Of a stretch of 64,000 bases of DNA, positions 1-64,000 are shown in pieces. The stretch lies in the NCBI GenBank assembly GCA_032164245.1, contig JAVMKO010000003.1, positions 44,642,890 through 44,706,889 on the forward strand. The letters run 5' to 3'. This stretch comes from Sternotherus odoratus (taxonomy: Eukaryota; Chordata; Testudines; Kinosternidae). A model generated the notes under the pieces. It saw only the letters and a program-made list of their open reading frames with translations, made no database searches and was not told the DNA's origin. The first letter of the stretch is position 1; every line of letters starts with the position of its first letter. A program made the position numbers and the translations under genes.

Positions 1-263
1 AGTTGTCTCCGGATCGCATTCCTCTGCAGACTGTACAGCATAAAATCCACAACAGTGCGTGAGGTCCGCACAATGGCCAGTACTGCAGCGGTGGCATCAG
101 CAGGCTCCATGCTTACAGTGCTATGGCGTTAGCAAAGTGCGTAGAAAGGGCACGAATAATGGGATGTCTACCCACAGTACACCGCTCAAAATGGGGTCGG
201 CGGCACGAAAAAAGGAAATCAACTTAAAGGAAATCGACCTACTGCTGTAGTGAAGACATACCC
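1..263 (-). mobile_element. PIF/Harbinger terminal fragment, cut by the window edge
   Basis: The sequence resembles 53503-54011 of the Harbinger element in this window, with an internal deletion. It shares the block coding the N-terminal transposase region and the terminal ATCGACCTACTGCTGTAG followed by TGAAGACATACCC. The element end is followed by TTA, a typical PIF/Harbinger target trinucleotide. It lies in ASRGL1 intron 5. A run of 17 G at 327-343 follows outside the element. Confidence 0.8.
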
Positions 264-448
264 TTAGTCCTGCCACTTCATGTGTGTTTTGAGATAATCT
301 AACCATAAATGGCAGGGAAACCTTTTGGGGGGGGGGGGGGGGGCGGGGGTGGAGGGGATGGGAACTCCATTGTTAAGAGTACAATTTACATAAACCAGTT
401 AGTTCCAGTCTTACTTTCCTTCATCTTACTGGAAAGTTTAGATTGTAC

Positions 449-559
449 CTTGTTCCATGTGATAGAGAATAAGTCGGGCTAGGACCACTTTCATAATGCT
501 TTCTCCATGTCCTGTGGTAGAGACGGCACCAACATGGTTATCAGCGTAGCCTCCACTTC
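449..559 (-). CDS. ASRGL1: ASRGL1 coding exon 5 (residues 202-238 plus one base)
   Basis: The acceptor GAGCAG precedes base 559 and the donor GTACAA starts at 448. The translation reads [20 protein letters not shown], then continues [17 protein letters not shown]. Thr217 in STTGHGE corresponds to human Thr219, part of the active site. The exon ends in phase 1, so the reading continues into an exon outside the window. Confidence 0.94.
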
Positions 560-3500
560 CTGCTCAAAGAAAAAGCATAACACTAAAGCTTTAGAGCAAA
601 AGAGATTTACAAGCAATGCATGACTTCAAATCACAGGTCAATTTCTAAAGTTCTGGAGGTCCTTTTTGCTTCTAGGGACAAAAACCTGAAAGTTCCTATG
701 TGACATCTTTGTTTCTGATTTCTTCCTCAAAGTTTCAACAACAGTGTGAGAAGTCAGCCACAGCTGGAAGAGGCTGGTTGCCGAGTTATAGGGTTGGAAA
801 GATAATGGCATAATGAGAAAGGAGGAATAATGTGGAGTCTGATGTTGGAATAGGAAGGAGTGAGCATTAATTGTAGCCCGATCAGTAACAGATAGATGGA
901 GGAGAGGCATGTAGGGAAAACAAGATGGAAAGGCAGGCAGGGTGATGGTGGGAAAACAGGAAGTCAGAAGTGCTGGACCTGCACTAATGACTGACTGGCA
1001 AGGGAGGTGCACTGCAGGAATGTGGTGATCAATAGGCTGCAGAGAGGTGGTAAGAGCCAGCCAGGTAGCAGCACTAAGATTCCACTGTGACAGATCATGG
1101 GAGAAAAGCCCGAACAGGAGAGCTGCTTCCAAATTAGCTTTGTAAATTCAAAAGCCTGCACTGACCCAGGAGTGCAGCAAACTTGCTGATTTCAGAGGAT
1201 CCCCCATGTGCCATTGTTTAAGCAACAGGTGATTGTGCCTCTCCATGGGTCACTAGAACCAGCATCAAAGTTAAGGTCCTACAGCCACCTGATATCCCAA
1301 CTCTTACCTAAAACAAGCACTCAATGAACTTTTTTTTAAAAAAAAGTCAATTTAGGGCTTGTGAATGGTGCAATTCATAGTTACAGTGTCAGGAGCCATG
1401 AAAAACTAAGTCAAATTATCAGTTGCTTATACTTTTAAAATTCTTTGAATTAAAAGAAAACAGTAGAAAATCTTGCATTCAGAAGACATGGTTTCCAACA
1501 TGCTCCTTTTTATGAATGTTGAGCCTCCCCCTGAAAAATGAACCTTAAAATGGCCACATACTGATGATGCTCTTGGAGAGAGAAAAGTCGTGGCAGACAA
1601 TATTTTTGAACAGGAAGCTCCTGCAGACCCCTGGAAGCCACACATTTGGTGCCTTATTCCTGCAGACCACCGGGGAGACCATGACTCCATGTGGGGCAAT
1701 TACATCACCCTTGCCAAGCATTAGGAGACTGGTTAGGGGCCTTAAGATGTTGTTCAGGGATCAACCAAAATCTCTCCCCCCTCCTGCAATCCTATTCAGG
1801 CTTTAATATCTGCCAAGCCTAAGGCAGCTCTTTGTTAGTGCAGGTGAGTTTTGAGGGATCCCATTGAAACAATTAAGGCAGATCAATCCCCAACTAGTGT
1901 CCTAAGACTCGTGGGGGATGGACCCTGATGAGCCTCCTACACAGCAGAGGGATGAACTTGAGGTCCTCAGGAGAAGCAGAATGCTCTCATGTTGCTGATC
2001 CCCCTTCCCATCACCACCACTACTTCATTTCATGCCCCCTTAACTACTGGCTCTCTTCTCTACCATTCTGTCCCCTTCCCATTCTATATGCTGATTATCT
2101 TCATTGTATCTGCTGAGGTAGATATTTGCCCTGGGCCTTTGGACGTGCATAGGATAGGATAACTACAGTTAGCATGGAGTTTAGGATGGAGAGCGGCAGA
2201 GAGTGAAAGGTTTTCCTCCTTCCCACCCAAAAAGGGACACAACTTCCCTCCCTATGTTGCCATGTTTTATTCTGAAACGCCCTCAAGAACCCTGCATGCA
2301 TAACAGGATTGCTGGATGGTTACAAGAGTTTTGTTCTTTGAGGTTTCTGATAAGTGACTATCTTGTTGATTACTACGAAGAACAAGCTAGTTAGTATTGC
2401 ACTGAATGATGCTCAGCTTCATTCTTCTTCTAACACTAGCTCCAAAATGCAGGGGCCTTGAAGATCTGTGATGGGGCAGAGAAGCTCCACACCAGAATGG
2501 TTAAGGAGAGCCACTTTGCTATAACTGCAGCCAATACCAAGCCTGCATATTCCAAGGAATAACAGGAGAGCCTGGCTCAGCTGAGTGGCCAGTCAGGAAG
2601 AAGAACAGTTTCCTGCATGAAGGGAGCTCTGCTTGCAGGGTTACATAAAGAAGGATGGGCTTGCTAGCTGGAGCAGCCACTGGAGAGGAGCAGTTAGGTC
2701 CCAGGAGCAAATAACAGACTGTGTGGGAGACAAGCCCAAAGAGAAGAACAGGGGTGCCTGATGGGAAGATGGGGGGAGAAGACGGGGACAGCCAATGATT
2801 GAGTTGCATTTGCTTTTTGTTTCTGAACTTCTTGGGGCTAAGCCCCTCCACCCACTCCAGAGGGGGATAAGATTGAAGGTACAACTAGCTGGTAGATCAG
2901 AGGTAGGCAGCCTCCTTTCCTGCCTCTCACCCAGAAGACCTGAAGCTGCATGGAGATGTCCAAAAGGTGCACAAGGAGGCACTGTTCTTGCCATGCTGCT
3001 CCAATTTGAATGAGACAAAGCTTAAGGAAAAGGCAATTTAGGATGAGCAGAGGATCATGCTGGTTCAGATCAAGTTGCATACCATGCTGAAAATAGTCAG
3101 TGGACACCATAATTGCCTGCGAGCTCAGCAATTCTGGATAAAAGGCAATGGTGGCTCTGAGTCTACTAATCAGCCGCTGCGAGCAGAAGTGCTCTTCAAG
3201 TTTGGAACATCTTTTACTAAAAATATTGCTTTTCCAGTTCCATGGAAGAACTATGAAGCAATCACCAAATACAAGCCTGTTCCTATTAGAGGAACTCAGT
3301 CGAGAAAGATAAAGAGACTTTAGCTATGGATGAGAGAATTCTTATAACATTTCCTCTCATCTGCTCCCCACCGCCATGCTTTCCGTGGCTCTTGATGAAC
3401 GGGAACTTATTGCTTTAATGAAATTCCAATGGGTGTTGCACCTGATATACATGGTATACATGGGAGAAGAATCTGGTGCATCCAGTTAATTTTACACATT

Positions 3501-6500
3501 AGTTTTGACCCTTTTCTTTGGGGACAACTGAATTAACCACCATCTGAGCAACTAATAGAGCCTTGGAGGGGAGCAAGGTGCAATTTTATCTGTGTTGCAA
3601 GGGAGCATAGCAGATGAGGCCTTGGTTTTTGCATAAGAGTATCACAGTATAAAGGGAATCAGAGAGGTAGCCGTGTTAGTCTGGAATAGCAGAGGTAACC
3701 AAGTCCTGTGGCACCTTAAACACTAACTATAAAGTTTTGAAGCATAAGCTTTCGTGGGCTAATACCCACTTAAGGGAAGGGACCAGATAGGGAAACCCCA
3801 GACCATACTGTTTCCAGAAAAAGGGGGAGTGTCTCCTATTTCTGTTTGTTCAGACCTACCAGAAAGCTGGACAGTAAGTACAAAACATCTACCCCCACCT
3901 GCAGCTTTCTGGCTGTGTGGAAAGAGCAGTTGTTAAAAGGATAAACTGATTCATTTTAGTATGTTTAAATTTAAGCCTCAATTCTAGAACAGCTAGTGTC
4001 AATGTTTCATTTCAATCATAGAAAACGTGAGTGTTAATTGATTTAATTTACTCGTACCTATGCATGCTGAATCGCCGACCCGGCCAACCAGTTTATTAGT
4101 GAGTCCCCCAGTGGATGTTGCACAAGCTACATTTCCTGCATTGTCTATAGCAACAGCACCAACTGTTCCAGGGTCTCTGCCAAGATTAATATTACACAGA
4201 ATTAGGCAGGGTTAAGAATACTTACCAAAGCATGTTGTGTCCATTCTGCAGGTAGCTTTTACAAATGTGAGATTACAACAGAAGTTTACAATTGAATATC
4301 ATTAACTTTAATCTAGCCTCATGTCAGAATCACTTAATTTTCATATAATTGTTTTTTTTAAATGTAGGGAGTTTCATTATGAAAAACCACTATCCATTTC
4401 AGATAACAAGCAATATGTAACAATTCTGACACAGTATCAATTTTAGAATTGATAGCACAGATGTCAAACTCTTGGACATTGCCAGCAGATCAAGGGACGT
4501 GATCGCTCCCTGCTACTTGACATTGGTGAGAGCTCATCTGGAGCACTGTGTCCAGTTTTGGGGCCCACACTATAAGAAGGATGTGGATAAATTGGAAAGA
4601 GTCCAGCAGAGGGCAACAAAAATGATTAGGGGGCTGGAGTACATGACTTATGAGGAGAGGCTGAGGGAACTGGGATTGTTTAATCTACAGAAGAGATGAC
4701 TGAGGGGGGATTTGATAGCTGCTTTCAACTATCTGAAAGGGGGTTCCAAAGAGGATGGATCTAGACTGTTCTCAGTGGTAGCAGATGACAGAACAAGGAA
4801 TAATGGTCTCATGTTGCAGTGGGGGAGGTTTAGGTTGGATATTAGGAAAATCTTTTTCACTAGGAGGGTGGTGAAGCACTGGAATGGGTTACCCTAGGCA
4901 GGTGGTGAAATCTCCTTCCTTAGAGGTTTTTAAGGTCAGGCTTGACAAAGCCCTGCCTGGGATGATTTAGTTGGGGATTGGTCCTGCTTTGAGCAGAGGG
5001 TTGGACTAGATGACCTCCTGAGGTCCCTTCCAACCCTGATATTCTATAAATCTGTGACTATTTAATCTATTTATCTGATCTCCCCATGATAAATTGATAC
5101 AGTATGAAAGCTTTCATTTGGAAATAAATAAAAAAAAATATTAGCCCTCCTGACTGTAAAGATAATTTTTCAAAGGGGACCTACTAAAGCTCTGAATTAG
5201 CCTGAAACAGAAACTCAGAAGTGGGAATTCCCTCCACCGTTCCAACTGGATGAGAGCTCTAAAGCCTAGTGATGATACATGCAAAAGATAAATGAATAAA
5301 GAAATAGCAGTCATCCTAAAAATGCCCTGTATCGCTCCCCCACATAGACTGGCAAGTCCGTGCCACTTCCCGCAGCTCCCATTGGGTGGGAACGGCGAAC
5401 CATGGCCACTGGGAGCTGTGGGCAGCCATGCAGTGGACGGTCAACATAAACTGTCTCACGGCCCACCGGTGGATTACCCTGACGGGCTGCATATGACCCA
5501 CCAACTGCAGTTTGCCCATTTCTAATCTAAAGCCTAAAATGTGTGAGTCAGTTTGAAGTGACAGAAACAGCTACAAGCAGGACTGAGAACTCTTTATTCA
5601 GAATATCACCATGTTGAATCATCACTCATTTTTGAAGTCTGTTGCCATCCTGTTGTTATGTTCTCAGCCCTTTAGACTTTACAAATTATACCCAGTGGTA
5701 TACAGGCTACAGTAAGACATGTATTTATGTCATGCCAAGAGTCCTAGACTGCTGTGATATTGGAGATAACTCAACCATTCAACCACCCTCACTCCACAAC
5801 CAATTTACATACAACAGTTGCATTGGTTGTATAAGGGAGATGGCACATATGGCATATTACTTGGCCCAGCTGCCATAATCCTTCCAAACCACTCACCCAA
5901 CACAACCAGCACACATAATCCCAAACACACACAGCCCCTTAGTGCAGTACACTCCACTCACTTGCCACCTCACAAATCCAAACATCTCCCAGAACAATCC
6001 CTGAGACCCAAAGCAACACAACTAGGATACACAGTGACCACATACACCACTCTGAAGTCTGAGTCAGTGCAAAGCCAGTAAAACAGAATGGTTGAGAGGT
6101 CTTTCGGTTTAGAAGATCACTAGGTTCAAGCCTCACTGGGATTCGTGGTCTATTACCCAACTACTATTACCCATTACTCAACTAGTAGCTGAAAGTCCAT
6201 GCTGTTGCATGGTTCTAATTAGTTAAGAATATATCTTCACCCTGTCTACAGCATGAGCTTGGCTGTCCTCTGATGTACTTTGTGTCATAGTACTGTACTA
6301 CATAACAAAATAGCTAAGTAACAATACAGAATACATTCTCTTTCTATTAGGGAGTTTTTGCCCCCTTCCACTGTCACAAGATTGAAGCTCAAACAGTTAG
6401 TATTATTAAACCCCACTCCCCACTGAAAAGGTCAGTCATTTTGATAGCTGGTTATTCTCCTGTTTTCTCCCCATCCCCCATTTTATTATTAAAAAGTTTC

Positions 6501-9500
6501 TTTCTTTCTTTCAAACATCTTTCATTCTGCTGCTGCCTCCTACCCTCACTCTCTGCTAATGGCTTTGTTTTTCTTCCTCATCCCTCACCTCCCTGGTTTT
6601 TAGGCTGTTTTAACAGTGCATTTTTAATCACCACACTTTCTGGTCTGCTTGTTTTCTCAGTGAACAAGCACCACTGCCAAACCCTGAAGTGGGGAACTAT
6701 TATCAAATTTTGGTAGATTATAAATTAATTGTTTGATCCATTTTAAAACAAATCCCAGTCTATCTTGGTTATGCAGACTTATGGATAAATATTTATGTTC
6801 TGCCAGGGTCTGGCTGTTGGTTTAGCAGTGGAGAAAGTGCCTCATTTAAACCGCAGCTCTCCTTTGGAGAGTCACTCTATATAGATGGCACTTCCTTGCG
6901 CACCAGATCGGCTCAGTGTTTTTGTTCAGGACTATCTGCTAACTTCAGCTGAAATATTCTTTCCTCACCTGCCAATGGTGGAGGGCCTGTGCTGCTAAGT
7001 GAGCATGAGCTGGATTCTCTTTCTTCTTCAGCATCAACGAGATTATTTCCCAAATTTCTTCAGTTACACTTGAGCAAGCCTACTGAAGGTTGCCCATATA
7101 TGAAGGAGATAATTTGCAAACCACATGGAAGCACATGTGTATGTCAGGACAGAATTAACCCTACAGAACTACTTTCAGATCCCACAGGGAGTCTGCATGG
7201 CTGCCAGTTAGAGAAACCACTTACTGATACCACAAACTGAGTGTATGAGACACATTAGACAGTGTAACATTTTTTGTGCAGTACCTACTTTTTCAACTCC
7301 TGAGGGTTAGAATCTGGCTCAAGGTTCTTGATCCATCTCTCCCTGGATCTTTCCGTTATAAGTTTCTCCCCTGGAATCTCAGGAACATCCATGGCCTTGG
7401 CAAAAAGGCTTGCCCCATGGTCAGTCAGCAACATGTGTTCTGTCTGACAGGGACAGAAAAGAAACTCTTGACACAAATTGGAGTTCAGTACTGATCTGTA
7501 CAGTTTTATATAAACACTTCATTGTTTTAAAAAATGTATTCAAAGGCAGTTTTTGTTTTAACTTCTTGGAAACCAATAAAAGGCACAATTGTGGCCCCAA
7601 CGCTGCTCCCATTGACTTAGCTAGGAGTATGTTTGGATTCCCATGTGCTTTTTTGGTGGAACAGTAGGATTTTGGATTCAATAATGCAAAAAACCCCAAA
7701 ACAAAATAATTAGCATTAACAGAATATAATTGCCTTCAAACATTCAATACTCATTAGATGAGAAAAACAGAATTCACTCATACCAGTTTTTTTTTCTGGA
7801 ACTAGATAGGATACTGCTATTGTGATCCTTTATAGAACTGGTAACAAAGAGTCCTGTGGCATCTTAAAGACTAGCTAAAGTATTGAAGCATAAGCTTTCG
7901 TGAGCTAATACCCACTTCGTCGGATGCATGCAGTGGAAGTGCATCTGACGAAGTGGGTATTAGCCCACGAAAGCTTATGCTTCAATACTTTAGTTAGTCT
8001 TTAAGGTGCCACAGGACTCTTTGTTACCTCTACTATTCCAGACTAACATGGCTACCTCTCTGATTCTTTATAGAACTGGTTTTGCAATTTCTTCCAATCA
8101 GTCATTGGTATTTTGCTTACCTACATGACTGGTTTGACCAGGTCACTGAACAACCTAAAGAACTATTTATATTCTAAGAGCAATATGCTCAGTGGTGACC
8201 TGCAGAAAAAAATATATTTTGTTCAAATGTTGTTGTTCCTTGTAAATAGTAAAATAATAATCCTAAACATCACATACTAACATTTTTCTTTACATCTAAA
8301 ATAACTAAATTGATGTTAACCCACCTCCAAAATATCTATTGATCTTAGGCCTAGCTCCTGTCATTATGTATGCAAATACCATTGCCGCAGAGTACCTGAA
8401 TCAGTTATCACATCTGAAGCCAAGCACTTCTTACTGCAGTAAGGCCCTGATTCAGCAAAGCACTTAAGCTCAGATTTAGGACGTAGTGAAGTAAATGGGA
8501 CTTAAGTACATATTCTTAAAGTTAAGTACATGCTTAAGAATGAATGTACAGAAAGTACAAGAAAGAAGGTACAGGCCTGAATGAATGTCCTCAAACTTCT
8601 GAATCTCTTCCTATTCCTCCAAAAACATGTCGATGAATTTACTCAACGTACCACTTCTGTCATTCTGCTTTACTACAAGTTTAGAACTTTCTGACAGAAT
8701 GAGGGGGAAAAAATTTAAAACAAGAAAAATATTTAAAAACATTAAAGTCCAAACTCTTTAACTAGTGCCTATCCTGAGCACCTTGGCTGGATCCAGGCAG
8801 TTTTGTAGAAGGGAGAATTTGACCCTAAGAGTCTGATCCTATGAGATGCTGAGTGCCCTGAACTCCCACTAACTTTTAAGGTTGTGACATGAAAAAACAA
8901 CAACCCAAAACACCTCCACCCTGACACAAATGCCAGGACACAGTGTTTCACTATTACTTAGTAGCAACCTTGAAACCCAACACAGGCAACCTGACTTTAA
9001 ATGGCCTGGGGTCCATCACAGGGAGTGTTACAATCTTAGTGTTAAATGTTGCAAACATTTACACATGTGAGTACCTTTACTTTAGTCCCGTGATTAGCCC
9101 CCTTGCATGCACTTATTGTGAGCACAGGCATTTGCAAGATCATGACTTTAAGGTACATCTGCACGCACTGGAATAAAAGAGCCACAGCGTGACTGCCACT
9201 GGCCAGTATTGGCCGACTCAAGACTCACAGGACTCAGGGCAGTAAAACTGCTGTGGGACATTCACACTCGGGCTGGAGCCCTGGCTCTGGGACTCCATGA
9301 GAAGGGAGAGTTACAGAGCCCAGCCTCCAGCCCCAACCTGAATGTCTACACAGCAATTTTGAAGCCCCACCGCCTGAACCTCGTGAGCCTGAGTCAGTTG
9401 ACTGAGGCCAGCCACAGGTGTTTTAATTGCCAGGTAGACACACCCTCACCGTCAAGCACTTTTAACATTTTTTTTATTGTCAGACTGAGTCCTTATTCAT

Positions 9501-12500
9501 GAGAACACAGACATGGAACAATTTTCACTGTAGAAGTGGAGGCATGAGACAGGAGTTTTCTGTGTCTTCATAACAATGGACAACACTGTTTTATAAACTG
9601 AGTGATGTTACCAAACAATAGAGGATGTACCTGCACTGCGAGCCTATTAACATTTGTCAGGGAGAAGAATAAAGACAGTGTATTCAGACAAAGCTGAAAT
9701 GATCTTATATTTTGCTGAACAAAACTTCTTTTGTGCAATACTGCCCCCCTATGCCTTTGTAACTAACCCACTAGCAACCTGTGTTCCAAAACCACCGAGA
9801 ATTAGAGTGAGAACAGAGACACATTTAAACACAGACATGTCAAAGAAAATTTTAAGAAGTCTCCCTCCAACACCTGCTCTCTTCTGCCTCCCGCCAACAA
9901 AATGCAGATGGGCAATGGAAACCTCTTCACTGTATTTATTTAAGAAGTGAACATAAACTCTCTTTTAAAATCAATCACTTGTAGCCATTAAATGTCTAAA
10001 TAAACAACTTTGTTTTATATGCCCTATTAGGTCATTTAATTTTTAAAAGTTTGTTTAGCAAAGCAGCTCTCAGGTGTTCCCAGCATGCACTGCTCTGCTG
10101 ATGCCTTCACACCTTAGAATAAGTTCTGAACTGGAAATCTTTGCCAAAAGAGGGGAGTGCCACAGGGGCCCGTTCCTTTAAGCTAACTCTTACCAGGAAT
10201 AAATATAGAGGTCTTCAGTGTTTCTTCTATAGCACTTTTCTAAAAGGTTTGTTTATTTAAGAATCTTATTGCATAGCCTACAGCAGAAAAAACAGCTGGA
10301 ATATTGAAAAATGGTCTTCCCCTTCCTCTAGAGAGGTAGATACAATGCTCGCTTCTCCCACCACCTCTTTTTTCCATGGCCTCTTAAATATGTTTGTTAA
10401 ATTGGATTCACTTAACATTGTGACTTTAAGTGAAACTTTTTCAGGAACATAACTACAATATTAAGTGAGGAGTTCCTGTACAATCTTTGTTTATTTGAGT
10501 TCTTTTTCCCTGAGAATGCCGAATAATTTTTTCATTTTTGGATGACTATTTTCACACACATATACCCTGTACAAAAGTTTTCTATTTCTGTTCATTGCAA
10601 ATAATAATTTAACAGGAACTGCCTACAAAGGATTTGTTGGCTCAGTACATTACTACTAAGCCTTTCACCTCTAGATATTTCTCAATTCTGTCTTATGGTA
10701 AATCATCAGTTAAAGTTATTCTAGTACTCTCACTTTCATCCACATCACAACATCATAGGGTGACCAGACAGCAAGTATGAAAAATCAGGATGGGGGTGGG
10801 GGGTAATAGGAGCCTGTATAAGGAAGAGACCCAAAAATCAGGACTGTCCCTATAAAATTGGGAGTACATTTTATGAGAAAATAAAATCTCATTGTTTTGT
10901 TTTGTCAGAATAATACAAGCAGTATGTTCCTGTATAGTAGCTTCTATTACTTAAAAATCTAGCCTCAATATCGTTCAAAGACTTCCCCATTACTGTAGGG
11001 AAAGATAGGCGAGTAAATAATACCATACAGCTCTTGAAAAGCACCTTTCATAAGTAGCTCTCAGAACACTTCACAAAAGGGGAGGAGGAGCAGTATAATT
11101 ATCCCCATTTTACAGATGAGGAAACTGAGGCACAGAGTAGGGAAGTGATTTGTCCAAGGTCACCTGGTAGGTCAGCGGCAGAGCTGGAACCAGAACCTGG
11201 GTCTCCAGAGTCCTTGTTCTGTGACCTGAGATGGCCTTTTCAAGCGTGTTACTATTAGCCTAACTCTGCACCCACTCAAGTCAAAAGGTGGTTTTACCAT
11301 TCAAAGACAATAGCCAAATCAGAACTTTTATTTTTTGAAACATGAATTACCAAGAGTTAAAGGTGACCTGTTTAAAAAAGAACAAACCACCACCTTTTTA
11401 GAATGTTTAGAATGTTCTTTTAGAATATTGAGAAAGACCTGGAAATATCCTCTCAGGCTTATTTTTACATTAGAAATGTTAGGCCATCTCTCCTGGTTTT
11501 GCCAAGATGACTCTATGAACGTCTGTACAATGAATGTGAGAAACATCACAGGTGAATGAAATCTTAGTAACTGAGTGAAAAGGGGACTTTTTGTCAGAAT
11601 CCTTAAAGAAAACCAATCTAGATTTTATATTAATATTATTTATATATAATTTGTTTAATCCAATGTTTTGATGACAAACATTTTGGTGGAATGCTCTCTT
11701 TGTTAGAGATTCAAACTCCCTATTCTTCTCTTAAGGACTAAGGCAGCTTCCACTCCAGTTCTCAAGTCCTTCAAGAAGCCTTTCAGGACAAGTCTTAATA
11801 TTTTTGATCATACTATGTTACAAGAAGAAAAACAAATACCTTTGCAATCCCACATATTCAGACTTTTATAGATCATGAAAGGGGGTGTGGGGAATATTTG
11901 TACCCCTTTGTAAGTGACCTTTAAAATAGCCAGGAGACTAAGGTAAAAAGCATGAAAAATAAACCCACTTAGGCCTTGTCTACATGAAAATATTTCTTTC
12001 CCTTGTTCATCTGTGGTAGAGCTGCACTGGTACTATTAATAGTGTAAATTCTAGTTTAGACAGGGTTACAAACTCTTTTAATCACCACGTCATATAATCA
12101 ATCCTAGCTGTGGTAAAAAACAGTGACACTCAGTGTACGCTAGAGTTTTTCTATTGGTTGTAACACTGTAGCTATGCTATTGGTGAAAAACAGGCAAATA
12201 AGTTCCTCATGTAGATACCCATTAAGAAACACTTGTTACTGGAGAAAAATGACACAACAGTTAACATGTAGTCAAGTCCAGATGCTCATGAGTTTATTTG
12301 CCAAATATACTGATACATTATTTGTGTTCAAACAAGTTCAGTTACCGCAAGTTGCATGTTTCACTATCTGCTCCTAGTGCAAAGTTGCAGTGCTCATCTG
12401 TGACATCACTAGTCTTTCCAGATCAATCATCTGATTATTTCCACAAAATCTTAAAGTGGAAGTGGAAAGGTTATCTAGTGTAATCTATTAAGCCATCTAA

Positions 12501-15500
12501 TAGACCAGTGATGGCGAACCCGTGGCACGCGTGCCGCTGCTGGCACGCCGAGCCGTCTCTGTGGGCACGCCGTGACTACAGTCATACACTGTAGTCACGG
12601 CGTCGGCTCCCGCAGACTACATCTCCCACAGTTCTCTGGGGAGAACCCTCCCCAGAGAACACTGAAGCCACGCCCCTCGCTCTATCACCTGACACACGGA
12701 CGTCACAGGAGCGACTGGGGCAGGGGCCTCGCTGGAGTCGGGTCATAGCAGCGTGACCTAGCGAACAAGTAAGCGCCGGGGGAAGGCTGGGCTGGGAGCG
12801 GGGGTAAGCGGTGTGGGGGAGAGACCAGGCTGGGAGCGGGAGTAAGCGGTGTGGGGGAGAGACCAGGCTGGGTGGGTCAGTTGAGGGGGGTTGGAGGGAA
12901 GGAGGTTTGGGGGGGAGAGACCAGGCTGTGTGGGTCAGTTGGGGGGGGGTTGGAGGAAAGGAGGTTTGCGGGGGAGAGACCTGGCTGTGTGGGTCAGTTG
13001 GGGGGGTGGGAGGAAAGGAGGTTTGGGGGGGAGAGACCAGGCTGGGTGGGTCATTTGGGGGGTGGGTGGGAGGGAAGGAGGTTTAGGGGAGAGAGACCGG
13101 GCTGGGTGGGTCATTTGGGGGGGTGGGTGGGAGGGAAGGAGGTTTTGGGGGGAGAGACTGGGCTGAGTGGGTCAGTTGGGGGGGGGGGGTGTACAGTTTT
13201 TTTTTGTTTGTTTGTTTTTGTTTTTTTCAATAAAAAAATGTTTAATGGAAAGCTCTGTTGTTGTGTTTTTCTTTTTAAACAAAAGCTGTTAATTAGTTTG
13301 AAAAACTGTACGAATTGTTTTTTCTAAACTAAAACCTCGTTATTCAGGTTTAATTGCAGTGTTGGCACTTTGAAAAAAACAAGTCGTTTTGGTTTGCAGT
13401 TTGGGCACTTGGGCTCAAAAAGGTTTGCCATCACTGTAATAGACTCACTATTGTGTCATTTACTTCTGTCACCTGACATTGTCCCCTACAGATAATCATG
13501 CAATCTCCAGTACATTGTCCTCCTTTTTCCCTGCAGGATCAAACAAGAGGGCTGTGAAAGACTGCTCTTATTAAAACATATCTATAGTATTAGCTCAGAG
13601 AAAAGTGAAAACAACTAGTAAAGTAAATTATGTATATCAATTTTTCCTCAAGTTTGCAAGTATATGCAACATCCTTTTAAGTGTTGAATAAAATTAGCAC
13701 TTCACCTAATTTAAAAATCTTAAAATAAAAATAGTCTTGCCTCTTTATATTCATACCCATGGCCTCCACCAGGCCTTTCTCCTACCCCAATTTAAAAATA
13801 CTACACAAACAACATAGCCAGTGAAGTGTATTAATACATGCAGTGAAATCCTAAAGGAAAGAATGTTTCTTATTCAAGGGCACATTCAGCATACCTTTTC
13901 CATGACAAGACGAGCAAGCTTTATTGGGTTAGCTATACATTTAACTGCAGATACTGCTCCTGAGGCTAGATTTTTTCCATCCATGATAATGGCATCCATT
14001 TCTACTTCACCCTTCTCATTTAAAACAGATCCATAGCCTAAAGACCAAAGGGAGGGAAAAAAAGACATTAAGAGCTAAACATGGGGTGATTCAGTTTTAT
14101 TAGGCAAACCTTTTTCCAGTTTGTGTATTGGCTTGTTTTAAGCCTCCTAAATGTCAAACAGGTTTTGAAAAGAGAAATATTCCTGTTCAAACAGAAATAA
14201 TTAATAGGACAGTATATGGAACTTAATATAATTGAATTTTTAATGGTACCTAAGTCACTTTAGGTGTGAAGGACAGAGTTACAAACAACTATAAAGGAGA
14301 CTGTTTCTACCCCAATATCTCTTTTTACACATATAAAACTATTTTACCTCCACATTCCTCCAACATTAGATGCAGTGCAACCTATCAGAATACTTTAAGG
14401 TCTAATCTTTTGAGGTGCTGAAATCAGAGATGAAGGCCCACAGTATCTTGCCAGGCCAAACAACAAGATTTCAACCATTGTTGGATTTGGTGCAATGGCA
14501 CAAACGCAAAATTCTAGCAAAAGTGAAAAAATATATTTTCCATTCACCAAAAGTCTAAAATACAGTGAAATATTTATTGTTCAAAAACATAAATGAAGGA
14601 GATAAGAAAAACTAAGACAAATAAAAATGCGAAAATCTCAGCAGTTATTGGAATAGCTTTTGTAACAATTTATATCAATTCTGTAGCAAAACCTTCCTTG
14701 AACAATGAGATGCACTGTGATATGCAGGGTGGTACTGCAAAAAGCTCTCTAGCAACTGGAATATTTTATCATGAGTGCTGGCTAGTAATCGATCATCACT
14801 GAAAACAACACACCTGTAAGTCTTGCAAACAGTGGGGCAGAAAGTACAACTCCATTTGAAATCAAGCTCCTAGTAGAAACACTTTCAGTATGTTGTTAAC
14901 AGGATTGGTGCTTTAGCTGTGCGTAAACTGTGAAAAAGGTATTTTCCTGTTAGTAAACACCAGTTGCCATTCTTCTTTAATATTGGTTTACCAATCTCTG
15001 ACATTAGCCTCTTAGGCCAAAATATTACAGACCTGGGGCCACTGACTTCTGTGAATATTCATGTTGGTAAAATTATATATGCACTGATGTGTGGGGGATG
15101 AAGTATCAAGGAGCTCAATTGTCCAATTTCTGCTTAACTCCTTTCCCCAGAGTTTGAATTCCTCCACAATTTAGTGTTGCCAACCCTCCAGATTGTCCTG
15201 GAGTCTCCCGGAATCGGCATCAATATCCCAGTGACTATTGAAAGCAATCTTGGAGATTTTAATAGGATATTTTAAGAAAATTACATTACATCATGTTGGG
15301 TGTGTGTGTGTGAAATCTCCTGGAATAGCTTCAGTCAGAGTTGGCAACCCTACAGCTGCTATTCAGGGGTCAGTAAGTCAGCAATCTGTGACTAGCACTG
15401 GCTCCCATCTCCCAGCTGGGTCACATATCTGTTCCCACCTCACATGTCCAGGAAGACAAGTTAATGCAGGTGTTTCAAATCCAGGACATTCAAACATGAC

Positions 15501-17580
15501 AGCTGCTGTGCACTGAGAGGGGCATAACTGATCATAAGCCACTACATTTGCAGCAGCACTTCACAAAAATATGGGGCATTTGGTCCAGCTTTGAATCAAG
15601 GGCAGAAAGCAAGAGCCAAGGAAAACCCAAGGGACAGCAAGGAGTGGGTCTGACCTCTTCCAAAAATTGTAGTAGGAGTTGTAGGGGCAGAGCACTTATC
15701 TAGCAGATGAGAGGGAGTCTGTGTGCCCCTTTGTCTGCTCTGATTGGAGCCTGTTCCTCCCTGCTATCTAGGGACCACTGTGTGGCTGGGCCTGCGAGGG
15801 AGAAGAGAGCATAAAGAGCCTTGTACAAGGACTGCAGCTCAGAGTATATCTTGTACATGGTAGGCTTGGGGTTGCTATTATCAGGTCAGGTTTCTGTATT
15901 AGATATGGACTAGCTGCAGAGCTATTCCAGACAGATATACCAGAGATGTAGGACGCTTTATTAAACTGCCAGGGAAAGCTGGTGTGAACTTGTTATGTTA
16001 CACAGAACACCACCTCGTGGCTGAACAGTATATTACAGTTTAGAATTCCACTCCATACAGAATGTAAACTAGCAATGTTAGCCCCCACAGAAGGGATGGG
16101 CAGGAGGTGTGACCATGGTCCCTTTTCACCTCAGCCAGTGGAGCTAAGCAGCTTCTAAAGGGAGAATATGCTGCATGCTCCCTGCATGCAGTTAGATCTA
16201 GAAGACACTGTGCCTCTGAACTGAACCCTGTTATCTGAGAAGAGACCTGCATCACTTCACCTTACCCCCGTTTCCTCCCCGCCCCAATCCTTCTCTTTAG
16301 CAATGCTGGTGTTTTCCAGCAAACTTTACACAATAAAACCGCTTTCTCCGTTATGGAGATAAACACCACATGGTGGATTTTAAACAGCCACTCCAATCAG
16401 GCCTCTCTTCACATAGCTTTCAGCTCATTTTCTCCTGCTCATTAAATACAGCTGTTCTCAATGAGCTTTAACACATGTAGCTGTATATGTAAGTGATTAC
16501 AACTATTTACCATGTGCATTAGTGAAGCCAAACTTTAACAAGTGGGCTGCAAAACTGTTTCAGCTGAAAGCTCAGGCCCACAACCTTAGCAATTTTTTGT
16601 TAAAAGTCATTTAATGTGTGAAGTACATTATAAACAGAGCACGAAATACAGTTATCTGAGCAAAGAGTAAATTTGAGTAAACACTATTAAACAAAATCTA
16701 TTTCAGGCTTAAAATATCCTGATTTGCTCATTTATACCAAAAGGTGGCCACAAGACTCAGTCCAGGAAAAGGGAAGTCATATAGATGTACTTTGCTTTAT
16801 ATGCTAGTTAAATGTTAAAATTATTGACTGATGATCATTTTGGTAGAGGATAATATGAAGTTTTATCAGCCATTTACGATAGTATGATAAATTCTGAGCA
16901 GCTGCTTGCAGTCATTAAAATCAGCAGAAATAACAGTAAACATATGGGGCTAAATTACCCTCTCAGTTACTTTGGTCAACTGAAGCTAAAGGATTCAATG
17001 CAGCAAAGCTAATGAAGTAACACCAGTGAAACAGAAGGAAAGTTTCACTAACAGATTTTGTGTCATGTGGTACAGCCACTCTATTTAATGGATTAGCTGG
17101 TTGATATTGGAGTAGTACATTTTTACAGTGCTCTGTCAGAAACGATACAACTAAGAACCTCAAGTCTTGTATTTTAGAGAACAGCAAGGCTTCCTGAGGA
17201 CAGTGTTTTGCAGACAGACAATCACTTTTCTTGCCCTAGAGAGAAATACATAACTTTAAAATATCAGTGACTATCTGGCTGAGCTTGATTAATATGAGAT
17301 TGACAAGTTGGACAAGGAATAATGATAAAGTTATGGGGAATGAAAATATCCCCAGATGGGTACATATGTGGTGGTGGCACAAGAATGGTCCACCTACCTT
17401 TCCCTAACTTATATATATTTTTGCTCCCTCTCCCTCCATCCCAGTAGGACTCAAGAGTAGTAATTCCAGGAGTCACAGGATACTGTATAAAGGGATACGG
17501 AGAGTCTTTGGTCAGCTTTTGGGTATTACAAATTATATTATTTCAGTGGCCATTGTAGTCAGCCAGATTTTCAGCCTTTT

Positions 17581-17619
<39 letters not shown>

Positions 17620-19364
17620 AATCCCAATAGTGGCACCAAGATGTACTACAAAAAAACACCACACACAAGTAAACCTTACTCAACCAAAAAGCTCCACTGG
17701 CTTCAAATAGATGCTCTGTCTGAATAAAGATTAAAAATGCATGGTCATCTGTGTATTTGTAGACTCATCTATATTTGTGCATAACAAACCAGGAGACCAC
17801 ATAATCTTTTGGTTATAATTCTTCCCTTCCCCCCCTCCTCTGTTTTTCATCATCACACATAGTATTACGTTTAAATGTAGGCCCAGACACTGTGACTGGC
17901 TCCATGCAGGCAGATGAAGACCTAATCCCAAGTGGAGCTGCAATAAAGTTGGCAGGACTCCTCAGGGGATCACGGATTTGCCTGTGTAGACCTAGCTGAT
18001 GTCTTCTATGGCAAAAAGACAATGTCTGGCCAGAGGAGCACTTGTCCAACACATACAAGGTAAAGCTATATAGTATTTAAGCATTAAAATAAATAAAATG
18101 CTGAAAACAATGTTCAGATACTGATCCATTAACATGAGCAAAACAAACCTCAGAATATTGGGGGAATAAAGACAGCTCTCATGGATAGGCAAAGAAAAGT
18201 GCAAGCTCAAGTAGAGAACAAATCTAGGGTTGGTTATATAACAATCCCACCCTGCATACCACGTTGGCTCCATATTTCTGTGTCCATTTTGCTAACTCAG
18301 AAAGGCTTGTCACCAGCAGTGTTTTTTTACACATGTCAGTCAGAGAACAATATAATTCTAACACAAAGTGAACTGGCTTTTCAGTTACAGGGCGGGGAAG
18401 GCCATATGATGCTCTCTTAACAAGGTGGCCATGCTGAAAACAAGTGCTTCTACATAAAGCACTAAACAAATGTGGGCTTTTTTCTTCAGCTCCATTACTG
18501 ATGTATTGAGTGGGAGCACTAGAGGAGGAAAAGGAGCACTATTTTCCACTCACTTTAAGCAAGATGATAAAATGGGGTTGATGGGAAGGGGAAAATATTA
18601 GCATCATTGAAGATGGGGGTCATAACTGGTGTTCTTAGTAATGAGCATACTCATAAGAATTCACAAATTATCTACTGTCTTAACAGCACTGGTATTCTGA
18701 AGAGAACAATCCCACGCAGGGAGTAGATATAGGTAAAGCACTGACAAAAAGATCGAGGTCTAAGTTTTGTCCATAGTTGCATTCAGGCAATTTAAATGGA
18801 AATGCCAGGGTTATAATGAAGGTATAATTCATTCCTGAGGATGTGGGTCTCTTATTAAGATCATAGTACAAAAATGAAGAAACTTCTGCAGAAGAAGAAC
18901 ACTGCAGAACAAGAACAAAGCTGCAGGTATTTAAATAAAACCTGAGACCAAAAATAGAAACTCTTCTTCTGTGAATCTACATGTAACTACATGCTCTTTG
19001 CTTACAATGAGAAATAAGGCATCTTGAGAGGCTAGCATCCAAACAAGTGCAGTCTCTGGTCTAACTGCATCACATTGAAAAATCCCTCCCTTCCCCCCCA
19101 CGAGCAAAATACACAAGGATAATAATGTGATCTACATAGACATATTTCATTCTGTGGTTATATGCTTGAAAAATTACCTGCATTAAAATGTGGATCATCT
19201 TCCATTGATGTCACTGCTTCATCAACTGCATCTAACGCACTGCCTCCTTGTTTAAGGATACTGTAACCTTTCAGTGCTGCTCTGGTAACACCTGAACGAG
19301 CTCCTTCTTCCCGATCTTTAAAGATGCGGCCAGCTCCACCATGAACCACAATAACAGGCTTCAT
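449..19364 (-). CDS. ASRGL1: ASRGL1, isoaspartyl peptidase/L-asparaginase; 5' five coding exons of a gene cut by the window edge
   Basis: The enzyme is an Ntn-hydrolase that removes isoaspartyl residues from dipeptides and hydrolyses L-asparagine. The precursor cleaves itself so that an internal Thr becomes the N-terminal nucleophile. Five exons (19364-19178, 14037-13895, 7443-7289, 4176-4058, 559-449) join with GT/AG boundaries and matching phases into 238 complete codons plus one base. Recognisable blocks in order are VVHGGAG near the N-terminus, [46 protein letters not shown] with nucleophile Thr166, CATSTGG (Thr184), GRVGDS (Arg194, Asp197) and STTGHGES (Thr217). These match the human catalytic residues with an offset of two. 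The family is about 308 residues, so roughly 70 C-terminal residues lie beyond base 1. The frame is open in every exon, so I read it as a functional gene. Confidence 0.95.
560..4057 (-). other. ASRGL1 intron 4
   Basis: This is the intron between exons 5 and 4. Apart from the Penelope-end fragment at 3657-3771, I see only low-copy sequence with no coding potential. The ORFs of 60-160 codons here have no recognisable domain and lack codon structure. Confidence 0.8.
3657..3771 (-). mobile_element. Penelope-like 3' end fragment, minus strand
   Basis: Read on the minus strand it contains GTGGGTATTAGCCCACGAAA, then GCTTATGCTTCAAAACTTTA, a GGTGCCACAGGACTTGGTTA block and an end reading CTCTCTGATTC. 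The same series occurs at 7940-8065 and 47883-47976. The CUGANGA half of the hammerhead core is missing, so this copy is truncated through the ribozyme. Confidence 0.75.
4058..4176 (-). CDS. ASRGL1: ASRGL1 coding exon 4 with the catalytic threonine (residues 162-201 plus one base)
   Basis: The acceptor GGCAG precedes base 4176, and the donor GTACGAG starts at 4057. The translation reads [12 protein letters not shown], with Thr166 as autocleavage site and nucleophile, then CATSTGG (Thr184) and GRVGDS (Arg194, Asp197, which bind the substrate carboxylate in the family). This exon is too short to stand out as an ORF and was found by reading the minus strand. Confidence 0.95.
4482..5057 (+). mobile_element. 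CR1 LINE, 5'-truncated ORF2 end and 3' tail
   Basis: The translation shows the CR1 ORF2 C-terminal block: [20 protein letters not shown], then [20 protein letters not shown], then a stop at an Arg/Met position (TGA near 4697) and the continuation [11 protein letters not shown]. The 3' end CCTTCCAACCCTGATATTCT is the standard CR1 tail. It is 5'-truncated and carries several disabling changes, so it is an inactive copy inside ASRGL1 intron 3. Confidence 0.9.
5325..5525. mobile_element. hAT-type non-autonomous transposon fragment
   Basis: The G+C-rich internal block (CGCAGCTCCCATTGGGTGGG onward) and the end GCAGTTTGCCCATTTCT match the turtle hAT family whose termini read CAGGGGTGGGCAAACT. The opposite terminus is missing. 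Confidence 0.6.
7289..7443 (-). CDS. ASRGL1: ASRGL1 coding exon 3 (residues 111-161 plus two bases of Lys162)
   Basis: The exon follows a CTGTCAG acceptor and reads [10 protein letters not shown], then [12 protein letters not shown], then a charged stretch ending QELK. The stretch before the nucleophile is the variable, exposed linker removed or loosened at self-cleavage, so its divergence is expected. The phase requires the donor GTAGGT beginning at 7288. A second GT four bases downstream would put TAG in frame (see findings). Confidence 0.92.
7843..8065. mobile_element. Head-to-head inverted dimer of Penelope-like 3' ends
   Basis: The left arm (7843-7928, minus) and right arm (7940-8027, plus) are near-perfect reverse complements around an 11-nt spacer. 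Bases 8028-8065 belong only to the right copy and contain the CAGACTAACATGGCTACCTC tail. The insert is flanked by the direct repeat CTTTATAGAACTGGT at 7828-7842 and 8066-8080, so the dimer entered as one unit or was built during a single insertion. Confidence 0.85.
7940..7984 (+). ncRNA. Hammerhead-ribozyme-like core in a Penelope-like 3' end
   Basis: CTGACGA at 7945-7951 fits the hammerhead CUGANGA core. GTGGG (7953-7957) pairs with CCCAC (7964-7968) as stem II, followed directly by GAAA (7969-7972). AGC-TTAT-GCT can form the very short stem III seen in retroelement hammerheads. Penelope-like elements are known to carry hammerhead motifs. Stem I pairing is not obvious by eye, so activity is unproven. 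The reverse complement of the left arm holds a second core (CCGACGA) with one G-U pair in stem II. Confidence 0.6.
8441..8535. repeat. Fold-back MITE fragment rich in GCTTAAGTACAT words
   Basis: The segment starts AAGGCCCTGATTCAGCAAAG and contains inverted CACTTAAG/CTTAAGTACAT words able to fold on themselves. This is the pattern of an old amniote palindromic MITE. The second terminus is lost. Confidence 0.5.
9148..9449. mobile_element. MITE with GGTACATCTGCAC / GGTGTGTCTACC ends
   Basis: One end reads AAGGTACATCTGCACGCACT. The other, read in reverse, is GAGGGTGTGTCTACCTGGCA. Similar 'GTCTAC' termini flank a G+C-richer core with paired 'gagccc' words. This fits a turtle non-autonomous DNA transposon related by its ends to the piece at 39040-39293. 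No TSD is clear. Confidence 0.55.
10757..10866. mobile_element. MITE with TAGGGTGACCAGA end, 3' truncated
   Basis: It begins ATAGGGTGACCAGACAGCAA and carries the internal AATCAGGACTGTCCCTATAA block of a common turtle MITE. The matching inverted terminus (TCTGGTCACCCTA) is absent here. Confidence 0.6.
11035..11240 (+). repeat. MIR-like (CORE-SINE) copy
   Basis: The run ATTATCCCCATTTTACAGAT followed by GAGGAAACTGAGGCACAGAG and CCAAGGTCACCTGGTAGGTC is the conserved central/3' region of MIR-type SINEs. The copy is well preserved for such an old family. Confidence 0.8.
11967..12140. repeat. MITE fragment beginning AGGCCTTGTCTACAT
   Basis: AGGCCTTGTCTACATGAAAA matches the terminal sequence of a frequent turtle MITE. 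I cannot find its other end, so the right boundary is approximate. Confidence 0.4.
12506..13436. mobile_element. Full-length non-autonomous hAT element A (931 bp) with minisatellite core
   Basis: Terminal inverted repeats are CAGTGATGGCGAACCC and AGGTTTGCCATCACTG. The 8-bp TSD TAATAGAC flanks it at 12498-12505 and 13437-13444, diagnostic for hAT. Near the left end are two hairpins (12568-12602 and 12631-12660). The centre holds six to seven units of about 58-61 bp (12819-13190) starting GAGAGACCAGGCTG. There is no transposase; ORFs across the core are by-products of the repeat. It lies in ASRGL1 intron 2. Confidence 0.93.
12819..13190. repeat. Minisatellite, about 60-bp unit, inside hAT element A
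   Basis: GAGAGACC-type unit starts fall near 12819, 12857, 12915, 12974, 13031, 13091 and 13152. Each unit contains GGCTGGGTGGGTCA, a G-run, GGAGG-type A/G-rich sequence and GGAGGTTTG. The same unit recurs in two other hAT elements here. Confidence 0.92.
13895..14037 (-). CDS. ASRGL1: ASRGL1 coding exon 2 (residues 63-110)
   Basis: The acceptor ends in TAG at 14038 and the donor GTATGC starts at 13894. Two bases complete Gly63, then 47 codons run from [14 protein letters not shown] to KLARLVMEK and end in phase 0. The block [14 protein letters not shown] and the segment [15 protein letters not shown] are nearly invariant in vertebrate ASRGL1. Confidence 0.95.
15172..15347. mobile_element. 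MITE with TTGCCAACCCT / AGTTGGCAACCCT ends
   Basis: One end reads TAGTGTTGCCAACCCTCCAG and the other AGAGTTGGCAACCCTAC. The internal TGGAGTCTCC and AATCTCCTGGAATAGCTTCA words are those of a common turtle MITE family. A (TG)n run lies inside. Confidence 0.6.
15640..16020 (+). repeat. LTR-like or interspersed segment similar to 28490-28562
   Basis: Bases 15848-15925 (CTTGTACATGGTAGGCTTGG onward) resemble 28490-28562 on the same strand. A CATAAAGAGCC word could be a TATA-type signal. No termini or TSD are clear, so the class is uncertain. Confidence 0.35.
17581..17619. repeat. (CA)n(TA)n microsatellite
   Basis: About ten CA units are followed directly by about ten TA units. Confidence 0.95.
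19178..19364 (-). CDS. ASRGL1: ASRGL1 coding exon 1 (residues 1-62 plus first base of Gly63)
   Basis: The ATG is at 19364-19362 and starts [12 protein letters not shown], the conserved N-terminus of the alpha subunit. The human protein has one more Gly in this loop. The exon ends with FNA plus one base (phase 1), followed by a GTAAT donor at 19177. An in-frame ATG matching the family start fixes the initiation site. The bases just upstream on the minus strand end in TTTGGCAG directly before TATG, so this may be the acceptor of a preceding 5'UTR intron. Confidence 0.95.
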
Positions 19365-21039
19365 ACTGCCAAACCCTTGCCAATTACAGATGTAGAAACA
19401 TGTTATTCAGAATTAATTTTCCTAAAACACACGCAAGGCAAGAAGCTTTGGCGATCGCTCCCTTCTTCATGTCCCAGCTCCACAGATGAAATCCTCTGTG
19501 TCTCAGTGTGATATTCACTAGGTTTATTTTTCAGGAGACCAAACATTCTCAATATAGGCTTCCCGATTCTGTAATTTACCTCAAGTGCTGACAGGGCATA
19601 AGTATGTTGACTTTCGTGGCATATGTTGCAAAGACTATCTATTTACTCAGCCTTTTCCTAAGGGATGTAAGGAAGGAAGGAAGGTTTTTAAAGGTTCATT
19701 CTTACTGCCTCTTTAGTCAATGGAAGTTTTGCATGTGACTTTAGTGGATGCAGGACTGACCCTTCATAACTCATGGGGAAAGAGAATTTGATTTGAATAA
19801 TTATTTCATGTGTTTTTTCAATTATATTATTCACATGGGCTTGAGATATCGTGATAGGCACAGATTACATACTCTGATGAAATAAATAAGAGCTCAACAA
19901 ATGAGAAGCAGAATTATACTGAAGAAAGGTGAAAGAGAAACACACCTCTTGGGAGAAACATGATCATACTTAAATACTTTTGTCTGTAAATTCTCTTTCT
20001 GCATTATGACTGTATATTTAGTAAGTAAATAGAGCCAAGAAACAGCAGCTACAAACTGACTGAATGGTTAGGTGAAAAAGAAAAGAAAAAAAAAAAAGAG
20101 GTCATGACAATTCTGCACCTGAAATGGTTTTGGTTTCAAGTTACTCTTTTTATACACTGAGGGCAGAATTTGATCTTAAGATATATGCAGGAAACCTCCA
20201 TTCACTTCAGTGGGGGATGCAATTTTTTTTAGTAAATCCTAATTTTGACGAGCTTTTAAAAATAAGTTTGCACACTATATATATCTACATCTACACATTA
20301 CAAGATATTGCACTTGTCTCCCTCAACCTGTTTTAAGAAGTTTCACTTATAGAAGAATTATTTCTCCACATATAACAAATTATAAGGAAATTAAAACTTG
20401 AGGCTTGTTCCTGCTAACCTTTCCTTCATGTCAAGTGAATAATCCTTATCCTCCACTTTAATCAACGTGTTTGCATAATTAAGTTAAAGCTACTCACTGA
20501 CAAGAAGGAAGTGTTAAGCAAGATCTGGCCTTAGTCTAAAACTTAACTGATGTTTTTGCCTAGATTTCAAACCTTTGACCACTTGCAAGGTAAGTATTCT
20601 GTGAAACACAAGATAGTAAAAGCTGGTAGTGAACCGTTTAATTCTTGACTGTATAGAAAGGAACATTAATTGCTTTGCCTCTCGGTAAAGAATAAGAAAT
20701 AAGGCATCTGGAGAGACCATCAGCCAAACAAGTACAGTTTGCACTCATCTAAATGTACCACGTTCAAAAATTTACAAACATCCATCTCTGTCTAGAACAA
20801 CGGTATCTTTGTCTTTATGGCCCTTTCTCCTTTGCTTTTCCTCCATTTCCATCTTACTTCCTGGACTCATGAGGCATTTCACCACATGAAAAGAGTATAT
20901 CAGGACTCACTATTATTATTAAGAAGATGACACATGCCAATGAGAGGAATGATCTTGGCTACAATACATCTTTTCACAGATAAGGTGGTAAACTGTGAGC
21001 CATATGATATTGTAAATTACATTTCTCATGACAGGTTCA
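19365..21039. other. Presumed 5'UTR intron or upstream region of ASRGL1, no feature seen
   Basis: This is A+T-rich low-copy sequence with no repeat family or exon that I recognise. If the promoter is near 24.5 kb, this is part of the first, non-coding intron. Confidence 0.5.
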
Positions 21040-21190
21040 AGAATAGCAGCCATGTTAATCTGTATCTATAGAGAAAGGGAGGAATACTTGTAGGACCTTA
21101 GAGACTTACTAGTTTATTTCAGCATAAACTTTCATGGGCTGAAATAAACTAGTTAGTCTCTAAGGTGCTACAAGTATTCCTCGCTTTCTT
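21040..21190. mobile_element. Second inverted pair of Penelope-like tails, hammerhead centre reduced
   Basis: The left arm 21073-21123 and right arm 21138-21188 are near-perfect reverse complements (GAAATAAACTAGTTAGTCTC and its complement) around a 14-nt spacer reading ATAAACTTTCATGG. The words GTTAGTCTCTAAGGTGCTAC mark the same 3' family as 45025-45070. Only a remnant of the stem II/GAAA part remains in the middle. Confidence 0.75.
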
Positions 21191-21451
21191 TACATTTATC
21201 ATGCAATTGTTATAGTCTGGATTCTGCCTCCATCTTCTCCTAGGACTATTTTGAACATTACAAGCCTCTGAATAGTCATCATTAAAAATAGATACACTGA
21301 TGCCAAAAAACAAACAGACCCCATTTTATTCTTTACCTTCCCAAATGTTTACTTTGAAGTATATGAGTTGCATTATTTAGTCCTGGACATTTGACTGGTT
21401 TTGAGGCCCAATCTCTTATAAGCCACAAGGTTTTGGAAAGGGAGCTATATG

Positions 21452-22861
21452 CCATACTAGCAAAAAATACCTGGCGTTGCTCGGGTGCATAGGAGGTGGG
21501 GAGGGGGCAGAGAGCTGAGCGAGTGCGGGGTCCGTTGGAGGAGGGAGGGGGCAGAGAGCAAACCTGACACCCCCACCGCACTTACCCCTCGACCAACCCC
21601 GACTCACATTTTCACTCCCCCACCCAAACCCAACACCCCCACGTCACCCCCCTACCAACCCGAACACCCCCTGACCAACACCCACACCTCACCCCCCCGT
21701 AGACCAAACCTGACACCCACACCTCATTTACCCCTCGACCAACCCCGAACCCCCTCCTCGCCCCCCCAACCAAACCCAAACACCCCCACCTTACCCCCCC
21801 AAACCCAACACCCCTGACCAACCCCAACACCCACACCTCACCCCCCACCCACCCCGACACCTTCCCACCCACCCCCGACCAAACCCAACAGCCCCGGCTC
21901 ACTTACCCCCTGACCAAACCCGACACCCCCACCTCACCCCCTGACCAAACCCGACACCCCTACCTCACTTACCCTCCGACCAAACCCAACTGGGGTCCAT
22001 CAGAGGTGGGGAGGGGGCAGAGAGCAGAGCGAGTGCGGGGTCCGTTGGAGGAGGGAGGGGGCAGAGAGAAAACCTGACACCCCCACCGTACTTATCCCTC
22101 GACCAACCCCGACTCACATTTTCACTCCCCCACCCAAACCCAACACCCCCCTACCAACCCATACACGCCCTGACCAACACCCACACCTCACCCCCCGTAG
22201 ACCAAACACGACACCCACACCTCATTTACCCCTCGACCAACCCCACCCCCCCTTCTTGCCCCCCCAACCAAACCCAACACCCCCACTTTACCCCCCCCAA
22301 CCCAACACCCCTGACCAACCCCAACACCTCACCCCCCACCCACCCCGACACCTTCCCACCCCCCCAGACCAAACCCAACACCCCCAGCTCACTTACCCCC
22401 CGACCAAACCCAACACCCCCACCTCACCCCCCAACCAAACCCGACACCCCCACCTCACCCCCAACCAAACCCGACACCCCTACCTCACTTACCCTCCAAC
22501 CAAACCCAACTCGGGTCCCTCGGAGGTGGGGAGGGGGCAGAGAGCTGAGCGAGTGTGGGGTCCGTTGGAGGGGGGAGGGGACAGAGAGCTGAGTGAATGC
22601 GGGGTCCGTTGGAGGGGGTATTATGACATCATAACTATGTCACAGAGAACAGCAGCTGCCCAGCTGATGTGATTGGCCTTTAAAGAATTTCACCCCTGGG
22701 GGGCATCAGAGTTGAGATTTGAAAAATTGTCGACTCTTACCCTGATTAGGACCCTAAGATCTATAACTGTACCAAATTTCAAGTCTCTAGCTCAAACGGT
22801 GTGGAAGGAGTAAGGGAACGTACATACACGCATACACCATTTGACTTTTATATATATAGAT
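21452..22861 (+). mobile_element. RTE-like repeat with a C-rich internal tandem array
   Basis: The left edge carries CCTGGCGTTGCTCGGGTG, a motif I have seen in dispersed animal repeats. The right end reads CCAAATTTCAAGTCTCTAGC, then an ACGTACATACACGCATACAC stretch, ending TTATATATATAGATT, the style of RTE-class LINE 3' ends. Between them lies the tandem array described separately. No reverse transcriptase is present. The class is inferred from the tail only. Confidence 0.5.
21491..22616. repeat. Higher-order tandem array, about 511-521 bp unit with short C-rich sub-repeats
   Basis: The header GAGGTGGGGAGGGGGCAGAG recurs near 21492, 22003 and 22523, giving two full units and a partial third. 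Within each unit, short words such as CCAAACCCGACACCCC and CACCTCACCCC repeat irregularly at roughly 25-40 bp. The strand composition is extreme: C/A on one strand, G/T on the other. Confidence 0.9.
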
Positions 22862-23030
22862 TACCAGTGTTACTTTTAAGAGCACACAAGTGCTAGGCAT
22901 TGTACAAATACATAGGAAGGCACAGTCCCTAGTGCAAAGGGGTTACAGTCTAAGAATGATGCACACACTTGATTATAGCTCTGAAAGGTACTAAGGTATT
23001 GGACTTTAAAGCCAAGGTATTTATGTAGGA
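22862..23030 (+). repeat. Old interspersed repeat fragment
   Basis: GTGCTAGGCATTGTACAAAT followed by AAGGCACAGTCCCTAGTGCA and GGTTACAGTCTAAGAATG matches the wording of an ancient vertebrate SINE/LINE-related repeat. The family is not determined. Confidence 0.45.
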
Positions 23031-23196
23031 CAGTATTTAGATTGTTAAACAAACAAACAATACATTCCTCTTTGTCAGGAAGAGTCCCTATTTCAAAAGG
23101 CTTTACTAGAGAAGGGATACAAAATAGTATAGGTTAAAAAAAAAAAAGACAACTCTAAAACCAGTTTGTTGAATGTGACACAAATATAATTAGTGT

Positions 23197-23930
23197 CATA
23201 AGAACATAAGAACATAAGAACGGCCATACTGGGTCAGACCAAAGGTCCATCTAGCCCAGCATCCTGTCTACCGACAGTGGCCAATGCCAGGTGCCCCGGA
23301 GTGAGTGAACCTAACAGGTATGATCGAGCGATCTCTCTCCTGCCATCCATCACCCCCCTCTGACAGACAGAGGCTAGGGACACCATTCATTACCCATCCC
23401 GGCTAATAGCCATTTATGGACTTAGCCTCCATGAATTTATCCAGCTCTCTTTTAAACCCTGTTATAGTCCTAGCCTTCACAGCCTCCTCAGGTAAGGAGT
23501 TCCACAGGTTGACTGTGCGCTGTGTGAAGAAGAACTTCCTTTTATTTGTTTTAAACCTGCTGCACGCCAATTTCATTGAATGGCCCCTAGTTCTTCTATT
23601 TTGGGAACAAGTAAATAACTTTTCCTTATTCACTTCCTCCACTCCACTCATAATTTTATATACCTCTATCATATCCCCCCTTAGTCTCCTCTTTTCCAAG
23701 CTAAAAAGTCCTAGCCTCCTTAATCTCTCTTCATATGGGACCCGTTCCAAACCCCTAATCATTTTAGTTGCCCTTCTCTGAACCTTTTCTAGTGCCAGTA
23801 TATCCTTTTTGAGATGAGGAGACCACATTTGTACGCAGTATTCAAGATGTGGGCGCACCATGGATTTGTATAAGGGCAATAAGATATTCTCCGACTTATT
23901 CTCTATCCCCTTTTTAATGATTACGTCATG
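23197..23930 (-). mobile_element. CR1 LINE, ORF2 C-terminus and 3' tail
   Basis: Minus-strand reading gives an open frame to base 23403: SMVRPHLEYCVQMWSPHLKK, then [20 protein letters not shown], then KFFFTQRTVNLWNSLPEEAV, ending near KSINGY. This is the end of the CR1 reverse transcriptase ORF. The 3' end carries the TTCTTATG repeat tail (read here as CATAAGAA three times). The frame is unbroken over about 170 codons, so this copy is younger than the other CR1 pieces in the window. It is 5'-truncated. Confidence 0.93.
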
Positions 23931-24280
23931 TGACATAATTTTAATTGGCAGTGTTTTAGGGTGACTTGTATAACTCATTCATAATTTGGTTTCCAGTAAG
24001 GAATTTTTTTAACCCATCCCCAGCTCTTGCAGATAAAAAACCTTTATACCCCATAATCATGAACCTTCTCAATAGATTAGATTTGTGGTACTGACCACTA
24101 CCGACATTAAAGAAAGGGGGAAATACACTGTTGGCATAAAACGATACAGCTTAGACATGCAGACTTGTTCCCCTGTTCGGGGGGGGGGGGGATTTCAGAA
24201 CTCAGCCTTCACACACACGCCTTCTGGGGACAAAGGATTTTGTTACCCGGTTTTCAGTAACGAGAGCTTAAATGTCTCCC

Positions 24281-24600
24281 CCATTCACAATTCCCCACCA
24301 GCACCCGCAGACAAGCGACCGCTCCCAGAAATCGCCCTGGGTCCCAAATCAGCGCGAGCAGCAGAGGACTAGCGAAGCTGCAGCAGCAGGCGGAGGAATG
24401 ATTCCCTCACGCCGCTGCAGGCTGCTTGTTTTGTTACAGGTGGAGTTACTCACAGGTGGATGTTCTCGCTGCACTAATGAGTAGGAAATCTTAGGCGGGG
24501 ACACAGAACAGCAGCCAGGGGTCTGCAAACGCCGAGTCTTATTTCCGCATGTACAACGCTAGTGATCACATGACCCGTAATTCTCAGAGGCAGGTTTGCC
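24281..24600 (-). promoter_or_regulatory. Candidate CpG-rich promoter and non-coding first exon of ASRGL1
   Basis: About 17 CpG dinucleotides fall in 280 bp, far above the surrounding A+T-rich DNA. On the minus strand a GTGAGTAAC donor-like sequence starts at 24456. An exon running from about 24560 to 24457 could splice to the TTTGGCAG acceptor just before the ATG at 19364. GATCACATGACC near 24575 resembles an E-box-type site. This is inference from composition and splice words, with no transcript evidence. Confidence 0.4.
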
Positions 24601-25980
24601 CTTAGTGAACATGTCTGATCTTCCGTCTTTGAATGGATGTGAAGGATGAAGCTCCCTTAGTTAAAATGGCTGCCAATTCCCTAGGTCCTCTCAGAAGCGA
24701 GGCTAGTAAAGGGTGCCATCCATGACTGTCAATAGGTGGGAAGCTGAGGTGCTCTCTGTTAGGATTTCTACCCCCTTATCCTCTAGTAGTGTTTTTTCCT
24801 GCCTTCTGTTCTCCCTGAGGTTCTTGTGAGGTGAAGAGAGAAAGGGGCTCAGGAAGCTGAAGGGAGGGAAGGGAGGTGCAGGCCAGAAGAGGAAAATGGA
24901 CAGCTGCCCCCTTCTTTTTGCTGGAGTGGGACTGGTGAATCCCCCACCTGGCAGCCTTCTGCTGTGTGTGGGGTGACCAGGATCACCCGCTGTGAGTCAC
25001 AGGTTAGATTTGCAATGGAAAATGCACAACACATATTTGTGGAGAGGCTTCTAACTAAAAATCACACGGCATCAGAAACCTAATTCAACATGGTTGAGTC
25101 TCATGAGTCTAAATTAGTGAAGCTGAATGCAGCTGAAATTGAACAAGTGGAACTTTATTAAACCCTGTGGACTGCTCTGTCCACCTGGCTGAGTTGCTTC
25201 CTGCCTAACTCCCTATGTTCCCTCACCAGGGCTGTGCCATCTATAAAAGTCTCTCCAGGAACATGGTTCCTCTGGCAATGATACAGCATTCAGGCTTTTC
25301 AGCCCAGGTGCTGCTGTAGGTTCATACAACCCTTCTGTAAGTTATGCTGCTGGCTGGTTAGGCACAAGAGCCCAGATCCTCAGAAGTATTTAGATACATA
25401 TCTTCAAGTGTCTGGGCCAAAGCCCATGGCACTCCTGTGCCCCCAGATGGATGTTGGAAGTGATTTCGTTAATGCAAATGTTTACAAGCAACTCTGCCCA
25501 ACAATGATCATCAGAGGTAACCCCCAAACCAGATGTTTTGTTCGTGCTTATAATGTTCCTGTTTTGCCACAGCAGTCTAGACTGTGGCCAATATTATGCA
25601 ATGCTGTGGCCTCAGGAGCACTGTGGACGGGGGTGTGCACCTATTCAGTGAACCAATCCCAGGAAAAGCCACCAGTGTGAACCACTCCCTTTTTTGGCTA
25701 ATGGCACAGGGCTCCTATACATTGAGAACAAGAGTTGGTCAGGAATTATCTATCAATTATTATTATAAGAAAATGCCATTTTGGGAAAATCAAAACCAAC
25801 TGGTCTGATATCTGGATTATGCCTGTCCCAGTACAGAGGGGTCAGAAAGCCTTATGAATTTATAGACTGCTCTACAAAATTCAGGGCAGATGCCTACCCT
25901 AGACATGAACATGTGGTGAGTTATTCACATTTTTTAAAATAAATAAAATTGTTTTTTTTTTTAAATGGAGATATACCAAT
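24601..25980. other. Intergenic sequence, no feature seen
   Basis: Low-copy sequence lies upstream of the presumed ASRGL1 promoter. ORFs of up to 90 codons have no recognisable content. Confidence 0.6.
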
Positions 25981-26182
25981 CTCCTAGAACTGGAAAGACC
26001 TTGAAGGTCATCGAGTCCAGTCCCCTGCCTACACTAGCAGGATCCGCCTGCCTACACTAGCAGGATTGACTACTGTCCCCTGACAGATTTTTTGCCCCAG
26101 ATCCCTAAATGGCCCCCTCAAGGATTGAACTCACAACCCTGGGTTTAGCAGGCCAGTGCTCAAACCACTGAGCTATCCCCCC
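25981..26182 (-). mobile_element. tRNA-headed turtle SINE (Cry-type) with CR1-like tail
   Basis: On the minus strand the head shows an A box in GATAGCTCAGTGGTTTGAGC and a B box in GGGTTGTGAGTTCAATCC. The tail (GGACTCGATGACCTTCAAGG) resembles the CR1 3' end, which lets such SINEs borrow LINE machinery. A 20-odd-base segment (CCTACACTAGCAGGAT) is tandemly duplicated at 26028-26067. Confidence 0.85.
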
Positions 26183-27630
26183 ACCCCCAATTTTGAGGAA
26201 ATTTTCATTTTGAGGAAATGAAGATTTCTGCAGGTATAATGGTGTCACAGAACTCTGACTTTGTCCCATGATGGAACCTGTACTTTAGTTAGCTCTTTGT
26301 GCCCCAGGTGATTTACTCCATTTTAACTGTCATGTGTTGGCACTGCCTCAGTGTCCTCGTCACTCACTACATAATTTGATTTATCCCTCTGGTTACATTC
26401 AGAAAACTCCACCCCTTCCTGAGAAAACAAAAGTTCAGAATAAACAACGATTTGAATCAGACACTACATCTATTTTAGGCTGAAGTATTCCAGATTAATT
26501 TGTTACTAACTTCCAGAACACCTCCAAACCAGCACCAATCCATTTGAGGTTTCTAGTTTTGTCAGAAAAAAGTCACTTACAATTTCTATCTTTGAGACAA
26601 TGGGTGCAATAAGTATCCTATAAAATAGTAGCAGCTGTCCAAGAATTCATCACCTCTGCATCTCAGTGCTAAATTATGAACTCATTCTATTAGTTCTCTG
26701 GGAGTCCAACAGTGCCTTTCATCAGTTTGTGTAGAAATGGTGTGTCTCAAAAATGATCTAATTACCATTCCTTTCATATCTTTGTCATTCGTTTTACAAT
26801 GGAAAACTGTTGCATACAGAAGAGTTGAGTCAAGGCGTAGAAATCAAAAACACTTAAAGAAAAGTGTTATAGAACTAAATGGAAATCAATCCAATAGGAT
26901 TCTATAGAAATTACTATAAAAACCTATAGAATTTAGTGAAGAATCTTATTCTTTCTGTAGGTTTATTAAAGCCAGAGACTTTAGTTAGACCAAAGTATTT
27001 CAGTCCTCAGGAGATTAAACTATATACCAATGCTCAATGCCCTTGTAACAGCAGGGAATTGACTAGGTGAGATATACCTAGATGATCTCAACAGGTGAAC
27101 CATGCCCCATGTTCGAGGAAGGCAAACAAGCCCCTTAATTACATATTAGCGATTTATTTTTAAATTCTCATTTAAATTATTATTCCTGTAAATATTTAGA
27201 GAAATGTCTGTAGAATCCTATTTACTTCATCTGTGTTAAATTCCAAAAGGAAAGACCTTGTATGTTATAATTACCTGGGAAAAAGCCTTCAACAAGTTTA
27301 CAATATCAATGTGTTTTATTAAATGGTGCAGCTTTGCAAAGACCATCTTTTGTACATGTTGAACTGAATGTAAAATGTATGAAAGAAGTGGGAATGGTGT
27401 TATGGTAGGGCCAGGATGATGTTGAGTGATTTCATCACACGTGACTAGAGGATGTTTGTGTGAAAACTGCTAAATAGAGTAGCATGTACTCTGCATCTTG
27501 GATGACTAGAATATCACAGAAATCATGCCTTTATTTTCCTGCCAAAACTGCTCCTAGAGAAATTAATCCCCAAGAAATGCACCATTACATGTGTTTATTT
27601 CATTTGTTTCCTAACATTATTTTTAAAATA
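26183..27630. other. Intergenic sequence, no feature seen
   Basis: A+T-rich, low-copy sequence between a SINE and a DNA transposon. I recognise no exon or repeat. Confidence 0.6.
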
Positions 27631-28422
27631 CAGTGAAACCTCCATTTAATGGACTAATTCGGGTGAGGGGGTGTCCGTTAAATGAAAAAGTCCGTTATTT
27701 AATAATTAAAAAAACCCGAGCTGTCGGAGCAGCAGCCTGACCGCCACAGGGTCGGGGCGGCAGCTCCGCAGCCCGCCCGCTGCCGGCACCCGGGTGGCAG
27801 CCGGGAGCCGTCAGCCAGCCCGCCCGGGTCCCGGCTGCCGGGAGCCGTCAGCCAGCCCGCCCGGGTCCCGGCTGCCGGGAGCCGTCAGCCAGCCCGCCCG
27901 GGTCCTGGCTGCCGGGAGCCGTCAGCTAGCCTGCCTGGGTCCCGGCTGCTGGGACCCGGGCGGCAGCCGGGATCCGCAGCCAGTCCGCCCAGGTCCCGGC
28001 TGCCGGGAGCTGGCAGCCAGCCCGCCCACTGGCGGGACTCGGGTGGGACCCGGCAGCCAGCCCGCCCACTGGCGGGACTCGGGTGGGACCCGGCAGCCAG
28101 CCCGCCCGCCAGCCAGCCCTCCCGCTGCCGTGACCCGGGCGGCAGCTGGGAGCAGGCAGGCAGCCCGCCCGCCAGCCAGCCCTCCCGCTGCTGTGACCCG
28201 GGCGGCAGCCAGGAGCCGGCAGCCAACCAGCCCGCTGCCTGGACCCGGGCGGCAGCCGGGAGCCGGCAGCCAGCCTGCCCGCTGCTGTGACCCGGGCGGC
28301 AGCCGGGAGCCGGCAGCCAGCCCGCGAGAAATGGATTTGGGATGCATCAGACTTGCTCAGAAATTTTGTCCGTTGCATCCGAAGTCCGTTAAATCGAGGT
28401 CCGTTAAATCGAGGTTTTACTG
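27631..28422. mobile_element. Tigger/pogo-like non-autonomous transposon with G+C-rich minisatellite core
   Basis: The ends read CAGTGAAACCTCCATTTAAT and, inverted, CAGTAAAACCTCGATTTAAC, the style of Tigger termini, with TA on both sides (27629-27630 and 28423-28424). The centre (27790-28325) is a proline/arginine-type G+C-rich tandem repeat with a 37-bp unit at the left. The 233-codon ORF across it is a repeat artefact. No transposase remains. Confidence 0.85.
27790..28325. repeat. Minisatellite, 37-bp unit at left, degenerating to the right
   Basis: GAGCCGTCAGCCAGCCCGCC recurs near 27805, 27842, 27879 and 27916 at a constant 37-bp spacing. Further right, related units with CGGCAGCCAGCCCGCC recur at variable spacing, including a near-exact duplication around 28020-28095. 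Confidence 0.9.
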
Positions 28423-28489
28423 TAGCTCAGTGAAGAAGTTCAAGGAGGAAAAAAGCACTATCCCTTTAAAGGACAGTGTCATATACTCC

Positions 28490-28561
28490 TTGTAAACAGT
28501 AGGTTGTAGGGCTACTGCTAGCAGATCAGGCTTCTGTAGAGATCTGGACTGGGCTACAGAG
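28490..28561 (+). repeat. Segment similar to 15848-15925
   Basis: CTTGTAAACAGTAGGTTGTA and the following AGATCAGGCTTCTGTAGAGA parallel the intron 1 segment at 15848-15925. The family is unknown. Confidence 0.4.
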
Positions 28562-29570
28562 CAGGGGTCGGTAACATATGGCAGTTTTTAATGGCATGCT
28601 GCGGAGTTCCAGAAGGCAGCAGAGTGCCATTGAAAATCCTGGGCCTGGCCTGCTCTTCTTTCATAGACTTTAAGGTCAGAAGGGACCATTATGATCATCT
28701 AGTCTGACCTCCTGCACAACACAGGCCACAATCTCATCCACAGATCCCTAAATGGTCTCCTCAAGGATTGAACTCACAACCCTGCATATAGCAAGCCAAT
28801 GCTCAAACCACAGAGCTATCCCTCCCCCCTAAAAAATTTTTAAACCAGGGGGCAGAAGCTTGGTCCTACCCGCTGCTGCTGTAGGGCTGGCTCCCATGCC
28901 TCTTCCCACCCAGAGTGCTGGTTCCTGCCTCTCCTCCTCTCACACCCTGCCATCGATCAGCTGATCGCCCTTGCGAGGAGGGGGAAGAGGTGGGGGAGGA
29001 GAAAGAAACGGAGCTGCGGGGTGCTCGCTGCTTCGGCGAAGAGATGGGGGCAGAGCCTTGGAGAATGGGGTGGAATCAGGGCATATCCCCTCTAGCACCC
29101 CCATAACCCTAGCCCGCACCCCCAGCTCTCTTCCCTGACCCCTGAACCCCCCTCACACACACTTTCACCCCCCACATCCTCACCTCCACCCTGAGCACCA
29201 AACAGGAGCTCCTGCACCCCTCTCCCCCCCGCATTCCCACCTGAACTCCTTGTACCAAATGGAAGCTGCCCAGGTAATTCCTTCCAAACCCCCTGCCCCA
29301 ACCCTGAGCCCCCTCCCTCATTCTAGCTCGTGGCCAGACCCTACACCCCAACCCCCAGCCTGCTCCTTCACCCCCCAGTCCTGTGCTCAGTGCACTCCCA
29401 CCCTCAGCACAGTGCAGAGAGAGAGGAAGAGAATGGGCCAGAACCAGGGAGAAGGTAGGTACCCACTCTATGTGGGCAGGGCCAGGACCCCAGACTGGCA
29501 GTGGCTGAGTGGGGCCGGCAGCTGGGATCCCAGCTGGCAGGAGCCAGTCAGCCCACTGCCCAGTTTCTGA
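28562..29570. mobile_element. Decayed hAT element interrupted by a SINE
   Basis: The left end CAGGGGTCGGTAACATATGG is a hAT terminus of a family common in turtles, followed by AATGGCATGCTG. After the SINE at 28660-28829 the sequence resumes with C-rich 'cccagcccc' DNA and, near 29475-29570, GACTGGCAGTGGCTGAGTGG-type words of the same family. The right terminus is not clear. Confidence 0.55.
28660..28829 (-). mobile_element. tRNA-headed SINE with an alternative tail, nested in a hAT relic
   Basis: The tRNA-derived head (TTGTGAGTTCAATCCTTGAG, TAGCTCTGTGGTTTGAGC on the minus strand) matches the SINE at 25981-26182. The opposite part (TCATAGACTTTAAGGTCAGA onward) differs from that copy's CR1-like tail. 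The two copies therefore belong to distinct subfamilies. Confidence 0.8.
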
Positions 29571-31532
29571 AAGTTAAAAATGATTCAGGCAAGTTTTTCC
29601 TGTCTCCTGGGATGAGGAGAAAGGGGGGGGGGGGAGGCTAAAAAGGCAAATGAATAAAATTCACTAAAGAGTGTCTCTCTCTTTATTACTTCTCTCACTC
29701 CCCCACCCTATCAAATATACAGATTCCTTGTGGACCTAAAGGGGTGTATCACAGGACACAATGTGAAGGGGCACTAATATGGCAGATATATGCTGTGCAT
29801 CATGACACTTTATGGAACAAATTGAAGCTGTGAGTTAAAGGACATTGCCATGGAGTTAACAAAGTGATCACTCTTGAGTGACTTGAAGGTTTGACAATGC
29901 TACAAAGTAAAGTGGTAACAGAGAGAACCCTGGAGCTCCTGAACTGGATCTAAGAGTTCATCTCAAGATTTGAAATCAGAAGCAACGTTGCTATGTGTAT
30001 ACCCTCTAGTGACCTTGTAATTTAAAGAAAGAATCTTAAAAAAAAAAAAAAAATTAAGTAAAACGTCATGGGATCTAATGAAGAATGACGTAGTAATGAT
30101 CAGCCATTGCTTAATCTGGTGTGCAAAATAATAATAAAGGAAAGATAACTAGATGGTAGTAACACAAAACTAAAAGGCCAAGATTTCTAAAAAGTGGGTG
30201 CCTAAATTATTTTCCTAAATTGAGATTTAGGCATCTAAATAAGAGGCCTGTTTTACACAGGTCTGAGGGCCTGGATACATCCATTGATTTCAATCAATAA
30301 ATACAGATTTAGGAGCCTAATTTTTGAAACTTGACCAAGAGTTTTATGGAATTAAATAATATTGTACAAGCTAGGCAGTGCATACCATCACTTACAGAAA
30401 GCTGTAATCTATACATTAAAATGTTTGGTCATAAGGCCAATGGGGGTGGAGTGGGGGGTGAGTGGGTGAGAAAGAGAGAGGAATTAAGTGTCCTGAGGAA
30501 AGATACATTTTAGGATGAGAATTGGAGAGACAGTGGAGCTCTGTTTCAGATACCTGAAGCTGTAGAGAAATTTGTCAGTCTCAGAGTAGTGAAATTGTGA
30601 CCAGGATTAGAGTTGGGCCTGTTGTAAGATGAATACAAGGAGGAGACATAGTGTAAAGGGAGACCAGGTCTATGAGGAAGGCTGACTAAGTCCAAAGAGA
30701 ATTTTAGAAACAGATTATTTTAACTTAATCCTGATATGAATGTATAGCTATATAACATGAATGATGTGATTACATTATTGTCAAACATGTGGGAAGGATA
30801 GGACAGCTTCCCCCTAGGACACTTTTCAGCATCAGGCTATGGCATAACTAGTGTGCCTGCCTCATTTCTCCCTCATTTAGGGTCCCCCCAGAAATAGCCT
30901 CAAAGGCTTTCCAAGTATATGTAGCTCTTGCAGGGTTAATTTATTAAGAGTCCCATGCACATGAATCATAACAAGAGTCCCACAGCCATAGTCCAGATGG
31001 TATCTCTCATCAAGTCCAGCCCTGACATCTTTTGCTGTGCTCAGACTCTCCAGTACATCTCTGGCATCTCATCTCACACCCTCAGGCCTCCCTTGCCATC
31101 CAGCTTCTGCTTTCTGGTTCAGAGAGCCAGCAGGTATCTTCCACTGCTGCTTTCATCCTTAACTGGCTGGCACTCTGGCCCCCCATGGGCTTCCCAGCAT
31201 ATCCTCCCTCTTTCCAGGGACAGTCTTCAGAGAACATTCTTCAGCTTTCCCCAGATAGCTCTTCCAGTCTCCTGACCCCCAGCAGCTCTCACCTGTCCTT
31301 TTCCTGAGTCATCAGCTCTATCTCCTCAGGCCTAGGTGCTTTCTTTTAAGCCTAACTGGGAGGCAGCTGAGAAGTCAGAGGTGCACTTGACCCTGCTTCT
31401 TGGTAAAAAGCCAGTGCTATCCTGTGACAGAAAGCAACAGCTTTCTGCCTATACTGGAGGAGAGGGAGGAGGAGGTAGTTGGGGAGGAGAAGAAGAGTTT
31501 GGGAGTTTTTGGACAAGAAGTTTCAAAGTGGG
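29571..31532. other. Intergenic sequence, possible LTR-like block at the right
   Basis: From 29571 to about 30880 I see nothing except a poly-A run near 30037. From 30880 to 31532 the C/T-rich sequence has the texture of a turtle LTR, but no termini or TSD can be fixed. Confidence 0.45.
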
Positions 31533-32608
31533 TGTGACGGTGCTGTTCCTGGTGGGATCCAACTGTGAGTGTCAGATCAGGACAGATTGTTTTCAAAGGG
31601 GCAACTACAGCCCAAAGCTGGGGGTTTTCCACACTAAGGCAAACCAAACCAGCCAAAAAGAAAAGACTTTGGTTTCGCCCCACTGGCTAACCACAAGTCA
31701 CACAAGCAATTCCCTTAGACACTCCAGCTCCCCAGTATCACCATCAGCAGCCACCTATCCTGGGGACCAATGGTTATTAAAACCAATCCCCCAAATAAAG
31801 AAAACGGTTCTCCCCAATTCCAAAGAATCAGGCCCCAGACCCAGGTCAATATACAAATCAGATCTTACCACAAATCACGCTGTTGCCAATCCTTTAGAAT
31901 CTAAAATCTAAAGGTTTATTATACAAGGAAAAAGGTATAGGTGAGGGTTAAGAATGGTTAAAAGAAATCAATTACATGCAGTAATGGCACATCTCTTAGT
32001 TCAGGCTTGCAGCAAAGGTAGAATAAACTGCAGGTTCAAATCAAAGTCTTTGGAGAGCATCTCCTGCAGAGATGGGTCAGTACCTTTGTCCAGAGTTCCC
32101 TGAGAAGCAAAGTTCCATTCAAAGCTGGAAACAAGGCAGGCTGAAGACTGGAGGTAAAAGACAAAATGGAGAATGCTTCTTCCAGCTTTTATAAACTCTG
32201 TCTTCTGGTCCAAGACCCTCCTCCTTCTTTTGCAGAGTTCGGTTGCGAAATGGAGGTTTACAGTCACAAGGTCCAATTACCAGACTCTCCAGGATTCAGT
32301 TTCTGACCAGGCAGTGACATTCCTAGAGCAGCTCAGGTGTGGACAGGCATATACAAAGTCCATTGTGTGGTTGATATCCCTTAATGGGCCATCGGGCAGC
32401 CCCAGCCTGTCTGAGCCTTCACAGGAGCCAAGCCTAAGCTTGAAGTACAGGTACCTTTAACTTTAGTTACAAAATAGATACACACATATGGAATAGATAC
32501 ACACATATGGAATAAATACACACATATGACACCTGTTATGATCCCCTTCACAAAAGACTTGGCACCCCAATGATCTATATGTTACCAAATTATTTCAGTA
32601 CCGTGACA
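31533..32608 (-). mobile_element. Solo LTR of an endogenous retrovirus-like element
   Basis: The segment begins TGTGACGGTGC and ends TACCGTGACA (TG...CA). A 5-bp TSD, GTGGG, flanks it at 31528-31532 and 32609-32613. On the minus strand it has a TATA-type word TTTATAAAAGC near 32190 and an AATAAA signal near 31917, which orders U3, R and U5 on that strand. No internal retroviral genes are present, so it is a solo LTR left by recombination. An ORF of 191 codons running into it is not a gene. Confidence 0.85.
32473..32529. repeat. Three tandem 19-bp units in the U3 part of the solo LTR
   Basis: AATAGATACACACATATGG occurs three times in a row, the last with small changes. Short tandem units in U3 often act as enhancer repeats; here that is inference from position only. 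Confidence 0.85.
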
Positions 32609-33276
32609 GTGGGAGAACATGAAGGTATGGGGAAAAATTTCAGCAGAGGTACAGGTTCAGTAGTGAAGTGTACGGAGAGAGTTAGAGTTTTATTGCTGGA
32701 ACCTTCACTGTTAATCTTTAAAAGTGGGCACAAACCAATACATTGAATCTGATGTTTGATTTGCAAAAATCTGACTTGCAGTTGCCCATAGAGGTACAAA
32801 TACCTCAAAATTAGGTGAGTCAAAATTACATGTGTACTCTTGAAAATTTCCAGACATATCTATGTAGAAGGACAGCTCAGGATTAAGCATGATGCTAAAG
32901 GTACAGATTGAGGGAGTGATGATTTGATGACTCTGTCTGTACCACTTGTTCAAGTTCAAGATTTTATGAAATTGTATTCTGAAATCATGTCATGGAAAGA
33001 CGATAGTATGTGGAGCCACCATGAGTAAACAGTGTCATGTCTACAGTCTCTTCCAGGCCAGAAACAAGGGTGAGCAATCAGCACTCAATGATAATTTACT
33101 CAAACATCTGGAACAATGGGTTTGAACTGACTAGGAGAAGACACTTCCTCCTCTTGTCTGAAGGGAGGGGAGGCTTGAGAGTAATGGAAAATTACCAGCA
33201 GCAGAACATAAAGAAGTGGGCAATCCCAACAGGAGTCTATATAGGGAATCAAAAGGGGGAACTGGAAAGAGAGCCA

Positions 33277-33378
33277 TTTTGCACTAAATTAAGATAGGAG
33301 AGGCTGCTTCAGTGTCAGGTTAGGCAAAGGGGTAGAGGTCACTGCTGGCCTGCCTGATGAAACACAGATGATCCCCCA
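33277..33378 (+). repeat. Direct repeat, left copy
   Basis: TTTTGCACTAAATTAAGATA through GATGATCCCCC is repeated with few differences at 34139-34238. Confidence 0.85.
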
Positions 33379-34138
33379 AGGGCTCTCCAGGGAAGGGTGA
33401 GCTAGTGAGGGACATTGCATTTAGGATTTTTTAATTGTTTTGTGCAATCTCTACTCTCCATGTGATCTATATAACTCGTCAAGGCCAACAAGCACCTCAA
33501 ATTTTTGAATATCAAATTCTCACAGTGCATTACAGGAAAAGCAGTGTTCACTGTTCTGGAACAATTACTACACATACTACAGTAAACCTAGCTATCAAAT
33601 TCATTATGTGGTCAGGGCCAATTTCTAGCTGCTGGTGTTGTGCAAAGGCTCATACTGTTAGTTGTCCAAATCAGCCTGGTATATAAAATGGTATATAAAC
33701 GTCAGACAAAGCTAAAGGCAGACTGAATTAATCCAAACAATAAGGTCTACTGGTGCCACACAAGGACTGCTTTAAGATCATGACAGGCACACAAAGGAGA
33801 ATGGAATCAGAAATTAATGAACCAAAGTTGGTGTGTCAGAAATTATGCCTAACTGGTGGACAAATAATGAGGGGATGGGGTATTCTATTCATCACCTGTT
33901 TTAGGGTCCTTCAAAAGAGCCTTTGGAGGGGACTCATGATGCAAGGTTGGAGGGGTGAACTGTCACCCCACCCTTCAATCCTGGCTGTCACCCCTACTTT
34001 GTGTCCAGGACCCTAGGTCCATTGTGATACCATTGTGTTTTCACTATCCTGATCCTGAGGGATCTCATGACCAGACTGGGCCAGAGAAAGGGAACCAGAT
34101 GACATTGCCACCTCCACCAGATTTTGCTAATTTGCAGA

Positions 34139-34238
34139 TTTTGCACTAATTTAAGATAGGAGAGGCTGTTGCAGTGTCAGGTTAGGCAAGGGGGTAGAGG
34201 TCACTGCTGGCCTGCCTGATGGAACACAGATGATCCCC
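34139..34238 (+). repeat. Direct repeat, right copy
   Basis: This near-identical second copy begins TTTTGCACTAATTTAAGATA. The two copies enclose about 760 bp of unclassified sequence. Confidence 0.85.
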
Positions 34239-37200
34239 CTAAACAACTTTCCCACCTTATTTCTTCTTTCTCTTTTTGCTTCTGTTTAATAAGAATCAGC
34301 CTGACCTGGCCAAGACTCTATCTTTTGCAACTCTCCTGGGAGCCTGTGACCACTGAAGCAGCTAAAAGCAATGCTTTAAATAGCCCAACACTGTTACAAG
34401 TTTACCAAGTCTCAGAGCAGATGATAAAACTATGTGCTGTGCTCAAGTTTCTCCAGCAGTTAGGCTGCATGTGAGAGTCAGCACCAAAGACAGAAGCTGA
34501 ATTTTCTGTATTTGTTCTTCTTTACTCTCCCCTTTTGTGTGCATTTATTGTCTTTGTTCTTAAAGAAAGCAAAATCAGACTTTAACAACAAGAGCAACAA
34601 CAGCAGCTCAAGCCATCTCAACTAACTTCATACCTTTTCCCCCCTAAAAGGGCAATTTCCATCTTTAATACCATCTAAAAGATTACCAAATGAGGGTAGG
34701 GGGTGTTCCCTATAAAAATCTCTCTGAAGCTAAAGGGCAAGCGAATAAAGGGTATTGTTAAAATAAAAGCCCTACTTAATATTTTATATTTCAAATGCTT
34801 TAACTGTTTCTTCTTTTCAGTATCTTTTGTTAAAAAGCTCCTAAAGATTTTTAATGATAGTTGTTGCCATGGGACTAAGTAGGCCAAGTCTCTGTACTCA
34901 AAACCCCAAGATTTGCTTAACTGTTCAATGTTGCATAGTGACAGGGTAATATTAACACTTTTGACTCTCTGGACCCATTTATTCCATCAAAAATAACACA
35001 ATCTTGGATTGGGTGTAAATTTAGCACTTCACAGCATTCTCAATCCACAGTGATAGAATACCCAGGGATGCCAGTGTGAGGTTTGCACAAAACCACAGAT
35101 AAAATAAGGTCTTTATGTAATAACTGAACTTTCAGATATTTTTTCACTACCCAACGGTTGCGCACCAGGGTGAAATATGCTCAACGTTAGGACCCTTGCT
35201 ATTTCTGCCCTTTGTTTCTCTTTCACCCTCATCCTCCTTTTTTCATTCCTGTCCCTATTCTCTATCTTTCTCTCATCCCTCGTTACCTCTGAATTTCTTT
35301 CCCTCAGCAACAACAAATTCTCTGCAAGGTTCTTCCCCATTCTATCTTCTAAAATTGTCAGCAGTTAAACAGCTAATGCTGACAAATGTGTCATCATTAG
35401 GTTTTAGAGTTAATGCTCCAAGTGAGATTCCTGGAGGAATGACAAGTCAGAATTATTTTTTTAGGCTGTCTACAGACTCAGGAAGATGGAATGGCAGACA
35501 TTCAGAAAGTAATCTTTGCAAAAGAGTTCCTCAAGCAATAGCAACACTTATGGTAGAGTCCAGAGTAATGGACAGAGAGTAATTAATGTTCAGGACATTT
35601 GTACCCCTGTGTCTGTGGTGGTATATGGTTTAATTTGCCCTGTATTGTCGGAGCCTGCCTGTTTCTTTTTGTCCTTGCCTTTGAGGGGAAAAACAGTTGT
35701 GTGTGTGTGTGTGTGTATAATGCATTTTAACTGATGATATTATCAGCTCATGTTTTTTTAAAAAGGGTTTCTTTATTATATTGTGGGTAAATGATGTTTA
35801 AAAACAATAGAAATGCTTCAAATGCAGATTGAAAGAAGGAAACTGCAGGCTTTCTGGAATGCTTTCTTTCTGAATGTGAGATAGGGAACATCAAACTTGT
35901 TTTAACAATGGCAACTTTTTTTGTCATATATAAAAATAGATCACAGTGCAGTGACCCAGAGAGAGAGAGAGAGAGAGACTGTAAAGAAGCGTGTGTTCCT
36001 GTAAGACTCCTGACTACACTGTTACAATCTGCGTCAAAGAATGAGAAATAAGAATGTCATTGCTTCCTGTATTTTTTTAATATTTTGACATCTTCAGTAT
36101 TTTTTTTATTTAATTAAGGCTCATGTTTCTCTATCTAGTCCAGGTAAAAGAGTACAGAAGAAATAGCCATTTACCTCTGTAATAGCACTTCGCTCTTTCT
36201 CATTTTGACTGATATATTTTGAATGTAATTTATGCTAGTGCATTCTTTAGCAAACTGGCTGATTATGAATTTTAAATGAGGAAAGAATAGAAGTGGAGCA
36301 GAGTTAACCTGTGTTCATTAGAGAGTGCCCAGGCTGTCTGGAAGAACATTCGCTACTTCTCAGTCAGCAATTTGGAGTCCTGCAGGTGTCTGGAATGTTT
36401 TCCCACTGTCTTATCAAGTTGTTAAAATCTGAACTTTATAGCTTAGGTAATTGGCAGTGCATTATGAAGCCTTTCACCTCAAGGTCATTGGTCTGAATCA
36501 AGGGAAGATTATAATGAATGAAGGTTATATGAGCATATAGATATTCAGTGGCCTATTTAAAATGAACTTATCTCGATACTGTTCCTAGTTCACAGGTATG
36601 TGCATTAAAAAACAACAAAACATCCTAATTGACTCAGTCCTTGACAATCTCAGGAAGGAGACCAAAGTATGTTTCTTATATTAGTCCTTCCAAGTGTAAC
36701 CTTTGGTTTAAATATTTATAATTACTATTTTAACTGTAAATAATAATCCCAATGACCAAATTATATTCTTTAGGTTCAAGCCTAAAGATTAATTTAATTT
36801 AGCGGAGGATTGTGAATAACATGGATGATAGACTTAAAGACTTTATTTAAAATAAAATATTTAAAGTAGTTAAGGCAAACAGAAATTACAGAATAACCAT
36901 ATACTGCATTTTGTACTCGCATTCTAGGAAGAAATGGTGCATCCAGGGGTGATCAGTCCCTGAAAGAAAAGAATGGGTATATAATCCTTTCTCCTAACAG
37001 CACCTTGGTTGTAGATGAGCATGCTAATCTAAAATTAGCATGCTACTCTTTCTGTAATCATTTACAGTAACAACCCATAATTAATTAGCATTAAGCTTGC
37101 CTATTACCATATGGATAGTCTGCTACCATAATTAAAATACCTTTTATTCCTTCATTGGCTATGTAATAACATCCGCATAAATATCCTTTCAATAACTATC

Positions 37201-37476
37201 AATGTAGATGGCATTCTTCCAGAACATTCCCATTTTGGCTAAAACTCTTGTTAAAACACGTTTACAACATGACCTGGGGTTATGTCCTAATTTATCTCTA
37301 ACTCACCTCTGAGATGTCTTATTTCACAGTCCCAACAATTTACCAGGCCTCATTATTGTCAAGCCTAAATTTAGACCCCCAAACCTGTTCTCTACTCTCA
37401 TTTTATGACATTTCTATTTAACATAAACAAACATCACTTTTATAGGCCACACAAGCTGAGGTGGTTGATATAACTA

Positions 37477-37770
37477 GGGTCTGGTCCTCACTATCGGGGG
37501 GGTCAACGGCAGATACGCAACTTCAGCTATGTGAATCACGTAGCTGAAGTTTGTGTATCTGCAGTCGACTTACCTGACGTCCTCACGGCGGCGGCAGGCA
37601 GCGGCGCGCTCCCCCGTCGACTCCAGCTTGCGCCTCCCGGCAAGCTGAGTTCTGGAGTCGATGGGGGAGCTGCGGGCGATCAATTTCTTGTGTCTTCACA
37701 AGACGTGAGAAATAGATCGCCAAAAGATCGATCGCTACCCGCTGATCCGGCGGGTAGTGAAGACCAGCCC
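37477..37770. mobile_element. MITE with termini related to the PIF/Harbinger ends
   Basis: The ends are GGGTCTGGTCCTCACTA and, inverted, GGGCTGGTCTTCACTA. The flanks CTA and TAG are compatible with a 3-bp target duplication. The core is G+C-rich with internal inverted words (CAGCTATGTGAATCACGTAG; GATCGATCG). There is no coding capacity. Confidence 0.8.
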
Positions 37771-38181
37771 TAGAAAATCTATCATGGGAGAGTCTATACA
37801 CCCGTTGCTTATGCTTTATGTGCTGAGTGGAAAAGGAAAAGATATCAGTGTTGGCTGCTGTCAGTCAGGTACCTTTCATAAGCAGGCTGAGAAAAACATC
37901 TAATTAATAGACCCTCCAATTTCTGCCAAAGGGAAAAAAACCCTGTTCATTAATTATAAAACTCCATCACTGATCCATTACACAAAATTAAAGATCAATG
38001 ATCTCACACCTGAGACCTGATGAACATCAGCACATGTACTCCAGGTCTACAGCAGTGTAACTGAGAACAGAATCCATTCCATTTTCTCTCCCAATTTTGT
38101 TACCAGGATATATTTGGTATTTCAAGGCCTTTAGCATTATATAAATTAATATTATACTGACTTAATTGTAACCTGAGCTAT

Positions 38182-38960
38182 AGGGTTGTCAGGTGTCTGG
38201 GTTTTGGCCAGAACGTCTGGTTGAAGAGGGACCCTAGCAGCTGACTGGGCCACTAAAAGTCTTTTTGGTTGCATTAGACTGGGGCCGGGCTTTGTGGGGG
38301 ACGGGGCCAGCAGTGGGGCTAAGATACGCTCCATGGCCAGCTCCACACGACTCCTGGGAATTGGTGGCTAGTCCAGCTTCTAGGTGGAGGGGGGGCAGGG
38401 AGGCTCCCATAGGCTGGGAATCCACTGCAGGCATGAAGCCGAGACGCCGCAGCCACAGCCAGCTTCCTCAGTCCCTCAGAAATGCTGGTGTAGCTTCTAT
38501 TTAAGGGGCCACCTTGGGGCAGTGTCTCCCGGAGCCCCCACAACCCATACCAGCCAGAGCCACCTGGAGCCCACACCCCAAAATCCCTCCTGGTCCCCAA
38601 ACCCCTACCCCAGCTCAGACCTCCCTCCCACACCCAGACTCCATTCCATAGCTCCCTACCCCAGTCTGGAGCCTCCCTCTCATACTCCAAATTCCTCAGC
38701 CCCAGCCCGCTCCTGCACCCCAAGCCTCTCATCCCCAGCCCAACCCTAGAGCCCACACCCCCAGTTGGAGCCCTTACCGCCTTCACACCCATCCTTCTTC
38801 CCAGCCTGGAACCCACTTCCACACCCTGAACCCCTCATTTCTGGCCCCACCACAGAACCTGCATCCCAGCCAAGAGTCCGTATACCCTCCTGCACCGCTT
38901 CCCAGCCCCAAGCACCGTCCTACTCTTCCTAGCAGCTGCCCCAGCTAGGTGGCTCTGCTT
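38182..38960. mobile_element. Left half of a DNA-type repeat starting AGGGTTGTCA
   Basis: It starts AGGGTTGTCAGGTGTCTGGG with the GGGACCCTAGCAGCTGACTG block of a common turtle repeat, then a C-rich stretch of 'agcccacacccc' words. The sequence at 41190-41366 looks like the other end of the same family. Confidence 0.6.
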
Positions 38961-39039
38961 CCCAGAAGTGCCCAGCAGTTGTTTAAGAAGGAGGGGTCAG
39001 GTGGAGATGCTCTGAATTTGTGACTCCCTTCCCCAGTAG

Positions 39040-39293
39040 TCCCTACACAGGAGCTTTCACTTCAGCCCCTCTGAGCTCTCTCGGGAGGTGTCTACAGTTC
39101 AAGTAAATGCCTTGCTGGCCTGGCTCAGCGGACTGGGCTGTAACATTACCATATAGACATTTGAGCTCTCTGAGTGCCTCCACCCTCGGGGGTCTCAGAG
39201 CTTGGGGTTCAGCTAACCCAAACATCCCCACAGCGAGCCAAAGGCAGCGGACATAGGGCAGCCAGCTTTCATTGCTATCTAGACACACCCACC
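39040..39293. mobile_element. MITE fragment with GGTGTGTCTAGATAGCAA end
   Basis: The right end, read in reverse, is GGTGGGTGTGTCTAGATAGC. This parallels the terminus of the MITE at 9148-9449. The left end is not certain. Confidence 0.45.
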
Positions 39294-40373
39294 TATACTC
39301 CCTCCCAGCAAGTGAGACACAACAGCTGCTAGCTTAGGTGAATGTGCAGGTCAGTCTCTCCCCACAGGAGGTGCCTGTAGGTCAATGTGGTTTTGAGTGT
39401 ATCTCTGTCAAGGGGCAGTGCACTGAGGCTGGTCTGGCTTTCTCCACTGGGATGGCCACTGTAACCCACCCAGTCAGCCGGACATATCAGGAGCCGTGCC
39501 AGCAGCCAGACATAGTTGTGCGCAAAGCCTGACACTTGGCACTGGTGGGTACCCACCACAGTCTGCAAAAAGTAGGTCATATGGTCTGATGGTGCCAACA
39601 CCATGGGTGGTACAAAAGGGGCCTGGCAACAGGAAATGCATAGCTTCACTAGGACTGATATTGCTGAAACAAGAGCTAGTCCCTGGCTATGGTAATCTTC
39701 CTCACACTTTAGACAGACTCTTTATGTTTCAAATAAAGGACAACTGGGAAATTATAGAACAAAGTTTATTTTTAAGGGCACCTCAATGTTTTATTTGAGA
39801 CACACATATACAAATAATACATTGTATTACAATGTACAATCTTTTGCATGATTATTGGTGTATACAAGACAATATTTATCAATTTTATATGTAATGTGGA
39901 ACATTGGGCACCGAACGAAGGATAGATGGTCACGCTGTGTGTGACACACTAACATATTTCCTCTCAACCTGCTTTGGGACAAATCTGGGACAAAGTACTG
40001 GTGAAAAAGCTTGAACACTAGAAAATCTATTGGGTAGCAGGATGGTAAAATAGGGAGGGGTCAGTTTCTGCAGCATGAATTATGTTTTATGCAACCTCAC
40101 CTTCTTAACATTAAAGAACTATAATGAATTAATAAAATATCAATGCAATATTAAGGTTATATATTAAAATGTAAGTGTCAGGAAATGTTAACATTAAGAC
40201 TCCCATAACATTTATTTGTTCACATTGCATATATTGTTTATTAAAGCATACATTTCAACAATTTAACTAGACATTAAACATGGAACAGCATAACTTTCCC
40301 CCCTGCTATGCAGTTCATTGTCAAGTAGGGAAGGAATCAGTCAGCAGCTACAGCAATACTGGGTCCCCTACCA
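39294..40373. other. Low-copy sequence, no feature seen
   Basis: I recognise no exon, repeat or terminus here. The ORFs of about 100 codons have no domain. Confidence 0.55.
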
Positions 40374-41018
40374 CAGGGGTGGGGAACCTTTTTTCCGCCA
40401 AGGGCCATTTGACCCTTATAAAGTCATCCACGGGCCGCTCCCCCCCTCCTCCCCCCCCCCCCGGAGCCCAGGCTGGCAATGGGAGCTTAGACCCCAGCTG
40501 GCAAGGGGCCAGCAGGGGAAATCCCAAAGCAGTGGCAGGTGGAGTCCTTAGCCCTGCACTGCTTTGGGGTTTCCCCCACTGGCCCCTTGCCAGCCAGGGC
40601 CCTGCCGCCTGCCTGACCCGCCCAGCCTGGTCTCTCCCCCTCCCCCCCCAAACCTCCTTCCCTCCCCCCCCCAACCTCCTTCCATCCCCCCCCAACTGAC
40701 CCGCCCAGCCCGGTCTCTCCCCCCCCAAACCTCCTTCCCTCCCCCCCCCCCAACTGACCCACCCAGCCCGGTCTCTTTCTCCCCCCCCCCCGACCGTCGG
40801 CTCCCCGTGGCTCCTTGTTTCGCCGCCCGGCAGAGGGTGGCCGCGCGGCGCTTCCCGGCCCCAGCACGGAGCCACCTGCGGCCGGCGGCGGCAGCGGCCC
40901 ACGCTGCACTTCCTGGCCCCAGCACGGAGCCGTTCCTGGCCGGCGGCCGCGGGCCAGATAAAATGATTTGGCGGGCCGTATAAGGCCCGCGGGACGGAGG
41001 TTCCCCACCCCACCCCTG
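40374..41018. mobile_element. Full-length non-autonomous hAT element B (645 bp) with minisatellite core
   Basis: The left end is CAGGGGTGGGGAACCT; the right end is GAGGTTCCCCACCCCACCCC followed by TG. The 8-bp TSD CCCTACCA flanks it at 40366-40373 and 41019-41026. GGCCGTATAAGGCCCGCGGG and the matching left-end words are typical of this family. The core (40615-40800) carries about three units of the same minisatellite as hAT element A, on the opposite strand. ORFs of up to 221 codons across it are artefacts. Confidence 0.92.
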
Positions 41019-41189
41019 CCCTACCAGGTCAGTTAGGTCCTGCAATAGTCTCTTTAGTCTCACTTATTGCGAGTGAGCAGGATTCTTTTGGGGAGCAATT
41101 AATTTTACAATAGTGTTTAAAATTTCTCCCTGGTGTGGTGAAGGGCATTTGAATCACACATTCCATCTCCCACATTCAAACAGTTGCAG

Positions 41190-41366
41190 CTCCTGGCCTT
41201 CTCCTGGTGCCTGCTGGGGCCTTGCAGTGAAAATGAGCAAGTGAGCAAGGAGGGGGGAGAGTAAGCAATGGAGATGGGGGGATGGAGTGAAGGGGAAGGG
41301 GCTTTTGAAGAAGGGGTTGGGCAAGGGTGTTTGGTTTTTTGCTATTAGAAAATTGACAACCCTACT
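41190..41366. mobile_element. Right end of a DNA-type repeat ending TGACAACCCT
   Basis: GAGCAAGTGAGCAAGGAGGG, GGTGTTTGGTTTTTTGC and the end AATTGACAACCCTA match the far end of the family that begins AGGGTTGTCA at 38182. The 10-bp ends are perfectly inverted. Confidence 0.6.
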
Positions 41367-43559
41367 GAGAAAGTAAACAACTGACTGCTGCTCCACCTCA
41401 GATGCTTAATACGCTTAAGCCCATTTATAGGAATTACAGATGAAAGTTCAAAACTAGAACAACTGCAAATACTTAATGTTAAATAAAAACATTCACTCAA
41501 CCTATTCTGGAATTTGTGGTGTGTCAATGAACATTCAGTGTTTCACATGATTATCTTCATGTCAGCAACAAATTGTCAAGTAAGGGCCCAATATTTCTTG
41601 TGCTAGCTAAATGTCAATGAAAATTTCAAAGCAGCTTTTCATGAGTATATTTAGATTTCTGAATTTCATTCTCAGTTTGGTTCCATGGCAGACCAATGTT
41701 TGAAGTTGAGCATGACTAGTCAGGAAAAGCATAGTTGTCTCAGAGGTAGTGCCTTCATTTTCTTTTGCTTACTGGTTCTGTCATAACACATCTAGTGACT
41801 TTTATTTCTGCAGGAGCCTGAGTGTTGAGATGTTGGCTGCCACACAGACCCTGAGCCCTAGGTGGTATCAGTACATAATACAGAATTTTTTACACTGCTT
41901 CGTGACTTATTTGATAGAATGGACTTGCTGTGATCTGAGTGTGTAAATCACTGTGGCAAGTGGAGAACTCATGAGATTATTTGTGGTATGGACTGCCATG
42001 TTTATAGGTAAAGAACAAAATAGGGCAACATGCATGGAGTAAATAGCCTCAGAGAACAAAGAGCTGGTCTGTCTTGATTAGCTGTAAGGGAAAGTATCAA
42101 GAGTAAAAAATGGTTGAGGTAACCTAGAAAAACAAAAAACCCCAAAGACTTTAGAAAAAATAAGATATACTGTCAAAAGAGTAAAAGAAAGTTCATGATG
42201 AGATACACTGGACACTGTGTTTGCAGTGAAAGAGTTCATATGACAAACAGGTTTAGGGAGTGGAAAGAGTTTCCACTTTAAATCGTATATTAATCAAAAT
42301 AAATAGTAAAGATATCCAATGTAGATACATTTCAATCTGATGGATATGTTCAAATCCTACTTTCCAGGACTTCAAAAAGAAAGTGAAGGAAGATAATGTC
42401 AGAAAGGATGCACTGACATAACCAGGGGAACATCAACGTTATTTATAGTCTCCAGAACTGTCTTATGAAGCTCACTTGCTATACACCAGATAATATGGCA
42501 GAACCAACCTGTCACCGTTCCATAAAGAAGATTTGTCTATAGTAGGAAGCATTAAAACTGAGTAACAAGAAACTACTTGACAAACTAATGAATTCATTTT
42601 TGTTCTAAATATACCCTTATTGGAAGGTAACAGAATTTCGCTATACAGTATAACTTGTTTTGTACTTCAAACTGAATGCATCTGTTAATGAGGAATGTGA
42701 GCAGTTCAGCCTTCTTGGAATATATTACTGGACTTACGTGTTGTGAATAAATGTTCTTCTTACCTGGTGCAAAGCTTTAAGCAATATGAGATCTCAGATA
42801 TGGACTCTTGAAATCATTATATGACTCAAACTACTTTTATTTAACAGAGAATTGTAACTGCTTCTCCTGCAAGTGACAGATGTGATTCATTACATTTGGT
42901 CTTATTTTTACCTTGAGAATGCTACTGATGCCAGCTCATAGACTAACTTTTGGCAAGTCAAAGAGAGGCTGCTAGTTTGGAGTTTTTCTTTGTTGTTTGA
43001 AATGCCCAAGCTGTAGCTTTAAACTCTGTAGTAAACACTCTATACTAGCACCAAAAAAGTTTAAATAATAAACAATAGAAGCCTTTTATCTAGTATCGGA
43101 AATCCATAGATACAAAGTGAGTATATATAAACATTTTACTTTAATATTTCAGATCTTGATTCCACTTAAGAAGTTTAAAGGTCTTTCACTAAGAGTGGAT
43201 GCAAGCCAAACTGAATCACTATACTGATCATGAATATTTAACACAAGAAGCTCCTATTAAATATCACACCATTTCATAAGGAATGAAGATGTACTGAAAA
43301 TACCTAAGTATTGCTAAAATTAGGTTCTTAACCCACTGGGGAGCAGCACATGAGCTACTGCAGTGTTTCTGGCATTGTTGATCTTGTTGAAAAATGTTCA
43401 TAACAATTAAAATAAGGTGATTTTCTTGCGGGTTCCAGATTAAGAATGAAAAGCTATTAGGAATTCTAAACAGCTCTGACAAGCAACTAGTGCTGAAATA
43501 AACAAGGTCCGCTCTGGATTACTCTCACTATAAGGAACCCATAGAACTTCTGTACTCTT
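41367..43559. other. Intergenic sequence, no feature seen
   Basis: A+T-rich low-copy sequence. I found no exon or known repeat on either strand. Confidence 0.6.
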
Positions 43560-43596
43560 CATTACCACCAGACTCATAAGAAGAATATATACCTTC

Positions 43597-44792
43597 AAGT
43601 CAGTGGAACTGCTATGGGTACCCGCATGGCCCCACAGTATGCCAGCATTTTTATGGCAGACTTAGAACAACGCTTCCTTAACTCTCATCCCCTAATGCCC
43701 CTACTCTACTTGTGGAATATTGATGACATCTTCATCATCTGGACCCATGGTAAATAAGCCCTTGAGGAATTCCACCATGATTTCAACAATTTCCATCCCA
43801 CCATCACCCTCAGCCTGGACCAATCCACACAAGCGGTCCATTTCCTAGACACAACTGTGCTAATAAATTATGGGCACATACACACCACCTTATACAGGAA
43901 ACCTACTGGCAGCTACACTTACCTACATGCCTCCAGCTTCCATCCAGGACACACCACTCGATCCATTGTCTACAGCCAAGCTCTAAGATACAACCGCATT
44001 TGCTCCAATCCCTCAGACAGAAACAAACACCTACAAGAGCTTTACTAAGCATTCTTAAAACTACAATACCCACCTGAGGAAGTGAAAAAACAAATTGACA
44101 AAGCCAGAAGAGTACCCAGAAACCACCTACAACAGGATATGCCCAACAAAGACAAAAACAGAACACCATTAGCCGTCACCTTCAGCCCCCAACTTAAGCC
44201 TCTCCAACGCATCATCAAAGACCTACAACCTATCCTGAAAGATGATCCCTCACTCTCAGAGATCTTGGGAGACAGACCAGTCCTCGCTTACAGACAGTCC
44301 CCCAGCCTGAAACAAATACTCGCCAGCAACCGCACATCACACAACAAAAACACTAACCCAGGTACCTATCCTCGTAACAAAGCCCGATGCCAACTCTGTC
44401 CTCATCCAACTGACACCATCATAGGACCTAATCACATCAGCCACACCATCAGAGGCTCATTCACCTGCACATTGATCAATGTGATATATGCCATCATGTG
44501 CCAGCAATGCCCCTCTGCTATGTACATTGGCCAAACCGGTCAGTCTCTATGCAAAAGAATAAATGGAGACAAATCTGACATCAGGAATCATAACATTAAA
44601 AAACCAGTAGGAGAACACTTCAATCTTCCTGTCCATTCCATTAAAAACTTGATGGTGTCAATTTTGAAACAGAAAAACTTCCAAAACAGACTCCAACGAG
44701 AAACTGAGGCACTGGAATTAATTTTCAAATTGGACACAATAAACCAAGGGCTTAACACAACTTGCGAATGGTTCTCTCACTACACTAAGTGA
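43597..44792 (+). pseudogene. Penelope-like ORF: reverse transcriptase end plus GIY-YIG endonuclease, with two stops
   Basis: One frame runs from VSGTAMGTRMAPQYASIFMA through the catalytic-type block LWNIDDIFIIWTHG, the HFLDTTV block and a basic linker into the endonuclease part. The latter shows a Cys-rich segment (ARCQLCPH), CQQCPSAMYIGQTGQSLCKR and NLPVHSI. Stop codons at 43755-43757 and 44046-44048 interrupt it; the second is Gln (CAA) in the copy at 61680. The usual Arg-Tyr before IDD reads Trp-Asn, so the polymerase is damaged although both Asp remain. The last 236 codons are open. In an intact element it would copy RNA into DNA at cleaved target sites. Confidence 0.85.
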
Positions 44793-44990
44793 TTGCATTT
44801 CCCTAGTTAATTTACCTTAAATAGTTGTTATTTCCTGCCAGACACAGAAATCCATTTCAAAAGGTTTTTTTCTCCTGCTGATAATGGCCCATCCAAATTA
44901 AACAGCCTCTTAGAATTGGAATGCTAATGTACAACTTTTTTTTCCTTCTTTCTGTGCATATAAATGCATCTTACTTCAGTTAGATTCTAT

Positions 44991-45034
44991 GCATCCGATG
45001 AAGTGGGCTATAGCCCACGAAAGCTTATGTTGAA
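44991..45034 (+). ncRNA. Hammerhead-ribozyme-like motif in Penelope 3' end
   Basis: CCGATGA (44995-45001) stands where the CUGAUGA core belongs. GTGGGC (45003-45008) pairs perfectly with GCCCAC (45013-45018) over a TATA loop, followed by GAAA (45019-45022) and GCTTATG. The core differs from consensus at one base (U4 to C), which may lower activity. Confidence 0.55.
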
Positions 45035-45083
45035 ATAAACTGGTTAGTCTCTACGGTGCTACAAAGTCTTCCTCGTCTTATTT

Positions 45084-47559
45084 ATAAAAAGGATATTCAA
45101 CAAGTATAGGGAGAAAGAGGTGGAACAGGAATGTGCACGTATGGTCCATTTGCTATTAACAGAGTTTACTATGAATCTCAACTTACTTACATGATGCTAA
45201 ACATTTTCACTTCTTAATCACCTGCACCCTGTGTCAGCACATAGTCTTCACATCTGGAATCAAAAGTATCCTACGATTGCTTATTTGTATTCCCTGGAGT
45301 ACAATAGTACTTTCTATCTCAAAGTGCAAATGTCAGACCTTCCAGGACTCCATATTTATCTTACAATTTTTAAAGAAGCAGCATCTATGGACATATATGG
45401 CATCATTTAAAGGTGTTGCATAGAATAAACCCTTGTAAGCCTGGTGGCCTACAGAGTAGGGAGCTTGCTATTGACATATGTTGGTGAATCAGGTGAAGAG
45501 TGCTTAAATGAGATTATGCACAGCTACATCTGTCCAAGAAAATAAAAGGTTTTTCAACATTAGTCAAAACTGACACAAAAAGAAAGTTTTAAATCAGTAG
45601 CATTGTGAAGAGGGTGGAACAGTTTCTGTATATTGCTGGGAAATAAGCAGTCCTTCCAAAAAATCTTCTTATTTTGATAACCTGAATAAAATTTCAAATG
45701 GGATGCTAAATGGGCTGGCAATAATCTTACAGTCTTTACTAAGAAGCCACATTTACTTACAATGGCACAGCTCAAATGACCCTCTTCTATTTTATGCAGT
45801 ACAGAAATTCTTTCTCTTTGCATAATAGTAGCCAGATGCATCCTGTCATTGAGAGTAAATATTAGAATTAAAGGTTGAAGGATTTGCACTCAGCAGTATT
45901 TGGGAAGCACTACTGGAAAACCATCATTACTTGGAGTTTTCAAATTTGAGAAATGGAATGGCTTTTCTCAATTTCCTGTAAGGAGAAAGGAAAACATATC
46001 TAAAATCTTTCCCTTTGGGTGTGAGTGACAGAAGACTCATCTTTTAAAATCATCAATTTCCTCATTAGAAGTTCTAACTTGGGTGTTTATAGAATTTGAC
46101 AAAAAGGATCATTTATCTTCTGTTGAGCAGCAGATTCCTTGTAATAATTACACACTGCTAGAACAAATTTGCATCTTTCTTACCTAATCCATCAAAAGGC
46201 ATCTCTTCCATTCTCACTCTTGATTGAATCCCCATAGGATTCAGTCCTATGTTAACTTTATGTAACTAGTTTTTAGATGTTGTCTGGTCTCAGACAGTTC
46301 TATATATGTCTCGGGGGTTCTTTTACATTACTTTCAGCTTCCTGAGGTGTATTCCAGTTTTATTCTTTGGCCCAGATAGTCACATATCTATGCTGAATGA
46401 CTTTCAAAGAACCCCACATAAATATGACCGATATACTCAGTCAACTTATTTTGAGTTTTAACATAAACTGAAATGTTCTGTTTGATTAACTAGCTGTCAC
46501 TGAAGGGATAATGTGCAGTCATACTAGAACATGGTCTAAGGGAACATATTTTGTGCAGTAGCATTCATGACAACCACTGCAGATGCATGAGAAATTAAAA
46601 ACATCGAGTCACAACGTAAGAACAAGCATAAGGGAATCTTATGCTAGGAAAAAAGGGAAATAGAAGAGATTCGAACTGTAACCTATAATATATAAACTAA
46701 TGACAAATTATAGTCTCAAGTCTGCAAAGCCTTACACACCTGAATTCAACTGTATATTTTATTTCAGTGGGGCTGTTCAAATGATTTAAAGTTTGTAAGA
46801 CTGGGCTCTAAGTAACATATAAGAGAAATCAGTGTAAGAGAATATAAAATAATGTGAATCATCCCTATCAAAGATTATAATAATTAAATATAATACAATT
46901 TTGATCCCCTACCAAACACTTATTTCATTTGGCAAATATATTTAAAGAGGGAGAGAAACTATCATTCAAATAATATATGGAAGTCCTGTTTGCACAGTGC
47001 TTACTACAATGGGCTCCTAGGTGCTATGGTAATACTATTTGTTTCCTGTGTACTTATTACTTGTGTTGCTGAATCGATAGTTTGATAAGCTGGAAACTAA
47101 CTCCACTTACCGAGTAACTATTCAACTCCTTGGATGTTAAGGTTGGCAGTTTACAAAATACAGAATTATATCAGCCTGTCAAATTGTAAGTGATCTTGGA
47201 AGTTCTGCTTAAAATCTGATAGGAGAATGTGGCTTATAGTTGTGTAGTGGTTAAGAACACCACATCACTTTGTTTAAATTGTGGATCCTTGCAGAACAAT
47301 CTTAGGTAAAAAATTGTAAGAGGTCTTGAATAAAACATGAGTTGATTTGAAGAACTTTTGCAGTTGGTTTATGATGTGGGATTATGGAGCCAGATGGGGA
47401 GCAGTATCACCAAAAAATCCAGATTCACTGACAGTGTTGCAGAGAAGTGTAAATCATCATATAAGTATGTACACAGAAGCTTTGCAGGCTGGAAAGGTCT
47501 TTATCTGTATGGCTATGCTGTAACCTGCACATACACTGGTGTTCAATTCTTGACCACTC
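45084..47559. other. Intergenic sequence, one weak repeat trace
   Basis: Mostly A+T-rich low-copy sequence. Bases 46995-47035 (TGGGCTCCTAGGTGCTATGG) carry words of an old SINE/LINE 3' end that also appears near 55005 and 60850. No exon is recognised. Confidence 0.5.
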
Positions 47560-47882
47560 ATTGCTAGAAAGCTATTGACACATTGGAGGGAGTTCATAAA
47601 AGAGCAACAAAATGGCTAGGAGGTTGGAAGAAGGAAGAAAAGATTTAAAAAGCTAAATATGTACAGCTTGGCTAAGGTCCTATGGAGGCATTATAACAAT
47701 CTATAAATAATTGAAGGGTGTAATGTGAGGGAGAGGAATTAGCATAATGAAAGGGGTATAATATGGAACAATGGACTGAAACATGGAAAAGGAAAATTTG
47801 GGCTTTTAGGAAAACTATTTGGCAGTGATCAGTATTAGATTGTTGGCATAATCTCCTAAGGGAAGTGGTGGAAGCACTGGTT
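47560..47882 (+). mobile_element. Decayed CR1 fragment
   Basis: Words such as GGGAGTTCATAAAAGAGCAA and AAATGGCTAGGAGGTTGGAA followed by TCTCCTAAGGGAAGTGG follow the CR1 ORF2 C-terminal region in order, with many changes and no open frame. The fragment stops at the Penelope end inserted at 47883. Confidence 0.65.
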
Positions 47883-47976
47883 GCATCCGACGAAGTGGGT
47901 ATTAGCCCACAAAAGCTTATGCTTCAATACTTTAGTTAGTCTTTAAGGTGCCACAGGACTCTTTGTTACCTCTGTC
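47883..47976 (+). mobile_element. Short Penelope-like 3' end with disabled hammerhead core
   Basis: GCATCCGACGAAGTGGGTAT, TAGCCCACAAAAGCTTATGC and CTTTAAGGTGCCACAGGACT match the right arm of 7940-8027. The GAAA of the core is AAAA here, a change at an essential G. Confidence 0.8.
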
Positions 47977-48231
47977 AGGTTTCTGGGTCTCTTTCTTGGG
48001 TTGCTTTTTGCAGCGCACTGTGGGGGACCTTTCTCAATGTAGATCCCTCAATGTGCCTCTATGGCAGCCACTCTCTTCTGCCTGAACAGCAGCTTTTCAA
48101 CCCAGCTGTTGCTAGTCCATTCATTAGCTGGAGGTGGGGAAGTAGCTGCTCGGCCCATGAATCACTTTGTGGCTGTTGCAGCATTGGTTTTCTAGACCCC
48201 ATCAGAAACATTTCTTTTAGAAAAACATCCA

Positions 48232-49930
48232 ATATTTATTGAAAAATTGCCAGTGACTGAGAATGCCCTTTACCCTTGGTAAGTTGTTCCAATGGTTAAT
48301 TACCCTCACTGTTACAAAATTTACACCTTATTTCCAATCTGATTTGTCTAGCTCCATCTTCTAGTCATTTTAGTGTATTTTAGCTGTCTCTGCTAAATAA
48401 GAGGCCTCTATTATCAAATTTCTATTTCCCATTTACTTATGCATGGTGATTGTCACTCCTTTAACCCCTTCTTTAATGAGTTAAATAGATTGAGTTCCTT
48501 TAGTCTCTCTCTCTCTCTCTCTAAGGCAGGTTTTCTAATCCTTTAAATGATTCTTAAGGCTCTTCTTGGAATCTTCTCCAGCATCATTCTTGAAGTATGA
48601 ACTCCAGAACTGGACCAGTATTCCAGTAGTGGCCACATCAATGTCAAAATATAGAGGCAATATTGTGTCTCTACTCCTACTTGAGATTCCCCTGGCTCTG
48701 CATCCAAAGATCTCATTAACCCTTTGGTCAGGGTAGTGCATTGTATGCTCATGCCCATCTGAATATCCACTATCCATTATCCCAAGTATTTTTCAGAGTC
48801 GGTGCTTCCCAGGATAGAGTCCCATATCCTGGAAGCATAACTTACATTGTTTGTTTCCTGGAACATTACATTTGGTCATATTGAAACACATATTGTTTTC
48901 TTATGTTTAACAAACAAGCCAGGTCCCTCTGAATCAGTGACCTGTCCTCTTTATTATTTACATTTTGAGGTCAATCAGGTAGTTTTTAATCCATTTAATG
49001 TGTGCCGTGTTGAATTTGTATTGGTTTAATTTCTTAATCAAGAAGTTGTGTGAATCAGGTCAAATACCTTACAGAAATCTGAGTATGTTATGTCAACATT
49101 ATTACCTTTATCAGCCAAGCTTATAATCTCATCAAAACTGGTATCAAGTTAATTTGAAAAAGATTTTATTTTCCATAAACCCATGTCACTTGGCATTAAT
49201 TCTTTTACCCTCCTTTATTTCTTTATTAATCGAAACCCACATCAGTCATTCCATTATTTCAACTGTACAAGTCATCCCATTTGCAGTTTTAAAATATTGA
49301 CACAACATTCACTTTTTTTTTTCAGTCTCCTGGAACTCCCCCAATTTTCCAACTCTTATTAAAAAAAACAACAGTAAACCATCCAGAGAGCTCCTTGTCC
49401 AGTTCATTTAAAACTTTTGAATGCAAATTATTTTGACCTTTTGATTTAGAAATGTCTATCTTTTTAGATGCTATCATCATCATCATCATCATCACTATCA
49501 CCTTCCCATTATAAATATTACTTCACCTATAAACTAGGTTGGTGTTTTAATCTCTGTAGCTTTTCTCAGTTGTGAATTTTGGGGCATTTAGAAAAATATT
49601 ATTCATGTTCTGACTCTTAATTGGTTTCAGCTTTGTGAAACTGGTTCTTTTAAAGCACCAAGCACATATCTTCTGGCTTGTAACTTATTCTGTTTCCACA
49701 CAATAAATGTAATCTAGTCATGATCATTTGCATCTTAACAACCAGTCATTTTTAGTTCTGTGATCAATTCCTCTTTAGCTGTCAAGATGAGGTCTAATAT
49801 GGAACTCGCTGTGTTGGATGCAACAGTATTTTAGTTAAGAAATTGCCATCTATTCTGAGAATATTGTAATAATGGTAGCATGAGACCTCCAGCATGTCAC
49901 TTAGACTGAAGTCCCATGACTTTATGCTAG
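48232..49930 (-). mobile_element. Long, decayed CR1 LINE ORF2 fragment
   Basis: Read on the minus strand, the sequence follows CR1 ORF2 from the endonuclease/RT region (near 49800, GCTGTCAAGATGAGGTCTAA on plus) through the RT (48900-49470, CAAGTTAATTTGAAAAAGAT) to the C-terminal region near 48240. It contains numerous indels, a (TCA)n run near 49475-49495 and a (TC)n run near 48508-48523. No frame is open beyond about 80 codons, so it is an old copy. Confidence 0.75.
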
Positions 49931-50589
49931 TTTACTGGTTTGCTGTATTTGAAATGTAGGCTTCATTGCTGACTGGGCTTAGATTGCCCTTCAGTTAGGT
50001 GGGTCAGTGCTCTTGAAATGAGAGCAGTGCAGGTTTTTTGACTGCACTGAGCTGATAAGGAGGAGTGGTTGAGTGAGAGAGGGAGAGTCACCCATTCCCG
50101 CTATAACCTCCAGAGGGGTCCAGGTTTTAAAAATGATCTGGGCTTCCAGTGGCTGGTAAACTATATGGCTAATGAGATGAAAGCAGCTGGGAAACTAAAG
50201 TTAGCCAGCTGAGTTCACCAGCAGAGGAAGGCATGGAAGTAGTTTTTTCTTCAAATTGCAGGTACTCCACAAGGAAGAACCTGCTATGGGAGAAGAATGG
50301 CATGTCACCAACAGAACTGCTAGCTCTTCCTGTGTCTGCATCTGTGGGAACTCTGGCCAGACAAGCTTCTTGCCCTTATAGGTTTCTACCCAGCTCCAGT
50401 TCTTGATTTTCTGGGAATATGGCCTGCATGTACTTGCTAAAAAAATCCAAGCAGGGGAACCATCCAGTGTGAGAGGTTGCTGTTGGTGGAGTCCATCAGG
50501 AAGCATGTAAGAGAGCTGCAAGAGGAGGTTGCTCATATATGTAGCATTTGGGAACATGAGAACATCATTGACTGGATGTCCAGAATGTG
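49931..50589. other. Unclassified sequence
   Basis: A 139-codon minus-strand ORF at 50201-50620 has no domain I recognise. Texture and position next to the LTR-like block suggest LTR-element DNA, but this is a guess. Confidence 0.35.
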
Positions 50590-51032
50590 GTGTAATGGGA
50601 TCAGCACCCACCTCTCGCAAGTGCCCCTCTCTGGCTAATATGTGCCAGAAATCCCTCAGTTTTCAATAGGGTAGCACCTGCCTCTCGCGGGTGCCTCCTT
50701 TCTGGTGGGGTATGAGACTGCTTCTTTCTTTGGTCTTACAATGGGGCAGCACCCACCTCCAAAGAGCACCCTCTGGCCAATGGTTGTTCAGTGGACTTTC
50801 TGCAACTCAGCCATCAGGCTGAGTCACACGCCCTGTCCTCCCTACCTGTGTGTACAGTTTTTAGTTCTTGCCCATGACCCTGATATGGGGTTGTAGCACT
50901 AAAGCTTCCCCAAAGGCACTGACTTCTCTCACAGCCCAACTTGGGCCCATTGTGGCACCACTGGTTGATATTCTTTCAGCAGGCCTCACTTGGGCTCAGT
51001 CTTCAGCCAGACCAGCAGAGAACATCTTTCTA
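50590..51032 (-). repeat. LTR-like repeat, left part, split by the Harbinger element
   Basis: GCACCTGCCTCTCGCGGGTG, GTCTTACAATGGGGCAGCAC and CAGCAGAGAACATCTTTCTA match the wording of a turtle LTR family. The sequence resumes after the Harbinger element at 54012. The orientation is taken from a minus-strand TATA word in the right part. Confidence 0.55.
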
Positions 51033-51520
51033 GGGACTGGTCCCCACTAGGGCTTAATGTCGACTTTAACGACGTTAAGTCGATATAAACCTGTACCCGT
51101 CCTCACATGCATGCCATTAAAGTCGATTTAAAGGGACCTTAAAATCGACTTCTGTACTCCTCCCTAATGAGAGGCGTAGTGCTAAAATCGACCTCTCTAG
51201 GTCGATTGTGGACTAGTGAGGACTCAAGTGACATTACTAGCCTCCAGAGGCTGTCCCACAATGCTGCATTCTGACCGCTCTGGACTGCTTCACTGCTCCA
51301 CTGTGACCGCTCTGGACAGCGCTCTCAACTTGCTGCTCTGGCCAGGTAGACAGGAAAAGACCCGGGAACATTTGAATAGCTTCCTGTTTGGTCAGCGTGG
51401 CCAGCTCACCTGCACAGCTCAGTTCCATTCATAGAAATCAGCAGCACAAGCCGCCATGCAGACCTCAGCAGCACAGGAGACCAGCCAAAGGGGGTACCCC
51501 AGCCCACGAAGGATCCTCTG

Positions 51521-52012
51521 GTGAGTGGTCTTTTTTTTGCAACCACCCTTCCCCCCGCCAGTCTGCACAACTGCCCCCGTCCCCCCCGCCAGTCTGCACA
51601 ACCGCCCCCATCCCCCCGTCCCCAGAACTCCCACGCTGAGGCCGCGCGGCAGACTGAATGGAGGGCAAAATTGCTACAGTCAAGACAGGAATCAAGAGCT
51701 GCAGCAGAAAAGCGTGAAGAACAACGGCTGGTGTGTGAAGAACAACGGCTGGAGCATGAGGAAAGACGAGAGGCACGCAAAGAAAGGTGGATGGATGCTT
51801 TGATCCGGATAATGGAGGACCAAAGCGATATGCTCAGGTGTCTGGTAGAGCAGAACCAAAGATCGCCTCTACACCCTCTGTATAACCACCTCTCCCCCTC
51901 CCCAAGTCCCATAGCTTCCCCACCCAAATGCGGGGTGAGAACCCGGGGGGGGGGAAGCTCCGGGGACCGACCCACTCTACCCCACAAGCCAGCACAAGCA
52001 GCAGCAGGATGA
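51521..52012 (+). pseudogene. C-terminal remnant of the Harbinger partner (Myb/SANT-like) protein
   Basis: The frame contains a Glu/Arg-rich coiled coil (about TEWRAKLLQSRQESRAAAEK to ERREARKERW) followed by DALIRIMEDQSDMLRCLVEQ and a Pro/Ser-rich end. This matches the C-terminal part of the second PIF/Harbinger protein, which in intact elements helps nuclear import and DNA binding of the transposase. The N-terminal Myb/SANT domain is missing: only about 490 bp separate the left end from this frame. The upstream part of the ORF is C-rich and probably not coding. Confidence 0.65.
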
Positions 52013-52286
52013 GTGTATCCGAAAAATTTTAAAAGATGCTGAGTCTTGGCCACCCTACACCACCCGTAACCCCTTCCCCCCACCTGCTCCTCCACCACTG
52101 CGACTGCTGGTTTCTCTCCCCTCCCCACCCTACCCCGAATTTGTGATGAACCAATAAAGAAACCGTGATTTTTAAAACAGTGTATTTATTTCCTCTGCAA
52201 GCATCGGGAGGGGGGAGGGAAAGAGGGTGCCAGGACGGCAGGCTTAGGGCTGAGCAGAGCAAGGGACCGGGTTGTCAAACGTCATC

Positions 52287-53599
52287 TTAGGCACTCATGA
52301 AACTGGTTTTCAAGGCGTCCCTGAGGCGAAGCGCCTCATGGTGCTCTCTTCTACTTTCCCTGCTGTCTGGCTGCTGGTAAGCAGCAGACAGTAAATTTGC
52401 CTCTGCCTCCCAGCCCGCCATAAACGTTTCCCCCTTGCTCTCACAGAGATTGTGGAGCACAGAGCAAGCAGCGATAACAATGGGGATATTTCTCTCGCTG
52501 ATGTCTGAGCGAATCAGTAATGAATGCCATCTCCCCTTCAGATGGCCAAATGCACACTCTACTGCCATTCTGCACTTGCTCAGCCTGTAATTGAACAGCT
52601 CCTGACCCCTGTCCAGGGCCCCAGTGTAGGGCTTCATAAGCCAGGGCATTAAGGGGTAGGCTGGGTCCCCAATGAGAACGATGGGCATTTCCACCCCCCC
52701 CCCATGGAAATTTTCTGGTCGGGGAAGAAAATCCCTTGCTGCAGCTGTCTAAAAATCCTAGAGTTCCTGAAAACACGAGCGTCATGAACCTTTCCTGGCC
52801 ACCCCACGTACAGGTCGGTGAAACGTCCCTTGTGGTCAACCACTGCTTGCATGACCATTGAATAATATCCCTTCCAGTTTCTGTACTCCGCGGCCTCATT
52901 GTCCGGTGCCAGGATAGGGATATGAGTCCCATCTATAGCCCCACCACAGTTAGGGAATCCCATGGTGGCAAAGCCATCTATTGTAGCTTGCAGGTTTCCA
53001 AGGTTTATAACCCTGGGTAGCAGCTGCTCGACCATTGCCCTGCTTACTTGCATCACAGCAGAGCCCACTGTAGATTTACCCACCCCAAACTGATTTGCGA
53101 CTGACCGGTAGCTGTCTGGCGTTGCAAGCTTCCAGAGGGCTATCACCACTTGCTTCTCAACTGTGAGGGCCGCTCTCATTCTGGTATTCTTGCGCCGGAG
53201 GGCCGGGGAAAGCAAGTCACAAAGTTCCATGAACGTGCCCTTACGCATGCGAAAGTTTCTGAGTCACTGGGAGTCATCCCAGACCCGCAGCACTACGCGA
53301 TCCCACCAGTCAGTGCTTGTTTCCCTGGCCTAGAATCGGTGTTCCATGGCATGAGCCTGCCCCATTGCCACCAAATTTGCCAGATTGTCGGTTGCCCTAC
53401 TTCCAAAAAACGCAGTGTCCCTGTCCCTGCAATGCATGTCCAGGTCCATGTCCTCCTCCTCTTCCTCCTCCTCCTCACTGTCAGCAGCTTCAGGAAAGCG
53501 CAGTTGTCTCCTCTGCAGACGATGCAGCATAAAATCCAGAACAAGGCGGGAGGTCTTCACAACGGCCAGTGCTGCAGTGATGGCATCTGCGGGCTCCAT
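52287..53599 (-). pseudogene. PIF/Harbinger DDE transposase (HARBI1-like), inactivated
   Basis: One frame runs from MEPADAITAALAVVKTSRLV (start at 53599) through an acidic Glu-run near 53460, then MRKGTFMELCDLLSPALRRK, the helix-turn-helix-like VGKSTVGSAVMQ, the first Asp in AIDGTHIP and the second in GWPGKVHDARVF. After a frameshift in a C10 run (52694-52703) the neighbouring frame carries GDPAYPLMPW and the catalytic Glu region CRMAVECAFGHLKGRW, ending at 52287. TAG at 53330-53332 and TGA at 53264-53266 interrupt the first part. The length of about 437 codons fits the family. It excised and inserted Harbinger elements when intact. Confidence 0.85.
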
Positions 53600-54011
53600 G
53601 CTTTCACTGCTATGGCGTTAGCGCGGGGATGGAGCTCGAATAATGGGATGCCTACCCATGAGTGCACAGCTCGAAATGGTGTCAGTGGAAAAAAAGGGTG
53701 CGGAATGATGACATGCCTACCCTCAGTGCAGCACTCGAAATGGTGTCGGCGTCACAAAAAAAAAGGGCGCGGAATGATGACATGTCTACCCACAGTGCAG
53801 CACTCGAAATGGTGCCTGATGGGGGCTCCGGGAACTGTGGGATAGGTACCCATAGTGCAATGCTCGCTATGTTGACGCTTGCAAAAGTTGTAAGGACAGA
53901 CACTGTCGACCTGCTGTGCTTTGTGGGGATGCACTAAGTCGACTTTATAAAGTCTGCTTTAGATAATCGACTTAAGGAAAATCGACCTACTGCTGTAGTG
54001 AAGACATACCC

Positions 54012-54355
54012 TAGGTCTAACTAGGTTCTGGGCTCAGTCCCCTTGGCTCAGCCTGCCCATATGGATCTGTCCATGGTCCTGCTACTCTTCCAACCAGCCA
54101 GGTACCCAGTCTTCAACAACCTTCCCTGGGCTCAATTCTGCCTGCAGTGAGCTGTCCATGGTCCTACTGCTCCTCCAGCCAGACAGTCATTCAGTCTTCC
54201 TTCTTCCAGTTCAAGGCAGCAATTGACTACTCTGCCTGTGCAAATTCCTTTTATATGGTCCTTCTGACCCCTGATTGGCTGCTCCCCTGCAGCCACTCCA
54301 GGCTGCCCAGAGGATTTCTCAACTCTTTCTGTAGCAGGGTGAGACAGGGGCCATG
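54012..54355 (-). repeat. LTR-like repeat, right part
   Basis: CTGGGCTCAGTCCCCTTGGC and TGTCCATGGTCCTGCTACTC continue the block broken at 51032. On the minus strand CATATAAAAGGAA near 54255 is a TATA-type promoter word, as expected in U3. Outer termini and TSD are not clear. Confidence 0.55.
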
Positions 54356-57300
54356 AAGCCCCACAGGGGCTTCTGGACCTGTTCCACCCTGGCAATGGTG
54401 GATACAAGCCAACTAGAGAAGACTATAGCAGCTCCAGAAGAGGAGGGAGAACTGGCTGTTTATCCCACACATATCTTTATATTTTCTTCCACTGTACTCC
54501 TCATGCCTGGAACACCCTCCATGAGAGAGGAAATATGGATCAGTTCAAAGGTCCCTCAAGAACCACTTCTGTAGCAATGCCTACAAGAAATCAGCTAACC
54601 AATGATAGCTCTGTTGTGCAGCAATTTCAATACCTTATTTAAAGTAAAAACCCTTCAGATTATTTGGAACCATCTTGCTATTCAATATCATTCCCTTATA
54701 ACCATGTGATCTTATTTTTGTTCACATTGTTCTCCCTAATCCACTTTGTCACACTCATCTGTTGCATCTTTTTTCAAATCGGATCCCACTAGAGCAGTCT
54801 GATAGGAGCTGTACCCATGTGGAATCCTACTGAGTGCAATGGGACTACATAAAGGTGTACGGGTTTCCCCAGGGGAAATCTATTAAGGTAAATGTGATTC
54901 TATGTAGGCCCAGGGGGTTGTCTAGGAAAATCAGATAGCAGGATTGGGAATTTAAATGATAAATTATTTGGAACCGAAATTATGTCTACCTATGAGTTTA
55001 TACAGCACCCAGCACAATAGGTCCCTGATTCTGCCTGGGGCTTTTGGTTACTGCTAGAATAAAGTGTGGGGATCATCAGCTCTAGATAATTTCTTAACTT
55101 TTTTTCTTATAATGAATATTTTTATTCTTCCTTCAACATTTGTTAAATTGTTTTTTCCTCCTATGAGTATGTAGCTCCCTATCTGGTAACTTACTCTAAT
55201 ACATACGAATTTGGAAACAAAGATAACTATTTAAAAATTTAAACAAAGAATAAGGCTCTAATTTAAACCAACAAAAGCAAAGATATTCAGTATTTCAGGT
55301 TGAGGCTAACAATCCATCCTCTGTGAACATGGGAGCTTCCACAACTCTGAAATGAATGGGCAGAGACCCAGAAACCAATGCTGACTTATTGTTATCTTGA
55401 TATAGTCTCTTCAGATAATAGAAATTAAATAATTCACCATACACTTGAAAACAGTCTTATTTCAATTAAAATGGTAACATTGATAAAGAAGTTCTCTTTA
55501 CTTTTGGGAAAAGATCCCTGGCTTGTAATTGCATTAATTATAAATATACACAGTTGAAAAGTGATTCAAATGTAAATGTTCTTAATGAGAAGAAAGCAAC
55601 TGGGAGTAGAATTTTTGGTTGTTGCAGTTAATGAAAGTATTTGATTTTGTTTTAATTGGACTTTTAATAATATAAAGTGCTCTCACATTGATGAGATTTC
55701 CTTAATGTAGCATCACCCAGCAGCAGTGCTAGAACTTCCAGGGGGTGCTTCTGCTGCTGTGTGGGGTGCTTCTATAAAGCCCTCTGTAGAGGTGAATCAA
55801 ATAATACCTTTAGAGAGTAGTACTGTTGGCTCACCAGTATTCGTGTCGTGCTCCAGCTCCCTGGCTAAACTCAGGGCACCAAAGAACTACACTCTTTTGA
55901 GCCATTGAGAAGGCAACATACTCCTTAAAAAAGGTATAGGGGGAGGGAGAGTGAACGGAGAGACCCAGTTCCCTAGCCCCTCAGTGACACTACTACAGGG
56001 GCTACTAAGGGACTCCTCTTAAAACCCTGTCAACCTTATAGAAAAGTCCTATAAAAAGTCCTATAATGTTAGACAATAATATCCTTTCTATAGGTTTTAT
56101 GAACCAACCTATAGAATGTCATTCTATGGAATGGTTCAAAAAGTTTGTAGAAGGGATATAATTCTCTATAGTTTTAAAGCATAATTTCCATAGAACTCTA
56201 TTGGTTTCATTCTCTTTATATTCTGTATGACTTTTCCATAAAGGCAGTTTCAGAATTTTGTTACCTTCCTCATACCTAGCCTGCCTCACAGTCTCCCACC
56301 TTCTGCACTGTCCTTTCTTTTCCCTCCATTCCAGGTCTATCTGGCCTTCCCTTCCAGTTTCCACCCTTGTTCCACTGCACCAGTTCTGATTCTTTTCCGC
56401 TACCTCCCTTCCTATGTCTGTGTAACATTCCTCATCATAGCAACTCTTTACCTTCAACTACGCTCAGATCAATCCCCACAGGATCCCCTCTAACCATCTG
56501 GCCACGGCTGTGTACCCTGCCTCCAGTTGTACACCCTAACTTGTGCATCCAGCTGGCCCCATGATCCCCACCCTGATTTGATACTATCTTGAGGGATAGA
56601 AGACCTTTATCCTTCCACCTTTCTTCGTCTTCAGAGGGTGACTGTCTGTCTCTCCCCTCTGAGATCAGCAGCTCAGGCAGGAACTCTCTGGCCTACTACT
56701 TCATCCTGTTTCTTTGAGGGCGGGACCACCTGATAGCTGCCACCCTAAATCCAGGTAGGATCTTTATGTGATAATCCACCTGCCTGGCCTCCTCACCCAT
56801 TCATCTATAGTAAAAGTGGGAAACCATTTGAATTCCAGTGATACTAGGCCTTTAACGATCTAGGACTAAGAATACAAAAGTGTACCAAGATATCCTGAAA
56901 CCCCAGCCCATGAGAAAGTAGTGGCTGAGCAGAACCCAGGCTGGTCAAATTTTTTGAACAAAATGTTTTTCTAAAAAAAAAGACTTTTTCTAACAGAAAA
57001 ATCCCTTTACCTCAAATTGCTGACATTGGCAAAGTGTTTTGATTTTTAATAAAAAGACAGTGCCTTTTCTAAATTTCTCGCATCATTTTAATAAAAAATA
57101 TTACTGAAAATATTATTAAAATTTTGACAACATTTTTAATAGAATTATTGGGAAAAGGAATGGCAACAATTTATTTTCTTAAAAAAGCATCCCTTGCAAT
57201 GTTTTAAAATGAAAACAACTTTGAAAATTTCCCCAAAATAGGTTTTCCTTTTTCCCCCACAAACACTTTATATAAATCTGAATACAACTACAAATATATA

Positions 57301-57394
57301 CATGGTATAACATAGACCACATATATTTATTAATATAATATACTGTAAATTAGGTGTTTAATTGTATTACTTTAGCACTTTCTAGTCTGGCTTC
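54356..57394. other. Intergenic sequence, one weak repeat trace
   Basis: Bases 55005-55060 (CAGCACCCAGCACAATAGGT) carry an old SINE/LINE-type 3' end. Otherwise the sequence is low-copy with no exon recognised. The ORF of 112 codons at 56119-56457 lacks any known domain. Confidence 0.55.
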
Positions 57395-57519
57395 AGGACC
57401 TGATACAGTAGATGTGAAGCAATTCTTCCACTGCACTGATAAGGCCTTAGCTGAAGTACTGTGTCCAGTTCTGGGTGCTACATTTTAGAAATCTTGGACA
57501 AACTGGAGAAAGTCCAGAG

Positions 57520-58232
57520 CAGTGATGGCGAACCCGTGGCACGCGTGCCGCTGCTGGCACGCCGAGCCGTCTCTGTGGGCACGCCGTGACTACAGTCATA
57601 CACTGTAGTCACGGCGTCGGCTCCCGCAGACTACATCTCCCACAGTTCTCTGGGGAGAACCCTCCCCAGAGAACACTGAAGCCACGCCCCCTGCTCTATC
57701 ACCTGACACACGGACCTCACAGGAGCGACTGGGGCAGGGGCCTCGCTGGAGTCGGGTCATAGCAGCGTGACCCAGCGAACAAGTAAGCGCCGGGGGAAGG
57801 CTGGGCTGGGAGCGGGGGTAAGCGGTGTGGGGGAGAGACTGGGCTGGGTGGGTCAGTTGGGGGGGGTTGGAGGAAAGGAGGTTTGGGGGGGAGAGACCAG
57901 GCTGGGTGGGTCAGTTGGGGGGGGTCGGAGGAAAGGAGGTTTTGGGGGTAGAGACTGGGCTGAGTGGGTCAGTTGGGGGGGTGTACAGTTTTTTTTTGTT
58001 TGTTTGGTTTTTTTTGTTTGTTTCAATAAAAAAATGTTTAATGGAAAGCTCTGTTATTGTGTTTTTCTTTTTAAACAAAAGCTGTTAATTAGTTTGAAAA
58101 ACTGTACGAATTGTTTTTTCTAAACTAAAACCTCGTTATTCAGGTTTAATTGCAGTGTTGGCACTTTGAAAAAAACAAGTCGTTTTGGTTTGCAGTTTGG
58201 GCACTTGGGCTCAAAAAGGTTTGCCATCACTG
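57520..58232. mobile_element. Full-length non-autonomous hAT element A, second copy (713 bp)
   Basis: This has the same termini and body as 12506-13436, with the 8-bp TSD GTCCAGAG at 57512-57519 and 58233-58240 inside CR1 sequence. The outer parts are almost identical to the first copy, which points to recent mobility. The minisatellite core (57830-57985) has only about three units against six to seven in the first copy, which explains most of the 218-bp length difference. Confidence 0.95.
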
Positions 58233-58497
58233 GTCCAGAGGAATACAACAGAAATTATTAATGTCTAGAAAACATCACCTATGAGGAACAATTGAAAACA
58301 CTGAGTTTTTTTAGTTTGGAGAAGAGAAGATTGGAGGGGGGAGGGATGGACATAATGGTTTTCAAGTACATAAAAGGTTGTTAAAAGGAGGAGGGTAAAA
58401 AATTGTTCTTTTTTACCTCTGAGTATAGGACAAGAATCAATGGGCTTAAATTTCAGCCAGGGAGGCTTAGGTTGGACATTGGGGAAAAACTTCCTAA

Positions 58498-59408
58498 TTG
58501 TCAGGGTGGGCGAGGGCAGCCCCTGGCCGGAAGCTCTGGCAGCAGACGTCCCGCCCCCGCTGCACTGGGCATGCTCCAAGTGCTCAGGCTGTATAAAGGG
58601 AGTGAGCCCAGCTCAGTGTGGGCCGACGGCCGAAGGAGGAGGACGTGCGTGGGGAGCTCTCCCGAGGAACCAGCCCCAGCCGTATCCGGAGCCAGAGCCG
58701 CAGCAGGATCCTGCCTCGGAGTTCATTGCCGACCACCGCCGACTGGGGTCCGTAGACCACGACCAGACTGAGGAGGCCGTGGACCCAGCTACGTGCGGGG
58801 GATCAGCAACCCACCGGAGGACCCCGCCTCTGGAACCGGTAGAAACGGACCCTGGGATATTGAGGGAGTAGTACGACCCACCTGAAGACACTCAGCGTGT
58901 TGCGGTGGGACCTCCCCGCTGAGTGGGTGGCTAGGTGCACGGCCATTCGCCCACACTGCCCAAGCCGAGGGGCTGTCATTGACTCCGGCCATTGGGCCGC
59001 ACTGCCCCAGAAGGGGGGCTGTTATTGACACCGGCCCTTAGGCCGCACTGCCCCAGCAGAGGGGCTGTTATTGACTCTGGCCCTTAGGCCGCACTGCCCC
59101 AGCGGGGGGGGGGGGGCTGTTATTTACTCCGGCCCTTAGGCCGCACTGCCCCAGCAGAGGGGCTGTTATTGACTCCGGCCATTGGGCCGCACTGCCCCAG
59201 CGGGGGGGCTGTTATTGACTCCGGCCATTGGGCCGCACTGCCCCAGCGGGGGGGCTGTTATTGACTCCGGCCATTGGGCCGCACTGCCCCAGAAGGGGGG
59301 CTATTCTTGACTACAGCCGCTAGGCCACATTGCCCCAGCAGGGGGGCTGTCAGGGACTCCGGCCACTAGGCCACACTGCCCCCGCCTGGGGGCACGAACC
59401 CTGACACA
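58498..59408 (+). mobile_element. LTR-like insert with TATA box and a 47-bp minisatellite
   Basis: It starts near TGTCAGGGTGGGCGAGGG and ends CACGAACCCTGACA, so the ends are inverted TGTCAGGG/CCCTGACA in the TG...CA style of LTRs. CTGTATAAAGGGAGTGAGCC near 58588 is a TATA-type promoter. The right half is a tandem array. The left boundary is uncertain because the CR1 target itself contains GTCAGGGTGG, and no TSD is visible. ORFs of 122-143 codons here have no known domain. Confidence 0.55.
58945..59395 (+). repeat. Minisatellite, about 47-bp unit, around ten copies
   Basis: The unit contains GGGGCTGTTATTGACTCCGG and CCGCACTGCCCCAG. Copies differ mainly in a 'cccttag / ccattgg' position and in the length of the G-run between units. 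Confidence 0.92.
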
Positions 59409-59582
59409 TGGTAACAAGTTGCCCAGAGAGATTGTGGAATTTCTGTCATTTGAGGTTTTTTAGAACACTTAAGACAAACACTTGTCAGGAAAGGTCTAAT
59501 TATTATATAGTCTTGCCTTGAGTTCAGGGGACTGGACTAGATGACCTATGGAGGTCCTTTCCAGTTCTACACTTCTGTGTGA

Positions 59583-61679
59583 GAGAGGGATTCTCTGAGA
59601 GGGATTCCTCAGATAGCACAGAGCCACTCCTCCTCCCTTCCGCCAGAGTAGGGGTGTTCTGCGGGAAAAGGGAAACTGGCATTCTGGAAAATTCTTAGTG
59701 TCTGGAACAACCCTTTGTGGCCAGGAGCAGCCTGGCATAATGCAGGGCAGTTCCGATTCAATCACCTTTGAATTACAAATACTGAATACTCACTGAATAA
59801 TTTAAAAAATAAATGAATTTCAGGAGACTACAATCTTTTTACAGACAGACAATTTATGAACTACAAAGGAGGCAAAATTAAATAAGAACATTTTTGCCCG
59901 ACTCTAATTATATATAACATAATTGGAGCAAATATAAAAATGCTGCCCATTGTAAATCACAGCAACCTCAAATATTTACATTATATATACTAAAAAATGA
60001 CAGGTAAGGCATTTTAACTCCGTATAATTGGGTATGTAGAGAAATGGTTAATTTTTTATTTCTTTCACAGAAGCAAGTATATCAGAAGTACAGATATGAC
60101 AAGTTAATCCTTCAAAGATATTACTTGTAAAGGAATCTGGAAAAAAATATGCATGTTTTAAGTTAAATAAATTGTTCATGGACTCCTTCAAAATAAGCTG
60201 TCACCTGTTACTAATTTTATTCTGAGCTAAAAAGGCTCTCTGAAAACAAAGAAAGCTAGATAGATATAGATAAATGCATATCTTCTAGTGAGGAGAAGTA
60301 CATTTATAAGATTAATATTTCTCACACATTTTGGGCCTGATCCAAACTCTATTTGAGTCCTTCCTGTAATGTTAATGGGTGTTGGATCTGATCTATAGTG
60401 CTATTTTTCTGAGGATCTCAAAGCACTATGCAAAGATACATATTATAAATTAAGGCACAGAGATTTTAAATGAGGTCACATAGTACATAAATAGCAGAAT
60501 GAGCAATAGACTCGCGTCCCTTGGCTCCTAGTCCACTGCTTATTGCATCTAGATAGCATACTTGTTTAACCCCCATTATTGTAGCATCTGAGCTCCTGAC
60601 AGTCTAATGTTTTTATCTTCACAACACTCTGTGATATAGGGATGTACTATTTTCTCTAAACCACCTATCACTTGTCTTTGAGAAAAAAATAAAATACATG
60701 CCTATCAACAATCTGATCATATTGCTTGTATGGCAAAATCCTATTCTCACTCTCGCCATCTGTATTTTGCTTTCTTGTATTGTAAACCCTTACAATGCAA
60801 GAACTATCTCCTACCATGTGTTTGTAAAGGACCAAGCACCATGAAGGGATTTTGATCTTGGCTGGGCCCTGGGGTGCTACTGTGATACAAATAATAAGTG
60901 ATATAATAAAACTGTGGTAAACCCAGGGCTGGAAGGCTGCGGTGAGAGGGGAAACTGCAGGTAAATTAGGTCCAGCTGAGAAAGGCTGCTGCAGCCAGCA
61001 GCAGGACCAGCTGGGACCGGTTAAGGAGGCAGCCAGAGCCCTTTAAAGAGACTTCTCCCCAGAGAGGGGTGTGGGAGTGAGGAGTGTGTTTGGAGGCAGT
61101 AGGAGGTAGAAGAGGTAGAAGAGGGAGTTTGTGAAAGCAGAAGGCGGTAAAGGCAAGTGAGAGGCAGATACAGAGAGGCTGCCAGCAGGCAGGGAGGCAG
61201 GAAAGAGGGAGCTAGCCCTCCCTAACCGGCGGGAAGCCAAACCCAACCAGGGGGGACTGCCCAGTGGACTAGAGCCTGGGGGACCTGGGAGGGCCCCTTG
61301 CCACAATACCTTGGAGTAAATCAATGGTGTTTTATCAGAGAATCCCCTGAAAACATATAGCCTAAAGAGATTATTACAACTATATGGGAATTGGAATGTC
61401 CATTTCATGGGAAATTCCAAAATTTCAACATTTGTTTTCATTCCATAGCTGAACAAAACCAAAACATTTCAAAATTTTCCATTAAACAAATTTTTTGAAA
61501 CAATTTGTTTTGGGCTATAAAAATAGTTCACTTTTACTAAGTTGAAAAGTTTCATTCCAGTTTCAGTTTTTAAAATGTTATAAGATAACCTAAAATAAAA
61601 TTTTGAAGTGAAAAGTAATTTCAAAATGGAAAATCAAAGTGTTTCATTCAGGTCTGTTTGAAATTGAACACTGCAAAAT
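59583..61679. other. Intergenic sequence with old SINE traces and an LTR-like block
   Basis: A degraded MIR-like piece lies at about 60385-60560 (AAATTAAGGCACAGAGATTT) and a related 3' end at 60820-60900. Bases 60920-61310 (purine-rich, TCCAGCTGAGAAAGGCTGCT, GACTAGAGCCTGGGGGACCT) have LTR texture without clear termini. From 61430 to 61666 there is an A/T-rich 'aaaattttcc' repeat. Confidence 0.45.
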
Positions 61680-62456
61680 CTCTACCAAGCATTCTTAAAA
61701 CTGCAATACCCACCTGGGGGAGTGAAAAGACAAATTGACAGAGCCAGAAGAGTACCCAGAAGCCACCTACTACAGAACATGCCCAACAAAGACAAAAACA
61801 GAACACAATTAGCTGTCCCCTTCATCCCCCAATTTAAGCCTCTCCAATGCAGCATCAAAGACCTACAACCTATCCTGAAAGATGATCCCTCACTCTCACA
61901 AATCTTGGGAGACAGACCAATCCTCGCTTACAGACAGCCCCCCAACCTGAAACAAATACTCACCAGCAACCACACACCACACAACAAAAACACTAACCCA
62001 GGTACCTATCCTTGTAACAAAGCCCGATGCCAACTCTGTCCTCATATCCATTCAACTGACACCATCATAGGACCTAATCACATCAGCCACACCATCAGAA
62101 GCTCATTCACCTGCACATCGACCAATGTGATATATGCTATCATGTGCCAGCAATGCCCCTCTGCTATGTACATTGGCCAAACCAGCCAGTCTCTATGCAA
62201 AAGAATAAATGGACACAAATCTTACATCAGGAATCATAACATTCAAAAACCAGTAGGAGAACACTTCAGTCTTCCTGGCCATTCCATTAAAGACTTGACG
62301 GTGTCAATTTTGAAACAGAAAAACTTCCAAAACAGACTCCAACGAGAAAGCGAGGAACTGGAATTAATTTTCAAATTGGACACAATAAACCAAGGGCTTA
62401 ATAGAACTTGTGAATGGTTCTCTCATTACACTAATGGATTGCATTTCCCTAGTTAA
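61680..62456 (+). CDS. Penelope-like ORF fragment: linker and intact GIY-YIG endonuclease
   Basis: The frame is open from the truncation point (the codons read through LYQAFLKLQYPP-type sequence) to the stop near 62456; the GTG-begun part is 244 codons. Visible elements are a basic stretch RQIDRARRVPRSHL, the Cys/His-rich ARCQLCPHIHSTD, NVIYAIMCQQCPSAMYIGQT (the GIY-YIG-type motif is MYIGQT), LCKRINGHKSYIRNHN and a C-terminal EWFSHYTNG. It lacks the reverse transcriptase, so it cannot move by itself. In intact elements the endonuclease nicks the target. Compared with the copy at 44082-44792 it has no stop and retains His in NGHKS, which the other copy has as Asp. Confidence 0.85.
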   Translation, partial: LYQAFLKLQYPPGGVKRQIDRARRVPRSHLLQNMPNKDKNRTQLAVPFIPQFKPLQCSIKDLQPILKDDPSLSQILGDRPILAYRQPPNLKQILTSNHTPHNKNTNPGTYPCNKARCQLCPHIHSTDTIIGPNHISHTIRSSFTCTSTNVIYAIMCQQCPSAMYIGQTSQSLCKRINGHKSYIRNHNIQKPVGEHFSLPGHSIKDLTVSILKQKNFQNRLQRESEELELIFKLDTINQGLNRTCEWFSHYTNGLHFPS

Positions 62457-62630
62457 TTTACCTTCAATAGTTGTTATCTCCTGCCAGACACATAAATCCA
62501 TTTCAAAAGGATTTTTTTTTCTCCTGCTGATAGTGGCCCATCCAAATTAAACAGCCTCTTTGAATTGGTATGCTATTTTTTTTTTTTTTAGCGTTCTGTG
62601 TGTATAAATGCATCTTCTGTTAGATTCTAT

Positions 62631-62672
62631 GCATACAATGAAGTGGGCTATAGCCCATGAAAATTTATGCTG
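62631..62672 (+). ncRNA. Degraded hammerhead-like motif in Penelope 3' end
   Basis: GTGGGC and GCCCAT flank a TATA loop and are followed by GAAA, but the CUGANGA core reads ACAATGA. It is probably inactive. Confidence 0.4.
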
Positions 62673-62768
62673 AAATAAATGGGTTAGTCTCTAAGGTGCT
62701 ACAAAGTCTTTCTCATCTTATTTTCAGATACAGACTAACATGGCTGCTAATCTTAAACACTGCAAAAT

Positions 62769-64000
62769 GCTTCATTCTGATTTTTTTCTAAATGACATTT
62801 TGTTGAAATTGACACATTCTCTCCAAAACAAGTTTTGATTTGGACAAAATGGGAATTATCCATGGAAAAAAATTTATGTTGGAAAATGTTCAACCAAATC
62901 TAGGGATTATGTCCAAGATGGCTGGAAATTGACTTTTTTTTTTTTGTGGTATAAATCCTCTTTCCAAGAAAAACAGAGATTACAGAAATAGGTTACAACC
63001 TCTAGGTGGCTCTTATCTTAGAGATGTGGGCCCCTACTATGAGCAAGCTCGGAAGGAACATACAGATGAGACTGAGTTGTCTGTGTGACCGTTATTGCCA
63101 TAGGTAGCCCAAAAGACTAGAACAGTAGAAGTTAATGTTATTTGGCCCTCAGTTCATCAGACTGATGACAGAAAAATAAAATCAAACTTTCATAACCCAA
63201 AGAATTGAAATACACATTTGTACTAATTTTCAAAGTCTTAAAAGTCAGGCATTAAAATTCCGTAGTGTAAACTAATATTGAAATGGAAGCTAAGTGGGAT
63301 AGTAACGCTAATACATCAAGTTACAGTGACAATAACCACCACTGACAGTCTAACTGAATTAATAGAAGTTTCATAGTGCTGGGTGCCTGGAAGCAGAACA
63401 TCATATTTGACAGATTTCTCCCAGCTAACATATCATCATCTCCAAGGCAAATACCAGTGATTCTGAGGGACAGATGTTAAATGGAGCTAGATAGAACTAG
63501 TCCACATAATGAGCAAATCCAGGAATCATCCTGGGGAAAGTCTGATAGATATTTAAGATGTCGTCCAGGCCCATATAGAGCTAACATTGATCTTGAAAGG
63601 TAAAATTATAACCTACTCATGCTAAGGAAAATTTGGAGTGCTAAGTATCATTCAGTCCTTGAGAGAAATAAGCAAAAGGTGGGGTCAGAAAGACTGATAC
63701 AAACTGTATTGTGTTCTGCAAGAACTGGGATAAGGAGTCTAAAAGGCTCCTGTTGAGTCCCCATGTTGGCATGATAATGAGCAGAAAAAGTCTAGACACA
63801 GAAGGAAGAGTTTATAGTTGAAGTGCTGACAGGTTAATTTGAGTGGGGCGAGGTTGCCACCTCTTTTTGGACATTGTTTGTTTGCATGTCACTGAAAAGC
63901 TGAGTTGAGAAGGCAGACAACAAGGAGTGAAGTTCACTATCATGGCCTCTGCCACTCCCCAACACTGTGACATCTACCATCATGCCTTTGGGCCTTTGTC
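62769..64000. other. A/T-rich repeat remnant, then low-copy sequence
   Basis: To about 62920 the sequence continues the 'aattttcc/ggaaaatt' repeat interrupted by the Penelope-like element. From there to the window end I see no gene or repeat. Confidence 0.5.

Follow-up and report, generated by a model that had tools for sequence, protein, structure and literature searches.

Head-to-head termini of a Penelope-like element in the turtle Sternotherus odoratus combine one long with one short outer end and probably arose by twin-primed reverse transcription

An inverted pair of element ends inside a single target-site duplication

We analyzed a stretch of 64,000 nucleotides from the turtle Sternotherus odoratus (assembly GCA_032164245.1, contig JAVMKO010000003.1, positions 44,642,890 to 44,706,889), here called the window. 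Its longest inverted repeat, among those with arms at most 400 nt apart, is a head-to-head dimer with the following parts:

7823-7842: left target-site duplication (TSD), 15-20 bp
7843-7928, sense strand minus: left arm, with the "short" reverse transcription (RT) start at its outer end, 7843
7929-7939: 11-nt spacer
7940-8025, plus strand: right arm
8026-8060, plus strand: tail of 35 nt past the short start; its end lies at the "long" RT start, 8060-8065
8061-8080: right TSD, 19/20 to the left copy

The two arms are 86 bp long and identical at 82 positions, all four mismatches being transitions, and the TSD copies match at 19 of 20 positions, including a perfect run of 15. The 35 element bases of the tail are present in the right arm and missing from the left. 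Folded as RNA, 7843-8060 forms one hairpin of -156.2 kcal/mol, whereas shuffled sequences reach -51.8 +/- 4.5 (z -23.4). A preliminary description of this locus had seen inverted arms around an 11-nt spacer, a direct repeat flanking the whole pair, insertion as one unit and a transcript that would fold into one long hairpin. All of this is borne out, the unit insertion by the fact that there is only one TSD, on the outside of both arms. That such a hairpin would block self-cleavage, as was also predicted, is a reasonable inference from the modeled fold. By comparison with loci L088 (see below) and L090, the spacer can be read as the left arm continuing into the upstream pLTR, where it would be joined to the right arm with an overlap of ~2 nt.

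Rfam matches of the long hairpin to microRNA precursors all fell below the gathering score and were rejected as a result of the near-perfect pairing. A 15-mer of the arm matched 35 loci on viral contigs, which were discarded as chance matches, the longest alignment to the arm spanning 23 nt; the 15-mer had zero matches among genome contigs, a second pattern had zero among viral contigs, and a text search of papers did not return the 15-mer.

The arms are the termini of a Penelope-like element

Blast searches inside the window revealed six insertions of related termini, namely two dimers, two solo copies (C and D) and two termini (G and H) that lie downstream of open reading frame (ORF) remnants of a Penelope-like element (PLE):

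21017-21030: left TSD of the second dimer (13/14)
21031-21123, minus strand: left arm of the second dimer, long start, tail about 21031-21071
21138-21189, plus strand: right arm of the second dimer, short start
21190-21203: right TSD copy of the second dimer
3659-3771, minus strand: solo terminus, copy C, long start
47882-47973, plus strand: solo terminus, copy D, short start
43545-44789, plus strand: PLE ORF remnant preceding G, with an RT motif, an endonuclease region and in-frame stops
44990-45081, plus strand: PLE terminus G, short start
about 61668-62453, plus strand: second PLE ORF remnant, GIY-YIG, upstream of H
62630-62752, plus strand: PLE terminus H, long start; TATAAA at 62603

The second dimer (21031-21189) is the second longest inverted repeat in the window with arms at most 400 nt apart; it has the same head-to-head plan, but its tail of ~41 nt is on the left arm.

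The ORF-remnant regions of G and H are 91 percent alike across 1067 bases. The H ORF matches Pfam GIY-YIG (E 6e-4, 20.4 bits, below the cut-off of 22.6), and part of the G ORF has a weak match to RVT_1 (E 0.015, 15.4 bits, below the cut-off of 29.6). A protein search with the H ORF returned 46 proteins, the best eight of which are all from turtles at 78-81 percent identity, in agreement with the turtle host assumed in the preliminary description, and several turtle relatives carry precomputed GIY-YIG, RVT_1 or PF26215 domains. Termini next to an ORF with RT and GIY-YIG regions, as found here, characterize an endonuclease-bearing PLE, and inverted pLTRs with a TSD and a tail on one arm are a further PLE trait present in the window. 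Judged by its sequence, the order ORF-pLTR at G and H is that of a PLE. The family of arms in the first dimer is linked to the PLE ORF by L088 (961-2305), a head-to-head PLE dimer with 535-bp arms (95 percent) inside a 19-bp direct repeat with one mismatch. Each strand of L088 has a tblastn match to the PLE ORF (E 4e-73 and 1e-36), and the tail on the long side of this locus is scrambled. The Penelope origin that had been proposed for the arms is thus supported by ORF remnants adjoining related ends and by the ORF pieces in L088.

Among the single termini, copy C has a flanking repeat of 9 nt only, a length reached by 208 of 2000 random pairs, and copy D none above 6. For copy G no direct repeat was found within 43300-43560, and a 12-nt candidate with one mismatch lies further out; some of the 16-nt direct repeat at copy H may belong to the element.

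TATAAA occurs in the PLE pLTRs at 44959 and 62603, 27-31 nt upstream of a conserved TGCAT. The idea that the inner ends of arms mark a transcription start, which came from these two copies, is weakened by L088, whose arms measure 535 bp, and by other arms with longer upstream extensions.

The arms harbor a hammerhead-like core

7941-7980, plus strand: minimal hammerhead-like motif of the right arm; predicted cut after 7976
7888-7927, minus strand: corresponding motif of the left arm, whose core, CCGACGAA, has C at position 4

The arms had been described as hammerhead-bearing. The motif of the right arm consists of stem I (GCAT/ATGC), the core CTGACGAA, a 6-bp stem II and GAAAGCTT; compared with the core CUGANGA...GAAA...UH with stems I and II, it fits apart from one extra A. 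A minimal descriptor, made up of a 4-bp stem I, the core, stem II, GAAA, a short stretch of bases and UH, and relaxed after the sequences had been seen, matches both arms of the first dimer and copy G, with 0 matches in 60 simulated 64-kb sequences. It fits only with one extra A, and the left arm only if U4 may be C. Likewise, the consensus of the 40 dimers described below has the core CCGACGAA, with C at position 4 and not CUGANGA, and one extra A before stem II.

The preliminary description had named a covariance search without a hammerhead hit as a result that would refute it, and the search came out that way: five scans with the Rfam hammerhead models gave no match at the gathering score nor at E <= 10. 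Published accounts, as far as available, describe PLE hammerheads as minimal type I motifs in the pLTR, with core, stems I and II and almost no helix III (PMC6155905, PMC7761336). Since such motifs lack helix III, Rfam models may miss them, and a hammerhead of this type may be present despite the empty scan. The arms resemble the PLE hammerheads in these accounts in their core, stem I, stem II, little helix III and pLTR position, and differ from them in the consensus C at core position 4 and the extra A before stem II. The claim is thus supported in part: a core, stem II and GAAA are present, but the consensus has C at position 4 and the extra A, and no Rfam model matches. On sequence grounds we regard the core as a minimal, non-canonical, putative ribozyme. 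The hammerhead motif of an Anolis PLE cleaved only with protein present (PMC11167929).

In the second dimer (21105-21155) the inner end of the right arm, judged by eye, is located ~3-5 nt beyond the predicted hammerhead cut; being a single case, this may be chance.

Dimers recur in the genome, most with a direct repeat of their own

The preliminary description had suggested a search for the same inverted junction at other loci with TSDs. A genome search with the 223-base dimer as query gave 3574 first-look candidates, of which 40 were scored (the window locus and 39 others). All 40 are full dimers, with essentially all 223 bases matched at 91-100 percent. We analyzed the other 39 dimers together with their flanks. 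Allowing one mismatch, 35 of them lie between the two copies of a direct repeat of 11-19 bp. These 35 repeats all differ from one another, and their mean AT content, taken over the repeats alone, is 67 percent. When left and right flanks were shuffled, only 11 of 1910 pairs had a repeat of at least 11 bp. A TSD of 11 or more was absent at four loci (L062, L071, L075, L080).

The junctions at the center of the dimers are diverse. The 40 loci hold 30 junction strings, the commonest in nine loci; merging strings that differ by point changes leaves ~22 types by eye, 18 of them single and the commonest present at about 14 loci. Four loci of the commonest type also share a deletion in both arms. Shared junction and shared deletion indicate that some loci may be copies of one dimer.

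Dimers combine one long with one short outer end

We measured the outer ends of the eight arms in the window, counting from where stem II begins, with E and F placed by ruler from H. The ends fall into a short class of 73-80 (arms A, D, F and G; in ascending order 73, 78, 79 and 79-80) and a long class of 108-119 (arms B, C, E and H; in ascending order 108-113, 110-113, 111 and 119). As read from genomic ends, the family has two internal RT starts 30-40 nt apart, as expected of a PLE, and each window dimer has one short and one long end (+35-41 nt).

We then used a sample of 20 stretches of 10 kb (200 kb) from contigs C1 and C2, chosen regardless of the repeat. It holds 23 arms, which make up seven dimers, eight solo termini and one edge fragment. 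In all seven dimers (L084, L087, L088, L095, L096, L099, L100) a long end is paired with a short one, and all seven are flanked by a direct repeat, 11-19 bp long and with no more than one mismatch. With the second window dimer added, the pairing holds in 8 of 8, which has a probability of 0.5^8 = 0.004 if ends are independent and even. The solo copies of the sample comprise five long and three short ends, one of the short ones ending somewhat before the short point. Among the 39 other dimers of the genome search, all 39 have the right-arm tail, which is implied by the query, and none has a full left-arm tail; one has a partial tail of 17 nt (L075). A long-long dimer would also match this query, so the lack of long-long dimers is not forced by the search; short-short dimers are disfavored by a query that bears the tail.

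Biochemical work on a purified PLE of Anolis carolinensis found that RT starts most often 111-118 nt into the ORF that begins at stem II, and that the 30-40 bp tail is the stretch between two RT start sites (PMC11167929). Both target strands were cleaved and extended, and the protein is predicted to dimerize (PMC11167929). Start sites in vitro did not differ between strands (PMC11167929); the strict pairing is thus a genomic pattern and does not come from that study.

Inner ends indicate that in most dimers neither arm is a copy of the other

At the center, the arm with the short start extends further upstream than the tailed arm in 35 of 40 loci by script and 34 by eye, the script erring in one direction at L060 and L076 and in the opposite direction at L065, and the 40 loci not all being independent. 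The tailed arm, which usually stops earlier, therefore cannot be a copy of the other arm. Junctions show an overlap of 1-3 nt at 23 of 40 loci, no overlap at one, and apparent gaps or filler at 16, some of which are mutations that the script read as gaps. The cDNA from the short start has the 3' end ...GTGGAAGTG, whose TG can pair at two alternative sites in the other cDNA; this would give the commonest and the next common junctions. A single TSD, inverted arms, outer ends at RT starts and inner microhomology, the marks of twin-primed target-primed reverse transcription, are all found.

A single priming event followed by a switch to the opposite strand had been proposed for the first dimer: the cDNA would reach the 5' end of the RNA, snap back or switch strand and copy itself outward. 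Palindromes at inverted PLE junctions led the authors of a 2013 paper to self-priming (PMC3846280), although in the available part of that paper (Arkhipova 2013) the idea concerned an antisense template. The arms of one locus do resemble each other, and at L049, L060, L064, L072, L076 and L077 the tailed arm is, by eye, longer inside, which is compatible with single priming. However, the second arm would be expected to run into the start or flank of the first arm and not to the other start point, whereas the ends lie at two starts in 7/7 sample dimers and both window dimers. The longer untailed arm at about 34-35 of 40 centers likewise speaks against either arm copying the other. For these reasons single priming is not favored, and we judge it rather unlikely.

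Most dimers were apparently made afresh when they inserted

Another explanation holds that the dimer itself is a non-autonomous element, transcribed and amplified as a unit. It would account for the high copy number (3574 first-look candidates, with every scored locus a dimer) and for the junction string shared by nine loci, or the type shared by about 14, but about 22 junction types in 40 loci do not agree with it. We compared the arms, all from one genome, across 82 columns and again without 10 outer-edge columns where indels disturb the alignment, with these mean distances:

Left-left between loci: 0.0658 (82 columns), 0.0489 (without edge)
Right-right between loci: 0.0454 (82 columns), 0.0435 (without edge)
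Left-right between loci: 0.058 (82 columns), 0.0474 (without edge)
Left-right in the same locus: 0.0475 (82 columns), 0.0404 (without edge, the lowest value)

The same-locus mean was reached by none of 5000 random pairings, with or without the edge columns. Left arms of different loci are no closer to each other than to their own right arm, against what unit amplification would give. Right arms of different loci, in contrast, resemble each other about as much as same-locus arms do, and in the common-junction group more so (0.0213 versus 0.0318 in the same locus); this counts against a clean reading, for unit copying could give it.

The left and right consensuses are identical at all 82 columns, where unit amplification would let them differ. 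Furthermore, 26 non-consensus letters are common to both arms of a locus, compared with 8.6 in random pairings (maximum 18 in 2000 permutations); without the edge there are 17, compared with 6.8 (maximum 15). Ten of the shared letters are one subfamily variant, and four shared variants (L058, L059, L061, L070) occur in no other arm, again in conflict with amplification as a unit. With the edge included, changes seem more numerous in left arms (126 versus 82, p 0.001), but the difference disappears without the 10 edge columns (81 versus 69, p 0.25). Together, the variants common to both arms and the closeness within loci suggest that most dimers were made from one template at insertion; judged by these comparisons most seem to have formed anew, while a subset may have been amplified as units, and gene conversion between arms could also be a source of shared variants. 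As the origin of the dimers, amplification as a unit is in our view unlikely.

Two adjacent separate insertions, or a later duplication-inversion, have nothing specific in their favor and are very improbable given the one outer TSD at 35 of 39 loci and at both window dimers. A foldback element of the DNA type, or a MITE whose inverted termini are long, would also show inverted arms and a TSD, but this is hardly credible for a family with single-arm copies, 5'-truncated ORF copies, one-sided tails, PLE ORF pieces in L088 and direct repeats that vary in length from 11 to 19.

Discussion

The outer ends at two points, the overlaps at the inner ends and the tail on the arm that usually stops earlier at the center favor twin priming, and we consider it likely that the first dimer is a twin-primed insertion of a PLE. 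In such an insertion the PLE protein, perhaps as a dimer, would cut the two strands of the target at points about 15 bp from each other, and the staggered cut would leave 3' overhangs that give rise to the TSD. Each overhang would prime RT inside the PLE RNA, the upstream (short) start serving one overhang and the downstream (long) start the other, and both cDNAs would run towards the 5' region of the RNA. By its 3' end, one cDNA could then anneal to a few nt of the other and be copied or joined. The product would be a head-to-head dimer with a tail on one arm only. We infer the order of these steps, as well as a protein dimer that works on one RNA with one start site per strand, a notion that the variants shared within loci fit. 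Points against the model are the apparent gaps or filler at 16 of 40 junctions, the four loci without a TSD of 11 or more, and the in vitro start sites that are alike on both strands.

More tentatively, and with a little less than even confidence, we propose that the two start sites of PLEs exist so that a dimer can copy one RNA from both cut strands at once. If true, a single mechanism, distinct from the target-primed reverse transcription of LINEs, would explain why the tail is one-sided, why pLTRs are inverted and why long ends are strictly paired with short ones. The mobilization of PLEs is poorly understood, including the origin of their frequent inverted, one-tailed copies. With many turtle dimers, most of which have a readable TSD, ends and junction, mechanism becomes a counting problem, in which pairing, overlaps and within-locus variants can each accept or reject a mechanism.

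The general architecture, head-to-head PLE ends with a tail on one arm, is already known; to our knowledge, the strict pairing of a long with a short end and the model of two strands and two sites are new. Penelope elements of Adineta vaga (Pen2a_Av and others) have inverted pLTRs, one of which may bear a 31-bp tail, and an outer TSD, a structure that the available part of their description treats as typical of Penelope (PMC3846280). As in the turtle, head-to-head pLTRs with an optional one-arm tail are flanked as a whole by a TSD, and one inverted arm is 37 bp shorter, a further likeness to our dimers. In contrast, the ORF there usually lies between the pLTRs, whereas most dimers here are two short arms only; the TSDs named are 8-10 bp, compared with 11-19 bp for our direct repeats; and the structure was explained in 2013 by self-priming, whereas we favor twin priming.

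Poseidon PAc of Anolis carolinensis shares with the turtle family two internal RT starts bounding the tail and the start at 111-118 nt (PMC11167929). It cuts and extends both strands in vitro, while the turtle dimers are known from genomic sequence, and the main text of that study draws no link between both-strand extension and inverted genomic copies (PMC11167929). The turtle dimers join the both-strand extension seen in vitro to genomic remains.

In human L1, second priming inside the RNA produces an inverted, non-overlapping 5' part; here, unlike in L1, both cDNAs would cover the same region from two start points. Common to our model and to L1 twin priming, as far as the source is available, is that both 3' ends of one break prime on element RNA (Ostertag and Kazazian 2001; PMC2246262). 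In the literature that we searched for Penelope together with twin priming, Penelope appeared, where checked, only in reference lists.

Other features of the window

The minus strand at 52649-53248 encodes a 199-aa ORF with DDE_Tnp_4 (E 2.5e-18), the remnant of a DNA transposon that we take to be PIF/Harbinger-like. Two stretches 45 kb apart (13204-13436 and 58000-58232) are 98 percent identical and represent either a recent duplication or a young repeat; both adjoin a G-rich minisatellite with 58-59-bp units (12853-13186 and 57829-57981). Further minisatellites are located at 58940-59393 (46-bp unit), 27779-28326 (GC-rich units of 37-63 bp) and 21674-22510 (C-rich units of about 30-35 bp). 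A GC-rich inverted repeat at 40492-40599 has 43-nt arms (88 percent) around 22 nt.
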